Notes under the pieces: model-generated
Seen by the model: only the letters and a program-made list of their open reading frames with translations
Told to the model about the DNA's origin: nothing
Database searches by the model: none
Made by a program: the position numbers and the translations under genes
Shown here: positions 1 to 64,000 of the stretch, piece after piece
How the letters are laid out: each line of letters begins with the position of its first letter
Numbering within the stretch: the stretch's first letter is position 1
Source: Ascaphus truei
Taxonomy: Eukaryota; Chordata; Amphibia; Anura; Ascaphidae
Assembly (NCBI GenBank): GCA_036426205.1
Contig: WSYH01001918.1
Span: forward strand, 37,894-101,893
Length of the DNA stretch: 64,000 nt
Direction: 5' to 3'

Positions 1-276
1 ACTGTTGCGTTCAGAAGTGTTACATGCATTGCACATTAAATTAATTTTTTTCAAGCAATGTTTGTACAAAGCTTCACGTGACATCATTGGCAAATATCAT
101 GATTCCCTGCAGAATACACAGAACAAATACTTCTAAGATCAACTGCAGACAGCTTGGGACAGAAGTACTTTAATATGTTAATGTAACACCTTGCATTTTA
201 CTATGTCACCTGACATCATCACATACCTATTTAAAGGACGCCCATTACCTGCTCATTCATAGCTACTCATTTCAAA

Positions 277-1255
277 ATGTTGCGATTGTTTAGGAGACGG
301 AGGAACATTCTTTTCCATGACATGCTTGCTGATCAAGAGAATGACATAGGGCAAGGGAGGGACAGAGCCAGGGACAGTGACAGGGACAGGCACGCGGATA
401 TGACAGGGACAGGGAGAGGGACAGGCCGAGGGACAGGTAGAGGGACAGGAGATCAGAGGAGAAGACAGAGGAGACAAGTTGTGCCTCGTCCGCGTGTGTA
501 CAGGGAGAGAACCCTGTTAGATGGGATGAGTGAGGAGGAGATAATCAGTCGCTATCGTTTGAGTTCAGCAGCAATCTTATCTCTTTATGAGGAGATAAGG
601 GGAGATTTAGATTTTTTGACAGCCAGAGGTCGTGCAGTCCCTGGGCTTGTTAAAATGCTGTGCTCATTACATTATCTTGATTCCGCGTTATTCCAGACAA
701 CTGTGGGCATAGTGGGCGGGGTCTCGCAATCTACATTCTCGCGGGCCTTTACCCAGTTTCTCTATGCACTCAATAGACGCGCTAGGAGTTATATTCATTT
801 TCCTACAGAGGCGACAGAGTGGCTGGAAGTCAGGAATGGCTTTTATAATATAGCAGGGATACCATGTGTGCTGGGTGCAATCGATTGCACACATGTTGCT
901 TTGATTGCACCTAGTGAGAGTGAGCATGTTTACCGCAATCGTAAGCACTACCATTCACTCAATGTACAGGTGGTATGTGATGCCACGATGAGGATAATGC
1001 ATGTGGTACCCAAATTCCCTGGTTCCAGTCACGATTCCTCTATCCTGAGGAACTCTTCAGTCTTCCATGCGTTCGAAGAGGGACATTTTGAACATGGTTG
1101 GCTGCTGGGTGAGTACAGACTTAGATGTTCTAACACAAAACACATTTTTCTTTAGGAATGTTGTCATTGTAGAATCTTATCACTAATTTAAGCTTATGTG
1201 TGCTCCATTCATTATAGGTGACTCAGGATACGGAATTATTCGTATAATTATTTGA
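277..1255 (+). pseudogene. Harbinger transposase (HARBI1-like, DDE_4 nuclease), 3'-truncated
   Basis: Exon 1 is 277-1108 and exon 2 starts at 1218, joined by a GT-AG intron that rebuilds the family motif GDSGYG across the junction. An Arg/Asp/Gly-rich tail of simple repeats covers residues ~25-65. The nuclease begins near residue 85. The first catalytic Asp lies in GAIDCTHV and the second in FPGSSHDSSILRNS. After GDSGYG the frame gives six more residues and stops at 1253-1255. The normal C-terminal ~80 residues, with the third catalytic acid in a VERTFG-like helix, are missing, and I could not find them before 2,960. HARBI1-type proteins are usually ~340-350 residues. The cut is either an internal deletion or replacement by the AT-rich sequence that follows. 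Very likely catalytically dead. Confidence 0.88.
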
Positions 1256-1623
1256 ACTAAAAACCCAACATATTGGTTCAAAGACAAATGTTACATATAT
1301 GTACTTTCTGTATCATGTACATGCATCTAGCTACTATTGAGGTTTCATGTGCATATTATTTGAAAATGATTACTCCCATTTCATCACATTTAATGTATGT
1401 TCCCTTATCTTTTAATTAAGAAACATTGTGGGTTGAGGAAAAAAACATTGTCCACATTATGAAAATAGTGCTTACACAGCCATATAATGAAATACACACA
1501 CACCTGCAAAAGTAATTATTTTTTTTCCCCATAAATTTCTGTGTCTATTTGAAAGTCTGGTTAACTCCCTGTTTGCATCAGAGTTAAAGTACGTGTGTAT
1601 ATGTAGATATATATATCTCTCTC

Positions 1624-1658
<35 letters not shown>

Positions 1659-2242
1659 GTCAGTAAAACCAAACTTTTAATGTGTGTGTATATTACAATA
1701 TTTAAGGGTTTATATGTAAAGAGGGATTTTTATATTGGTGTGATTTATTTAAAGGTTAAAATAATAGAGGCTTAAAAATTGTTATGGCCTATTGCATTGA
1801 CCTGTCTGGTAAATGTGATTTACCATCAAACAAGGTTTTTTTTTAATTTAGAAGGCCTGTAGTGTTACAACCAATAATATCTCTGTAATGCAGGTGTACA
1901 CAGAACATATTGATGGCAGTAAGTAGGCCTTGTATGAAACCTATTTAAATGGTGATAAACATGAGTGAATTAAGTAATAAACATTTGTTTTAGGCCAATA
2001 CTGTTATAGGCTCACAGTTAGTATAGTTCACAACTTAGGCCTGTATTATTAAAATCTGGTGTTTTCACAAGGAGGAAAATGAAGTGTATGTTTTCTGAAA
2101 ATACATCTATACCAGTTTAGATAGACAAATCATATATCATATATAGAGATATATATGTATAGATATGATAAGATAGGATATAATGTATATATATATTATT
2201 AGTATATATATATACTATATAGATACTAAGATATAGATACAT
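1256..2242. other. AT-rich non-coding interior of the Harbinger element
   Basis: No open frame with family likeness is seen. It holds an AT microsatellite near 1,627-1,656 and many short A/T runs. The lost end of the transposase would be expected here and is not found. Confidence 0.6.
1627..1656. repeat. (TA)n microsatellite
   Basis: About fifteen uninterrupted TA units. A second TA tract followed by CA units lies at 2,399-2,442. Confidence 0.95.
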
Positions 2243-2395
2243 CAGTGGTTGACAAATCACCAAAAAATCTACTCGCCACACAAAAAAATCTACTCGCCAC
2301 CTAGTACCAAACGTGTGCTGCTTGGGCCAATATTTACTCGCCCGGGGGTTAAATCCACTCGCCCAGGGCGAGCAAATGTATAGGTTTGTCGAACA

Positions 2396-2398
<3 letters not shown>
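2243..2398. mobile_element. Short hAT-like MITE nested in the Harbinger element
   Basis: The unit opens with cagtggttgacaaat and its far end read in reverse opens with cagtgttcgacaaac, a near-perfect ~15-bp terminal inverted repeat of hAT type (CAGTG start). Inside, the motif actcgcc occurs four times at uneven spacing. No clear 8-bp target duplication can be seen because the flanks are TA-rich. It has no coding capacity. Confidence 0.5.
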
Positions 2399-2444
<46 letters not shown>

Positions 2445-3079
2445 GTGTACATATATCCATACATACTACATATATATTAGTATACATTCACAGATATGTT
2501 CTTGAAACAAGAACACATAAATGATTAAAGGACAACATTACAATGGGCAAGCAAGGTGAAGGTAAGTAATGTTTTACACTTAATCCTGCTGTACACGGAC
2601 AAGAAAGATGTTTGCAGTTAAATAGATGTGTGTTTTTAATTGCATGTGAATAATATTAACATGCAATGATTACATCAAGTAACACACCCAAATAAAATGT
2701 TTTGCAGGTAAGTCAATGGCAGCTTCTCTAAACATAGCAACTGGCTCCTGGTGGACCATTACTGAACAGATGATTAATACATCAATATTAATAACACTAT
2801 TCATTAATTAGGACTGTTAACATTTCCAAAACTTCACGTGTACAAGAACATACTTGAAAATTTGGAAACAACAGGTCTTCAGCATACATACAATATTCAT
2901 TAGATAATCTGTAGTCAACAAAACAAGGCCAAAGACATATTTAGTGAATTATAACATTTATTATTTTTTTTCCTTTTGAGAGCGAGTAACAGGCCTGCTT
3001 GTTGTCTCTTGGATTTTCCTTTTTCGTTTACCAACAACTTTAGGCACAACAGAGCCACTTTGAGTGGCCTCTGGCACTT

Positions 3080-3390
3080 CACGGGCAGGGCTTGTGGCCA
3101 GTGACTGTTCACCGACAGGCCTTGTGGGCAGTGACTCACCGACAGGCCTTGTGGGCAGTGACTCACCGACAGGGCTTGTGGGCAGTGACTCACCGACAGG
3201 GCTTGTGGGCAGTGACTCACCGACAGGGCTTGTGGCCAGTGACTGTTCACGGACGGGGCTTGTGGGCAGTGACTGTTCACGGACAGGGCTTGTGGCCAGT
3301 GACTGTTCACGGACAGGGCTTGTGGGCAGTGACTGTTCACGGACAGGGCTTGTGGCCAGTGACTCACCGACAGGGCTTGTGCCCACTGAC
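3080..3390 (-). repeat. Minisatellite inside the Myb-like gene
   Basis: Units of 24 or 30 bp built on cttgtggccagtgactgttc are repeated about eleven times. On the - strand they encode alternating TSPVGESLA and TSPVREQSLP peptides. Long open frames on the + strand over this tract are a by-product of the repeat. Confidence 0.9.
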
Positions 3391-4499
3391 ACATGTGAGC
3401 ATGTTCGTAGACACTGCACAAGTGATGGTTGGTCCGTTTCATGTGTGGCTTTTTTTGTTTGTGTCCAAAAACTGGTCAGTAGTAACTGCTTGTGCTTCTT
3501 TGTTTTTGCCGCCTCCTTTGTAGGTGTCCGCTCCAGAATTTCTACAGATGGCAGCGGTAGGATGTTGTCAGGAACATGCACAGAACTTTCTGCTACTTGA
3601 CCGGTAACATCCCGACCTGGGGAATGAACATCAGATGCATGGGGTGAAAAATGAGTACCATGTAAAGATCCTTCCTGTGATGTGTTGAAGTTGAAATTTG
3701 GTACTGTAGTCATTCTCAAGTAATTCGCTTGGGTTTGCTGAACAACTAATGCTTCGAATGAGGTGTTGATTTTTTGCAACTGTTTAGGCTCTTCAATGAA
3801 GACTCTGTGGAGATGTGCCAATTGTGATATCGTTTCTTCCTGCAGTGAAATCATCCTTTCCAGCACTGTCATCAGATCAGAATGGCGACGATTTTCTGCT
3901 TCAACATTTTTTCCCTCAGAAGCTACTATTGCATCGTATGTGTTAGTTGATGGACGATTTGGCTGTATAACTGTTTCAATGGGAACCTCATCATGCTCAC
4001 TTGATTGTATTTCTGTGTCTATGGCGGCATCATCATCATCTTCATCATCATGTTCTAAAAATAAATGTACACATTATTAAATGGCATGTTAATCTCTGCT
4101 GTGTTACTATGTAATTATACTGTGTCATAAGTAACACCTAACATGTTTCCATACGTTTTATAACCTCACATTAAAAACTACCTTGACTTACGAATAATGT
4201 TTGGACTCAGTATGAAATATGAATGAATGAAAACTTGCTCTAAACTCACAACTCCTACATGATAGTTAACATCACTAACACAATACATGTTGCCTTACAC
4301 TTCATTTTCACTGACACTAAGTAATCCTATTTAAAGAACATGTGCAAAGCAAATAATGAACATGACAACATAACATATAGAAGTGCACATATTATATGGC
4401 CACCAACTGATACACTCACCTTCTAGGTGTGTTGAGCTGCATGACCAAGGTGAAGACACTTGTTCCGTCTCAGGTTACACATGTCCTCCAGGGGCAACT

Positions 4500-5890
4500 A
4501 TATATAACAATAACATTAGTTGGACATTTACATGTGTAAATATTGAACAAACAGTTATTGTATGTTCTGTATTTATGAGTACCTAACAGCATCAGTTCCT
4601 TAACCGAAAATATGTGTGTGAAAGTGAACATAAATAGTTGTAATAACAATGTACATGCCTGTGTACTTAGAACTTTTGAGTTCCCTAACATACAACATAC
4701 TATGTTTCTGCAGTAATGCGTGAGGATAAATTGATTTAATTTGTACATAAAAATCATATGTTGTGTAGTCATATCAGTATCATAATGTACATAACTATCA
4801 TGAGATGAACATTCACAATGGTTATCATGAAGGTGGTCATATTGCAAAAAGTTTTGTTTTTGGTACAGGATATGTGTGGTACATTAATAGAAGATGTGGC
4901 ACACCTGAATGTGGCTGTCACTCAACAAGACAACACATGCAGTGTGTGATAATGTGTCGTTGATAGCAGTTCAACTATAGATATGAGTGAACTAATGTGT
5001 GACGTACGGTTTGATAACTAATGACTTGTTGGGGCATTTAGTACCTAGAGTTAAGCTTTCAAATGAGTGTGATTAACTTCAGTTTTGCTAGTCAGGTTGT
5101 AAGAACGGTATTCCCTTCCCCAAAAACCCTAATCAGCCAGACCTTTCAATTACTTCAAACAGGTGAAAATGGTGTGAACTAAGTTGACCCTAAGATGACC
5201 CTGTAATTTGGTTGTGTGCTGAACCCCACCCCCTCTGTTGAAGTGTATGCTGTGATGACATATTCATTGCAGCTGCTTTAACACAATGGTAGAGGAGCTA
5301 AATAGTCGTCTGCAGTGTGCAAGTTATGAACACAATGACATAACATATGCTACGTGTGCCTCATTATGCTGTCTGTATATGACATAAAGCAAAAATTGAC
5401 CTTTTCATAAACAACTATACATGTGTTAGTGCAAGTGATGTTTGTAGGCCGTTGCATGCAATATATTCGATGCACGATTACAATAGGCAGTAATGTCGTG
5501 TTTGTAGGAGTAAAATAAATAAAATACACAATAATATTATACATATTTATGTTCTGTACCTATTGCTAGTAATAATTTCTCATTAGCATGTGTTACACAT
5601 GTGTACTACCCTGTTGTTCCCCATCTTTGCCCACCATCAATTGGTTCCACTGCAGCAATGCATTTTGGGAATTCACATGTAAATGACCACGCAATGGCAC
5701 GTGCTATATTAGTTACTGCTTTTAGTAGGACTACAACATATATGTATATTTTGAGATATATATATATATATACAGAATCAGACATATACATATATAGATG
5801 CAGGTATGCTTATATTGTGAAGACAGTATAAAAAGCAGCGGAAATATGCAAAATAACTGTAAGCAACGACACGCCTAGTACAGTAATATT
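4500..5890. other. Intron of the Harbinger Myb-like gene
   Basis: This AT-rich stretch lies between exons 2 and 3 on the - strand, with GT at 5,896-5,895 and AG at 4,499-4,498. It includes a short TA tract near 5,755-5,775. I see no other gene. Confidence 0.7.
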
Positions 5891-7334
5891 TCTCACCTGG
5901 TGGAAATTGTGAGGGATAAATTCCAATGTCCCGGTCACCGGCCAAGCCCTCCACGACGACGGGAAGTAATTTTCCCCAAAGCAGCTCCTCCAATGGAGTT
6001 AATATCAGACGTTGTGGTGTCGGGCCACCTCCAGTGCCAGAAGCATGCACGCGTTGGTCTTGTATTTTCTTTTTCAATTTTGACCGAATATCGTCAAATC
6101 TTTTGCGACAATTCCCCTTGTCCCTGACACGATTCCCACACGCATTGACACCAATTATTATTGTGTCCCACATTTCTTTTTTGCTTGATGAACTTGTCCG
6201 CGCTTGAAATAGAAACAAAATATATGATGTTAATTCATAATAATAGAAGCACCAGTTTCCTACACTGCTAGCTGTTCCAAGAGATAGCAAACATGCTGTT
6301 TTAGGTGTAATATGTGAAGCACATGAGCATTCACTACTAAACCTAGATATGTAAGCAAGCTTGCATTTATATTGTATGCAGTTATCGGAAATTGAACGCC
6401 TGTGTTTAGTTGTCCTTGTAACGCATGATAAAAAGCTGTGTTTCCACAATAATTAACATAGACAGATATTCTGTACCCATATTTGCATATGAACAAAAAT
6501 CACATGACCTAGGATCACATGTATTTGAAGAATAAATGGAAAGGTACACTTACCTACTAAATGTCCATAGAGACTGTCATGGTGCTCCAGAATCCCAGTG
6601 ACAAGAGCCCTATTTTCCTGGTCATTGAAGCGAGGATTACGTGGCTTCTCCACACGTTTCTTCCGAGCAGGTTTAGGCTCAGAGCTTGGCTGCTGCTGAC
6701 TGGACTCTCCTTGTTCCAATGGAAGAGACTCCAAAAGCTGGTCACCAGCAAGCACGCCACCACCAGACACCCCATCAGCAACTGAGCCACCAGCAGCACT
6801 CCCACTCCCAGCAACAGCACTCGCACTCCTAGCACCAGCACTCCCACTCCCATCAACAGCACTCGCACTCCTAGCACCAGCACTCCCACTCCCAGCAACA
6901 GCACTCACACTCCCAGCAACAGCACTCACACTCCCAGCAACAGCACTCACACTCCCAGCAACAGCACTCACAGAAACCGCACTCCCACTCCCAGCAACAG
7001 CACTCGCACTCCTAGCAACATCACTCCCCTGAACAGTACGTTCACTCTGACGCATACTCGCACGAGTAGCACTACCACTTCCACCAGCATCACTCTTCCC
7101 ACGCTTTGCGGGCATACTTACAGCACTCACAAAAAAACAGAAAAGAAATGTACAGCCAATCACACGAAACACTTCCACATAGAAAACAAGACAAAGATGT
7201 AAACAAAACAACAAAGGACAAAGCTCTCACAATACACAACAAGTCTCTCAGTCAATATGCAAATATTAAATCGCCCAGCTCTGTGCGTCTCTCTCTCTCT
7301 CACTCCCAACAACACAGAGAATGATTAACAGTAC

Positions 7335-7607
7335 ACGTTGCCTTTAAATATGGCGTGCTATCCAATACATGCTTGCATCGCCTGATTCAGCATGATTTTT
7401 GATTGGCCAACCTAACAGCACCCCGACACGCACGCCGATACACCTGTGTGTGATCGGCAAATCATCGTGAGAGTGGGCGGATTTGTTTTCGGTTTCATTT
7501 TGAAGACATTCGGCACTTACTGCATACGGAGAGGGAAAATCGCCAATAACATGACTAATCGGTAAGCTTGCCGATTTCACATAATCGTCGCTTACTGCAT
7601 GAGGCCC
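7335..7607. repeat. Right terminal region of the Harbinger element
   Basis: Read on the - strand the outermost bases are gggcctcatgcagtaagcga, followed by subterminal copies of atcggcaa and tgcagtaag-like motifs. GC content rises over the interior, as at transposase binding ends. The mate is not in the window, so the call rests on motif and boundary only. Confidence 0.6.
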
Positions 7608-7745
7608 TATGTCTTTGAACTACTGTACAGCTTGGAGCTTCATACAGCTGTCACAGCTCGCACCCTCCCCCCCCCCCTCATACACACGGCTCAAGTATTT
7701 CAACCTCTTATCAGCACCTCTGACAAACCATGCCACGCATGCGAA
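7608..7745 (+). repeat. ~135-bp dispersed repeat, second copy at 11,846-11,985
   Basis: The stretch starting tatgtctttgaactactg and ending ccatgccacgcatgcg recurs with few changes at 11,846-11,985. This copy abuts the Harbinger end exactly, so it may be the original flank into which Harbinger inserted. No coding capacity. Confidence 0.8.
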
Positions 7746-8154
7746 AGTGCGATAAGCTAAGCCCTTCTAACTTGCCTTTTCTTCAACACAACACTCCCCC
7801 CCCAACTAGTAATAAGATTAACATGTTGCGTGAGATTCAGGCCTAGCTAAGCAATCCCTTCTAAAACTGCTATTGTACTGTAATAAAACAAGTCAACTTG
7901 AAGTTCAAAGCTTATCAACAACACAACAACAGAGCCCTCCAACAGAGCCATTAATGTAAATGTACTGTTGCGTGATTATCTTGAGCTGGGCAGAAGACAT
8001 GTTGGATAATCCTTAATGCAGGAAAATAGTATTTTTCTACAGCATTTTATTGCATTATTAACAGAAATGATTGATTAAACAATAAAAATATAATAATTTT
8101 TATAAAGCATTTTTTGTTTTTATTTATTTTTTCCCAAACTAATGTGAAGTGCAA
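7746..8154. other. Non-coding, AT-rich
   Basis: No recognisable gene or repeat boundary. It contains a C-run near 7,796 and A/T runs before the inverted block at 8,155. Confidence 0.5.
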
Positions 8155-8465
8155 TTCTTTGTTTGTTGAACTGTTCATAAGAAATTCAGGTCTGCAATAG
8201 GGGTGTTCAAAAATAGATTTTATTTTTTAATGCATAATACAGTACAAAAATACAATACAGTAGCTCTGGTCTTTCTCTTCGTTATGGCATTGCGAGATGG
8301 GGAGAGAGGGGGCTGCAGCTCTGAAAATACAGTATTTCAAAAGATTTTTTTTAAACATTTTTTTTTTGGCAAACACGAATTTCTTTACAGTAACTACTGA
8401 GAGAGGGTGGGAGAGGGGGGGTTTGTGTAAGATACAGGCTGGTTTGTACATGAACACCGTACTAA
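8155..8465 (+). repeat. Left inverted block of the Tc1-type region
   Basis: This block matches, in inverted orientation, 13,860-14,215 over about 300 bp, including tcttcgttatggcattgcga and ggggctgcagctctgaaaat. On the - strand it includes an AATAAA signal near 8,222, so it also serves as the likely 3' end of the transposase gene. The same end sequence (aactgttcataagaatttca) terminates the forkhead units near 35,430 and 56,550. Confidence 0.8.
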
Positions 8466-8524
8466 TATCTTAAACTTCCCCCGACCCTTCCTTGTTTGCG
8501 GCAGTTCAGAAAATGTTTAAAACC

Positions 8525-9268
8525 TGAGACAGAACATGAAACACAGACAGAGCTCAGTGCACATCCAGTGAAACTTATGCACGGTACAGTGCCTAAATAT
8601 ATATGTATAAATATCTATTAAATAAAATGGTCTTTTAGTTTAACATTTTGGCCAAAGTGTTGTAAGTCCTTGAGCCACTACACGGCAGACCACATCTCAA
8701 GTGTCCCTAACACTAATATAAATTCTTAATAACCTGTACATTACCAGGAAGAATGATTTATAATAAATCTGTCAAAATTAGTGGCATAGTTCTAAGTCTG
8801 ATTGAAGCTCTTATTAACCTGTACATTACCAGGAAAAGCACTCTGTATTAGATTTGTCACAATCAAACTGCTAGCAAGCAAGCAAGTTCCCCTGAGAGTG
8901 GGAGATGCAATGGAGTGAGCTTTTAACCATTTAAATGTGGGAGGGAGTGAGATTCAATTAGGTAGGAGGAGCCACCCTCCAATCAGCTAAGACCAGCTGA
9001 ACAAGAATTGTAAAACATACAGGACATCTACACGTTCATATTGAACCCCCAAAATAACCACAACATATATATATAAGCATATTAGTGTCACAGAGGAGTG
9101 CTACTGAGCATGGCAATATATATTTAAAATCAGAGACAGAACATGAAACACAGACAGAGCTCAGTGCAGATCCAGTGAAACTTATACACGGTACAGTGCC
9201 TAAATATATATGTATAGATATCTAATAAATAAAAAGGTCTTTTAGTTTAACATTTTGGCCAAAGTGAA
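8525..9268. repeat. Direct repeat pair downstream of the Tc1-type transposase
   Basis: About 135 bp at 8,525-8,660 (acagaacatgaaacacagac through cattttggccaaagtg) recurs at 9,132-9,268 with few changes. Between them, the phrase taacctgtacattaccagga also occurs twice (8,730 and 8,814). The rest is non-coding. This looks like a local duplication inside the 3' region of the transposase transcript. Confidence 0.8.
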
Positions 9269-9345
9269 AATGAAAAGAAACAATAAATGCAGACATGGTT
9301 ATTTTTAGGGCCATACTTACCTGTTTCATACTTACCTGTGCCTTA

Positions 9346-11092
9346 TTACTTCCCTGAGGCCTGGCCATTACGTTGTATAACAATTGGCAACACAGTCGCA
9401 ATATGATCAATATATTTATTACATCTGTCTACGGTGAGTATATTGTTCCAGAAATTCAGTATCCCGTTTTCCAATTCTTCCTTTTTGGACGGTTTCCACA
9501 CTTTTCTGATATAATCCTTCAACTCATTCCATACCATTTCGATATGATTAAAATCTGGTGATCTGTAATACCGTAGGAGGGGAGAAAAAAGGTGAATTAC
9601 GTAGCAGATATACAGTAAACTATGTAAAACAATGAGAAAAGGTTACCCAACTTACTCCGCAAGCATCTTAACCCAGTTGATACCGCTGGCAAGAATGTGA
9701 GCCATCGACGCTGTGTGTTTCGGATCATTGTCCTGGAAGAACCGGTGACCAGATGAGAAATTATTCTTTATGTATTCAACAACATGTGTAATTATGTGAT
9801 CTTGGAAGAACGCTTTATTCATGATTCCTGGAAACAAGAAAAAAAATGTAACATTAGGGTACAAAATACTGAATACAGTACAGCTGTCCAGTGCGTAAGG
9901 CCACAGCATGTGGATTTGTGCATTATTTTACCCTCAAAGATAATGATGCATCCTGGTCCTTGTCTAGAGATGGCACCCCACACATGCATCTTCACTGGGT
10001 GCTTGGGACACGGCTTCAGAGATAGGCGTCCTTTTTTGTAGAATCCAAAATGGGCAAACCTCTCAAGCTCTACAGTTGTCTCATCTGTAAAGATGACATC
10101 ATTGAAACTCTCGCCACTTTCAATCCATGCCCGTGCCTGGCCCACTCTTTTTATTTTGTTGGCTTCCCTTATCATAGGATACGCTCTGTAATGACAAGGA
10201 AAAATGTTAGAGCCACTAAATGCTGGAAATACAGTACAGTATGATACTGTATTAGGAGGGACCCTAACATAAAAAAAAGAGGGCATGGGTGACGTACTGT
10301 ATACTGTACTTACTTAAAACGCCCATATTTCCATCCCAATTTCCATCTCATCAACCTGATACTGGTCTCTGGTGCTTTTATTTTGTGAGTAGCCTCTAGT
10401 GCATTCTTTACCCTTGTGGCACACGTCTCATCATTCGCGTCACTTATTTTGTCCACCAGAAGATTGTTCGTCCTAATGTGTAAAGAAAAACAGAACAATT
10501 TGTTACAGTAGGCAAATTAAGCATCCCAATAGCGCACAGATTTCTTACTGTCTGATGTTGCTGCTGCACTTATTGTACTGTGAGTACACTTTGGGCGCTA
10601 CAGTATGAATATATTAAATAAATAGCACACAAACTGCAGGATTATTAGTTCAAAGAAAACAGAATCTTTCGAAATGATTACACTATCACACCAACTCCTA
10701 AAGTACAGAAGACAGTACAGTACTGTATATTACTGTAGAGTTGACTTTAAAAGCTAGTGACTGATTGTAAGAATGGCAAAAATGTTATACTGTACAGTCG
10801 AAAGGCACTGTAAAGATTAATAAAATATTGAACTCAGGCATACAAGTACTGTACAGTTCAGTACAAGACGTTGGTAGAGTTATGGAGTACAATACAATAA
10901 GTACTCAGTAGTGACAGTCGGCTTTCTTTTGATGTTTTTTGCCTTCCCATGCGCATGATAACAAACAGTGCTTTTTGCTAAACTGAGGCCCGAAGCAGCT
11001 AACCAGCGGTGGATCTGTGCAATGCTCTGTCCATTCTGGTACATATCCTTTATTCTCAAGCTGAGGTCTTTTGAAATCCTTTTCTTTGGCAT
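9346..11092 (-). CDS. Tc1/mariner-type transposase with four introns, intact frame
   Basis: Exons on - are 11,092-10,905, 10,472-10,314, 10,185-9,932, 9,827-9,656 and 9,562-9,346. Every junction is GT-AG and phases agree, giving 329 residues with no stop. Exon 1 has a first helix-turn-helix ([19 protein letters not shown], then IHRWLAASG). Exon 2 has a second DNA-binding helix set. Exon 3 holds the first catalytic Asp (VIFTDETTV) and the HVWGAIS motif. Exon 4 holds the second Asp ([11 protein letters not shown]). Exon 5 holds the Glu ([15 protein letters not shown]). Spacing between the last two is about 32. Most Tc1 transposases are single-exon, so the splicing is unusual though known in some vertebrate IS630/Tc1 relatives. 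The start is the ATG before [13 protein letters not shown]-domain gene diverges from it 241 bp away. Confidence 0.85.
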
Positions 11093-11333
11093 CGCTGCTT
11101 CTTTGGCATCGCTGCTGATAGAAAAAAATTGCAAGCACACACAGAGCAATTCGATGTGAATTTGATGTGTATTGAATGTGCATTGAATACACAAAATTGC
11201 AAATTGCATAGACTCTCACACACTGATCTCTATCTGAACTTGCTCTTGTCCAGATACTACATTGTGCATTCGTCCATCTGTTTCCATGGATCGCTTCTGA
11301 TTCTACAGACGCAGGAACCATCTTTCTTCTGCT
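11093..11333. promoter_or_regulatory. Divergent intergenic region between transposase and the lysine-rich/BEN gene
   Basis: The two start codons face away from each other across 241 bp, so both genes probably share this promoter region. It is rich in short direct and inverted copies of aattgcaaattgc and gtgaatttgatgtg. No firm TATA box can be named. Confidence 0.4.
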
Positions 11334-11516
11334 GTGCCGGCCAAGCGAAAGGCAGAAGCTGTTTCCCAGCCAAAACCTAAGCGAAAACCAAAGCAGAGTA
11401 AAGAAAATGTTCCGAAGGCTCCAAAGGTTAAGACCCCTGGGCCTTATTTTGTTAAGAAGAAGATCGGCGCACTCAACACTCCTCAGTCGCTCGAGGAGGA
11501 CTTTTTCCAAGTATAG
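11334..11516 (+). CDS. Lysine/proline-rich first exon of the gene divergent from the transposase
   Basis: The frame opens with MPAKRKAEAVSQPKPKRKPK, a bipartite-looking nuclear localisation stretch, and continues to a PYFVKKKIGALNTPQSLEED motif. It runs into a possible donor (caa/gtatag) before the stop. The segment from aaagaaaatgttc to gctcgaggaggac recurs at 11,990-12,085 in the same orientation, there leading into the 57-bp repeats. A related stretch also occurs at 17,725-17,800. I infer it is the 5' part of the BEN-domain gene at 12,480-13,509; an inserted LTR fragment now separates them. Function unknown beyond likely nuclear import and DNA contact. Confidence 0.5.
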   Translation: MPAKRKAEAVSQPKPKRKPKQSKENVPKAPKVKTPGPYFVKKKIGALNTPQSLEEDFFQV

Positions 11517-11589
11517 TCTTTTTGCTGCGTGCGCGGTCATGAGATTTCCCTCGCGCCGGGTATTTCTGGGTTGCTGCCTTTTTCCTCAG

Positions 11590-11831
11590 GCTATATCAGC
11601 ATTCAGGTTCAGAAGTGCTTTCCCCTGTGTCTTGCAAGCAGCGTGCAGTTTCTTCTGGCAGGCTCAAGACATCTGTTCCTACTCAGGAAATCTCCCTTCC
11701 TGTTTCAAGAGCAGGCTTTTCTAATAAATATAATCAGCCAGATGGTGTTGGTTAATTAACTACCTGCAGTTAACCACCACACTGCTGGATTAGAGGCACA
11801 TTTCCTGAACAGGGATATCTCCCCTGTTACA
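11590..11831 (-). mobile_element. LTR fragment, same family as 15,930-21,452
   Basis: Read on -, it starts TGTAACAGGGGAGATATCCC and follows the 5' part of the LTRs at 17,551 and 21,452 for about 240 bp, with the same CAGGC..CTTTTT and GCAGTGTGG-type landmarks. The far end is lost, so it is a truncated LTR. It interrupts the gene that starts at 11,334. Confidence 0.7.
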
Positions 11832-11845
11832 ATGACCTGTTGAGA

Positions 11846-11985
11846 ATATGTCTTTGAACTACTGTACAGCTTGGAGCTTCAAACAGCTGGCACAGCTCGC
11901 ACCCTCCCCCACCCCCCGCACACACGGCTCAAGGATTTCAACCTCTTATCAGCACCTCTGACAAACCATGCCATGCATGCGCAAG
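11846..11985 (+). repeat. Second copy of the 135-bp dispersed repeat
   Basis: It matches 7,608-7,745. Here it lies between the LTR fragment and the second copy of the lysine-rich exon segment, where it ends at gcgcaagt. Confidence 0.8.
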
Positions 11986-12100
11986 TAAAGAAAATGTTCA
12001 GAAGGCTCCAAAGGTTAAGACCCCTGGGCCTTATTTTGTTAAGAAGATCGGCGCACTCAGCACTCCTCAGTCGCTCGAGGAGGACTGTACAAGTCAAGTG
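11986..12100 (+). pseudogene. Duplicate of the lysine-rich exon segment
   Basis: About 95 bp match 11,398-11,495 closely, lacking one AAG codon in the KKKIG stretch. The frame continues through SLEED into CTSQVESRFSPCT and then the 57-bp repeats. This copy may be the native joint to the repeat exon, with 11,398-11,985 added by insertion and duplication. Confidence 0.55.
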
Positions 12101-12114
12101 GAATCCCGATTCTC

Positions 12115-12735
12115 TCCTTGCACCCCCACCCCCGCTCACCTGCTCCACAACCCATTCTCGACGCTGCTGCTCTCCTGGCAACCCCCGGCTCACCTGCTCC
12201 ACAACCCATCCTTGACGCTGCTGCTCTCCTGGCAACCCCCTGCTGACCAGATCCACAACCCATCCTCTATGCTGCTTCTCTCCTGTCAACACCCTGCCGA
12301 CCAGATCCACAACCCATCCTCTACACTGCTGCTCACCTAGCAACCCCCGGCTCACCTGCTCCACAACCCATCCTTGATGCTGCTGCTCTCCTGGTAAACC
12401 CCCGGCTCACCTGCTCCACAACCCATCCTCGACACTGCTGCTCCCTGGCAACCTTCGGCTCACCTGCTCCACAAACCCTGGCTTACCTGTCAACCCCCGG
12501 TTCACCTGCTCCACAACCCATTCTCGACGCTGCTGATCTCCTGTCAACCCCTTGCCGACCTGCTCCACAACCCATCCTCTACGCTTCTGCTCTCCTTGCA
12601 ACCCCCGGCTCACCTTCTCCACAACCCATCTTTGAGGATGCTCTCCTGGAAACCCCCAGCTCACCTGCTCCACAACCCATCCTCGACGCTGCTGCTCTCC
12701 TGGCAACTCCCTGGTCACCTTCTCCACCACCCACC
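12115..12735 (+). repeat. 57-bp minisatellite, about eleven units, partly coding
   Basis: The unit is built on ctcacctgctccacaaccca and ctgctgctctcctggcaacc. In the frame that runs into the BEN gene it encodes SPAPQPILDAAALLATPG-type 19-residue repeats, open from about 12,480 to 12,735. Upstream units carry one-base indels (for example near 12,383 and 12,440) that shift the frame. The open frames on the other strand are shadows. Confidence 0.85.
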
Positions 12736-13509
12736 TACGCAGATGTCTACAGCACAGAGCAAAATATTGATCTTCTTTTGGAGACCATGTTGAGAATGGA
12801 TATGCGCATGGAGAAAATGGAAAGTAACATGGAGAAGATGGCAAGTAACATGGAGAAGATGGCAAGGAACATGGAGAAGATGGAAAGGAAGATTGTGGGG
12901 ATGTATTCTTTCCTGCGAGTTCCTGTCCCTTTCCCTGTATGTTTGACGCAGGAGCAGGAGGGTGGCCAGCATGACGTGACCTTCACGCTTCCCTCACCAA
13001 GCACCCCACGCTCACCCCATCCATCAGAATACGTGAGTCTGTATGCCTTTGAGGACGAGGTGACAACCCCAATAAGGCCACAACAGGAGGAAAGCATCCT
13101 CCCACACCGCCTACCGTCGCCCGCTGCCAGAAGTACACCAGCACCCAGGCTTCCAACAATGCCGGATATCATCTTGACCGACCTGACCCAGCACGTCCCG
13201 GAGAAATACAAGACTGAATGTGCTGGTGTAGCCCAGAAATTTGCCCTGGCAATATTTAAACACCACGTCAGTTTTGAGATGTACAGCGATTGGACCCACA
13301 GTGTAAATTATGAAGGAAATAAAAGAAAGAATACTCTGCCAGCAAATTTAAGAAAGACCATTTTGAATGAAGTGGAGCGTTATTTCCGTGTTACCTCTAC
13401 AGTTATGAGAGCTATGAGAGACACTATAAATGGCCTGTTGAGGCATACAAGGGCTCGTGCTTGCAGTGGCACCCCTCTTGCTAACGACTTTTCCCAAACT
13501 CTACAGTAG
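12480..13509 (+). CDS. Repeat/coiled-coil protein with probable C-terminal BEN domain
   Basis: The frame enters from the 57-bp repeats, giving Pro/Ala/Leu 19-residue repeats, then YADVYSTEQNIDLLLETMLR. Next come five near-identical heptad-like MEKM units (first in-frame ATG at 12,787), which form a short coiled coil. A Pro/Ser-rich linker follows. The last ~110 residues (VPEKYKTECAGVAQKFAL, WTHSVNYEGNKRKNTLP, TILNEVERYF, MRAMRDTINGLLRHTR) follow the helix pattern of BEN domains, which bind DNA or chromatin partners and occur in transposon- and virus-linked proteins. The BEN call rests on pattern, not on a search. The gene is convergent with the forkhead gene and divergent from the Tc1-type transposase. 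The true 5' end is uncertain. Confidence 0.6.
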
Positions 13510-13859
13510 TGCAAACGTTCTTCATCCCCCCCCAAAAAAAATACAGTAGCTTTGTTTTATTGTTTAATGTGTTTAATCATTTTCTGTTTGTTTTTTATTG
13601 TTTTGAAATATTGATATTGTCTAATCATTTATTTCTGTCAATCAGGCACAGGTAAGTATGATACTGTATAGAAATTCGTTTGTGGGAAAATAAAATAATA
13701 ATAAATAAAAGGTGTTTATAAATGTGTTTTTTTTTAAAAAAAATCAAACTAACCATGTCTGTTTATTTACACTATTCAGGATTTTCAGCAGCTGCAGTGA
13801 AAAAAGGATGGGGGGTGGGGGGGTGTAAAATTACAGTACTATGTTTACTGTAAGTACAA
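13510..13859 (+). other. 3' untranslated region of the BEN-type gene
   Basis: AT-rich and non-coding. It contains gcacaggtaagtatg near 13,645, also found just past the transposase stop near 9,330 on the other strand, another link between the two ends. Confidence 0.45.
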
Positions 13860-14215
13860 ACAAGCCTGTATCTTACACAAACCCCCTTCTCCCACGCTCT
13901 CTCAGTGTTCCAGTACAGTAACTTTATAGAAATCCTGTTGGGGAAAAAAAAATGTGTTTTTTTTTTTACAAATCTTTTGAAATGTTGTTATTGTTTAATC
14001 ATTTTTACCAGTAATTACCAGTACTTGTTTCTTTCTACCATATTTTCAGAGCTGCAGCCCCCTCTCTCCCCCCCATCTCGCAATGCCATAACGAAGAGAA
14101 AGACCACAGCAACTGTTTTATTTGTAATAATGTATGCATTAAAAAATAAAAGTATTTTTTGACCGACACCCTATTGCAGACATGAAATTCTTATGAACAG
14201 TTCAACAAAGCACCG
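13860..14215 (-). repeat. Right inverted block of the Tc1-type region
   Basis: Inverted match of 8,155-8,465. On + it carries a poly(A) signal (aaaaaataaaag near 14,140) for the BEN-type gene. On - it continues the 3' region of the forkhead unit, so here the block joins two genes tail to tail. Confidence 0.8.
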
Positions 14216-15168
14216 CACTTCACATGCAGTACAGTACAGTACGGAAAAAAAGGGCATTAAATTTTTTTAAAAAATTGTTCAAATGAGACGTACAGTACAG
14301 TACCAGTAAAAGAAAACAGTATTTACTGTTGCACAAGTAGAAAGCATTCAATAATAATTAATATATACAGTATGTAATAAAAGATATACATTTTTATTTT
14401 TGGTGTTTATAAGAAAAGTTGCGCAATGCAACGTACTGTAAAACAGTAGTGGTGATGACTGTACTATACAATGTAAAAAAATAATTTAATATTAAAACAG
14501 CAGCATACAGTACTGTACAGTTTCAGGTATTCTATAAAGCTCACAATTGTTCTATAGATAGATAAAAATGGCACTGTCACTAAATGTTTGCCCACTTGCC
14601 AAACAGTGCGAAAGCAACTTTTAAAATAAGCGATAATAGAGGTCCATCCAAATCTCTTCTTTTGTCTTTTTGCGCTGGATGTCAAAGTTTTGTTTCTGGG
14701 GAAAAACAAAAAAATATGCTATTATTATTGGTATTGCGCATGCGTCATGTCGCTTCATTGGGAATTAAAGCAGCCATTCAACCATTTTGGACGATGAGAA
14801 CAAACTTCTGATTGGCTCCGACTCTTGAGCCCCATCCTCTCCCTACATTTGTAAGCTGCAGCAGCGTCACGGACATCAGCGGCCAATCAAATCATTCTTC
14901 AAAGTGCACTCAACAGAGAAAAATCCCCTCCACTCGCATACAGTAAAGTAATGTATTGTATTGATGCACATAAGTACAGTAGTACTAGCACAGTAATGTA
15001 CTGTAAAATACATACAGTACTACTGTATTGTTTTAAAAATAATTTTTTTTTGACACATGGCAGCTTCAACTGCAGCTAAAAACTTAAGACTATCATGTAC
15101 ATTATACTGTAGTACAGTGTAAAACAGTGTAGTACATTACTGTATACTGTACCTTCTTTATAAGCTTT
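14216..15168 (-). repeat. 3' part of forkhead unit, TACAGTACTGTA-rich
   Basis: Non-coding, with many copies of the palindromic TACAGTACTGTA-type motif. It matches 34,443-35,430 in inverted orientation. The same motif is dense in the introns of the Tc1-type transposase (10,260-10,880) but rare in the Harbinger, Penelope-like and Gypsy regions. Confidence 0.75.
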
Positions 15169-15169
15169 G

Positions 15170-15797
15170 CCAAACGGGTGGTGATGACTCACTGTGACTC
15201 CTCAAGTCTGCATTATAGTTGACAGGTGACAGCTGGCCTACTACACTTTTAGTTGATAGCTGATGATGCTGGAAAACATTTTGGTACTGGTACATGCAAG
15301 CTTGCTGGTACCTTTTACACGAAATCCTGCTCAGGCTGGAAATTTTCCAAGTATTCTGGCGGGGACAGGTACAAAGGATTGCCGTTCACAAGGTTATCAC
15401 TGACGGTCGGACCGGACACCGGTGCTGGTGGTGCTGTTGCCGGCACATTGCTGGATTGGGATTGACGAATTTTGTATGGGTTAAAACCCACCTTTCTTCT
15501 TTTGAGATTGCCATGATTAAACATACTGTGAAATTCTGGCATGACACCCCAATACTTTCAAATCTCTCCGGCAGGAGGGGCAAAACGAAAAAAACACTGA
15601 TAGTTACTTAGGGTTTTTCTTATCGCACGCTTCCACCCATGAACGTCAGGTGAAAACTTGTAAAAATCGTAGTTCGATATTAAATATTCATATATTTCAG
15701 ATACAGTCGCCTTCTTTTCTGCTGCAGCATTAATCGCTGAATATATAAAAAACGCATAACTACAGTCAGGTTTTTTATACATCTGTGGTGTAGCCAT
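15170..15797 (-). pseudogene. Forkhead-domain protein, copy 1
   Basis: From the ATG at 15,797 the frame encodes YKKPDCSYAFFIYSAINAAA, then VSEIYEYLISNYDFYKFSPD and GWKRAIRKTLSNYQCFF, the order and spacing of helices 1-3 of a forkhead (winged-helix) DNA-binding domain. YWGVMPEFHSMFNHGNLKRR then matches the wing-2 end (G-YW-..-MF-.GN.+RR). The rest is Pro/Ser/Gln-rich. This copy has TGA where copies 2 and 3 have Cys (just before YWG) and a frameshift with a stop in the C-terminal part (near 15,320). It sits inside a repeat present three times in the window, so it is element cargo or a multiplied host-derived gene, not a normal FOX locus. Confidence 0.8.
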
Positions 15798-15929
15798 AAT
15801 GTCCACTCAGCAATTGTGCGGGGAAAGAATGTTAAAAAAAAGGCACACATTGAGTATTTTAATGCTTTTTATTAAGAACGCCTAATTTGAAAACGTCTTC
15901 GTAAAAACAAGGTCAATTCACAATGGGCC
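15798..15929 (-). other. 5' flank of forkhead copy 1 and left target duplication
   Basis: Matches 33,690-33,816 in inverted orientation. It ends at gggcc (15,925-15,929), the target duplication of the LTR element. Confidence 0.75.
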
Positions 15930-16056
15930 TGTAGACGGACGTTCACAGAGGTACACAATTGTAGTCGTTTTAATGAGAAATTATAATAGGCTTTATTGTG
16001 CCTGTTCCTTTTCATCAGGAAATTATACAAACACAGGGGGAACAAAGCTTCCATTC

Positions 16057-17101
16057 TGTAAGGAATCCGCTCCGCGGTTTACTGGTTGCCTTACCTTGCA
16101 GACCGGTGCAGTTCTGGAACAGCTCTCCTGATGTTTGCTGCAGCCTGGATTCACTCACCAAAGCTATACACACTCCCTCTGGTATCTACTGCAGCTGTGC
16201 AGCCTATCACTGCAACCTAGACTTGCATTCACTCATTGGAGCAGTACCTTCACACCCCCGCTGGGGATTGGCCCGCTGGCCTTTAAGTACTGCTTTCCCA
16301 CAATGCTCCCTGCCGAGCATAGTCCTAACCGGATGTCACCACCTGTTCTGCCACAAGCTCCTGCTTGTTCTCCTGTGCTGAAGCGGAGGTTCCGTCCTGC
16401 ATCCTTCAGCTTCCTTCAAGCTCCCACTTGTTCTCCTGTGCTGAAGCGGAGGTTCCGTCCTGCGTCCTTCAGCTTCCTTCAAGCTCCCGCTTGTTCTCCT
16501 GTGCTGAAGCGGAGGTTCCGCCCTGCGTCCTTCAGCTTCCTTCAAGCTCCCGCTTGTTCTTCTGTGCTGAAGCGGAGGTTCCGTCCTGCGTCCTTCAGCT
16601 TCCTGTTCTCCTGCGCTGAAGCAGAGGTTTCGTCCCTGCATCCTTCAGTCTCCTGAATTCCTGCACTGAAGCGGAGGTTTCCCTGTGTATCTACAGCTTC
16701 CTGGTTCCTGGGGCCTACTCTTTCCCTAATTTAGATAGGCCGTGTCCTGGTTCCTGCGCTGCTACAGAGGATTCCCTAGCCCGCTCAGGACTCTTGCGCT
16801 GTAGCACTGGTTTAACCGTGCAGCTAGGCGGTGTGTAAATTTGGTCTGTCTTCCACCTCCTGAGACCAGTACCATGGGCCGTGGTTGCCGAACTCCTACT
16901 TGGACAATGTTTATTCTGACGTCTCCTGTCCTGACCCTGGCTTGTACAACGATGATGCTGTCTTCTCCAATCCTGATCCTGCTACGTATGACTACGAACT
17001 TCGCAATCCGGATCAGCCTGCGCGGTCTAAGGTCGGTGCTTTTACAACCCCACCTCAGCCTCGCGGTCCGACCCTGGTTTGTGCCGAGCAGAACCGTGAC
17101 A
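16057..17101 (+). mobile_element. Solo LTR (1,045 bp) nested in the 3' LTR
   Basis: It begins TGTAAGGAATCC, ends CCGTGACA, and is flanked by cattc on both sides (16,052-16,056 and 17,102-17,106). The sibling LTR at 20,884-21,452 reads straight across the site. A TATA-like tttaagta lies near 16,283 on +. No internal retroviral region remains, as after LTR-LTR recombination. The family is not identified; length and ends fit Gypsy. Confidence 0.88.
16360..16660 (+). repeat. 60-bp tandem repeat inside the solo LTR
   Basis: About four and a half units built on tgtgctgaagcggaggttcc and ccttcagcttccttcaagct. Open frames over it on either strand are repeat by-products. Confidence 0.9.
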
Positions 17102-17938
17102 CATTCACTTGGGAGTATTTCTAGTGCAATCCTTGCAATTAGTTCACATCTCCATTAGTTAAGCATTTCTCCCATCCCAAACACATAGCATGCAAATAAG
17201 CAGATATAAGCAGTCTCTTAATAATGAAAGTCTTATCTGTTTATCAGCTGTAGAGTAAGCTTCTCTGCTCTCCTGGAACCGCATCTGTGCGTGCACAGAA
17301 AAATACCAGCATCAAGGTTTAGAAGTCTTATTGGGTGTCTTGCAATCAGCTCTGCTGTGTGGCTGGCAGAACTCAAGACATTGTGGTGTCTCCAAAGGTC
17401 AGCTCTCAGTCAGAGCTAAAGAGAGTCAGTTCCTGTCTCAAAGGCAGGCTTTTTGTAAGCAATGTAATCAGGCAGGTGGTGTTTAGTAATTAACTTCCCA
17501 CACTGCTAGATTAAAGGAACATTACTGAACAGGGATAAGTCCCCTGTTACATACCTCCACTGTTTGTGGGAAGCTCGGGCTTACCACGGCCAAAGCCTAT
17601 CCTTCCACTCTCATTCTAGATATCTCTGTGACTTGAATGAGAGTGGATGGAGGAAGAGAACCCTCTGTCCCGCTGGGATTGGAGCCCTTTCTCCAGTTTA
17701 TTTTTGTCTCCTCCCGAAGATGCTTGAGATCAGCACTCCTCAGTCGCTCGTGGAGGACTTTTTCCACGTAAAGTCTTTTTATCGCGTGCGCGGTCTTGAA
17801 TTTTCTGTTGCATCGGGCACTCCTCTTTTTGTAGACAAAGTGTATGGCAACAGTTGTAGAGCAGTTAGGACTAGCCCTTAGAGTTTTCTGCTCTTGAAGT
17901 GGTCTTTCTGCAGCTTCTCCACACCACGGAGTCGCCAG

Positions 17939-18199
17939 TTACGCTTCTTCAGTTAAGGATTTTTCTGGCTTTGATTCTGCACTCCTACCTCTGTTTGTTG
18001 CCTGTTGGGCAGCTGTAGGTTTGGCTAGTGCTCTCTTTGGTTGCTCAAACTTCGTAATTTTGTTTTGAAGTTGCGTGGAGTCCCCAACTCTCACTGTACC
18101 CTTGTCCTTATGGGCATTAGTTACTGTGGGATACTGGTGCTTGGGCAGAGCCAATACCTTTTTCCATATTGGAGGAATCTGTATCAGAGTCTCCTTCAT
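17939..18199 (-). CDS. Small basic frame overlapping the coiled-coil gene by ATGA
   Basis: It starts MKETLIQIPPIWKKV and has 86 residues, mostly basic and Gln/Thr-rich at the end. Its ATG overlaps the stop of the coiled-coil frame (atatga near 18,199), which could mean termination-reinitiation or a frameshift continuation. No family recognised. It may be chance. Confidence 0.35.
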   Translation of the reverse strand: MKETLIQIPPIWKKVLALPKHQYPTVTNAHKDKGTVRVGDSTQLQNKITKFEQPKRALAKPTAAQQATNRGRSAESKPEKSLTEEA

Positions 18200-19938
18200 A
18201 TTCTGGAGCAGTCTTTCTGTCTCTCCAGCTCTTGCTCCAGTTTCTGAGCCTTCTCACGCTCCCTCTCATACAGAGTAACCTGGTATCGAAGCTCCGCTTC
18301 CAACGATGCTCTGAAGACATGCAGCGTGGCCTTTAGCTCCTCATACTGCTCTGTGGGGACGTACTGGGTATTCAGATGTTCCTGCAGCGCTTGTACCTCT
18401 TTAGCAGCCTGCAGTTTTTCTTCCTGTAGCATTTGCTGCTTCTCCTCAGCATACTGGAGGTGTGTACGCAGACCTTGCAGTTGGTTCTGCAGTCGGTGCT
18501 CTGCGTCAAACTTTTCCTTGACTTCTTCTGTTAACTGAAAATTTTCTTCTTTCAGTTTTAAGTTTTCTCTTTTTAATCTTGAACTTTCTCCTTTTTCAGT
18601 CTCTGTATTCTTCAGGGCTTCTTTGCAGTCCTCCTTCCATTTACGCACATCTGCTTTGAGAATGACAATCTCCTGGTGTGAGACTTCCTTCTCTAGGTTG
18701 AGGGTCTGAAGCTCCTTCTGAGAGACTTTGAGATCTGTATCAAGATTACCAATAGTTTCTTTAGCAATATACAGCTCCTCAGTGAGACTGTGTAGTTCCT
18801 TTCTGGAAACTTCCAGGTCTGTGCGTCAGCTGTTGGTCTCATGATGTGAGGCATCCAGCTCTATACGAAGAGTGTGAAACTCTTGCTGGAAGACTGTCAT
18901 CTGCTTCAGTGCCTCCTCATACTTCCACTTTAGCGTAGCCACCATTTTAACAGATTGGCTCTGCTTTTCATCCATGGTGGAGATAGTAGCCTTTGCAGTA
19001 TCTAGCTCAGTCTTGAGATCCTCCAATTCGGTCTTGGCCGCAGAAGAAATTGCGATCACAGTCTTCTGTAGCTCAGCATTATTTATTCTCTCCCTTCCTA
19101 ATTCTTCACAGAGCAGATCACAGTCATGCCTGGCAATTTTCAGGACGTCTTCAGGGCTGGTCAAGTGATCGTCACTCACTGGTTCTGGCTCCGCTTCCCT
19201 GGGATGACAAGTTGAGGGTTCCTCACTGTTGGCACCGGACAGACACTTCTTTGGGGTACACGACTTCTGCCTTGGGCCCTTTGGATATTTGGTTAACCGT
19301 GGGACGAATTCTCCATTTTCTCTAGGCTGCAGGGCAACTCGGTCCCCCTTTTCCTCCACAGGATCTGCGTACGTGTCTGTTCCTTCCACGGTAAGTGAAG
19401 AACTGCTTTTCTTTTTCTTCCTTTTTGATTTGGATGACACCGTCCCTTCAGGGATACTGGGGTCTCCATCTTCATTTGAAGTTTTAGCAGCTTCATTATA
19501 TACGCCAGGCTTTTCTTGCAGCTGCTTTATCTGACAGAAATATTTGGTGATCCACTGCTCCCGCTCTGTCTCCTGCTGATCATATTCGTCATCAAAGGGA
19601 GCGGTCTTTTCTGTTCGTGCCGAGTTCAGGCACCCCCACCATTCTTGGGGTGTTTTGTGGGTGTGACTCAGTTCGGGTTCCCCGTAAGAGATGTCTTCCT
19701 CTTTATTGGACTGGAAGGGCCACTCTTCCGTGGGGTAGGGTTCATTAAAGGAACGCTGCATCTTGTCCTCCATTTTTAGGCTATCAGGTGTAATTTTCTT
19801 CCTGACCTCAGGAGGCGCTATTGCAGCTGTTGCCACTGTATTTGCTAGAACCCCCAATTGTGGCAGTCCTACAGATGGGCATATTTTGCTTGTAGAGGTC
19901 GTAGCTCTCACAGGCATCTCTGTAGACTTTTCTTTCAT
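18196..19938 (-). pseudogene. ~580-codon coiled-coil protein, sole cargo of the LTR element
   Basis: The ATG at 19,938 follows a T-rich tract (+ strand). Residues ~1-160 are mixed and acidic, with WITKYFCQIKQLQEK. A basic run KSKRKKKKSSSS near residue 170 looks like a nuclear signal. From ~residue 265 to the end the sequence is nearly continuous heptad-type helix (CEELGRERINNAELQKTV; RLKRENLKLKEENFQLTEEV; EREREKAQKLEQELERQ). One in-frame TGA at 18,826-18,828 splits it, and the same frame stays open to 18,196. No zinc knuckle, protease or RT motif is seen. A Gag-like assembly role through the coiled coil is possible but is my inference. Similarity searches may return generic coiled-coil hits such as golgin or paramyosin. 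Confidence 0.7.
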
Positions 19939-20863
19939 GGATAATGTTTTTTTTTTTTTTCAATATCAGCAGTTCTGTGCATGCATTTTCTTTTATCAGG
20001 TATACAAGTTGTGCAGCGACTAGGTAAAAAAAAAATTCTATTTGCTATACACCATTTACTTTCTGGGTGCAATCCCTCCGCTTCAGCAACAGAATTTGGT
20101 TTTCTGTCTTAGTTCAGTAATTTTCAGTCTCATCTTTGGGTATTATAGCATTCACACTTCACTCTTTGGGTGTCTGTTTTGCTCCCAAGATAATAGGCAT
20201 ACATTTTTTTACTTGCAGAAAAAAAACATTCTTTGCAGTGGACTATTTCTTTCATTCCCGGCAGGGTGACTCAACACTCAGCAATTGGCTTTGAAAAACC
20301 TTTTTCCTTTATAGAACAATTTTACACTCAGCATTTGTTTGCTAAAAATTCCCCTGCTTCAGCACAGTCTTATATCAATTTTCACACTTTTCTGCATATA
20401 CTCCATTCACAGCTGGTAGTCCTATGCGGTGTGGTTACCTTTAGCTGCAAAATCAGTACCACTCGTGGGTCACCATCTGTATTCACTGCTTCAGCGAAAC
20501 TTTTGAAAACAACAAACACCTATCCCTTTTCAAGGGTTGACTCACTTCTTGAACCCTGACTATGGCTGGAAGGCAAAACCCCTATTTCAATGACCGTATT
20601 ACACTTTGTGATAGGCAATTAAAGGTTTACCTGCTTCAGCTGTCTCTTGGGATTGGGGAAAAGAGTCCATCCGTGGTTTTTGTAAAGTCTCAGTGCAGTG
20701 TAAGTTTCAGTGGTGTGTACCCCTTTAACTCTGCCTCTGCTGCATGAGAGGTTTTTTTTTGTTTGTTTTTTTTTCAAGTTGTTTAGACTGTTTGTAGGCA
20801 AAAAGCATAACAAAAAATTTCACATAAAAACTCCGGTCCTTTTTAACTACAAAGACACCTCTT

Positions 20864-20881
20864 ATCCCACTTCTAACACCA
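20864..20881 (-). promoter_or_regulatory. Primer binding site, tRNA-Leu type
   Basis: On - it reads TGGTGTTAGAAGTGGGAT, two bases inside the 5' LTR. The 3' end of vertebrate tRNA-Leu (cccacttctgacacca) is complementary with one mismatch. Confidence 0.7.
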
Positions 20882-20883
20882 AA

Positions 20884-21452
20884 TTTAGACGGACGTTCAC
20901 AGAGGTACACAATTGGAGTCGTTATAATGTGAAATTATAATAGGCTTTATTGTGCCTTTTCCTTTTCATCAGGAAATTATACAAACACAGGGGGAACAAA
21001 GCTTCCATTCACTTGGGAGTATTTCTAGTGCAATCCTTGCAATTAGTTCACATCTCCATTAGTTAAGCATTTCTCCCATCCCAAACATATAGCATGCAAA
21101 TAAGCAGATATAAGCAGTCTCTTAATAATGATAGTCTTATCTGTTTATCAGCTGTAGAGTAAGCTTCTCTGCTCTCCTGGAACCGCACCTGTGCGTGCAC
21201 ATAAAAATACCAGCATCCAGGTTTTGAAGTCTTATTGGGTGTCTTGCAATCAGCTCTGCTGTGGCTGGCAGAACTCAAGACATTGTGGTGTCTCCAAAGG
21301 TCAGCTCTCAGTCAGAGCTAAAGAGAGTCAGTTCCTGTCTCAAAGGCAGGCTTTTTGTAACCAATCTAATCAGGCAGGTGGTGTTTAGTAATTAACTACC
21401 ACACTGCTAGATTAAAGGAACATTACTGAACAGGGATAAGTCCCCTGTTACA
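20884..21452 (-). repeat. 5' LTR (569 bp)
   Basis: Starts TGTAACAGGGGACTTATCCC on -, including an inverted cagggg..cccctg-like hairpin at its start, and ends ..GTCCGTCTAAA (TCTACA in the 3' LTR). Confidence 0.88.
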
Positions 21453-21457
21453 GGGCC

Positions 21458-21830
21458 ACTGTAGGTATGTACACCAGTATCTGTTTGAAACACCTGCACC
21501 CTTACAAAGTAGCAAAGCAATTTACTGTACACATTCCAATTCAATCCGATTCATTAATTGCATTCATTTCTGCCACCTGGCGGATACGCAAACAATAGCA
21601 CCCAAATTATAATTCTTTAACTCTGCCACATGGCGGATACGAGAAGAATTGCATCCACAGAAACAATAAACCATTAAATTAAACAGATCTACTGCGTCCG
21701 GTTGCCCGGTGCCGGATTGCCACATGAATAGTGATAAAATTAGAAAATACCGAATGGAATACAGCGGTCAACACGAAAACTGATTCGAGACACGTTCGAA
21801 TAACGGCCGCTGCATCAGTACTTATATTCA
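21458..21830 (-). repeat. Upstream part of forkhead unit, copy 1
   Basis: Inverted match of 33,318-33,690. It ends at the motif cgaataacggccgctgcatc, which marks the outer boundary of the unit in all three copies. No coding content. Confidence 0.8.
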
Positions 21831-22685
21831 GGGACACTGAATGGGTGTATTATATGTGATTTTTTTGATGGAAATGCATTGTTTTTTATGCTCTTTTATT
21901 TCCCCTGTATGTTATGTCTATATATATGGATAGACATACAGGGATAATAAATGAATAATTTGCTAATGTTTATGTTTTTTTCATGTATTTCAAATTTATC
22001 TAGCTGCTTGATTTCTACGTTGTTGTGTGTGTAATGTAATTTTTATTTAGTTACATGTCATTTTTAATGCTTTTTGCAGGAGTATATTTCAGGGGCTTGC
22101 TTTTGAATAATGGCTTATTTCTTGTCGTTAGATTTGAATGATGGTGGTTACTTTGAAGTAGAATTATTTTGTCAATTGTTTGGATTTAGGAATTGAATAG
22201 TGAATTGTATCATTGATTTGTATTGTATTGTAATTGATTTAGGAAATTGATTAATTGATTGATGGTAAATGTATTTATGTTTATTTGCTTAGTTTCTATT
22301 TGATTTTGTGGATGGCATTGATGGTGTTGTTCATAGTGTATTTTATTTTGAAATTGATTTTTGCATAGTGTTACATGATGCACAGATTAATTGCATCATG
22401 TTCACACTCAATGCAATTGTGTGACATTTGATATACATTTGTCTAGCTGCTGGTTTGTTGGGAGAGGAGATATCATTTATTTTTAAAAGTGCCAGTGGAT
22501 AATTTTAAGATGCAATGTGCTGCTGGTTTATTTTGATTATGTGTAATTATGAGATTCAGATTTGATGTTTTTATGTATACATGTTTATATAATCCTTAAC
22601 CATTTATTTGTATATTGGTGTTATATGTATATATACATATATATATATGTGTGTGTGTATATATATATATATTTATATATATAAA
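21831..22685. other. AT-rich non-coding stretch with a hairpin
   Basis: No gene. A hairpin lies at 21,903-21,944 (ccctgtatg ... catacaggg) and TA/TG microsatellites at 22,620-22,685. The same stretch appears at 43,110-43,955 in the noisy duplicate. Confidence 0.7.
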
Positions 22686-22758
22686 TGTAAATACAACTGT
22701 ATGCTCATCTGCATGTCTTAGGCAGGTCTGCAACCCCGCCTTTCACCATTATCACCCA
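22686..22758 (+). repeat. Host repeat flank and left Penelope target duplication
   Basis: tgtatgctcatctgcatgtc through accattatcaccca also occurs at 30,203-30,275. The last 14 bases (22,745-22,758) are repeated at 29,892-29,905 on the far side of the Penelope-like element. Confidence 0.85.
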
Positions 22759-24052
22759 TAGAACAGGATAATTGTGATGCATCAGAATTGGTCAAAATTC
22801 CTCCATAGCATATGTAGATGATACTGGATAACAGTAGAAAGTCCATGAGTAATATGGCAATTGTCAGGTACGGGCTAGGAGTCTAGTGGGGTCCACTTGA
22901 CCTCCACAACTAAAACACCATATCAGCCTCCCCTAGTAACCAATATAGAATAAACAGAGGCACTGGTAACCATATACATATATGTAGGGGCTCTATGGCC
23001 CTTTACCTTAGTGCTTGCAGGACTTCTAGATATCCAGGGCGTGCAGTTCATCCAGGTGAGTAGCCAGCAAGAAGAAATTTGAAGATGTGTAGCACTGCCT
23101 CGGTTTCCAACTCCCAGTGAGACTGGAAAAAATAATAAGGTGAGCACTCGAATAAGTAACAGGCCAGGTTTATTGCAGGGTGGTGCAGCAAAAGGACAAC
23201 AGAGCAACACGAACGCACCTACGCGTTTCGTGCACTAGGCACTTTATCAAGGTGACAAACACATGTATTACTGCATGATTTATACTCACCTGTACTGTGC
23301 CTTGCGCTACCGGGTGTGATGTCATCGTCCCGCGTCGTAACGGGTCGCGGTGACGCGGCGTACACAGCCATTGGCTCGGCCAGTCAGGTGGTATGCTAAC
23401 GCTATCTGACTGTCTTTTTTTCTATTTTTTCTAAAACAAACTTTATTAACAACAACATAAATACACAGTGAAATAAAAATAACAGATTTAAAAACACATT
23501 TGAATACTGTAATAGCATTAGATCGGCACAAGCAAAGTCAATAAGTGCTTGGAACATTTTAGGGGCATATTTAGACAATTGTGGATTTATAGTTTGGTAC
23601 TATAATAAGCCCCTACTGGATTATGTTTTGGCATATGCTTGTGCAGGTAATATTTGGTAATTTGTGAATCGTGAAATGAACATGATCACCAGTCAATACA
23701 ATATATGGGAACAATTACTATATACTGATATACTACTGTGGATGTAAAGTCCTATCTAGTCAGTATAATAAATAATATTGAAATGCTCCCTATATGGATG
23801 ACTGTAGTGAACTGACCCTAAACCCAATAGTAAATAATATGCTAACATTCATCTGCATGATCAAATATAAACACCATACAACAAATGATATAATAGCTTA
23901 TAATCTACTCACATTGTATTTAGAGAAGCATGAACAGAGATTGGGAAAGCAAATAATGATTGAGATTACTTGAGAGAATAATGCTAATGGTTGGTGACAG
24001 AATAAACCAAAAAATCTATATTTGTCTACATTGGTTTGTATTCCTAAATAAT
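22759..24052 (-). repeat. Pseudo-LTR A of the Penelope-like element
   Basis: Aligns end to end with 27,826-29,127, with few differences apart from a duplicated attccta. On - it carries the hammerhead-like motif and a TATA-like gagtataaatcatgc. Confidence 0.85.
23208..23255 (-). ncRNA. Hammerhead ribozyme-like motif, pseudo-LTR A
   Basis: On - the order is CACC-TTGATAA-(GTGC CTAGT GCAC)-GAA-(ACGC GTAGGT GCGT)-T-CGTG. Stem II (GTGC/GCAC) and stem III (ACGC/GCGT) pair fully, and GAAAC is in place. The core CTGANGA is changed at two positions that pair with each other in the folded ribozyme (C3 to U, G8 to A), which would keep the pair. Stem I is weak, with a C-C mismatch before CAC/GTG. Penelope pseudo-LTRs are known carriers of hammerheads. 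Activity is not shown. Confidence 0.5.
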
Positions 24053-24150
24053 AATTGTAAGTACATAAATAAATTGACATGCTATGATGAACTGATCTGT
24101 ACAATTAAATTAGACCAAATAACAAAGAAATATCTATTTATTGTGTTAAA

Positions 24151-25026
24151 TTATTTTAAAAAATGACTTATATCCCAATCAATGTTCATGCCAAAGGGTT
24201 CCCTAGTTCTCAGAGTAAAAATCCAGTAGGATTCCCGTCTATCTAACATCTTTACTCTATCTCCACCTCTGGGGGAAACAGGAATATGTTCAATACCTTG
24301 AACCGTACAAAGATTGGCATTACCATATGGACAGTTTGAGAAATGTTTTGGAACAGGGTGGTTTAGATCTTTATTCCTATTCAGTCGGAGATGTTCTAGG
24401 ACTCTAGTCTTTAATTTTCTAGTGGTCCTCCCAACGTATTGACGTCCACATCCACATTTAAGTAAGTATACTATATGCGTGGAGTTGCAATTAATGAAAC
24501 ATGGGACGTTATACGTCAATCTCGTGACTGTAGATGTAAACGTTTTGCCCTGATTCATGGAAACACATGCTTTGCATTTAGTACATGTAAACATTTCTTT
24601 TGGTAATGGAGATTTGTTCTCATCTGCAGTGGTAAATAAACTGGGTGATAGTGTGTTGGCTATCGTTTTTGCCCTTTTAAATATAATGTTTGGGCCTAGC
24701 GACACATATGGTTTCAACACAGGGTCTAGCGACAGAATACTCCAATGCTTTTTAAAGATAGCCTTAATGGATTGTGCTTGTTTGCTGAATGGTGTTATGA
24801 AGGACTGACTGAGATCAGATCTAGAGCTTTTCACAGTTATTTGTCTAAGGAGACTGTTTCTGTCCATCTTCCACACACCATCAAGCAATCTGTCTAAGTC
24901 AGGTTTTTTGTAACCTCTCTGTAGAAAGCGAACATATAACTCATGGGATTTCACTTTAAATTCATCGTCATTTGAACAATTGCGGCGGGTTCTGATGAAT
25001 TGGCTTTTCGGTATCCCCATGAACAT
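24151..25026 (-). pseudogene. Penelope GIY-YIG endonuclease region
   Basis: The 291-residue open frame has a Cys-rich linker (FTCTKCKACVSM), then HIVYLLKCGCGRQYVGRTTR followed by KLKTRVLEHLRLNRN, the GIY-YIG core with its catalytic Arg region, and a C-terminal conserved block (VKMLDRRESYWIFTLRT). It would nick target DNA to prime reverse transcription. It is out of frame with the RT upstream; a frameshift lies between 25,026 and 25,239. Confidence 0.88.
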
Positions 25027-25238
25027 GGCTTGAGGGTGACAACTACTTGGTCTTAAAAACGTGTTCCGTGAGTTCGGCTTACGATATAGTGTGGTCTGAA
25101 TGGAAAGTGCAGTGTCAATATATAAACATAATTAAAGTAGTAAATGTGCTGATGGTGATAAGAAAAAGTGAAGGAGAGATTGAACTCATTATCATTAAGT
25201 GCAGAAATAAACTCCAGAAGTGTGGTGATGTCTCCTTC

Positions 25239-26105
25239 TCAAATAAACAGGAGATCATCTATGTAGCGTCTATAAAATATAATGTGCTCCCTAAATCTAT
25301 TCTTATCTCCAAAGACGTGGAGCAACTCCCACCACCCCATAAAGAGGTTGGCGTATGATGGGGCAAAGCTCGTGCCCATAGCCATTCCACGTCTCTGGAG
25401 ATAATACACCCCATCAAAAAGAAAAAAATTGTGAGTGAGTAAAAAGTGAATGGCGTCTAAAAGGAAAGTGACTTGTGCTGGTGCTAAATCAGATTGATTG
25501 AGGAAGTGACGTGCTGCTGTCAGGCCATGTTCATGGGAAATAATGGTATATAATGACGTGACGTCTAGCGTCACCCACACCATATTATGGTTCCATACAA
25601 TTTGGTCAAGAGTGGTTAATAAATCACTGCTATCACGAATGTATGAAGGCAATTGTTGAACAAGGGGCTGTAGGAAAAAATCCACGTACCGTGAAACACC
25701 ATCTCCCAAAGAATCAATACTGGAGACAATCGGCCTCCCAGGAGGGGATTCCAATGTCTTATGAATCTTCGGGAGATGGTGAAACACGGGCGTGGTGGGC
25801 ATGGGGTTAAACAGGTAATCAATATCATTTTCATTTAATACTCTTAACATAGAGCCTACATCTAGTAGATTTTAGAGATCTCTTTGAAATTTGGAGATGG
25901 GGTCAGAGGGTAGTGCAGCATAGGAAGTCAGATCCCCAAGTTGGCGCAAAGCCTCCCTGAGATAATCATCCCTATGCTGCACCACCACCGCCCCTCCTTT
26001 GTCGGCTTTTTTTATTACCAACAGTTTATTGGTTTGTAAATCTTTTAATGCCTGTCTTTCATTTGCAGATAAGTTATCATCATGTTTAAAATCATGTTTA
26101 GTAGT
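25239..26105 (-). pseudogene. Penelope reverse transcriptase
   Basis: It reads KADKGGAVVVQHRDDYL (near 26,000), HHLPKIHKTLESPPGRPIVS, VTLDVTSLYT, RRGMAMGTSFAPSYANLFMG and the catalytic YIDDLLFIW, in the order of Penelope RTs. The LDVTSLYT and YIDD aspartates are present. A stop lies near 25,876 and others upstream near 26,110. Confidence 0.88.
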
Positions 26106-27449
26106 AAACTAGAATCCTTTATGTAGGAGTCTTAGGTATCTTTCTACTAGGGACTCAAATGTGGATAGAAATTTACCTTTAATAAATGTGGGGAAAAATG
26201 TCGATTTTCTCCTCAAACCTGTTTTATAATTACCCAAGAAATTCTCAGGGTTGAATTCAGGGTCTTGAAACCCCTGAATATCTTCCATGTCCTGGACCAG
26301 ACACTGTTCCCTAAATGAATTAATGTTAACATCATTATTTACATAGGAAGAAATACAGTCAGTAGCGGATATTGCACTGATATTAGCATTTTCCTGATTA
26401 TTTCTATCATGATAGAATTTTTTTAAGGGTACACTTCCTAATAAATTTATTCAAGTCTACCACAGTTTGAAATAGGTTGAAATCAGTGTCAGGAACATAT
26501 CCCAGGCCCTTGTTGAGTAGTGATAGTTCATCATCTGAGAGTACTACATTGGAGATATTTATCACACCACATTCTTGGTTTAAAAGTTTTTCTTTCTCTT
26601 TGTTGGAGCTCCTTTTTGATTTTGTTGTTTTTGTCCCCCGCCTCGTCCTTTTGGGTTTTTTGACGCCTCAGATGATCTAGAGGACTCAGAGGAATGTCCT
26701 TGTTGAGGTCTTTGTTCTGATTCTCTTTCCTTATACTTCCTCTCCCAGAAGGGGCATTGTTCTTTGGGGGCATCCACATCTGATTGGGAATTGTCTTCCT
26801 CATGTGTGGTGAAGAAAGAAACTGTGTGTGCCATATTGTCAATGTCCGCTGTGTCAGAATCTCCACTAAATGCAGTGTTAGAATAACCTCTTGGTTTCAG
26901 AATAGATTTCCTGTGTTGATTGGATTTACTATCTGGTGTTGAATGATAGGGACGTGCATCTTTATTATTACGTTTATTGGGTGTTGTCCTTTCCCATGAG
27001 TAAACTTGATGCTGTTCGTAATCTAACTTGTCCCTCTCAAATTTTTGTTGTTTTTTATCCATAATGGATTTTTCTAAATCTTTAATACTTTTTTCAAGAT
27101 TTTTGTCTAATTCTTTGAAACCTTCCATTCTACAAAATTTGGTCAGGTATGTTTGTAAGTCCTTAATTTCTTTTTCAAGAACCATCTTTTCTTTAGTTTT
27201 TAATTTCACAATTAGTTCCATCAATTTGAACGAGCAGTCATTTAAAATGCTTTTCCAATCGTTTTCAAATTGTGGGCTTACAAACCCAAATGTCGGGGAT
27301 TTTTTGACTCTTAAGCCTCTTGGAATCCTTTTAACAAGCAAATAGTTTTCCAGTGAGATGAGGTCCCACCAAATTCTGGTATCATTAGTCATAAGTTTAT
27401 TGAGTTTCTGGAAGTGATCTTCCAGATCTCTTAAATCCTCACAGTCCAA
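26106..27449 (-). pseudogene. N-terminal part of the Penelope polyprotein
   Basis: The longest open stretch is 26,580-27,449. It has an alpha-helical, Lys/Glu-rich segment (MVLEKEIKDLQTYLTKF; LEKSIKDLEKSIMDKK), then a Ser/Pro/Lys-rich tail. Frame changes near 26,580 lead on to SDDELSLLNKGLGYVP, a motif shared by Penelope elements ahead of the RT. Its exact role is unknown. Confidence 0.7.
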
Positions 27450-27825
27450 GATTGTTTGGCTTTCAAAAACTTTTTGGGTTTATCTAAGCCTATGTGTGTT
27501 ATCAAAATACCCAGAGATGTAATTAGTTGGATCTTCAGGGTCAACATGTTCAATTTCTTCAGTGTCCATAGTTACAACAATAATGGAAAAAACTTTGGGT
27601 TGATGTCTATTTTAGAAGATGATATTGTACACTTTTCGTATGGCAAATTATTACATAAATTCCATTATAAACGTGTAACTCCCTTTCTACCATACATAGA
27701 ATAGGGGAAGAAAAATGCATGCACCATCACTTATGCAGTAACCAATAATAAAGTGACCTGTAAAGAGTGTGTCACTCAGAGTATAACAGAAATCAGTCCA
27801 ATGAGCAATCACTGTGGGATTAGCA

Positions 27826-29127
27826 TAGAACAGGATAATTGTGATGCATCAGAATTGGTCAAAATTCCTCCATAGCATATGTAGATGATACTGGATAACA
27901 GTAGAAAGTCCATGAGTAATATGGCAATTGTCAGGTACGGGCTAGGAGTCTAGTGGGGTCCACTTGACCTCCACAACGAAAACACCATATCAGCCCCCCC
28001 TAGTAACCAATATAGAATAAGCAGAGGCACTGGTAACCATATACATATATGTAGGGGCACTATGGCCCTTTGCCTTAGTGCTTGCAGGACTTCTAGATAT
28101 CCAGGGCGTGCAGTTCATCCAGGTGAGTAGCCAGCAAGAAGAAAGGTGAAGATGTGTAGCACTGCCTCGGTTTCCAACTCCCAGTGAGACTGGAAAAAAT
28201 AATAAGGTGAGCACTCGAATAAGTAACAGGCCAGGTTTATTGCAGGGTGGTGCAGCAAAAGGACAACAGAGCAACACGAACGCACCTACGCGTTTCGTGC
28301 ACTAGGCACTTTATCAAGGTGACAAACACATGTATTACTGCATGATTTATACTCACCTGTACTGTGCCTTGCGCTACCGGGTGTGACGTCATCGTCCCGC
28401 GTTGCAACGGGTCGCGGTGACGCGGCGTACACAGCCATTGGCTCGGCCAGTCAGGTGGTATGCTAACGCTATCTGACTGTCTTTTTTTCTATTTTTTCTA
28501 AAACAAACTTTATTAACAACAACATAAATACACAGTGAAATAAAAAAAACAGATTTAAAAACACATTTGAATACTGTAATAGCAGTAGATCGGCACAAGC
28601 AAAGTCAATAAGTGCTTGGAACATTTTAGGGGCATATTTAGACAATTGTGGATTTATAGTTTGGTACTATAATAAGCCCCTACTGGATTATGTTTTGGCA
28701 TATGCTTGTGCAGGTAATACTTGGTAATTTGTGAATCGTGAAATGAACATGATCACCAGTCAATACAATATATGGAAACAATTACTATATACTGATATAC
28801 TACTGTGGATGTAAAGTCCTATCTAGTCAGTATAATAAATAATATTGAAATGCTCCCTATATGGATAACTGTAGTGAACTGACCCTAAACCCAATAGTAA
28901 ATAATATGCTAACATTCATATGCATGATCAAATATAAACACCATACAACAAATGATATAATAGCTTATAATCTACTCACATTGTATTTAGAGAAGCATGA
29001 ACAGAGATTGGGAAAGCAAATAATGATTGAGATTACTTGAGAGAATAATGCTAATGGTTGGTGATAGAATAAACCAAAAAATCTATATTTGTCTACATTG
29101 GTGTGTATTCCTAAATTCCTAAATAAT
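27826..29127 (-). repeat. Pseudo-LTR B
   Basis: Direct copy of 22,759-24,052. Its hammerhead-like motif is at 28,272-28,322 (-). Confidence 0.85.
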
Positions 29128-29891
29128 AACCACCCTGTACCAAAACATTTCTCAAACTGTCCATATGGTAATGCCAATCTATGTACGGTTCAAGGTATTG
29201 AACATATTCCTGTTTCCCCCAGAGGTGGAGATAGAGTAAAGATGTTAGATAGACGGGAATCCTACTGGATTTTTACTCTGAGAACTAGGGAACCCTTTGG
29301 CATGAACATTGATTGGGATATAAGTCATTTTTTTAAATAATTTAACACAATAAATAGATATTTCTTTGTTATTTGGTCTAATTTAATTGTACAGATCAGT
29401 TCATCATATCATGTCAATTTATTTATGTACTTACAATTATTATTTAGGAATACACACCAATTTAGACAAATATAGATATTTTGGTTTATCACTGTGTATT
29501 TATGTTGTTGTTAATAAAGTTTGTTTTAGAAAAAATAGAAAAAAAGACAGTCAGATAGCGTTAGCATACCACCTGACTGGCCGAGCCAATGGCTGTGTAC
29601 GCCGCGTCACCGCGACCCGTTGCGACGCGGGACGATGACGTCACACCCGGTAGCGCAAGGCACAGTACAGGTGAGTATAAATCATGCAGTAATACATGTG
29701 TTTGTCACCTTGATAAAGTGCCTAGTGCACGAAATGCGTAGGTGCGTTCGTGTTGCTCTGTTGTCCTTTTGCTGCACAACCCTGCAATAAACCTGACCTG
29801 TTACTTATTTGAGTGCTCACCTTATTATTTTTTCCGGTCTCACTGGGAGTTGGAAACCGAGGCAGTGCTACACATCTTCACCTTTCTTCTT
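29110..29891 (+). repeat. Inverted Penelope fragment
   Basis: 29,125-29,340 on + encodes the last ~70 residues of the GIY-YIG protein (HPVPKHFSNCPYGNANLCTV). It is followed by pseudo-LTR sequence in the same orientation, with a hammerhead-like motif at 29,706-29,753 where GAAAC has become GAAAT. Confidence 0.85.
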
Positions 29892-30300
29892 ACCATTATC
29901 ACCCAGCACACAGCACATCAACTGCAGCAAGGGATTCTGGGAAATGACATGCTAATGAGCACACAGTGCCACGTTTTGCTTCAAAATCCATTTTTAACAT
30001 GCTTTGAGCACAGCCAGGGTTAAGGTGCATACCCAGAAAACCCACCCACAGACAGCTGTTTCAACCTTAATGGGTCTCAAGAGTGTGGGGTTGGTAAACT
30101 GGGTATGCAGAAAAGCTAAAGGATGGGGTTTACCATACTGAGTTAAGTTGTGGTGAGTAAAAAAAGTGACAAAAACCCTCCACAGCAAAGCAAATATGCA
30201 AATGTAAATACAACTGTATGCTCATCTGCATGTCTTAGGCAGGTCTGCAACCCCGCCTTTCACCATTATCACCCAGCACACAGCACTTCCACTGTATATA
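29892..30300 (+). repeat. Host dispersed repeat that received the Penelope-like element
   Basis: With 22,686-22,758 it forms the interrupted unit. The next unit begins at about 30,202 (aatgtaaatacaactgtatg), so the repeat is in tandem with a ~390-bp period. No coding capacity. Confidence 0.7.
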
Positions 30301-30559
30301 TATATAACCCACAGTAGAAATGAATGGGTGCAGGGTGGGTGGCCGGGGTGCCCATCATTGGCAGGGGGTAAGTAGAACTCAATTTATTTATGCTGATTTA
30401 CGTGTTTAATAATGGGCAAATAATCTATTATCCATATGTGGATAAAATATATTTTACCCATTACTGGATTGTATGTGTTAGGGGGCGGGGGGGATGTGTG
30501 TTGTATATTGCAATGTTTATTGGGGGCTATTGTCCCCAATAAACATGCTATTGTGCCTT

Positions 30560-30965
30560 AACCCCTTCATTGCCTTAGCGGATAGCCACTAAGGTAATGA
30601 AGCTGCTTTAATGTATTTTTAGTAATAGTGTGCGGGAGCAGGGTTTCTCCTGAGCTGAACCGCATTGATTTCTGGCTCAGAGACCCCCTGCTTCCCGAGT
30701 TACAGGCCCCGGTTTGGGGCATTGGTGCCAGTGTCGCCGCCATCTTTATAGCGTCCACGTCGCGTCTTGGATGCTATAAAGATGGCGGTGACACTGGCTT
30801 CCGATGCCCCATACATGGCCCTGTAACTCGGGAAGCAGGGGGTCTCTGAGGCCAAAATCAATGCGGTTCAGCTCAGGGGACCCCCTGCTCCCACACACTA
30901 TTATTAAAATGTACATTAATGTAGCTTCATTACCATAGCAGATAGCCGCTAAGGTATGGAATTAT
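30560..30965. repeat. Foldback element 1 (~185-bp arms)
   Basis: Arms 30,560-30,745 and 30,775-30,965 are inverted copies (gagctgaaccgcattgattt against aatcaatgcggttcagctc, and gccatctttatagc against gctataaagatggc). The loop is ~30 bp. Non-coding; looks like a long-palindrome MITE. Confidence 0.85.
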
Positions 30966-31009
30966 TGGTTATTGTTGTGTGTGTCTTGACAGTAGTGTAG
31001 ATGTGTAGG

Positions 31010-31245
31010 GGGTCAAAGCTGAACCGCATTGGTTTCAGCCTTGGGGACCCCCTACTTCAGGAAATACAGGCCCTGTTATGGGGTGCCGGTATCCCCTGCA
31101 GAATGTAAATGTCCCGGTCACGTGACGCGGACGCTTGAAAGTGCAGGGAATACCGGCACCCCATAACGGGGCCTATATCTCCTGAAGTAGGGGGTCCCCG
31201 GACCTGAAACCAATGCGGTTCAGCTCCGGAGACCCCCTGCTCATG
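31010..31245. repeat. Foldback element 2 (~100-bp arms)
   Basis: The arms share ctgaaccgcattggtttcag and ggggaccccctacttcagga with their inverted partners. It is related to foldback 1 by the ctgaaccgcattg..agaccccctgct phrase, so the two are one family. Confidence 0.8.
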
Positions 31246-33317
31246 TGCACTATTAGTAAAATGATTTTATTTAGTGTACGATCGCCTGTAACAGCCTTGC
31301 ATGGAGATGGCAAATCTCCATGCAAATGTTCCAAGGGTTTTTTTTTCTATCAGCTATCGTACGTGAAGTTTAAGAACGTTAGCAGGGGGGAAAAAAACAA
31401 CACGTGCGCTGTGGCTGTTTTGAGCATGTGCGATAGAAAATGGGCTCAAGGCCTTAGTGAATCGCGTCTCCGGCCTCACTTTTTATCGGATGTGCTTTTT
31501 TTTCAGCCGGACGCAAAAGCACGGAGCTTAGTGCATAGCCCCCATATTATTTCAGTTAAATATGGATTTTATATGGATCACAGTGATAGACATTCAGACT
31601 GAGTGCTGATCTAATATCAATACTTTTCTTGTATTATTAGAATAAACTTACATTATGACTCTTGAATACACCCACACTATTATGTCACTAAATTAAAAAC
31701 ATATTCATTTTTGTAGCACACCTACACACACCTGCTACATTTAAAGCTCACCAAAACACAGATGGTTTGATCCGTTCTTCGTTGTCAACAGATCAGCTCC
31801 ATTACACTGAAAAGTAAAGTGCGATATGAAGAAAGTATCATGAACATCTATCTCACAGACAATTAAACGACAAGTGTCATTGCCAGTCCTGTCACATTTA
31901 CTTCAAGTGGTGCACTTAAGAGGTGCCATATACTGTACATACAGCAAGCCGTACTTTATATTTCTTACTCCTTTTTTATTTACAGCTAAAATATAATTTT
32001 TGTATGTTGCATCTCTTAAGATTTCTATATTTTCTGTTTCACACTTTCTTTTTTTAATACAGCACATTCTATCAGTGACTGAATATTCATAACACAAATA
32101 ACTGTCACTAGGTCAATCATATAACGATCTACTAGGGACTAAAATCATACTTACATATAATATTATGTACTGTAACTAAACATTGTGTATGTGTTTATAT
32201 TCTTACTAGCCAATCACAATCAGTTCTTTAGGTGCTATTCATAAAGCTTGATAAAAAAAAAAGACCCAAATCAGATGTTGCTTTATAACAACCTTGTAAA
32301 CATTCTCCAAAGAGATGGTTATTATATTTTTATGATGCAACCCTAGGTAAACATATGCCTCATTATTTCCTAAGCGTAGGTAAATTCTTCATTTTATTCC
32401 TCACGGGAAATGGTATTGCTGCTAAATTATGTTTAAACAGGAATTAAAATGTAATACTGTATTGTATAGAGCTCAGAATATTTTCAACAGTACAATTCTT
32501 GCTGTAGTTTGTTAAAAATGTTTTAAGGAAGCATGGCTATAGTTCAAAGCTTGGGGAAGACAGTCTATTATTATGGCTCTTTAATGAATGACCTGTTATT
32601 TATCAAAATAATTTTCGAGCAAAGGAATGCGATATACTCCTGTTCCTTTTTTACATCAATGTACAGTATCAGGGTTATCAAGATCCAATTTTACCTTTTG
32701 TGCACATGTTTGTGAATTAGGGAGTGTCAAAATCAGGCGTCAACTGGCCCACACAGTATAATAGGAAGAACTACAGCTCAGCCTCATTATAGCGCGGTCC
32801 GATACAACAGAAATCCGATTATAATGCGGTTTGAGTGTGGCTCCCGATTTCCTAAGCCAAAAAGAAGAAGATTTCCTACCATGCGTTTTTCAATTTTGCC
32901 TGCTTTTCATGATTCAGGAAACTAGCTGACTGTGCCGCCCCCCTTCCTCCTCGGCCCCGGCATCAAATGACACCGCGGGGTCAGTCCTGGCCAATCTGAA
33001 TGCAGAGTCAGGCTCTTTAAAAAAACGAGTTCCGAAGATTGTGTGGCAGTCAGCTGGCCACAGATCTCTTCGCCCATGTAAACACAAGGAGTGGATCCCT
33101 TGTGGGAACGAGTTTAACTAGTGTCTTTAGGAGACGGCATCAGACATGGTGCTAACAAGGAGATCAAACGGGTGAAACGAACATTAGTAGCGTGTTCCGG
33201 TTTATAAACAAGCGCTAATATTTACTTCATATCCCATAATCAGTCCTGTCCTTTGTGTAGTGGACTGTGCCCACTTCAAATGCCATTGTTCACCCACAAA
33301 ACAAACTCTCTGATATA
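31246..33317. other. Non-coding, AT-rich, repeat remnants
   Basis: No gene supported. A short pogo/Tigger-like end (ctcattatagcgcggtccga, then tccgattataatgcgg) lies at 32,778-32,835. The rest shows no clear structure. Confidence 0.5.
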
Positions 33318-33816
33318 CTGATGCAGCGGCCGTTATTCGAACGCGCCTCGAATCAGTTTTCGTGTTGACCGCTTTATTCCATTCGGCATTTTCTCATTTT
33401 ATCACTATTCATGCCGCGTTCACGCAATCCGGCACCGGGCAACCGACGCGGTAGATCTGTTTAATTTAATGGTTTATTGTTTCTGTGGATGCAATTCTTC
33501 TCGTATCCACCATGTGGCAGAGTTAATGAATAATAATTTGGGTGCTATTCTTTGCGTATCCGCCAGGTGGCAGAATTGAAGGCAATTAATGAATTGGATT
33601 GAATTGGAATGTGTACAGTACATTGCTTTGCTATTTTTTAAGTGTGTAGGTGTTTAAAACAGATACTGGTGTTCATACTTACAGTGGCCCATTGTGAATT
33701 GACCTTGTTTATTCGAAGACGTTTTCAAATTAGGCGTTCTTAATAAAAAGCATTAAAATACTCAATGTGTGCCTTTTTTCAACATTCTTTCCCCGCACAA
33801 TTGCCGAGTGGACATT

Positions 33817-34443
33817 ATGGCTTCACGACAGACGTATAAAAAACCTGACTGTAGTTATGCGTTTTTAATATATTCAGCGATTAATGCTGCAGCAGAAAAG
33901 ATGGCGACTGTATCTGAAATATATGAATATTTAATATCAAATTACGATTTTTACAAGTTTTCACCTGACGTTCATGGGTGAAAGCGTGCGATAAGAAAAA
34001 CCTTAAGTAATGACCAGTGTTTTTTTCGTATTGGCCTCCCTGCCGGAGAGATTTGCGGGTATTGGGGTGTCATGCCAGAATTTCACAGTATGTTTGATCA
34101 TGGCAATCTCAAAAGAAGAAAGGTGGGTTTTAACCCATACAAGATTCGTCAATCCCAATCCAGCAATTTGCCGGCAACAGCACCACCGGCACCGGTGTCC
34201 GGTCCGACCGTCAGTGATAACCTTGTGAACAGCAATCCTTTGTACCTGTCCCCGCCAGAATACCTGGAAAATTTCCAGCCTGAGCATGATTTTGCGTACA
34301 GGTACCAGCAAGCTTGCATGTACCAGTACCAAAATATTTTACAGCATCATCAGCTGTCAACTACAAGTGTAGCAGGCCAGCTGTCACCTGTCAACTATAA
34401 TGCAGACATGAGGAGTCACAGTGAGTCATCACCACCCTTTTGA
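33817..34443 (+). pseudogene. Forkhead-domain protein, copy 2
   Basis: The frame from ATG 33,817 (MASRQTYKKPDCSYAF) to TGA 34,441-34,443 is ~208 codons. The forkhead domain covers residues ~8-95, with helix 3 region KRAIRKTLSNDQCFF and wing end YWGVMPEFHSMFDHG. The tail is Tyr/Gln/Ser-rich (YRYQQACMYQYQNILQHHQL). Its single defect is a TGA at 33,979-33,981 where copy 1 has Trp (the invariant W of the forkhead recognition helix). Copies 1 and 2 have different stops, so the ancestor was probably intact. It would act as a nuclear DNA-binding protein. I cannot assign a FOX class. Confidence 0.82.
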
Positions 34444-35430
34444 CAAAGCTTATAATGAAGGTACAGTATACAGAAATGTACAGTACTACACTGTACTACA
34501 CTGTACTACACTGTACTTCAGTATAATGTACTTGATAGTCTTAAGTTTTTAGCTGCAGTTGAAGCTGCCATGTGTCAAAAACAAAATTATTTTTAAAACA
34601 ATACAGTAGTACTGTATGTATTTTACAGTATATTACTGTGATAGTACTACTGTACTTATGTGCATCAATACAATACAGTACTTTACTGTATGCGAGTTGA
34701 GGGGATGTTTCTCTGTTGAGTGCATTTTGAAGAATGATTTCATTGGCCGCTGAAGTCCGTGACGCTGCTGCAGCTTACAAATGTAGGGAGAGGGTGGGGC
34801 TCAAGAGTCAGAGCCAATCAGAAGTTTGTTCTCATCGTCCACAACGGTTGAACGGCTGCTTTAATTCCCAATGAAGCGACTTGACGCATGCGCAATACCA
34901 ATAATAATAGCATATTTTTTTGTTTTTCCCCAGAAATTTTTTTTGACATCCAGCGCAAAAAGACAAAAGAAGGGATTTGGATGGACCTCTAATATTGCTT
35001 ATTTTAAAAGTTGCTTTCGCATTGTTTGCCAAGTGGGCAAACATTTAGTGACAGTGCCATTTTTATCTATCTATAGAACAATTGTGAGCTTTATAGAAAA
35101 CATTATACTGTACAGTACTGTATGCTGCTGTATTAATATTAAATTCTTTTTTTACATTGTACAGTACTGTCATCACCACTACTGTTTTACAGTACGTTGC
35201 ATTGTGCAACTTTTCTTATAAACACCAAAAATAAAAATGTGTATCTTTTATTCCATACTGTATGTATTAATTATTATTGAATGCTTTCTACTTGTGCAAC
35301 AGTAAATACTGTTTTCTTTTATTGGTACTGTACTGTACTGTACATCTCATTTGTACATTTTATTTTAATAACAATTAAGAGAAATGCCCTTTCTTTCCGT
35401 ACTGTACTGTATGTTAAGTGCGACTTTGTT
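34444..35430 (+). repeat. 3' part of forkhead unit copy 2, TACAGTACTGTA-rich
   Basis: Matches 14,216-15,168 in inverted orientation. Non-coding. Confidence 0.7.
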
Positions 35431-35482
35431 AAACTGTTCATAAGAATTTCAGGTCTGCAATAGGGGTTTAAAAAATAGATTT

Positions 35483-36233
35483 TATTTATTTATTTATTTT
35501 ATAACAATTTTTTTATTGGACATATTTTTATATAAGTGTACATACAGAAATGTCGTGAGCCCACAACATTTCAACTCAGTGCAATCAGATAGTGACCAAT
35601 AACAGTTTTCCGTTTTCGGTAGGGGGATAGAAAGAGGGAGAAAGGGGGGGGGGGGGGAAAGGGGGGGGGGGGGGGGGAGAGAAAAAAATGAGGAGGGGAG
35701 GGAAGGGAAATGAGTGGGTGGGTGGGGGGTGAGGGGGGTTCGCCCAGAGACTTCCTTGTTGTCCCCTCCAACAGTCTGGGGGTACTAGAGGTCCAGAGGG
35801 GTTCAATTTTTTTTTTTAGGTTTTATCTCTCGAGCCAAGGGTCCCATGTGTTCCAGAACTGAGGCATTTTCTTTTGGAGCATAGCGGTAAGCTTCTCCAT
35901 AGTCATGACCTCATTGAACCTTCTTACTACTGTAGTTCTCGAGGGGGTCTTAATCTGTTTCCAGGCTGCCGCTATAGAGCATCTGTCCGCAGTCAACATG
36001 GCTGTGATCAGCCGTGATATTTGCAGAGGAAGATCTTCAATGGGTTTGTTCAGCACCATGGTCAGAGGATCCAGGGGGAGGGGGAGTGCCGTGATCTCGT
36101 AGATAAGCGTCTGGATAATGGTCCAGTACCTCTGAATCTCCGGACATAACCACCAAATGTGGGCCATGTCCCCCTTTTGACCACATCCCCTCCAGCACAG
36201 GTCCAGTGTGCCGGGTAGACCTGGCTCAGCCTA
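35483..36233 (-). pseudogene. L1-clade LINE, 3' end with ORF2 C-terminus
   Basis: On - the last ORF2 residues are open from 36,233 to 35,823 (LDLCWRGCGQKGDMAHIWWL, CPEIQRYWTIIQTLI), the Cys-rich C-terminal block of L1 ORF2. The 3' UTR carries a long C/T-rich tract (G/A-rich on +, 35,640-35,740). The element ends in an AAAT-repeat tail at ~35,483-35,510, where it meets the forkhead unit. The 5' part is cut by the foldback element at 36,234. Confidence 0.8.
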
Positions 36234-36327
36234 GCCGGGTGAAGAGAAGCTTGTGGGGAGCGCAGATATCACCACATACAAGGAGAAAAAATATATATAT
36301 AGTGTAGAGTGTATATAATGCTACCAG
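36234..36327 (+). mobile_element. Start of the foldback element, truncated
   Basis: ggtgaagagaagcttgtggg and the next ~90 bp match 57,340-57,415 and 41,962-42,040. It sits at the same L1 position as the complete copy at 57,340 (after agccg). It breaks off at 36,327, which is also where the large duplication ends. Confidence 0.75.
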
Positions 36328-37145
36328 TACAATACAATTATAAAGTACAAAATAGCCAGATCATGTTCATATATACCCATTTTTGTTTTTGCAACATTTA
36401 TTCACTTTAATTGTTTTTATTTTATCTTACCATGTTCAAAGCTAATGAGTATCATCAAGAGACTGTTTAAAAAGTGTTCTTAAATATGCAATGAGTAAAT
36501 GAGAACACCATAAAGTTATGTTGCTATGTGTCACTATGCAACTAGTGAAATAGATATGTCCTCTTTGATATTCACAGCTATCACGATTTTAATTAACTCC
36601 CCATTCGCGGGGTTTGTGCCTTAAATATGTGGCCTGCAGGCACCCTCCTTACTCCAAAACGAAGCGCCAGTGTGCGTGAAACGCGTAGAGGAGGAGGCTG
36701 TGCTGCTGCCTGCTGTTTCCATTGTGTGTTATCAATAAAGCTTTGATGTTCAACTTCGGATTCTGACGTCATTGGGCTGTTCGCTGTCGCTCCGGATTCA
36801 CCCTTCTCTTTCTATATACCTTAGCAGAGTTATATTAGTAATTACCGCACCACCTTATAAATATGGAATGATTTGTAGTGAGGCTACAATTGTTATAATA
36901 CAGCTATTAAGCCGATTGATTTCACTACTAACTTTTCACCTGATACACCTCCCCTTAGGGGATCATTTTTATTCCTTTTTAACTCACCTGTACATACTTA
37001 CACTTGCTACGGCGTGACTATCTGTCAACATTAAAGTTTTGTTATTTTCTGTTTTTATACAGACTGTCTGTCTGTTATTGTTGATATACCCTCATTGGGG
37101 TAGTGGGAATTTTGGTTGAAATTAATGGATATGTATCCTTGTTAA
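36328..37145. other. Non-coding stretch with a hammerhead-like remnant
   Basis: No gene. At 36,650-36,690 on + gaagcgccagtgtgcgtgaa runs into acgcgtagagg: a CGC/GCG stem followed by GAAACGCGTAG, the same end as the Penelope hammerhead-like motif, then aataaagctttgatgttc. This may be the remnant of another pseudo-LTR. Confidence 0.4.
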
Positions 37146-39386
37146 TTATACTTGTGCATCATGAGTGCATGCCAATATGGACATGGGTGATTCTGTTCCC
37201 CATTTGTGTTTTTGCTCAAAGAATGGAGATTCTGAGGTGGATTCGCTTCGGGCCGAATTGACCGCGTACTCTGCACACGGGAGGAGTTGGGACCAATCGT
37301 CCTGGGAATCGGAGATGAAACATGTGAGGTATTTTTCCAGCAACTGGTTAGTTCTCTCTGTCTGTCCATTGGACTGGGAGTGGTATGCAGAGGAGAAGGA
37401 AGATACAATTCCCAGTCTTTTAGTGAAGGTCCTCCAGAACTTGGAGATGAACTGGGATCCTCTGTCAGAGATAATGGAAGACGGAATGCCATGGATCCTA
37501 AAGAAATGCTCAGAGAAAATGTCTGCTAGGGCGGGAGATGAGGGCAGTCCCTTGAGGGGGATGAAGTGGGTCATCTTCGAAAACCTGTCTACGACAACTA
37601 AAATGGTGTTGAAGCCCCTAGGCCTAGGGAGATCGACTATGAAATCCATGGAGATATGGGACCATGGACGAGCAGGCACTGGCAATGAGAGGAGCAGTCC
37701 CTGAGGTCTCTGTGGCAGTGTCTTGTTCTGGGCGCATACAGGACAAGCACGGGTGTATTCCGTGTCTTTAGACATACTGGGCCACCAAAAGTTTAGACGA
37801 ATTAAGTCTAACGTCCTTCTGAAGCCCGGGTGACCTGCGGGTTTAGAAGAGTGTCTCCAATCTAGGACCTCTGGAATGAATCTGGGCGAGACGAAGAGCC
37901 TGTTAGAGGGGATAGCCGTGTTTGAAGGGATCTGTTGCTGGTCCTTTTTGATCTTGTCTAGCGATTTGAAGGTGGAAGTAGCCAAAATTCTTTCGGGAGG
38001 TTGGATGGGTTCCAAAGATGTCTCAGGCCTGTCTTCCGAGGAGTATTGTCTGGACAACGCATGTGCCTTCACGTTCTTCATTCCAGGGATGTAGGATAGG
38101 TCATAGTTGAAGCGAGAGAAGAAGAATGCCCAGCGAGCTTGTCGATTACCGAGGCGACGTGCTCCCTCAATATACAGTAAATTTTTGTGGTCCGTTAAGA
38201 TAGAAAATGGCTCCTTTGACCCTTCCAACAGATATCTCCACTCTTGTAGTGCCATCTTAACGGCCAATAACTCTCTGTTGCCGACGTCGTAATTCCTCTT
38301 GATGGAGGAGAATTTCTTGAAGAAATACGCACAAGGGTGAAGTTTATCCTGGGTCGAGAACCTCTGTGATAGTACTGCCCCTGCACCACAGTCCGATGCG
38401 TCAACTTCTATTACAAAGGGAAGATCCGTGGTGTAGGATCGGTGCCGTGACGAATGCCTCTTTAAGGGCCTGGAAGGCGGAGATAGCTTCGGTGGACCAG
38501 CAAGAAGGGTCAGCCCCTTTTCTAGTCAACGCCGTGATGGGGGCCACTAGGGTGGTGAAATTACAAATGAACTTCCGATAGTAGTTTGCAAATCCTAAAA
38601 AGCGCTGGATAGCCTTGAGAGTTTCTGGTCTGGGCCATTCCGTAACTGCCTGGAGTTTACATGGATCCATTTAAAAGCCTTCGTCCGAAATAATGTAGCC
38701 CAGAAATTGGGTAGAGCGTTGATGGAAGGTACACTTCTCTAGTTTGGCGTACAGGTGATGTTTGAGTAGACGTGAGAGGACGTATGAGGTGTGACAATGT
38801 GATCCTGGAGATTTTTGGAGAAGATCAAAATGTCATCTAAGTAGACAATAACAAATATGTTGGGCACCTCACGAAATACGTCATTAATAAAGTCCTGAAA
38901 GACGGCCGGGGCGTTACATAAACCAAAAGGCATGACGAGGTACTCATAATGCCCACTGCGTGTGTTGAAGGCCGTCTTCCACTCGTCACCCTGCCTGGTG
39001 CGGACCAATTTGTAAGCCCCACGGAGATCCAATTTGGAAAAGATCTTAGCCCCTTGCAGTTTATCGAAGAGTTCCATGATCAAGGGGAGAGGATAGTGGT
39101 TCTTTATGGTCATACCATTCAAGCCCCGGTAATTAATACATGGCCTCCTTTTTCTTCACGAAGAAGAACCCCGCTGCTTACGGGGAACTGGAGGGCCGTA
39201 TGAATCCTTTCTCAAGATTCTCCTTTATATAGTCTTCCATGGCTTGAGACTCAGGTATCGACAATGGGTAAGTCTTGGACTTGGGCAAGGTGTATCCTGG
39301 GACCAAATCGATGGGGTAATCGTAGGACCGATGAGGAGACAATTGTTCTGAGCGGACCTTGTTAAAGAGCTCGTGGAAAGGGTGGT
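37146..39386 (-). pseudogene. Gypsy RT, RNase H and integrase
   Basis: RT blocks: [59 protein letters not shown] and the catalytic YLDDILIFS. RNase H: FSILTDHKNLLYIEG. Integrase: an HHCC-type zinc finger (GHPGFRRTLDLI, CPVCAQNK) and catalytic acids in ISMDFIVDLP, IISDRGSQF and NGQTERTNQLLE. Stops and frameshifts lie near 39,160, 38,740 and 38,400. The integrase ends early at 37,146 without its C-terminal domain. Confidence 0.88.
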
Positions 39387-40023
39387 TGTAACAGGGGACT
39401 TATCCCTGTTCACAAATGTGCCTCTAATCCAGCAATGTGGTGGTTAACTGCTGGTAGGCAATTAACTAACACCACCTGGCTGATTACAGGTGGTAGAAAA
39501 AGCCTGCCTCTGAGAAATTAAGTGAGTCTCCTTAGCTCACACCTGAGCTGAACTAGGATACAGAGCAGAGATTCCTTAGTCCACAACTGGGCTGAACCAA
39601 GGAAGGACAGATGTCTTGAGCGACAAGCTGACCACAAGACAAAGGGGACAAGATTCTAACCTGGAGCCCGGAGATTGCCTTAGCACACACAGGTGTGGAT
39701 CCAGGAGAGCAGAGAAGCTTCCCCTTCAGCAGCCCAGCTAACAGATAAGACTTTTCGTATAAGACTTTATTTTCCAATGACTGTTGTCTATATATATATA
39801 TCTATATGACTTGGGCTGATGAATAGCTTGGGTAGCCACCCATTTAAAAAAGGCTGGAATATAAGGATACATATATGCCAAAGTGGAGCAGGTTTTGTTT
39901 GGATCACTATTTCGCTTATGTTGATTTTTTTGCTGTGTTTAAAGCGACAGGCACAATAAAGCCCTGTTTTAATTTCACCTTACAACAGTCTCCATTGTGT
40001 ACCTCTACACATGTCCTCCTACA
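39387..40023 (+). mobile_element. Solo LTR (637 bp) inside the Gypsy polyprotein
   Basis: It begins TGTAACAGGGGACTTATCCC and ends ..TCCTCCTACA. It is flanked by gtggt on both sides (39,382-39,386 and 40,024-40,028). Removing it and one gtggt rejoins the Gypsy frame exactly at ..IPPVYH/PFHELFN... Its 3' end (caggcacaataaagcc...tgtgtacctct) resembles the LTRs of the coiled-coil element, so the two are related families. Confidence 0.9.
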
Positions 40024-40524
40024 GTGGTACACAGGGGGAATAATGGAATCCTGAGTCATTGTGTTAGCCAAGAGTTTGGGAGACTTCCCTGACCTTGGTT
40101 TCCAGGTGATGGGGGTAGGTAAAACCCAGTCAATTGGAGGGTTGTTCTTCTGCAACCAAAGTAGGCCGAGGGTTACCGGTGTACCTGGGGCCTTGATGGC
40201 GTCAAGGATCAAGGTCTCGCTGTGGGAGTAGGTAGATAGGAGGAGAGGTACGGTCTGTAGCGAGATAAAGGCTGGAGACAGCAAACGTCCGTCAATTCCA
40301 ACCAAGGCGATAGGTTGGGCCTTCTTCACCAAAGGTATCCGGTTCTTTTTGGCGAAATCGAGGTCTACACAGTTTCCACCAGCACCGTAGTCGATAAAGG
40401 CAGCAGTAGATGTGCGAAACTCAGCGCCTGCGAGAGAAATAGGAATTGTAAGTTTCTTAGGCAGTGCCTCCTTGGGGAGGGGATGAGAAGAGATAACACC
40501 CAGTGAGAGCCCCTCCATACTCAC
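40024..40524 (-). pseudogene. Gypsy protease region
   Basis: AAFIDYGAGGNCVDLDFAKK is the aspartic protease active-site segment, with Tyr where the family has Ser or Thr (D-S/T-G), which should impair it. It is followed by the ..LGLLWLQKNNPPIDW block that ends the protease in sushi elements. The frame ends at the solo LTR. Confidence 0.8.
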
Positions 40525-40555
40525 TGAGGGTTACCATTTCCCGGACGCAAAGGGC

Positions 40556-41452
40556 ATGCATGGACCAGATGTTCAGGAGATCCACAGTAAAAACAGAGTC
40601 CGCCGGCGTAGCGGTGTTGTCTTAGTGGATTCCGGATCTGTTGCACCCCTAATTACATTGGCTCAGGAGGCTCCAGTGCCAGCTGCTTCAAAGGAGACAG
40701 TCTAGGAACCAGAGGAGAGTTGGACAGTTAGAGGCCGGGCATGCTGACGCTCCAAGCGTCATACATGGATGCGTTGATCAATGCATACGGCCAAGTCGAT
40801 GAGCGCCTCCAATTAGTCTGGCATGGGTTGCCGAGCAAGCTCGTCCTTGATGGACTCCAAGAGACCTAACCAGAAGATGGAGACAAGCGACTCTTGTCCC
40901 CAGTTCGTCTCGGCGGCGAGCGTGTGAAATTCCACCGCATACTGTGTGATCTTGGCCCTGAGTTATCTGGTGGAGGGAAATGGATGCCATCTCCCAGCGC
41001 GCAGGGGAATCAAAGACTTGTCGGAATTCACCCTTGAAGGCTAGATAGTCTTGTGTCAGGTCCGGGCTCAACTCCCAGTCTGGCGAGGCCCATGCCAGCG
41101 CGCTGCCCGTCAGTAGGTTGTACACGTAGGCTACCTTCTTCCGTCCGGTGTCGTACTGAAGGGGTGCCATTTCAAATTGAACCTCGCACTGGTTAAGGAA
41201 ACCTCTGCACTCCTGCGGGTTGCCGGCGTATGGCTTGGGAGGCGACACCTTCACGTCCAGAGTGCTGGGTCTGACTGGTTCCGCAGCCTGTGGAGGAGAA
41301 AGAGGTACATGTGCGTCCGGTACTTGAGCCGAAAGTTTGGCCATTTGGTGTGTTAGGGCCACAATCTGATCGGCCATGGCCTGGTTTTGCTGTATCAGCG
41401 TAGAGATTGCTTGCCTCAGTTCGGCCTGGTCTGCGTCTTGTGGGCTTGTCAT
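40556..41452 (-). pseudogene. Gypsy Gag with CCHC zinc knuckle
   Basis: The ATG at 41,452 starts MTSPQDADQAELRQAIS. The capsid part has PKPYAGNPQECRGFLNQCEV and ALAWASPDWE, as in sushi/RTL-type Gag. A frameshift near 40,960 breaks the frame. The zinc knuckle CFYCGSPEHLVHAC (CX2CX4HX4C) lies at ~40,556-40,600 in another frame. Confidence 0.85.
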
Positions 41453-41961
41453 AATGTTACACCGGAGTAGCCCGCAGACCAGACCTGTCCCTAAAACTGA
41501 GGTGGAAGGTATGAATACACACACCAACAGAGCGAGGGATGTGTCCGGGTTGTGGTATTAGATGGTGCCAGGCCAGATGGGGAGTATTGCGTGAATAATT
41601 TCCGGTACCGTTTTTTCCAGAAGAATGGTCATTGCCATTGCCGAGATCAGGGGTAGGAGAAGTATGGAAGGATCGCGGTGAAAACTGTGGTCGAAAGGAG
41701 CCAGAAGGTACGTAAACAGGAACAATCCAAAGTCGAGAGCCAAAGGGAGAAGTCTGCCAAGCTGCGTCAAAACCGAGAAAATCAAAGAATAAGCACTGTG
41801 AAACACCCATACAAAAACTATGACGAGCGAGGAAGCACAGGACAGAGAGGGTATATAAAGCTGGAACAGCCAACCAGGAGAAGGGGCGTGCCTGGAGGAG
41901 CCCATGGAGCTTCAGCGCATTGGCTGCTGTTCTTAGAGCCCAGGTGACACTCAGCAAGATT

Positions 41962-42370
41962 GGTGAAGAGAAGCTTGTGGGGAGCGCAGATATCACCACA
42001 TACAAGGAGAAGATATATATATATAGTGTAGAGTGTATATACAAATAGGTACTTGAAAAGTAAATCACGATTAGGGACTCACACTCTCCCAGTGAAGTTT
42101 AGGCAATGGATTCAACAATGTAGACCCAGTCAGTGGATGGTAGCAGGAATCAGCGGTATATTCCCTCGGTGTGAAAAGATAACACAATTAGGCACAATGT
42201 GCTAATACACATAACAAAATCGATGCGCAGCTCTTAGGTATCTCCAGCCCTGCTCCCGAGATGGCGTTGCATCACCTCCGGTCGCTCCGTGACGTCACTT
42301 CCAGCATCCAGCCTTATCCAGCATCTCCCCTGCTATCCTGTGAGTTTATCATCTCGATCGAGCGTGAGGG
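41962..42370 (+). mobile_element. Foldback element, internally rearranged copy
   Basis: The first ~160 bp match 57,340-57,515. The middle (ataccgctgattcc, atctcgggagcagggct, and their complements) is in inverted order relative to that copy, and the closing arm is missing. Confidence 0.65.
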
Positions 42371-42783
42371 ACTCACACTTTCCCAATTGGGTGCAACGGA
42401 GGATGAGATTGGGGTTCCATGGAGAGAAGCGGCAGCGTCGTTGAAGAAGGGTGGAGGAGGTGACCTGTGGATATCCGGTAGAGGAGAAGCGGCAGCATCG
42501 TCGAAGAGGGATAGAGAAAGTGACCTTTGGATTTCCGGGCGAGAAGCAGAGTCGTCTAAGAGCAAAGGAGAAAGTGACCCGTGGATTTCAGAGGCGGCAG
42601 CGTCGTCGGATAGAACTGGAGAAGATGGCCTGTGGGTTTCCGGGAGGTCGGCGGCAGCGTCGAGGACGAGGGGTGGCAGAGTCGTCAAAGCGTATGTGAG
42701 GAAGTGGTCTGCGGATTCGATGGGTTGGCTGCCAATCGTTTTGCGTCGAGAGTACATCACCGTATATCTTTTTGACATAATAT
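42371..42783 (+). repeat. ~60-bp minisatellite with open frames on both strands
   Basis: Five or six units built on gagaagcggcagcgtcgt and gtgacctgtggatttccgg. A + frame (42,261-42,797) and a - frame (42,820-42,314) are both open because the repeat lacks stops. Neither resembles a known protein, so I do not call a gene. Confidence 0.7.
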
Positions 42784-44029
42784 GCCTTACAAAGTAGCAA
42801 AAGCAATTTACTGTACACATTCCAATTCAATCCGATTCATAATTGCATTCATTTCTGGCCACCTGGCGGATACGCAAACAATAGCACCCCAAATTATAAT
42901 TCTTAACACTCTGCAATGTGCGGATACGAGAAGAATTGCATCCACAGAAACAATAAACCATTAATAAACAGATCTACTGCGTCCGGTTGCCCAGGGCCGG
43001 ATTGCCACGAATATAGTGATAAATTAGAAAATACCGAATGGAATACAGCGGTCAACACGAAAACTGATTCGAGCCACACGTTCGATAACGGCCGCTGCAT
43101 CAGTACTTATATTCAGGGACACTGAATGGGTGTATTATATATGTTTTTTGATGGAAAATGCATTGTTTTTATGCTTCTTTATTTCCCTGTATGTTATGCT
43201 ATATATATGGATAGACATACAGGGATAATAAATGAATAATTTGCTAATGTTTATGTTTTTTTCATGTATTTCAAATTTATCAGCTGCTTGATTTCTACGT
43301 TTGTTTTGTGTTGTAATGTAATTGTTTATTAGTTAACTGTCATTTTTAATGCTTTTGCAGGAGTATATTTCAGGGGCTTGCTTTTGATAATGCTTTATTC
43401 TGTCGTTAGATTTGAATGATGGTGTTACTTTGAAGTAGAATTATTTGTCAATTGTTGGATTTAGGAATTGAATAGTAATTGTATGCATTGATTTTGTATT
43501 GTATTGTAATTGATTTAGGAAATTGATTATTGATTGATGGTAAATGTATTATGTTTATTTGCTTAGTTTCTATTGATTTATGTGGATGGCATTGATGGTG
43601 TTGTTCATTAGTGATTTATTTTGAAATTGATTTTTGCATAGTGTTACATTGAGCACAGATTAATTGCATCATGTTCACACTCAATCAATTGTGTGACATT
43701 TGATATACATTTGTCTAGCGGCTGGTTGTTGGGGAGAGATATCATTTATTTTTAAAGTGCCAGTGGATAATTTTAAGATGCAATGTGCTGCTGGTTTATT
43801 TTGATTATGTGTAATTATGAGATTCAGATTTGATGTTTTATGTATACATGTTTATATAATCCTTAACCATTTTTTGATATTAGGTGTATATGTAATATAT
43901 ACACTATATATATATGTGTGGTGTGTATATATTATATATTTATAATATATAAATGTAAAATACAACTGTATGCTCATCTGCAAGTCTTAGGCCAGGTCTG
44001 AAACCCGCCTTTCATCCCATTATCACCCA

Positions 44030-47000
44030 TAGAACGGATAATGTGATGCATCAGAATTGTCAAATTCCTCCATAGCATATGTAGATGATACTGGATAACA
44101 GTAGAAAGTCATGAGTAATAGGCATTGGCATGTGGTACTGGCTAGGAGTCTAGTGGGGTCCACTTGACCTCCACAACTACAACACATATCAGCCACCTCC
44201 CCTAGTAACCAATATAGAATAAACAGAGGCAACTGGTAACCATATTACATATGTAGGGGCTCTGATGGCCCTTACCTTAGTGCTTGCCAGGACTTCTAGA
44301 TATCCAGGGCGTGCAGTTCATCCAGGTGAGTAGCCAGCAAGAAAATTGAAGATTGTGTAGCACTGCCTCCGGTTTCCACTCCCAGTATACTGGAAAAAAA
44401 TATAGGTGTCACTCGAACAAAGTAACACGGCCATTTATTGCAGGGTGGTTGCAGCAAAAGGACAACAGAAGCAACACGAACGCACCTACGCGTTTCGTGC
44501 ACTAGGCACTTTATCAAGGTGACAAACACATGTATTACTGCATGATTTATACTCACCTTACTGTGCCTGCGCTACCGGTGTGTGATGTCATCGTCCGCGT
44601 CGTAACGGGTCGCGTGACGCGGCGTACACAGCCATGGCTCGGCCAGTCAGGTGGGTATGCTACGCTATCTGACTGTCTTTTTTTCTATTTTTTCAAAACA
44701 CAAACTTTATTAACAACAACAAAAATACACAGTGAAATAAAAATACAGATTTAAAAACGACATTTGAATACTGTAATAGCATTAGATCGGCACAAGCAAA
44801 GTCAATAAGTGCTTTGGAACATTTTAGGGGCATATTTAGACAATTTGGATTTTAGTTTGTACTATAATAAGCCCCTACTGGATTATGTTTTGGCATATGC
44901 TTGTGCAGGTAATATTGGTAATTTGTGAATCGTGAAATGAACATGATCACCAGTCAATCAATATATGGGAACAATTAATATATACTGATATCATACTATG
45001 TGGATTGAAAGTCCCTATCTAGTCAGTATAATAAATAATATTGAATGCTCCCTATATGGATGACTGTAGTGAACCTGACCCTAAAACCCAGATAGTAAAT
45101 AATATGCTAACATTCATCTGGCATGATCAAATATAAACACCATACAACAAATGATATAATAGCTTATAATCTAACTCACATTGTATTTAGAGAAGCATGA
45201 ACAGATATGGGAAAGCAAATAATGATGAGATTACTTGAGAGAATAATGCTAATGGTTGGTGACAGAAATAAACAAAAATCTATATTTGTCTACATGGTTT
45301 GTATTCCTAAATAATAATTGTAAGTACATAAATAAATGACATGCTATATGAACTGATCTGTACAATTAAATTAGACCACAATAACAAAGCAATATCTATT
45401 GTTATTGTGTTAAATTATTTTAAAAAATGACTTATATCCCAATCAATGTTATGCCAAAGGGTTCCCTAGTTCTCAGAGTAAAAATCCAGTAGGATTCCCG
45501 TCTACTAACATCTTACTCTATCTCCAACCTCTGGGGGAAACAGGAATATGTTCAATACCTTGAAACCGTACAAAGATGGCATTACCTATGGACAGTTTGA
45601 GAAATGTTTGGAACAGGGTGGTTTAGATTCTTATTCCTATTCAGTCGGAGATGTTCCTAGGACTACTAGTCTTTAATTTTCTAGTGGGTCTCCCAAACGT
45701 ATTGACGTCCACATCCCATTTAGTAAGTATACTATATGCGTGGAGTTGAATTAATGAAACATGGGACGTTATACGTCAATCTCGTGACTGTAGATGTAAA
45801 CGTTTTTGCCCTGATTCATGGAAACACATGCTTTTGCATTTAGTACATGTAAACATTTCTTTTGGTTAATGGAGATTTGTTCTCATCTGCACGTGGTAAA
45901 TAAACGGGGTGATATGTGTTGGCTATCGTTTTGCCCTTTTAAAAAATATAATGTTTGGGCCTAGCGACACATAATGGTTTCAACACAGGGTCTAGTCACA
46001 GAATACTCCATACTATGCTTTTTAAGATAGCCTTAATGGGATTGTGCTTGTTTGCTGAATGGTGTTTGAAGGACTGACTGAAGATCAGATCTAAGCTTTT
46101 CACAGTTATTGTGTCTAAGGAACTGTTTCTGTCCATCTTCACACACCATCAAGCAATCTGTCTAAATCAGGTTTTTTGTAACCTCTCTGTGAAAGCGAAA
46201 CATATAACTCATGGGATTTCACTTTAATTCATCGTCATTTAACATTGCGGCGGGTTTCTGATGAATTGGCTTTTCGGTATCCCCATGAACTGGCTGGAGG
46301 TGAACAACTACTTGGTCTTAAAAACGTGTTCCGTTAGTTCGGCTTACGATATAGTGTGGCTGAATGGAAGTGCAGTGTCAATATATAACATAATAAAGTA
46401 GTAAATGTCTGATGGTGATAAGAAAAGTGAAGGAGAGATTGAACCTCATATCATAAGTGCAGAAATAACTCCAGAAGTGTGGTGAGTCTCCTTCTCAAAT
46501 AAACAGGAGATCATCTATGTAGCGTCTATAAACTATAATGTGCTGCTCCCTAAATCTATTCTTATCTCCAAAGACGTGGAGCATCAACCCCACCACCCAT
46601 AAAGAGGTTGGCCTGTATGATGGGGCAAAAGCTCGTGCCCATAGCCATTCCACGTCTCTGAGATACTACACCCCATCAAAAAGAAAAAAATGTGAGTGAA
46701 GTAAAAAGTGAATGGCGTCTAAAAGGAAGTGACTTGGGCTGGTGCTATCAGATTGAGGTGAGGAAGTGACGTTTGCTGTCAGGCCATGTCATGGGAAATA
46801 ATGGTATATATGACGTGACGTCTAGCGTCACCCACACCATAATTATGGTTCCATACAATTGGTCAAGAGTGGGTTAATAAATCATGCTATCAGAATGTAT
46901 GAAGGCAATGTGAACAAGGGGCTGTAGGAAAAAAATCCACGTACCGTGAAAACACCATCTCCAAAGAATCAATTCTGGAGACAATCGGCCTCCAGGAGGG

Positions 47001-50000
47001 GATTCCAATGTCTTATGAATCTCGGGAGATGGTGAAAACACGGGCGTGGTGGGCATGGGGTTAAACAGGTATCAATATCATTTTTTCATACCTCTTAACA
47101 TAGAGCCTACATCTAGTAGATTTAGAGATCTCTTTGAAATTTGGAGATGGGGTCAGAGGTAGTGCAGCATAGGAAGTCAGATCCCCAAGTTGGCGCAAAG
47201 CCTCCCTGAGATAATCATCCTATGCTGCACCACCACCGCCCCTCCTTTGTCGGCTTTTTTTATTACCCACAGTTTATTGGTTGTAAATCTTTTAATGCCT
47301 GTCTTTCATTTGCAGATAAGTTATCATCATGTTTAAAATCATGTTTAGTAGTAAACTAGAATCCTTTATGTGAGGAGTCTTAGGTATCTTTCTACTAGGA
47401 CTCAAATGTGGATAGAAATTACCTTTAATAAATGTGGGGAAAAATGTCGATTTTCTCCTCAAACCTGTTTATAATTACCCAAGAAACTCCAGGGTTGAAT
47501 TCAGGGTCTTGAAACCCCTGAATATTCTTCCATGTCCTGGACCAGACACTGTTCCCTAAATGAATTAATGTTAACATCATTATTACATAGGAAAGAATAC
47601 AGTCAGTGCGGATATTGCACTGATATTAGCATTTCCTGATTATTTCTATCATGATAGAATTTTTTTAAGGGTACACTTCCTAATAAATTTATTCAAGTCT
47701 ACCACAGTTGAAATGGTTGAAATCAGTGTCAGGAAACATATCCCGGCCCTTGTGGAGTAGTGATAGTTCATCATCTGAGAGTACTACATTGGAGATATTT
47801 ATCACACACCACATTTTGGTTTAAAAGTTTTTCTTTCTCTTTGTTGGAGCTTCCTTTTTGATTTTGTTGTTTTTGTCCCCGCCTCGTCCTTTTGGGTTTT
47901 TTGACGCCTCAGATGATCTAGAGGACTCAGAGGAATGTCCTTGTTGAGGTCTTGTGTTCTGATTCTCTTTCCTTATACTTCCTCTCCCAGAGGGGCATTG
48001 TTCTTGGGGCATCCACATCTGATTGGGAATTGTCTCCTCATGTGTGGTGAGAAGAAAAACTGTGTGTGCCATATTGTCAATGTCGCTGTGTCAGAATCTC
48101 CCACTAAATGCAGTGTTAGAATAACCTCTTGGTTTCAGAATAGATTTCCTGTGTTTGATTGGATTTACTATCTGGTGTTGAATGATAGGGACGTGCATCT
48201 TTATTATTACGTTTATTGGGTGTGTCCTTTCCCATGAGTAACTTATGCTGTTCGTAATCTACTTGTCCCTCTCAAATTTTTGTTGTTTTTTATCCATAAT
48301 GGTTTTTTCTAAATCTTAAATACTTTTTTCAAGATTTTTGTCTAATTCTTTGAAACCTTCCATTCTACAAAATTTGGTCAGGTATGTTTGTAAGTCCTAA
48401 TTTCTTTTTCAAGAACCATCTTCTTTAGTTTTTAATTTCACAATTAGTTCATCAATTTAACGAGCAGTCATTTAAAATGCTTTCCAATCGTTTTCAAATT
48501 GGTGGGCTTACAAACCCAAATGGTCGGGGTTTTTTTGACTCTTAAGCCTCTTGGAATCCTTTTAACAGCAAATAGTTTTCCAGTGAGATGGAGGGTCCCA
48601 CCAAATTCTGGTATCATTAGTCATAAGTTTATTGAGTTTCTGGAAGTGATCTTCCAGATCTCTTAAATCCTCACAGTCCAGATTGTTTGGCTTTCAAAAA
48701 ACTTTTTGGTTTATCTAAGCCTATGTGTGTTATCAAAATACCCAGAGATGTAATTAGTTGGATCTTCAGGGTCAACATTTCAATTTCTTCAGTGTCCATA
48801 GTTTACAAACATAATGGAAAAAACTTTGGTTTTATGTCTATTTTAGAAGATATATTGTACACTTTTCGTATGGCAAATTATTACATAAATTCCATTATAA
48901 ACGTGTAACTCCCTTTCTACCATACATAGAATAGGTGGAAGAAAAATGCATGCACCATCACTTATGCAGTAACAAAACCAATAAAAGTGACCTGTAAAGA
49001 GTGTCACCAGAGTATAACAGAAATCAGTCCAATGAAAGCAATCACTGTGGGATAGCATAGAACAGGATAATTGTGATGCATCAGAATTGGTCAAAATTCC
49101 TCCATAGCATATGTAGATATCTGGATAACAGTAGAAATCCATGAGTAATATGGCAATTGTCAGGTAGGGCTAGGAGTCTAGTGGGGTCCATTGACCTCCA
49201 CAACGAAAACACCATATCAGACCCCCCCCTAGTAACCAATATAGAATAAGCAGAGGCACTGGTAACCTATACATATATGTAGGGGCACTATGGCCCTTTG
49301 CCTTAGTGCTTGCAGGACTTCTAATATCCAGGGCGTGCAGTTCATCCATGTGAGTAGCCAGCAAGAAGAAAGGTGAAGATGTGTGTAGCACTGCCTCGGT
49401 TTCCAACTCCCAGTGAGACTGGAAAAAAATAATAAGTGAGCACTCGAATAATACAGGCCAGGTTTTGCAGGGTGGTCAGCAAAAGGACAACAGAGCAACA
49501 CGAACGCACCTACGCGTTTCGTGCACTAGGCACTTTATCAAGGTGACAAACACATGTATTACTGCATGATTTATACTCACCTGTACTGTGCCTTGCGCTA
49601 CCGGGTGTGACGTCATCGTCCCGCGTTGCAACGGGTGGCGGTGACGCGCGTACACAGCATTGGCTCGGCCAGTCGTGGGGATGCTAACGCTATCTGACTG
49701 TCTTTTTTTCTATTTTTTCTAAAACAAACTTTATTAACAAAACAATAAATACACAGTGAAATAAAAAAAACGATTTAAAAACACATTTGAATACTGTATG
49801 CAGTAGATCGGCACAAGCAAAGTCAATAAGTGCTTGAACATTTTAGGGGCATATTTAGACAATTGTGGATTATAGTTTGTACTATAATAAGCCCCTACTG
49901 GATTATGTTTTGGCATATCTTGTGCAGGTAATACTGGTAATTTGTGAATCGTGAAATGAAACATGATCACCAGTCAATACATATATGGAAACAATTACTA

Positions 50001-51081
50001 TATACTGATATACTACTGTGGATTTAAAGTCCTATCTAGTCAGTATATAAATAATATTGAAATGCTCCCTATAGGATAACTGTAGTGAACTGACCCTAAA
50101 CCCAATAGTAAATAATATGCTAACATTCATATGCATGATCAAATATAAACACCATACAACAAATGATATAATAGCTTATAATCTACTCACATTGTATTTA
50201 GAGAAGCATGAACAGAGATTGGGAAAGCAAATAATGTTGAGATTACTTGAGAGAATAATGCTAATGGTTGGTGAAGAATAAACCAAAAAATTATCTATAT
50301 GTCTACATTGGTGTGTATTCCTAAATTCCTAAATAATAACCACCTGTACCAAAACATTTCTCAAACTGTCCATATGGTAATGCCAATCTATGTACGGTTC
50401 AAGGTATTGAACATATTCCTGTTTCCCCCAGAGGTGAGATAGAGTAAAGATGTTAGATAGACGGGAATCCTACGATTTTTACTCTGAGAACTAGGGAACC
50501 CTTTGGCATGACCATTGATTGGGATATAAGTCATTTTTTAAATAATTTAACACAATAAATAGATATTTCTTGTTATTTGGTCTAATTTAATTGTACAGAT
50601 CAGTTCATCATATCATGTCAATTTATTATGTACTTACAATTATATTTAGGAATACACACCAATTTAGACAAATATAGATATTTTGTTTATCACTGTGTAT
50701 TTATGTTGTTGTTAATAAAGTTTGTTTTAGAAAAAATAGAAAAAAAGACAGTCATAGCGTTAGCATACCACCTGACTGCCGAGCCAATGGCTGTGTACGC
50801 CGCGTCACCGCGACCCGTTGCGACGGGGACGATGACGTCACACCCGGTAGCGCAAGGCACAGTACAGGTGAGTATAAATCATGCAGTAATACATGTGTTT
50901 GTCACCTTGATAAGTGCCTGTGCACGAAATGCGTAGGTGCGTTCGTGTTGCTCTGTTGTCCTTTTGCTGCACAACCCTGCAATAAACCTGACCTTTACTT
51001 ATTTGAGTGCTCACCTTATTATTTTTTCCGGTCTCACTGGGAGTTGGAAACCGGGCATGCTACACATCTTCACCTTTCTTT
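44030..51081 (-). mobile_element. Penelope-like element, noisy second copy
   Basis: Corresponds to 22,759-29,891, with pseudo-LTRs at about 44,030-45,310 and 49,058-50,330 and the inverted fragment at 50,335-51,081. Hammerhead-like motifs lie at 44,472-44,522 (-), 49,497-49,545 (-) and 50,901-50,947 (+). The nuclease (45,436-46,290), RT (46,500-47,100) and N-terminal region (47,821-48,690) are in many frames because of indels. Confidence 0.85.
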
Positions 51082-51739
51082 ACCATTATCACCCAGCCAC
51101 ACAGCACATCAACTGCAGACAGGGATTCTGGGAAATGACATGCTAGAGCACACAGTGCCACGTTTTGCTTCAAAATCCATTTTTAACATGCTTTGAGCAC
51201 AGCCAGGGTTAAGGTGCATACCCAGAAAACCCACCAACAGACAGCTGTTTTCAACCTTAATGGGTCTCAAGAGTGTGGGGTTGGTAAACGGGTATGCAGA
51301 AAAGCTAAAGGATGGGGTTTACCATACTGAGTTAAGTTGTGTGAGTAAAAAAAGTGACAAAAACCCTCCACAGCAAAGCAAATATGCAAATGTAAATACA
51401 ACTGTATGCTCATCTCATGTCTTAGGCAGGTCTGCAACCCCGCCTTTCACCATTATCAACCCACACACCAACTTCCCTGTATATATATATAACCCAAGTA
51501 GAAATGAACTGGGTGCAGGGTGGTGGCCGGGGCCCATCATTGGCAGGGGGTAAGTAAAGAACTCAATTTATTATGCTGATTTACGTGTTTAATAATGGGC
51601 AAATAATCTATTATCCAATGTGGATAAATATATTTACCCATCTTACTGGATTGTATGTGTTAGGGGCGGGGGGGATGTGTGTGTAATTGCAATGTTTATT
51701 GGGGGCTATTGTCCCCAATAACATGCTAGTGTCCTTAAA

Positions 51740-52420
51740 CCCCTTCATTGCCTTAGCGGTGACCACTAAGGTAATGAAGCTGCTTTAATGTATTTTTAGT
51801 AATAGTTGCGGGAGCAGGGTTTCTCCTGAGCTGAAACCGCATTGATTTCTGGCTCAGAGACCCCCTGCTTCCCGAGTTACAGGCCCCGGTTTGGGGCATT
51901 GGTGCCAGTGTCGCCCGCCATCTTTATAGCGTCCACCTCGCGTCTTGGATGCTATAAAGATGGCGGTGACACTGGCTTCCGATGCCCCATACATGGCCCT
52001 GTAACTCGGGAAGCAGGGGGTCTCTGAGGCCAAAATCAATGCGGTTCAGCTCAGGGGACCCCCCTGCTCCCACACACTATTATTAAAATGTACATTAAGA
52101 GCTTCATTACCATAGCAGATACCGCTAAGGTATGGAATTATGTTTATTTGTTGTGTGTGTCTTGACATAGTGTAGATGTGTAGGGGGTCAAAGCTGAACC
52201 GCATTGGTTTCAGCCTTGGGGACCCCCTACTTCAGGAAATACAGGCCCTGTTATGGGTGCGTATCCCCTGCAGAATGTAAATGTCCCGGTCACGTGACGC
52301 GACGCTTGAAAGTGCAGGGAATACCGCACCCCATAACGGGCCTATTCTCCTGAAGTAGGGGGTCCCCGGACCTGAAACCAATGCGGTTCAGCTCCGGAGA
52401 CCCCCTGCTCATGTGCACTA
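51740..52420. repeat. Foldback elements 1 and 2, noisy second copy
   Basis: Matches 30,560-31,245 with scattered indels. Confidence 0.85.
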
Positions 52421-54963
52421 TTAGTAAAATGATTTTATTTAGTGTACATCGCCTGTAACAGCCTTGCATGAGATGGCAAATCTCCATGCAATGTTCCAAG
52501 GGTTTTTTTTTCTATCAGCTACTCGTACGTGAAGTTTAAGAACGTTAGCAGGGGGGAAAAAAACAACACGTGCGCTGTGGCTGTTTTGAGCATTGCGATA
52601 GAAAATGGCTCAAGGCCTTAGTGAATGCGCGTCTCCGGCCTCACTTTTTATCGGATGTGCTTTTTTTTCAGCCGGAAGCAAAAGCCGGAGCTGTGCATAG
52701 CCCCCATATTATTTCAGTTAAATATGGATTTTATATGGATCACAGTGATAGACATTCAACTGAGTGCTGATCTAATATCAATACTTTTCTGTATTATTAG
52801 AATAAACTTACATTATGACTCTTGAATACACCCACACTATTAGTCACTAAATTAAAAAACATATTCATTTTTGTAGCCACTACACACACCTGCTACATTA
52901 AAGCCACCAAACACAGATGGTTTGATCCGTTCTTCGTTGTCAACAGATCAGCTCCATTACACTGAAAAGTAAAGTGCGATATGAAGAAGTTTATCAGAAC
53001 ATCTATCTACGTCCACAGACAATTAAACGACAAGTGTCATTGCCAGTCCTGTCACATTCTTTCAAGTGGTGCACTTAAGAGGTGCCAATACTGTACATAC
53101 ACAAGCCGTACTTTATATTCTTACTCTTCCTTTTTTATTTACAGCTAAAATATAATTTTTGTATGTTGCATCTCTTAAGATTTCTATATTTTCTGTTCAC
53201 ACACTTTCTTTTTTTAATACAGCACATTCTATCAGTGACTGAATATTCAAACACAAATAACTGTCATAGGTCAATCATATAACGATCTACTAGGGACTAA
53301 AATCATACTTACATATAATATTATGTACTGTAACTAAACATTGTGTATGTGTTTATATTCTTACTAGCCAATCACAATCATGTTCTTTAGGTGCTATTCA
53401 TAAAGCTTGATAAAAAAAAAAAGACCCAAATCAGATGTTGCTTTATAAACAACCTTTGTAAACATCTCCAAAGAGATGGTTATTATATTTTATGATGCAA
53501 CCCTAGGTAACATATGCCTCTTATTCCCTAACGTAGGTAATTCTTCATTTTATTCCTCACGGGAATGGTATTGCTGCTAAATTATGTTTAAACAGGAATA
53601 AAATGTAATACTGTATTGTATAGCTCAGAATATTTTCAACAGTACAATTCTTGCTGTAGTTTGTTAAAAATGTTTTAAGGAAGCATGGCTAAGTTCAAAG
53701 CTTGGGGAAGACAGTCTATTATTATGGCTCTTTAATGAATGCATGACCTGTTATTTATCAAAATAATTTTCGAGCAAAGGAATGCGATATACTCCTGTTC
53801 CTTTTTACATCAATGTACAGTATCAGGGTTATCAAGATCCAATTTTACCTTTTGTGCACATGTTTGTGAATTAGGGAGTGTCAAAATCAGGCTCAACTGG
53901 CCCACACAGTATAATAGGAGAACTACAGCTCAGCCTCATTATAGCGCGGTCCGATACAACAGAAATCCGATTATAATGCGGTTTGAGTGTGGCTCCCGTT
54001 TCCTAAGCCAAAAAGAAGAAGATTTCCTACCATGCGTTTTTCAATTTTGCCTGCTTTCATGATTCAGGAAACTAGCTGACTGTGCCGCCCCCCTCCTCCT
54101 CGGCCCCGGCATCAAATGACACCGCGGGTCAGTCCTGGCCAATCTGAATGCAGAGTCAGGCTCTTTAAAAAACGAGTTCCGAAGATTGTGTGGCAGTCAG
54201 CTGGCCACAGATCTCTTCGCCCATGTAAACACAAGGAGTGGATCCCTTGTGGGACGAGTTTAACTAGTGTCTTTAGGAGACGGCATCAGACATGGTGCTA
54301 ACAAGGAGATCAAACGGGTGAAACGAACATTAGTAGCTGTGTTCCGGTTTATAAACAAGCGCTAATATTTACTTCATATCCCATATCAGTCCTGTCCTTT
54401 GTGTAGTGGACTGTGCCCACTTCAAATGCCATTGTTCACCCACAAACAAACTCAACTCTCTGATATACTGATGCAGCGGCCGTTATTCGAACGCGCCTCG
54501 AATCAGTTTTCGTGTTGACCGCTTTATTCCATCGGCATTTTCTCATTTTATCACTATTCATGCCGCGTTCACGCAATCCGGCACCGGGCCCCGCTCGTAG
54601 AATCTGTTTAATTTAATGGTTTATTGTTTCTGTGGATGCAATTCTTCTCGTATCCACCATGTGGCAGAGTTAATGAATAATAATTTGGGTGCTATTCTTG
54701 CGTATCCGCCAGGTGGCAGAATTGAAGGCAATTAAGGAATTGATTGAATTGGAATGTGTACAGTACATGCTTGTGCTTGCTATTTTTTAATTGTGTAGGT
54801 GTTTAAAACAGAACTGGTGTTCATACTTACAGTGGCCCTTGTGAATTGACCTTGTTTATTCGAAGACGTTTTCAAATTAGGCGTTCTTATAAAAAGCATT
54901 AAAATACTCAATTGTGCCTTTTTTCAACATTCTTTCCCCCGCACAATTGCCGATGTGGACATT

Positions 54964-55571
54964 ATGGCTTAACGACAGACGTATAAAAAACCTACTGTAG
55001 TATGTCGTTTTTAATATATCAGCGATTTGCTGCAGCAGAAAATGGCGACTGTATCTGAAATATATGAATATTTAATATCAAATTACGATTTTTACAAGTT
55101 TTCACCTGACGTTCATGGTGAAAGCGTGCGATAAGAAAAACCTTAAGTAATGACCAGTGTTTTTTTCGTTGGCCTCCCTGCCGTAGAATTGCGGGTATTG
55201 GGGTGTCTGCCAGAATTTCACAGTATGTTTATCATGCAATCTCAAAAGAAGAAAGGTGGGTTTTAACCCATACAGATTCGTCAATCCCAATCCAGCAATT
55301 TGCCGGCAACAGCACCACCGGCACCGGTGTCCGGTCGACCGTCAGTGATACCTTGTGAACAGCAATCCTTTGTACCTTCCCCGCCAGAATACCTGGAAAA
55401 TTTCCAGCCTAGCAGGATTTTGCGTACAGGTCCCAGCAAGCTTGCATGTACCAGTACCAAAATATTTACATACAGCACTCACGTGTCAACTACAAGTGTA
55501 GCAGCCAGCTGTCACCTGTCAACTATAATGCAGACATGAGGAGTCACAGTGAGTCATCACCACCCTTTTGA
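54964..55571 (+). pseudogene. Forkhead-domain protein, copy 3 (noisy)
   Basis: Matches copy 2 base for base apart from many one-base indels (for example a lost G in the codon that is TGA in copy 2, and cctactgtagtatgtcg for cctgactgtagttatgcg). It has no usable frame. It is the counterpart of copy 2 in the duplicated block and not independent evidence for the gene. Confidence 0.8.
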
Positions 55572-56589
55572 CAAAGCTTATAATGAAGGTACAGTTATCA
55601 GAAATGTACAGTACTACACTGTAACTACACTGTACTACACTGTACTTCAGTATAATGTACTTGATAGCTTAAGTTTTTAGCTGCAGTTGAAGCTGCCATG
55701 TGTCAAAAACAAAATTATTTTTAAACAATACAGTAGTACTGTATGTATTTTACAGTATATTACTGTGATAGTACTACTGTACTTATGTGCATCAATACAA
55801 TACAGTACTTTACTGTATGCGAGTTGAGGGGATGTTTCTCTGTTGATGCATTTTGAAGAATGATTTCATTGGCCGCTGAAGTCCGTGACGCTGCTGCAGC
55901 TTACAAATGTAGGGAGAGGGTGGGGCTCAAGAGTCAGAGCCAATCAGAAGTTGTTCTTCTCATCGTCCACAACGGTTGAACGCGCTGCTTTAATTCCCAT
56001 GAAGCGACTTGACGGCATGCGCAATACCAAATAATAGCATATTTTTTTGTTTTTCCCCAGAAATTTTTTTTGACATCCAGCGCAAAAAGACAAAAGAAGG
56101 GATTTGGATGACTCTAATATTGCTTATTTTATTTAAAAGTTGCTTTCGCATGTTTGCCAAGTGGGCAAACATTTAGTGACAGTGCCATTTTTATCTATCT
56201 ATAGAACAATTGTGAGCTTTATAGAAAACATTATACTGTACAGTACTGTATGCTGCTGTATTAATATTAATTCTTTTTTTACATTGTACAGTACTGTCAT
56301 CACCACTACTGTTTTACAGTACGTTGCATTGTGCACTCTTTCTTATAACACCAAAAATAAAAATGTGTATCTTTTATTCCATACTGTATGTATTAATTAT
56401 TATTGAATGCTTTCTACTTGTGCAACAGTAATACTGTTTTCTTTTATTGGTACTGTACTGTACTGTACATCTCATTGTACATTTTATTTTAATAACATTA
56501 AGAGAAATGCCCTTTCTTTCGTACTGTACTGTATGTTAAGTGCACTTTGTTAACTGTTCATAAGATTTCAGGCTGCAATAGGGGTTTAA

Positions 56590-57334
56590 AAAATTTAATT
56601 TATTATTTATTTTTTATAAATACATTTTTTATTGGACATATTTTTATATAAGTGTACATACAGAAATGTCGTGAGCCCACACATTTCAACTCAGTGCAAT
56701 CAGATAGTGACCAATAACAGTTTTCCGTTTTCGGTAGGGGGATAGAAAAGAGGGAAAAGGGGGGGGGGGGAGAAAGGGGTGTGGCGGGAGGGAAGAGACA
56801 AAACAGGAGGGAGGGAAGGAAATGAGTGGTGGGTGGGGGTTGAGGGGGTTCGCCCAGAGACTTCCTTGTTGTCCCCTCCAACAGTCTGGGGTACTAGAGG
56901 TCCAGAGGGGTTCAATTTTTTTTTTAGGTTTTATCTCTCGAGCCAAGGGTCCCATGTGTTCCAGAAACTGAGGCATTTTCTTTTGGAGCATAGCGGTAAG
57001 CTTCTCCATAGTCATGACCTCATTGAACCTTCTTACTACTGTAGTTCTCAGGGGGTCTTAATATCTGTTTCCAGGCTGCCGCTATAGACATCTGTCCGCA
57101 GTCAACATGGCTGTGATCAGCCGTGATATTTGCAGAGGAAGATCTTCAATGGTTTGTTCAGCACCATGGTCAAGGATCCAGGGGGGAGGGGGAGTGCCGT
57201 ATCTCGTAGATAAGCGTCTGATAATGGTCCAGTACCTCTGAATCTCCGACTAACCACCAAATGTGGGCATGTCCCCCTTTTGACCACATCCCCTCCAGCA
57301 CAGTCCAGTGTGCCGGGTAGACCTGGCTCAGCCT
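56590..57334 (-). pseudogene. L1 3' end, noisy second copy
   Basis: Counterpart of 35,483-36,233. It is contiguous, through the foldback element at 57,340, with the L1 body at 58,180-62,205. Confidence 0.8.
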
Positions 57335-57339
57335 AGCCG

Positions 57340-58174
57340 GGTGAAGAGAAGCTTGTGGGGAGCGCAGATATCACCACATACAAGGAGAAAAAATATATAT
57401 ATAGTGTAGAGTGTATATACAAATAGGCACTTGAAAAGTAAATCACGATTGGGGACTCACACTCTCCCAGTGAAGTTTAGGCAATGGATACAACAATGTA
57501 GACCCAGTCAGTGGATGGTTGAACCTGCAGCAGCCTGAGACATTATCCAGCATCTCCCCTGCTATCCTGTGAGTTTACCATCTCGATCGAGCGCGACCAG
57601 AAGTGACATCATGGAGCGACCGGAAGTGACGCAACACCATCTCGGGAGCAGGGCTGGAGATACCTAAGAGCTGCGCATCGATTTTGTTATGTGTATTAGC
57701 ACATTGTGCCTAATGTAAGTGCAATAATTGTTGCCTTGATAAACACTTAACTAGTACATGCATTGTTGCACTAAGTGTGATATCTTTTCACACCGAGGAA
57801 TATACCGCTGATTCCTGTTACCATCCACTGACTGGGTCTACATTGCTGTATCCATTGCCTAAACTTCACTGGGAGAGTGTGAGTCCCCGATCGTGATTTA
57901 CTTTTCAAGTGCCTATTTGTATATACACTCTACACTATATATATATTTTTTCTCCTTGTATGTGGTGATATCTGCGCTCCCCACAAGCTTCTCTTCACCA
58001 TTCCATGATAGGAGGACTGGATCTCCTCCACAGAGGGTCGAGCAGCGAAGTTCACCATTTATTTAATTTATATTTTTTGCATCACAATTGAGCACCTTTA
58101 ATAATTGTTCACAGTGTAATTCACAGTTTATTTTGTCCCTATTAGAAGCGCCTCACATTTTTCTGTTTCACATC
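57340..58174. mobile_element. Complete foldback element inserted in L1 ORF2
   Basis: Flanked by agccg on both sides (57,335-57,339 and 58,175-58,179), a 5-bp target duplication. Arms of ~170 bp (57,340-57,515 and 57,830-58,003) are inverted copies, tgaagagaagcttgtggggagcg against its complement. Another ~170 bp of unique tail follows the second arm. It encodes nothing. L1 ORF2 resumes on the other side at LTLARL / LDLCWRG with a small frame change. Confidence 0.75.
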
Positions 58175-61100
58175 AGCCGAGCCAGGGTCAGGTACCACTG
58201 GAATATAATTTTATAGATGTTTTCTTTTATTGTTGTGCAAATTGATGTTTTAGGAGCTTGCTCCCAGACATCCTCCCAGTCCTCCAGGTCTATTGGGAGA
58301 CCTAGTTCCTCCGACCATTTTTGCATGTAACGGTGGTTCGGTGGGGCAAATGTCGGATCCATTTCTTTATATATCTCTGAGATCAGGCCTCTCTGGTAGG
58401 TGTTTTTAATACATAAGGTTTCAAACTAGGTCAGCGGGGGGAATTTGGAGGTTGGGGACAATGAGAGTAGGAAGTGTCTAACTTGTAAGTACTTAAACAG
58501 GTGAAGGTCCTGGTTTTGAAATTTGTCCTTTAATGCCTGGAAAGTTAGGATCTCTCCCTTCTGCAGCAGATCGGCAACATCCTAATATTGAGACCCTGGA
58601 TTTGGTCAAATTGTCTTGGGGAAAACCCTGGTGGGAAGTTGGGGTTCCCAAAGATTGGGGTGAGCTGGGAGGGGGAAGCAAATAGACCATACTTCCCTTT
58701 GCTTTAAGCCATGCATCCCACGTGCATCTCATTGCTCCGAGGTCGAACCTCTGTGGTCCACTCCCTCTTCCTCCTGTGGTCCATAATACCATCTGGAAGG
58801 AGTGGGGCCATGCGCAATGTGACTCTATTGCGAGCCAACAGGCCGAGGCTGGGTCGCAATTCCAAACTACAGCCTGCTTCAATTGTGCTGCGAGGTAATA
58901 TCTGACTAAGTCGGGGACCCCCATGCCTCCCCTTGCTCTTGAGGAGAGCATTACTGACCTGGGACCTTAGGTCTCTTATCGCTCCATATGAATTGGAGCA
59001 ATAATGATTGGATGTTCTTCAGAACCGCTTGCGGCACCGTGATGGGGAGGGTTTGGAAGTTATAAAATAACCTTGGAAGGACGTTAATTTTTACGGAAAC
59101 TATTCTCCCAAACCAGGAAATTTGGTGTTTTTTCCATGCTTCCAAGCCTTTTTTGATCTGGCCAAATAAGGGGGGGGGGGGTAGTTATATTGATAAAGGG
59201 TATTATAGGAGTTTGAGATTTTAACCCCAAGATATTTTATGTAGATGGAGCTCCACTTGTATTTATAATTAGCTTGGATAAGTTTCCACGTCTGGGCCGG
59301 GACGGAGATATTTAAGGCTTCTGACTTATCCATGTTGACCTTATAGTCAGAAACAACCCAAAATTGGTTCAGTAGCCTTTGAAGGTTAGGGAGGGAGGCA
59401 TGGGGGTCAGTAAGGGTCAAAATCACATCGTCCGCGAATAGGGAGATTTGTATTCTCGTTCTGCAATTTGGATCCCCTTAATACATTTTTCTTCTCTAAT
59501 TTTGGCCGCTAGGGGTTCAATGGTTAGGGCAAATAGCAGGGGGGAAAGCGGGCAACCTTGTCTGGTCCCATTCCTAATTTTTATTGAATCCGAGAAGCCG
59601 CCTGATAATTTGACATACGCTGTTGGATTTTGGTAGAGAACTCTCACTCCCTCCAGGAAAGGGCCACTGAAGCCAAACCTCAGCATTGTTTGGTCTAGAA
59701 AAGACCACTTGATTCTGTCGAATGCTTTTTCAGCGTCGAGGCTCAGAATCATTGCTTTGGATCTGGTGAGATGCACGTGGTCAATTATATCCACAATTTT
59801 GCGGGTATTGTCGGAGGCTTGTCTTCTGGACACAAAGCCTACTTGGTCTACATGTATGAGTTGATAACGTGAGAATATGACGTAAGGAGGGGTTCTGACA
59901 AACAGCACTGGGATCTAAGCCACCATTTTAAGTCAGCATCCATCTTAGGTGCCTGATATTGTCTATTGTCTGTATGAAAGTTGGTATGGAAGTTAGTTTA
60001 AAGACACCATTTTTATTTTTTCTGCTCCAGAAGTTTCAAGTGAGATTGAGCTGTTCAACTAAGCCACAAGACCTTGAAGAGAAGAGCAAAGCGCGAATGT
60101 TATGAAAATAAAAGATAGATAACACCATGTCTTTCATTCCATGAAGTCTCGTATGTAGAGTAAAAGTCACCGACCCATATAAGGAATATTAGCTGAGTCA
60201 TTTCATTTCTAATATGAATCCCATAATAATGTTATTAACTCGATGTGTTCATGTTCATATTTTGTTTATCTTATATGTTTACGTAGTGACGCACATGCAA
60301 CCTCGTATAGGGGGCGTGGGCATAGTATTTTGTGTATAAATAAGGCCTGTATGCCCTCATGTCATTGGGAGAGTTTTATTTTGAAACTCTCCTCTGCGTG
60401 TGCACCGTACACTGCAATAAACTTATTTGTCATTCTGCAATGATCCTCAGATTATGACTCTTATTTATTCACGCTTTTCAAAGAGTCTAGGGAGAATTGG
60501 GTTTAGCCTGTTTGCCAAGATCTTACTGTAGATTTTGAGATCGGTATTTAGCAGGGAAATGGGCCGGTAATTACCGTAGAGGAGCGGGTCTCTACCCTCC
60601 TTATGAATTATAGCCAGATTTGCTGCTGTGATCATGGCGGGAATTGGCTCCCCTTGGAGGAAGGAATTGTACATGTCTAATAGGTATGGGGAGAGGATCG
60701 GGATGAACATCTTATAGTAAGAGTTCGAAAAACCGTCTGGGCCTGGAGTTTTTGCTAACTTGAGTGATCTAATGGTTTCATATAGTTCCTCTTGGGAGAT
60801 GTTTTTGTTCAAATTCTCCACCTCCTCCATGGATAGAGAGGGAAGATTACATTGCTCTAGGTATTGTGTGATTGTTTGAGGCTAACCGGGTCTGGGGGAT
60901 GAATGTTGTATAAGTCCGAGTAAAAATCTGCGAATTCCTGTACTATCTCTTTGTCTATGTATGTTATCTGTCCTTTTCTTGTCTGTATGCGGGCTATCTG
61001 AGATTTAACTCTGGTTCCCCTGAGCTTTGAGGCCAATAGCCTGTCTGCTTTATTGCCTTTATCAAAGTATTTTTGTTTTGACCACCTCAGCGCTTTCTCT

Positions 61101-62205
61101 ACTTCTTCGAGTTGGGTCTGTTTCAGGGTAGATCTAGCTAGATTTAGTTGTTTTAGCGTTTTTTTAGATGCCGTGAGTTTATGCTGCTGTTCTAGCTTGG
61201 AGATCTTATCTAAGTGGTCTTTTTGGAGTATAAGTTTAATTTTCTTTTTTTAAGCGGCGATTGAGATCAGGTCTCCCCTGATAGAGGCTTTTTGGGCCTT
61301 CCAGAGCATAGCTGGGGCTGAGACGGAGCCTGCATTGATTTGAAAGAACATAGATAATTTTTGACGTATTGCTATTTCTGTGTCAGGGCAGTTCAACATA
61401 GAATCGTTTAATTTCCATTTGTACTGGGTGTTTTTCACAAAGGGTAAGGATAGGGTAAGTTTGATCGGTGCGTGGTCGGACCAGGTGATCGAACCTATGC
61501 TTGACTGGGAGGATGCCTGGAAGATGTTGCTAGTACCTAGAAAATAATCGATCCTCGAGTAGGATTGATGAGGGGTGGAGAAAAAGGTATAGTCCCTTTG
61601 ACCCTGGTGCTGAGCCCTCCATATGTCCACTAGTGAGTATTCCTCCATGATGTCTCAACATTTCTTAGCTTTCTTTTTTGACTGGGTGGCATATGGAGTG
61701 GGAGGGGCTGGTAGGAGGGTGGGGGCGGGGTTTGATTTGTCTTGAGCATGTGAGGCCACCATGTTAAAGTCACCTCCTATAATCAGGGATGATAGAGATT
61801 GCTGTTCCAAAGACTCAAGGAGAGTTCTTAGGAAGTGGAGTTGGTTATCATTGGGAGCGTATACATTAACAAGTGTAATTGGGGTGCCGGATAGGGTGCC
61901 CTGGATTACCAGGAAGTGACCATCTGGGTCTGGGAGTGACTTGGCTAGAACAAAAGGGACACTGTTTCTGATAAGGATGGCTACTCCTCTTTTTTTGCTT
62001 GGTGAGGATGCAAAATATGCCTGGGGGAATACACTTTTGAATGTATTGGTATGGTCGGGGAATTAAAGTGAGTCTCTTGGATGAGAACAATGTCACCCTT
62101 TGATTTTTTTATATTCCTCTTTTTTACTGAATTGAGGCCTTTGACGTTATTGGAGATTAATTTGATGGAAGATATTATACAATGGGGCGCATTCTCAGAT
62201 CTCCA
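58175..62205 (-). pseudogene. L1-clade LINE ORF2: endonuclease, RT and C-terminal part
   Basis: Read on -. The AP-type endonuclease (62,205-61,250) has NNVKGLNS, IVLIQETHF, GGDFNMVASHA, SRIDYFLGTS and the final SDHAPI. The RT (60,830-59,100) has KTPGPDGFSNSYYKMF, RPISLLNTDLKIYSKILANR, DAEKAFDRIKWSF and GTRQGCPLSPLLFALTIEP; the FADD-type region near 59,430 is broken. The thumb and C-terminal part (59,145-58,180) has SWFGRIVSVKINVLPRL and GGMGVPDLVRYYLAAQL. Several stops and frameshifts are present. An ERV-type solo LTR (59,870-60,471) and the foldback element (57,340-58,174) interrupt it. No ORF1 was recognised upstream. Confidence 0.88.
59870..60471 (+). mobile_element. Solo LTR of endogenous-retrovirus type in L1 ORF2
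   Basis: Starts TGAGAATATGACG and ends TTATTTATTCA (TG...CA). It has a TATA box (tgtataaataagg near 60,335) and a poly(A) signal (caataaact near 60,414) in LTR order. Removing it restores the L1 frame (..LFEKR/YQLIHVDQVGFV..). Only cg is shared at the two edges, so the target duplication is unclear. No retroviral genes remain. Confidence 0.75.
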
Positions 62206-63394
62206 GACTCTAATGCTCTTGGATTTCCCATGTCAAGAGTTCCTTTTTTGGTTATAGGATGTAGGTCCGTGGACGATGTGGAGGGAGATGGTTTGGATGC
62301 CTCCGGGCATCGGGGAGGAGGGAAGGGGAGGATGGACACAATGGGAAAGGAGAGAGCAGACGGGCGTTTGCCAGGCCTAAGGAAAATAACCTTAGTCACG
62401 AGAGTGAGGAAGGTAATGGGGTCAAACACCACTGGAGATCCTTCCAGTACACCAACCCTGGAGTGGGAGAGGGAACCAGGCATAGGGCCCGACACCCTCC
62501 GTGAAACCAAACATACTACGTTTGTTTAAGACCTAGTGGTGAGAGAGCTGTTGTTCATCTGAATTTGTGGCTCTTTGTATACTTTGGGCCTTACGGGGCC
62601 GAGGGACTTGGGGCTGGCTGAGAGGTGGGGGGATATAGAGCGGGGGGGAGGGGGAAAAAGGGGGGTAGATTTCTTGTACCCTTCAGATCTCGGTATACAG
62701 TAGGATGTTCCATTTCTTTCTACATTTGTTGATTGTTTACATAGTCTAAGCAGGTTTTTTAATCTATACATTCCAGCTTAGTCCTGGTCTCTACCACTCG
62801 TGGTAGCCATTTACTGACCTCTAGAGATCTGAAAATGGGGGGGAGGAGGGGGAGGGGAAGGGAAAAGGGGGGGGGGAGAGGGGGAGGGGGGGGGATGAGA
62901 GGGGGGTAAGGAGGTTGCTGGTTGGCTACTTGATCACTCACATTGATTTCACATGCCACAAAATACCTTTTACCAAAATCAGCGTTGATATGTTACTTTG
63001 CCTCTCTGATAGTGGGGGGGGGTAGGGAAGGGGGGGGGGTGAGGATGGGAGGGGTGGGGTGAGGGGAGGGAGGGGATGGAAAGGGGGAGGGGGGGGGGAG
63101 AGAGTGGGGGAGGCTGCCTTGCTTTATGGCTGCATATTAACATATTGATTGCATATTCACTGCTCACAAAGTACTATTTAGTATGCCTTAGGGGGGGTGG
63201 GGTGGGGTTGGGAAGGGTGGTGAGGGAGAGGGGTGGGGGTGGTGGGGGGAGATGTTGGAAGGGAGGGGGGAGTGGGAAGGGAAGAAAGGTGGTGAGGGGG
63301 GGCTTCTTTGCTTTATGGCTGCATTTTCACATATTGATAGCATAGTTACATCACAATAAGTAAAATTTCGGTTGCCCTAGGGGGGGGAGGAGGG
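62206..63394 (-). repeat. L1 5' region with G/C-strand-biased tandem blocks
   Basis: G-runs dominate the + strand (C-rich in L1 sense) at 62,630-62,900, 63,010-63,110 and 63,190-63,300. Between them, gctttatggctgcat followed by catattgat recurs at ~63,120 and ~63,311, and a weaker match at ~62,912, giving a period near 190-200 bp like promoter monomers. Frames here are low-complexity Pro or Gly runs and are not called genes. Confidence 0.55.
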
Positions 63395-63490
63395 TCTGAA
63401 GCAAGCATGTCAAACTCGTGGCCCGCGGGCTGCATGCGGCCCACAACAAGTATCTGTGCAGCCCAGCCAATGTGTCCCGGTTTTTGCGGC
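63395..63490 (+). repeat. hAT-derived dispersed repeat
   Basis: catgtcaaactcgtggcccg, then cgggctgcatgcggcccac, is a widely dispersed vertebrate hAT-type repeat end. No coding content. Confidence 0.5.
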
Positions 63491-64000
63491 AGTGAGGAGG
63501 ATGCAGCAGCTGGTAAGTATTCTCTGTGTGAGTGAATGCTGCCACGGGATTGGATGAAGGGCCGCATGGGTTTGAATGAAGGAGGCGGGGCTTAGAATGC
63601 CAGCCGGTATGCAGGGGATTGGTCGCAGGCACGTCAGAGGAAACCGGGGGCGGGGCTTCTGCTTTGTGCAGAGCACACGGTGAGTGTGTCTCTGCCTTCC
63701 CGCTCCTGGCTTCTTTGCCTGCTGCGCGGTGTCCCCCACCAGGAGGGCAGCCACAGGGGCCCGGGGCAAGGGCGCTAAACCCCTTTGGTGCTCACCCCCT
63801 TTGCCACTCACCCCCTTTGCCGCTCACCCCCTTTGCGCCCCCCCCCCCTTGCACCCTTGGCGCTCCCATTGCCCCCCATCTGCATGGTGCAGAAGATGGG
63901 CGTGGGGGCGGGCAGTGGTGGTGCGTGATCGCTGATGGGCGGTGGGTGCAGCGGGAGGCTCAAAAAGCAGGCCTTTCCTCTGTCCCCTGCCACCCCCCCC
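63491..64000. other. GC-rich sequence, no gene recognised
   Basis: It contains a short tandem repeat of ctcaccccctttgccg near 63,790-63,840 and C-runs. Open frames on both strands are low-complexity. I see no supported feature. Confidence 0.5.

Follow-up and report, generated by a model that had tools for sequence, protein, structure and literature searches.

Tc1/mariner elements are the textbook one-gene transposons, and a single short intronless gene is usual for them, although not defining. A locus of the frog Ascaphus truei, within a 64,000-nt stretch of contig WSYH01001918.1 (hereafter the window), holds a spliced transposase of this type and a divergent second gene between long inverted blocks, and raises the question of where such an element ends, how many genes it carries and what its additional genes do. 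The first-pass annotation had read it as a candidate two-gene Tc1-type element enclosed by the blocks, with a spliced transposase and a probable BEN-domain partner. The transposase, the blocks and the BEN partner stood up to analysis; the limits of the element and the gene count did not, a forkhead gene being the third gene, and the partner frame is broken in the window. In our view the locus is probably one copy of a high-copy, three-gene DNA transposon of about 8 kb belonging to the Tc1/mariner superfamily, in which the extra proteins of DNA-binding type would assist transposition or expression. Directly observed are the order and orientation of the genes, their genome-wide linkage, the TA-flanked inverted ends, the complete transposase frame with D, D and E in the window and the forkhead domain, together with the BEN fold of a predicted model. 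The features of the window are the following.

7608..8514, plus strand: left internal part, common to copies, cut off at 7608
8155..8465: inverted block inside the element, left arm
8515..9264: insertion in the window copy only; the sampled copies that cover this place pass from 8515 (L025: 8458) to 9265
9346..9562, minus strand: transposase exon 5, catalytic E and stop codon
9656..9827, minus strand: transposase exon 4, second catalytic D
9932..10185, minus strand: transposase exon 3, first catalytic D
10314..10472, minus strand: transposase exon 2
10905..11092, minus strand: transposase exon 1, start codon and N-terminal part
11301..11513, plus strand: start of the BEN gene, with a basic N terminus; the frame of copy L009 continues from here into the repeats
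11480..12086: extra stretch with a partial duplication of the BEN gene start, window copy
12247..13509, plus strand: open frame of 420 aa that makes up most of the BEN gene, with 18-residue repeats, a Met/Lys/Glu-rich stretch and the BEN domain; TGA at 12244-12246 just before it
13165..13470, plus strand: BEN domain
13860..14215: inverted block inside the element, right arm
15158..15797, minus strand: forkhead gene starting with the ATG at 15797; the window copy is interrupted by a stop after 79 codons and by later changes
15930..21452: nested insertion splitting the right end; the alignment with L023 is interrupted between 15929 and 21453, its two parts sharing 5 bases
21453..21820: right end of the element in the window, with the terminal repeat (21794-21818) followed by TA
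33312..35493, minus strand: second right-end fragment with forkhead gene, frame broken by stops
54462..56609, minus strand: third right-end fragment, its outer flank nearly the same as that of the 33312..35493 fragment, forkhead frame decayed

The reading of the transposase as an intact five-exon Tc1-type gene proved correct: the spliced product has 329 aa and no stop, all junctions are GT-AG and the frame is kept. It matches DDE_3 (3.7e-13) and the Sleeping Beauty transposase (1.9e-13), the catalytic part aligning over 208 residues with the triad aligned, and exon 1 weakly resembles the PAI subdomain of Sleeping Beauty (E 0.014). By hand count, the second D and the E of the spliced protein are separated by 32 residues in the window and by 34 in Sleeping Beauty, and we therefore file the element in the Tc1/mariner superfamily and not in the DD34E subgroup. 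Variants shared by at least two copies stand at 0.65 of neutral in the transposase frame (1.65 and 0.82 in shifted frames), a figure that becomes 1.09 without CpG sites. In L070, Pfam scans in six frames found no transposase between the inverted arms.

The inverted blocks exist, as five arm pairs of 28-49 nt that are 89-97% complementary and one of 42 nt at 79% (8,162-8,449 / 13,854-14,209); in gapped BLAST, 8,142-8,329 is 84% identical to 14,225-14,041 and 8,334-8,449 is 75% identical to 13,983-13,854. They are not the bounds of the element. The blocks are internal, and related copies run beyond both of them to other inverted ends. The left block (8155-8465) has 1,019 candidates in the genome; 40 were scored, and apart from the window's own block the 39 align along almost its full length at 91-96%. 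From the best-scoring matches to this block we chose 19 copies, a sample thus biased to well-preserved left parts, and took 10-kb stretches, beyond which several right ends lie. The outer inverted ends, CTGATGCAGCGGCCGTTATTCGAAC, are flanked by TA and lie about 8 kb apart in the fullest copies. Both terminal repeats were found, with up to 6 substitutions allowed, in 8 of the 19 stretches (L009, L012, L015, L018, L020, L023, L026 and L028). Seven of these eight copies have TA outside both ends (filled sites only), and in the seven only the TA is repeated; the flanking three bases are not.

From left to right, the fullest copies read TA, terminal repeat, left part, inner inverted arm and the five-exon transposase on the minus strand, followed by a short divergent gap, the BEN gene on the plus strand, the other inner arm, the forkhead gene on the minus strand, terminal repeat and TA. 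Two copies, L009 and L023, have both ends and match each of the five transposase exons as well as BEN and forkhead. Over the 19 copies, matches to transposase exons were found in 18, to BEN in 11 and to forkhead in 8, several right parts lying beyond the 10-kb stretch; the BEN match of L015 is outside its right end and was left out of the BEN count. The left part of several copies contains tandem units of about 0.6 kb.

These copies also bear on a different division of the locus, in which the inner blocks are the true ends of a two-gene element and the forkhead part with the outer ends belongs to another element, which the two-gene element had entered before the family spread. The arms are indeed long and inverted, and the two forkhead fragments elsewhere in the window end near 14,138-14,140, within the right arm; the two fragments have nearly the same outer flank, however, and thus look like one event that was duplicated. 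On the left, the element extends past the outer edge of the arm in all 19 copies. On the right, 8 of the 19 cross the corresponding edge and no copy ends at it; the others carry deletions, break off before it or are represented by too short a stretch. Nor do the inner edges carry a pair of TAs, with TA at 8,140-8,141 on the left and GC at 14,226-14,227 on the right; the ends flanked by TA are the outer ones. The sequence on either side of the inner unit is simple and AT-rich. We consider this division quite unlikely. The arms are 68-84% identical to each other, compared with 91-96% between copies of the left block, which indicates that the arrangement is older than the spread.

A three-gene element is also what the linkage across the genome suggests. 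The first-pass annotation had called for a genome search for copies with both genes, and such copies exist: when 40 scored left blocks were compared with 150 scored BEN matches, 15 of the blocks, that of the window included, had a BEN match 0.9-5.3 kb downstream on the same strand. Of the 150 BEN matches, 39 (again with the window copy) have a forkhead match within 12 kb. Every one of these 39 forkheads lies downstream and on the opposite strand, 37 of them at 1.4-5.5 kb; no other arrangement was found, and four shifted controls gave 0 linked pairs.

The type of the transposase (DDE/D), the TA target site and the terminal inverted repeats are those of the Tc1/mariner superfamily, from whose usual single short intronless gene the element departs with five exons and three genes. 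Assignment to PIF/Harbinger does not fit, as the transposase is DDE_3 and a three-base target repeat was not seen. Introns are unusual in this transposase group, and the window protein alone is demonstrated to be intact from end to end after splicing; both points would suit an element that is moved by a transposase encoded elsewhere and whose own Tc1-type gene is a relic. Such a relationship is highly improbable in view of the D, D and E and the complete 329-aa frame in the window, and of TA flanks that suit a Tc1-type transposase.

The window copy itself is damaged: it lacks the left end, carries nested insertions and has broken BEN and forkhead frames. Sequence to the left of 7608 does not match the left parts of L023, L024, L009 or L013, and no left terminal repeat was found in the window within 3 mismatches. 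The insertion peculiar to this copy has direct repeats of 147 nt at its ends (8513-8659/9120-9266), and the nested insertion in the right end contains direct repeats that are 98% identical (17102-17359/21006-21263).

The partner gene was described at first as a plus-strand gene with a nuclear-signal start, 19-residue repeats, a coiled coil and a probable BEN domain. Its start is rich in lysine and arginine, and tandem repeats follow, with a unit of 54 nt, or 18 residues instead of 19; the Met/Lys/Glu-rich stretch is coiled-coil-like as judged by eye. By structure comparison of a predicted model, the C-terminal domain has the BEN fold. The best eight rows of a second structural fold search were all BEN domains, with BEND3, BANP, NACC1 and BEND6 among the proteins, at 4-18% identity; a first model (pLDDT 58.6) and its fold search had given nothing. 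At this identity the element domain differs from those four proteins and falls below the Pfam BEN profile: PF10523 did not match the BEN region in 7 members up to E 10, nor in the majority form, and the 6 matches of a Pfam BEN search of the genome are all in places resembling host genes. A divergent BEN subtype in zebrafish, DUF4806, appears in excerpts of a published report (PMC11075544).

In the window the partner frame is not intact. An in-frame TGA (12,244-12,246) precedes the 420-aa frame, and the start is affected by a partial duplication (11,397-11,502 / 11,984-12,086) that is absent from copies spanning the place. An intron in the BEN frame was considered and dropped, as the L009 frame passes from the basic part into the repeats without a break. 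Purifying selection on BEN was not detected within the family (pN/pS 1.02); shared variants (at least two copies) stand at 0.88 of neutral, with 1.14 and 0.85 in shifted frames.

The third gene is identified by a PF00250 match on 15558-15806 (E 3e-16, 59.8 bits, curated cut-off 27), and its domain extends through wing 2. In L009 it is an intact single-exon frame of 210 aa, the only one among 11 aligned copies that is kept whole to the end, some rows being cut short. A stop-free frame of 213 codons was counted by eye in 10 of 150 genome rows, and the place of L009 has the same value. The best solved relative is FOXL2 (5.8e-16), with which the recognition helix shares 8 of 19 residues. Pooled pN/pS within the family is 0.40 in frame, compared with 1.02-1.22 in three control readings. 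The shared-variant figure is 0.48 (1.83 and 1.23 in shifted frames), or 0.71 on 17 changes when CpG sites are left out.

A first look at the genome gave 12,894 forkhead candidates. In a tree, 21 sampled repeat-borne forkheads cluster together and are separated from 17 sampled FOX domains with support of 100/100. For this tree 20 of 21 host-like matches were taken, and four of the 20 host loci (L064, L065, L066 and L068), in which the domain is seemingly cut by an intron, were omitted; the FOX class names of host loci and the clade letters A-F were assigned in the present analysis. The tree contained no FOXK, O, P, M, H or N domain, and the source may consequently lie within those classes. The other repeat-borne forkheads share 32-48% protein identity with that of the window over the matched stretch, and frames of about 210-250 codons are kept in several copies. 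Between subclades of clade D, dN/dS is 0.19-0.34, from 4 pairs of which two cover 239 nt only, with synonymous differences of 0.52-0.71 that are near saturation. The input comprised 3 of 7 rows of clade C (the search pattern was absent in L040, L045, L048 and L032), 4 of 4 of D and 2 of 2 of E, and left out clade B, L034 and L047. The best solved relatives are FOXL2 for clade A, HNF-3-beta/FOXA2 for C and FOXK1 for D; FOXL2 was therefore dropped as the sole source.

The first-pass annotation had drawn a parallel with the transposase/Myb pair of Harbinger elements. It was apt and goes further than proposed, since the same forkhead group also adjoins Harbinger-type genes: one clade does so, and some Harbinger-like repeats appear to have a forkhead gene. 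Neither the transposase nor the BEN gene of the present family was found near clades C, D and E at E <0.1 (one 10-kb stretch each), or in 3.5-kb pieces lying where they would be expected relative to two clade B forkheads. One clade B piece holds a different, Tc1-like fragment. A Harbinger-like pair stands next to the element in the window; the sequence beside it (1,201-5,702) matched nothing in Pfam at 0.01, and thus shows no forkhead.

Could the forkhead, and perhaps BEN, be genes of the host or of other transposons that were caught by chance and have no role in the element? Forkhead core sites of the usual kind show no enrichment in counts from four sections of the ends, BEN is without purifying selection within the family, and just the one whole forkhead frame survives in the alignment mentioned above, all of which would agree with passengers. 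The long frames kept by other repeat-borne forkheads and the low dN/dS of clade D point the other way, as does the fact that the same forkhead type also adjoins genes of another transposon type, and we regard chance passengers as unlikely. A bolder proposal, which we put forward tentatively and with slightly less than even confidence, is that the forkheads act as an accessory module that moves between transposons: after a single capture of a cellular FOX gene, they would have formed several clades inside transposons, each with a changed recognition helix, and would be a working part of the transposition or expression machinery of at least two unrelated types, Tc1/mariner and PIF/Harbinger.

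A plausible scenario for the three-gene element is that the product of the spliced transposase gene excises the element at its terminal repeats and reinserts it at TA, and that the divergent gap serves as a shared promoter. The BEN protein, with its basic start, repeats, coiled-coil-like stretch and BEN C-terminus, and the forkhead protein, with its winged helix, would be the element's own accessory proteins. The former most likely has binding sites within the element and draws its ends together or recruits chromatin factors, comparable to the ORF1/Myb protein of Harbinger; the latter most likely opens or activates the chromatin of the element for transcription or excision. The forkhead gene would derive from a FOX gene of a cellular genome, in the simplest case by one event, and would since have been kept by transposons under selection on the protein sequence and exchanged between transposon types.

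With Sleeping Beauty and other Tc1-like elements the present one shares the DDE_3 transposase, the TA insertion site and short inverted ends, whereas its five exons and two extra genes set it apart. Tc1-like transposons measure 1.3-2.4 kb, compared with about 8 kb here. Ciliate TBE/Tec elements have a transposase of a related superfamily and additional genes in one element, and those genes are not known to be related to BEN or forkhead. PIF/Harbinger resembles it in having a helper gene of DNA-binding type, the Myb-like ORF1, beside the transposase, and differs from it in that here the transposase is of Tc1 type, TA and not three bases is repeated, and the helpers are BEN and forkhead. For Harbinger, a published study states that movement requires two proteins of the element (PMC2836001). 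Cellular FOX genes, which encode forkhead transcription factors used by cells as their own regulators, have the forkhead domain through wing 2 in common with the element forkheads, which in contrast are many-copy and repeat-borne, have an altered recognition helix and group separately from the 17 FOX domains. In the open-licence literature we found no precedent for a forkhead paired with a DNA transposon family, and neither a BEN gene paired with Tc1 nor two-ORF mariner elements; the present family may already have a name in Repbase.

If this interpretation is correct, Tc1/mariner elements can hold their own regulators, and the family would naturally supply numerous forkhead and BEN domains in the course of divergence. 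It would then become testable by what route a transcription factor of developmental type is made necessary to a transposon and handed on by it. In such a genome, repeats could also inflate the count of forkhead genes.

The long inverted blocks reported at 8,155-8,465 and 13,860-14,215 are present on repeat analysis of the window, but they do not bound a two-gene element, as the first-pass annotation had proposed. On alignment to the window, all 19 copies fetched from the same genome through the left block extend beyond it and 8/19 run past the right block's outer edge, and the shared right part contains a third gene, encoding a forkhead protein. The left block is strongly repeated in the 2.82-Gb genome searched (1,019 candidates; 40/40 of those scored match). 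Copy alignments run to 15,929 in eight cases and to 15,926 for copy L015; the window copy is interrupted after 15,929 by a nested insertion and picks up again at 21,453-21,820. The outer ends consist of the inverted repeat CTGATGCAGCGGCCGTTATTCGAAC with TA outside. A scan of the 19 copies found both ends in eight, seven of them with TA flanking each side; in oriented stretches, the element spans 369-8096 in L009 and 1724-9789 in L023. Exact terminal repeats occur three times in the window and not at all in shuffled sequences:
21,794-21,818, exact terminal repeat 1
33,318-33,342, exact terminal repeat 2
54,468-54,492, exact terminal repeat 3

Copies diverge by 2-6% from the family majority and internal deletions are frequent among the 19. 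Transposase exons were found in 18 copies, the BEN gene in 11 and the forkhead gene in eight, some right parts lying outside the fetched stretch. The left part of the element carries tandem units, each about 0.6 kb long, whose number varies between copies (e.g. L024, 1-2480, oriented); a portion of one unit recurs at 11,832-11,986 of the window copy. A 1.76-kb short relative (L028, 2424-4181, oriented) has terminal repeats at both ends, of a variant type (CTGATGGGA...), with TA on each side and none of the three genes, and is likely a non-autonomous derivative. The nested insertion (15930-21452), whose borders overlap by 5 bases and which contains 258-nt direct repeats 98% alike, is probably an LTR-type element. 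Direct and inverted intra-window repeats, in parts 96-100% alike, occupy 22677-31279 and 43946-52447.

The spliced Tc1-type transposase stands as first described. Its five minus-strand exons, with GT-AG at every junction, encode 329 aa without a stop:
11092-10905, minus, transposase exon
10472-10314, minus, transposase exon
10185-9932, minus, transposase exon
9827-9656, minus, transposase exon
9562-9346, minus, transposase exon
The protein matches DDE_3 (3.7e-13) and Sleeping Beauty (1.9e-13), with the catalytic residues aligned; the spacing from the second D to the E is 32 residues by hand count.

The divergent partner with a probable BEN domain survives in part: modelling of the predicted protein shows a BEN fold, but an in-frame TGA lies ahead of the final 420 open codons (12,247-13,509), and the window copy has a partial duplication of the gene's start. 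Its repeat unit, put at 19 residues, measures 54 nt, or 18 residues. A different repeat adjoining L015 (524-979, minus) encodes a BEN-domain relative 35% identical; a BEN-type gene thus seems to be present in a second repeat family.

The third gene, minus-strand and starting at 15,797, lies within the right part common to copies and encodes a forkhead protein (Pfam Forkhead, 3e-16; best solved relative FOXL2, 5.8e-16). Its frame meets a stop after 79 codons in the window and is intact as a single exon of 210 aa in L009. A genome search with the window piece gave 13,725 candidates, and 150/150 scored ones match; by eye, a stop-free 213-codon frame is present in 10 of these, the same value being given at the place of L009. 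The window's clade retains 8/19 FOXL2 residues in its recognition helix, so its target, judged from sequence, probably differs from the usual FOX site; FOX-type forkhead sites are not enriched in the element ends. At 14640-14910, CCAAT-like boxes accompany a minus-strand junction near 14,695 that resembles a splice acceptor and is retained in most copies compared, and this region is a possible additional promoter or exon of the element.

The three parts are linked across the genome. In 15/40 left-block hits a scored BEN hit of the same strand follows downstream, 0.9-5.3 kb away, and 39/150 BEN hits have a scored forkhead hit within 12 kb, all downstream on the opposite strand and 37 at 1.4-5.5 kb; the window's own copy is counted in both figures. 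No BEN-forkhead pair occurs in any other arrangement among the 150 x 150 scored hits, and none in controls shifted by +200 kb, -200 kb, +500 kb or +1 Mb. These counts are lower bounds, since only a fraction of candidates was scored (left block 40/1,019, BEN 150/8,980, forkhead 150/13,725).

Among family members, the forkhead domain has a pooled pN/pS of 0.40 when read in frame vs 1.02-1.22 in the three other readings. Variants in at least two copies stand at 0.48 of neutral expectation for the forkhead (shifted frames 1.83 and 1.23; CpG sites excluded, 0.71), 0.65 for the transposase (1.65 and 0.82; 1.09) and 0.88 for BEN (1.14 and 0.85; 0.88); counts are small, and this shared-variant test demonstrates no constraint on BEN or transposase. 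Deeper forkhead comparisons give a clearer picture: dN/dS is 0.38-0.70 in six close pairs and 0.19-0.34 between clade D subclades (four pairs, two over 239 nt only), where synonymous differences of 0.52-0.71 approach saturation.

Repeats carry forkheads at large scale in this genome; the single-exon frames, about 210-250 codons long, form several clades, labelled A-F here, the window's being A. The Pfam Forkhead search gave 12,894 first-look candidates; among the 150 scored, 21 have at least 107 bits and resemble host FOX genes, the other 129 scoring 73-94 bits. Twenty of the latter were fetched; where their proteins align with the window's forkhead, identity is 32-48%, and they split into several clades. 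Together with the window's gene, whose branch is long, they form one group separate from 17 FOX domains (16 from the same genome plus FOXL2, with FOXK, O, P, M, H and N left out; support 100/100, unrooted tree). In clade C (loci L069 and L076) a Myb/SANT-like frame lies upstream on the same strand (PF13873, 1.4e-5), and what we take for its later exons stop 434 bp before the forkhead frame. At another clade C locus, L038, a 47-residue Harbinger-type transposase piece, 68% identical to window 322-1,152, faces the end of the forkhead gene. Clade C, at least, therefore appears to belong to Harbinger-like elements. The long upstream frame of clade D looks similar in composition to that of clade C and has no match in Pfam. 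The window itself contains, next to the cut-off left side of the element:
322-1152, plus, frame that we take to be a Harbinger-type transposase
7226-2961, minus, Myb/SANT-like gene, seemingly divergent and spliced (PF13873, 5.2e-6 on 5778-6452), whose last part contains tandem repeats

The ends, the order and linkage of the genes, the catalytic residues and the folds (that of BEN by model) are established here; how the parts work is inferred. The transposase would act on the terminal repeats at TA, and the BEN and forkhead proteins are probably the element's own helpers, the BEN protein more likely in end-pairing or recruitment of chromatin factors and the forkhead protein more likely in making the element's chromatin open or active. 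We found no description of forkhead genes in DNA transposons, or of BEN in Tc1 elements, in the open-licence papers searched. Like Harbinger, the element has a helper gene of DNA-binding type, yet it is not a Harbinger: its transposase, its TA sites and its ends place it in the Tc1/mariner superfamily, and its 32-residue spacing sets it outside the DD34E subgroup, in which the spacing is 34. The element is genuine and unusual, and it exceeds the two-gene unit originally claimed.
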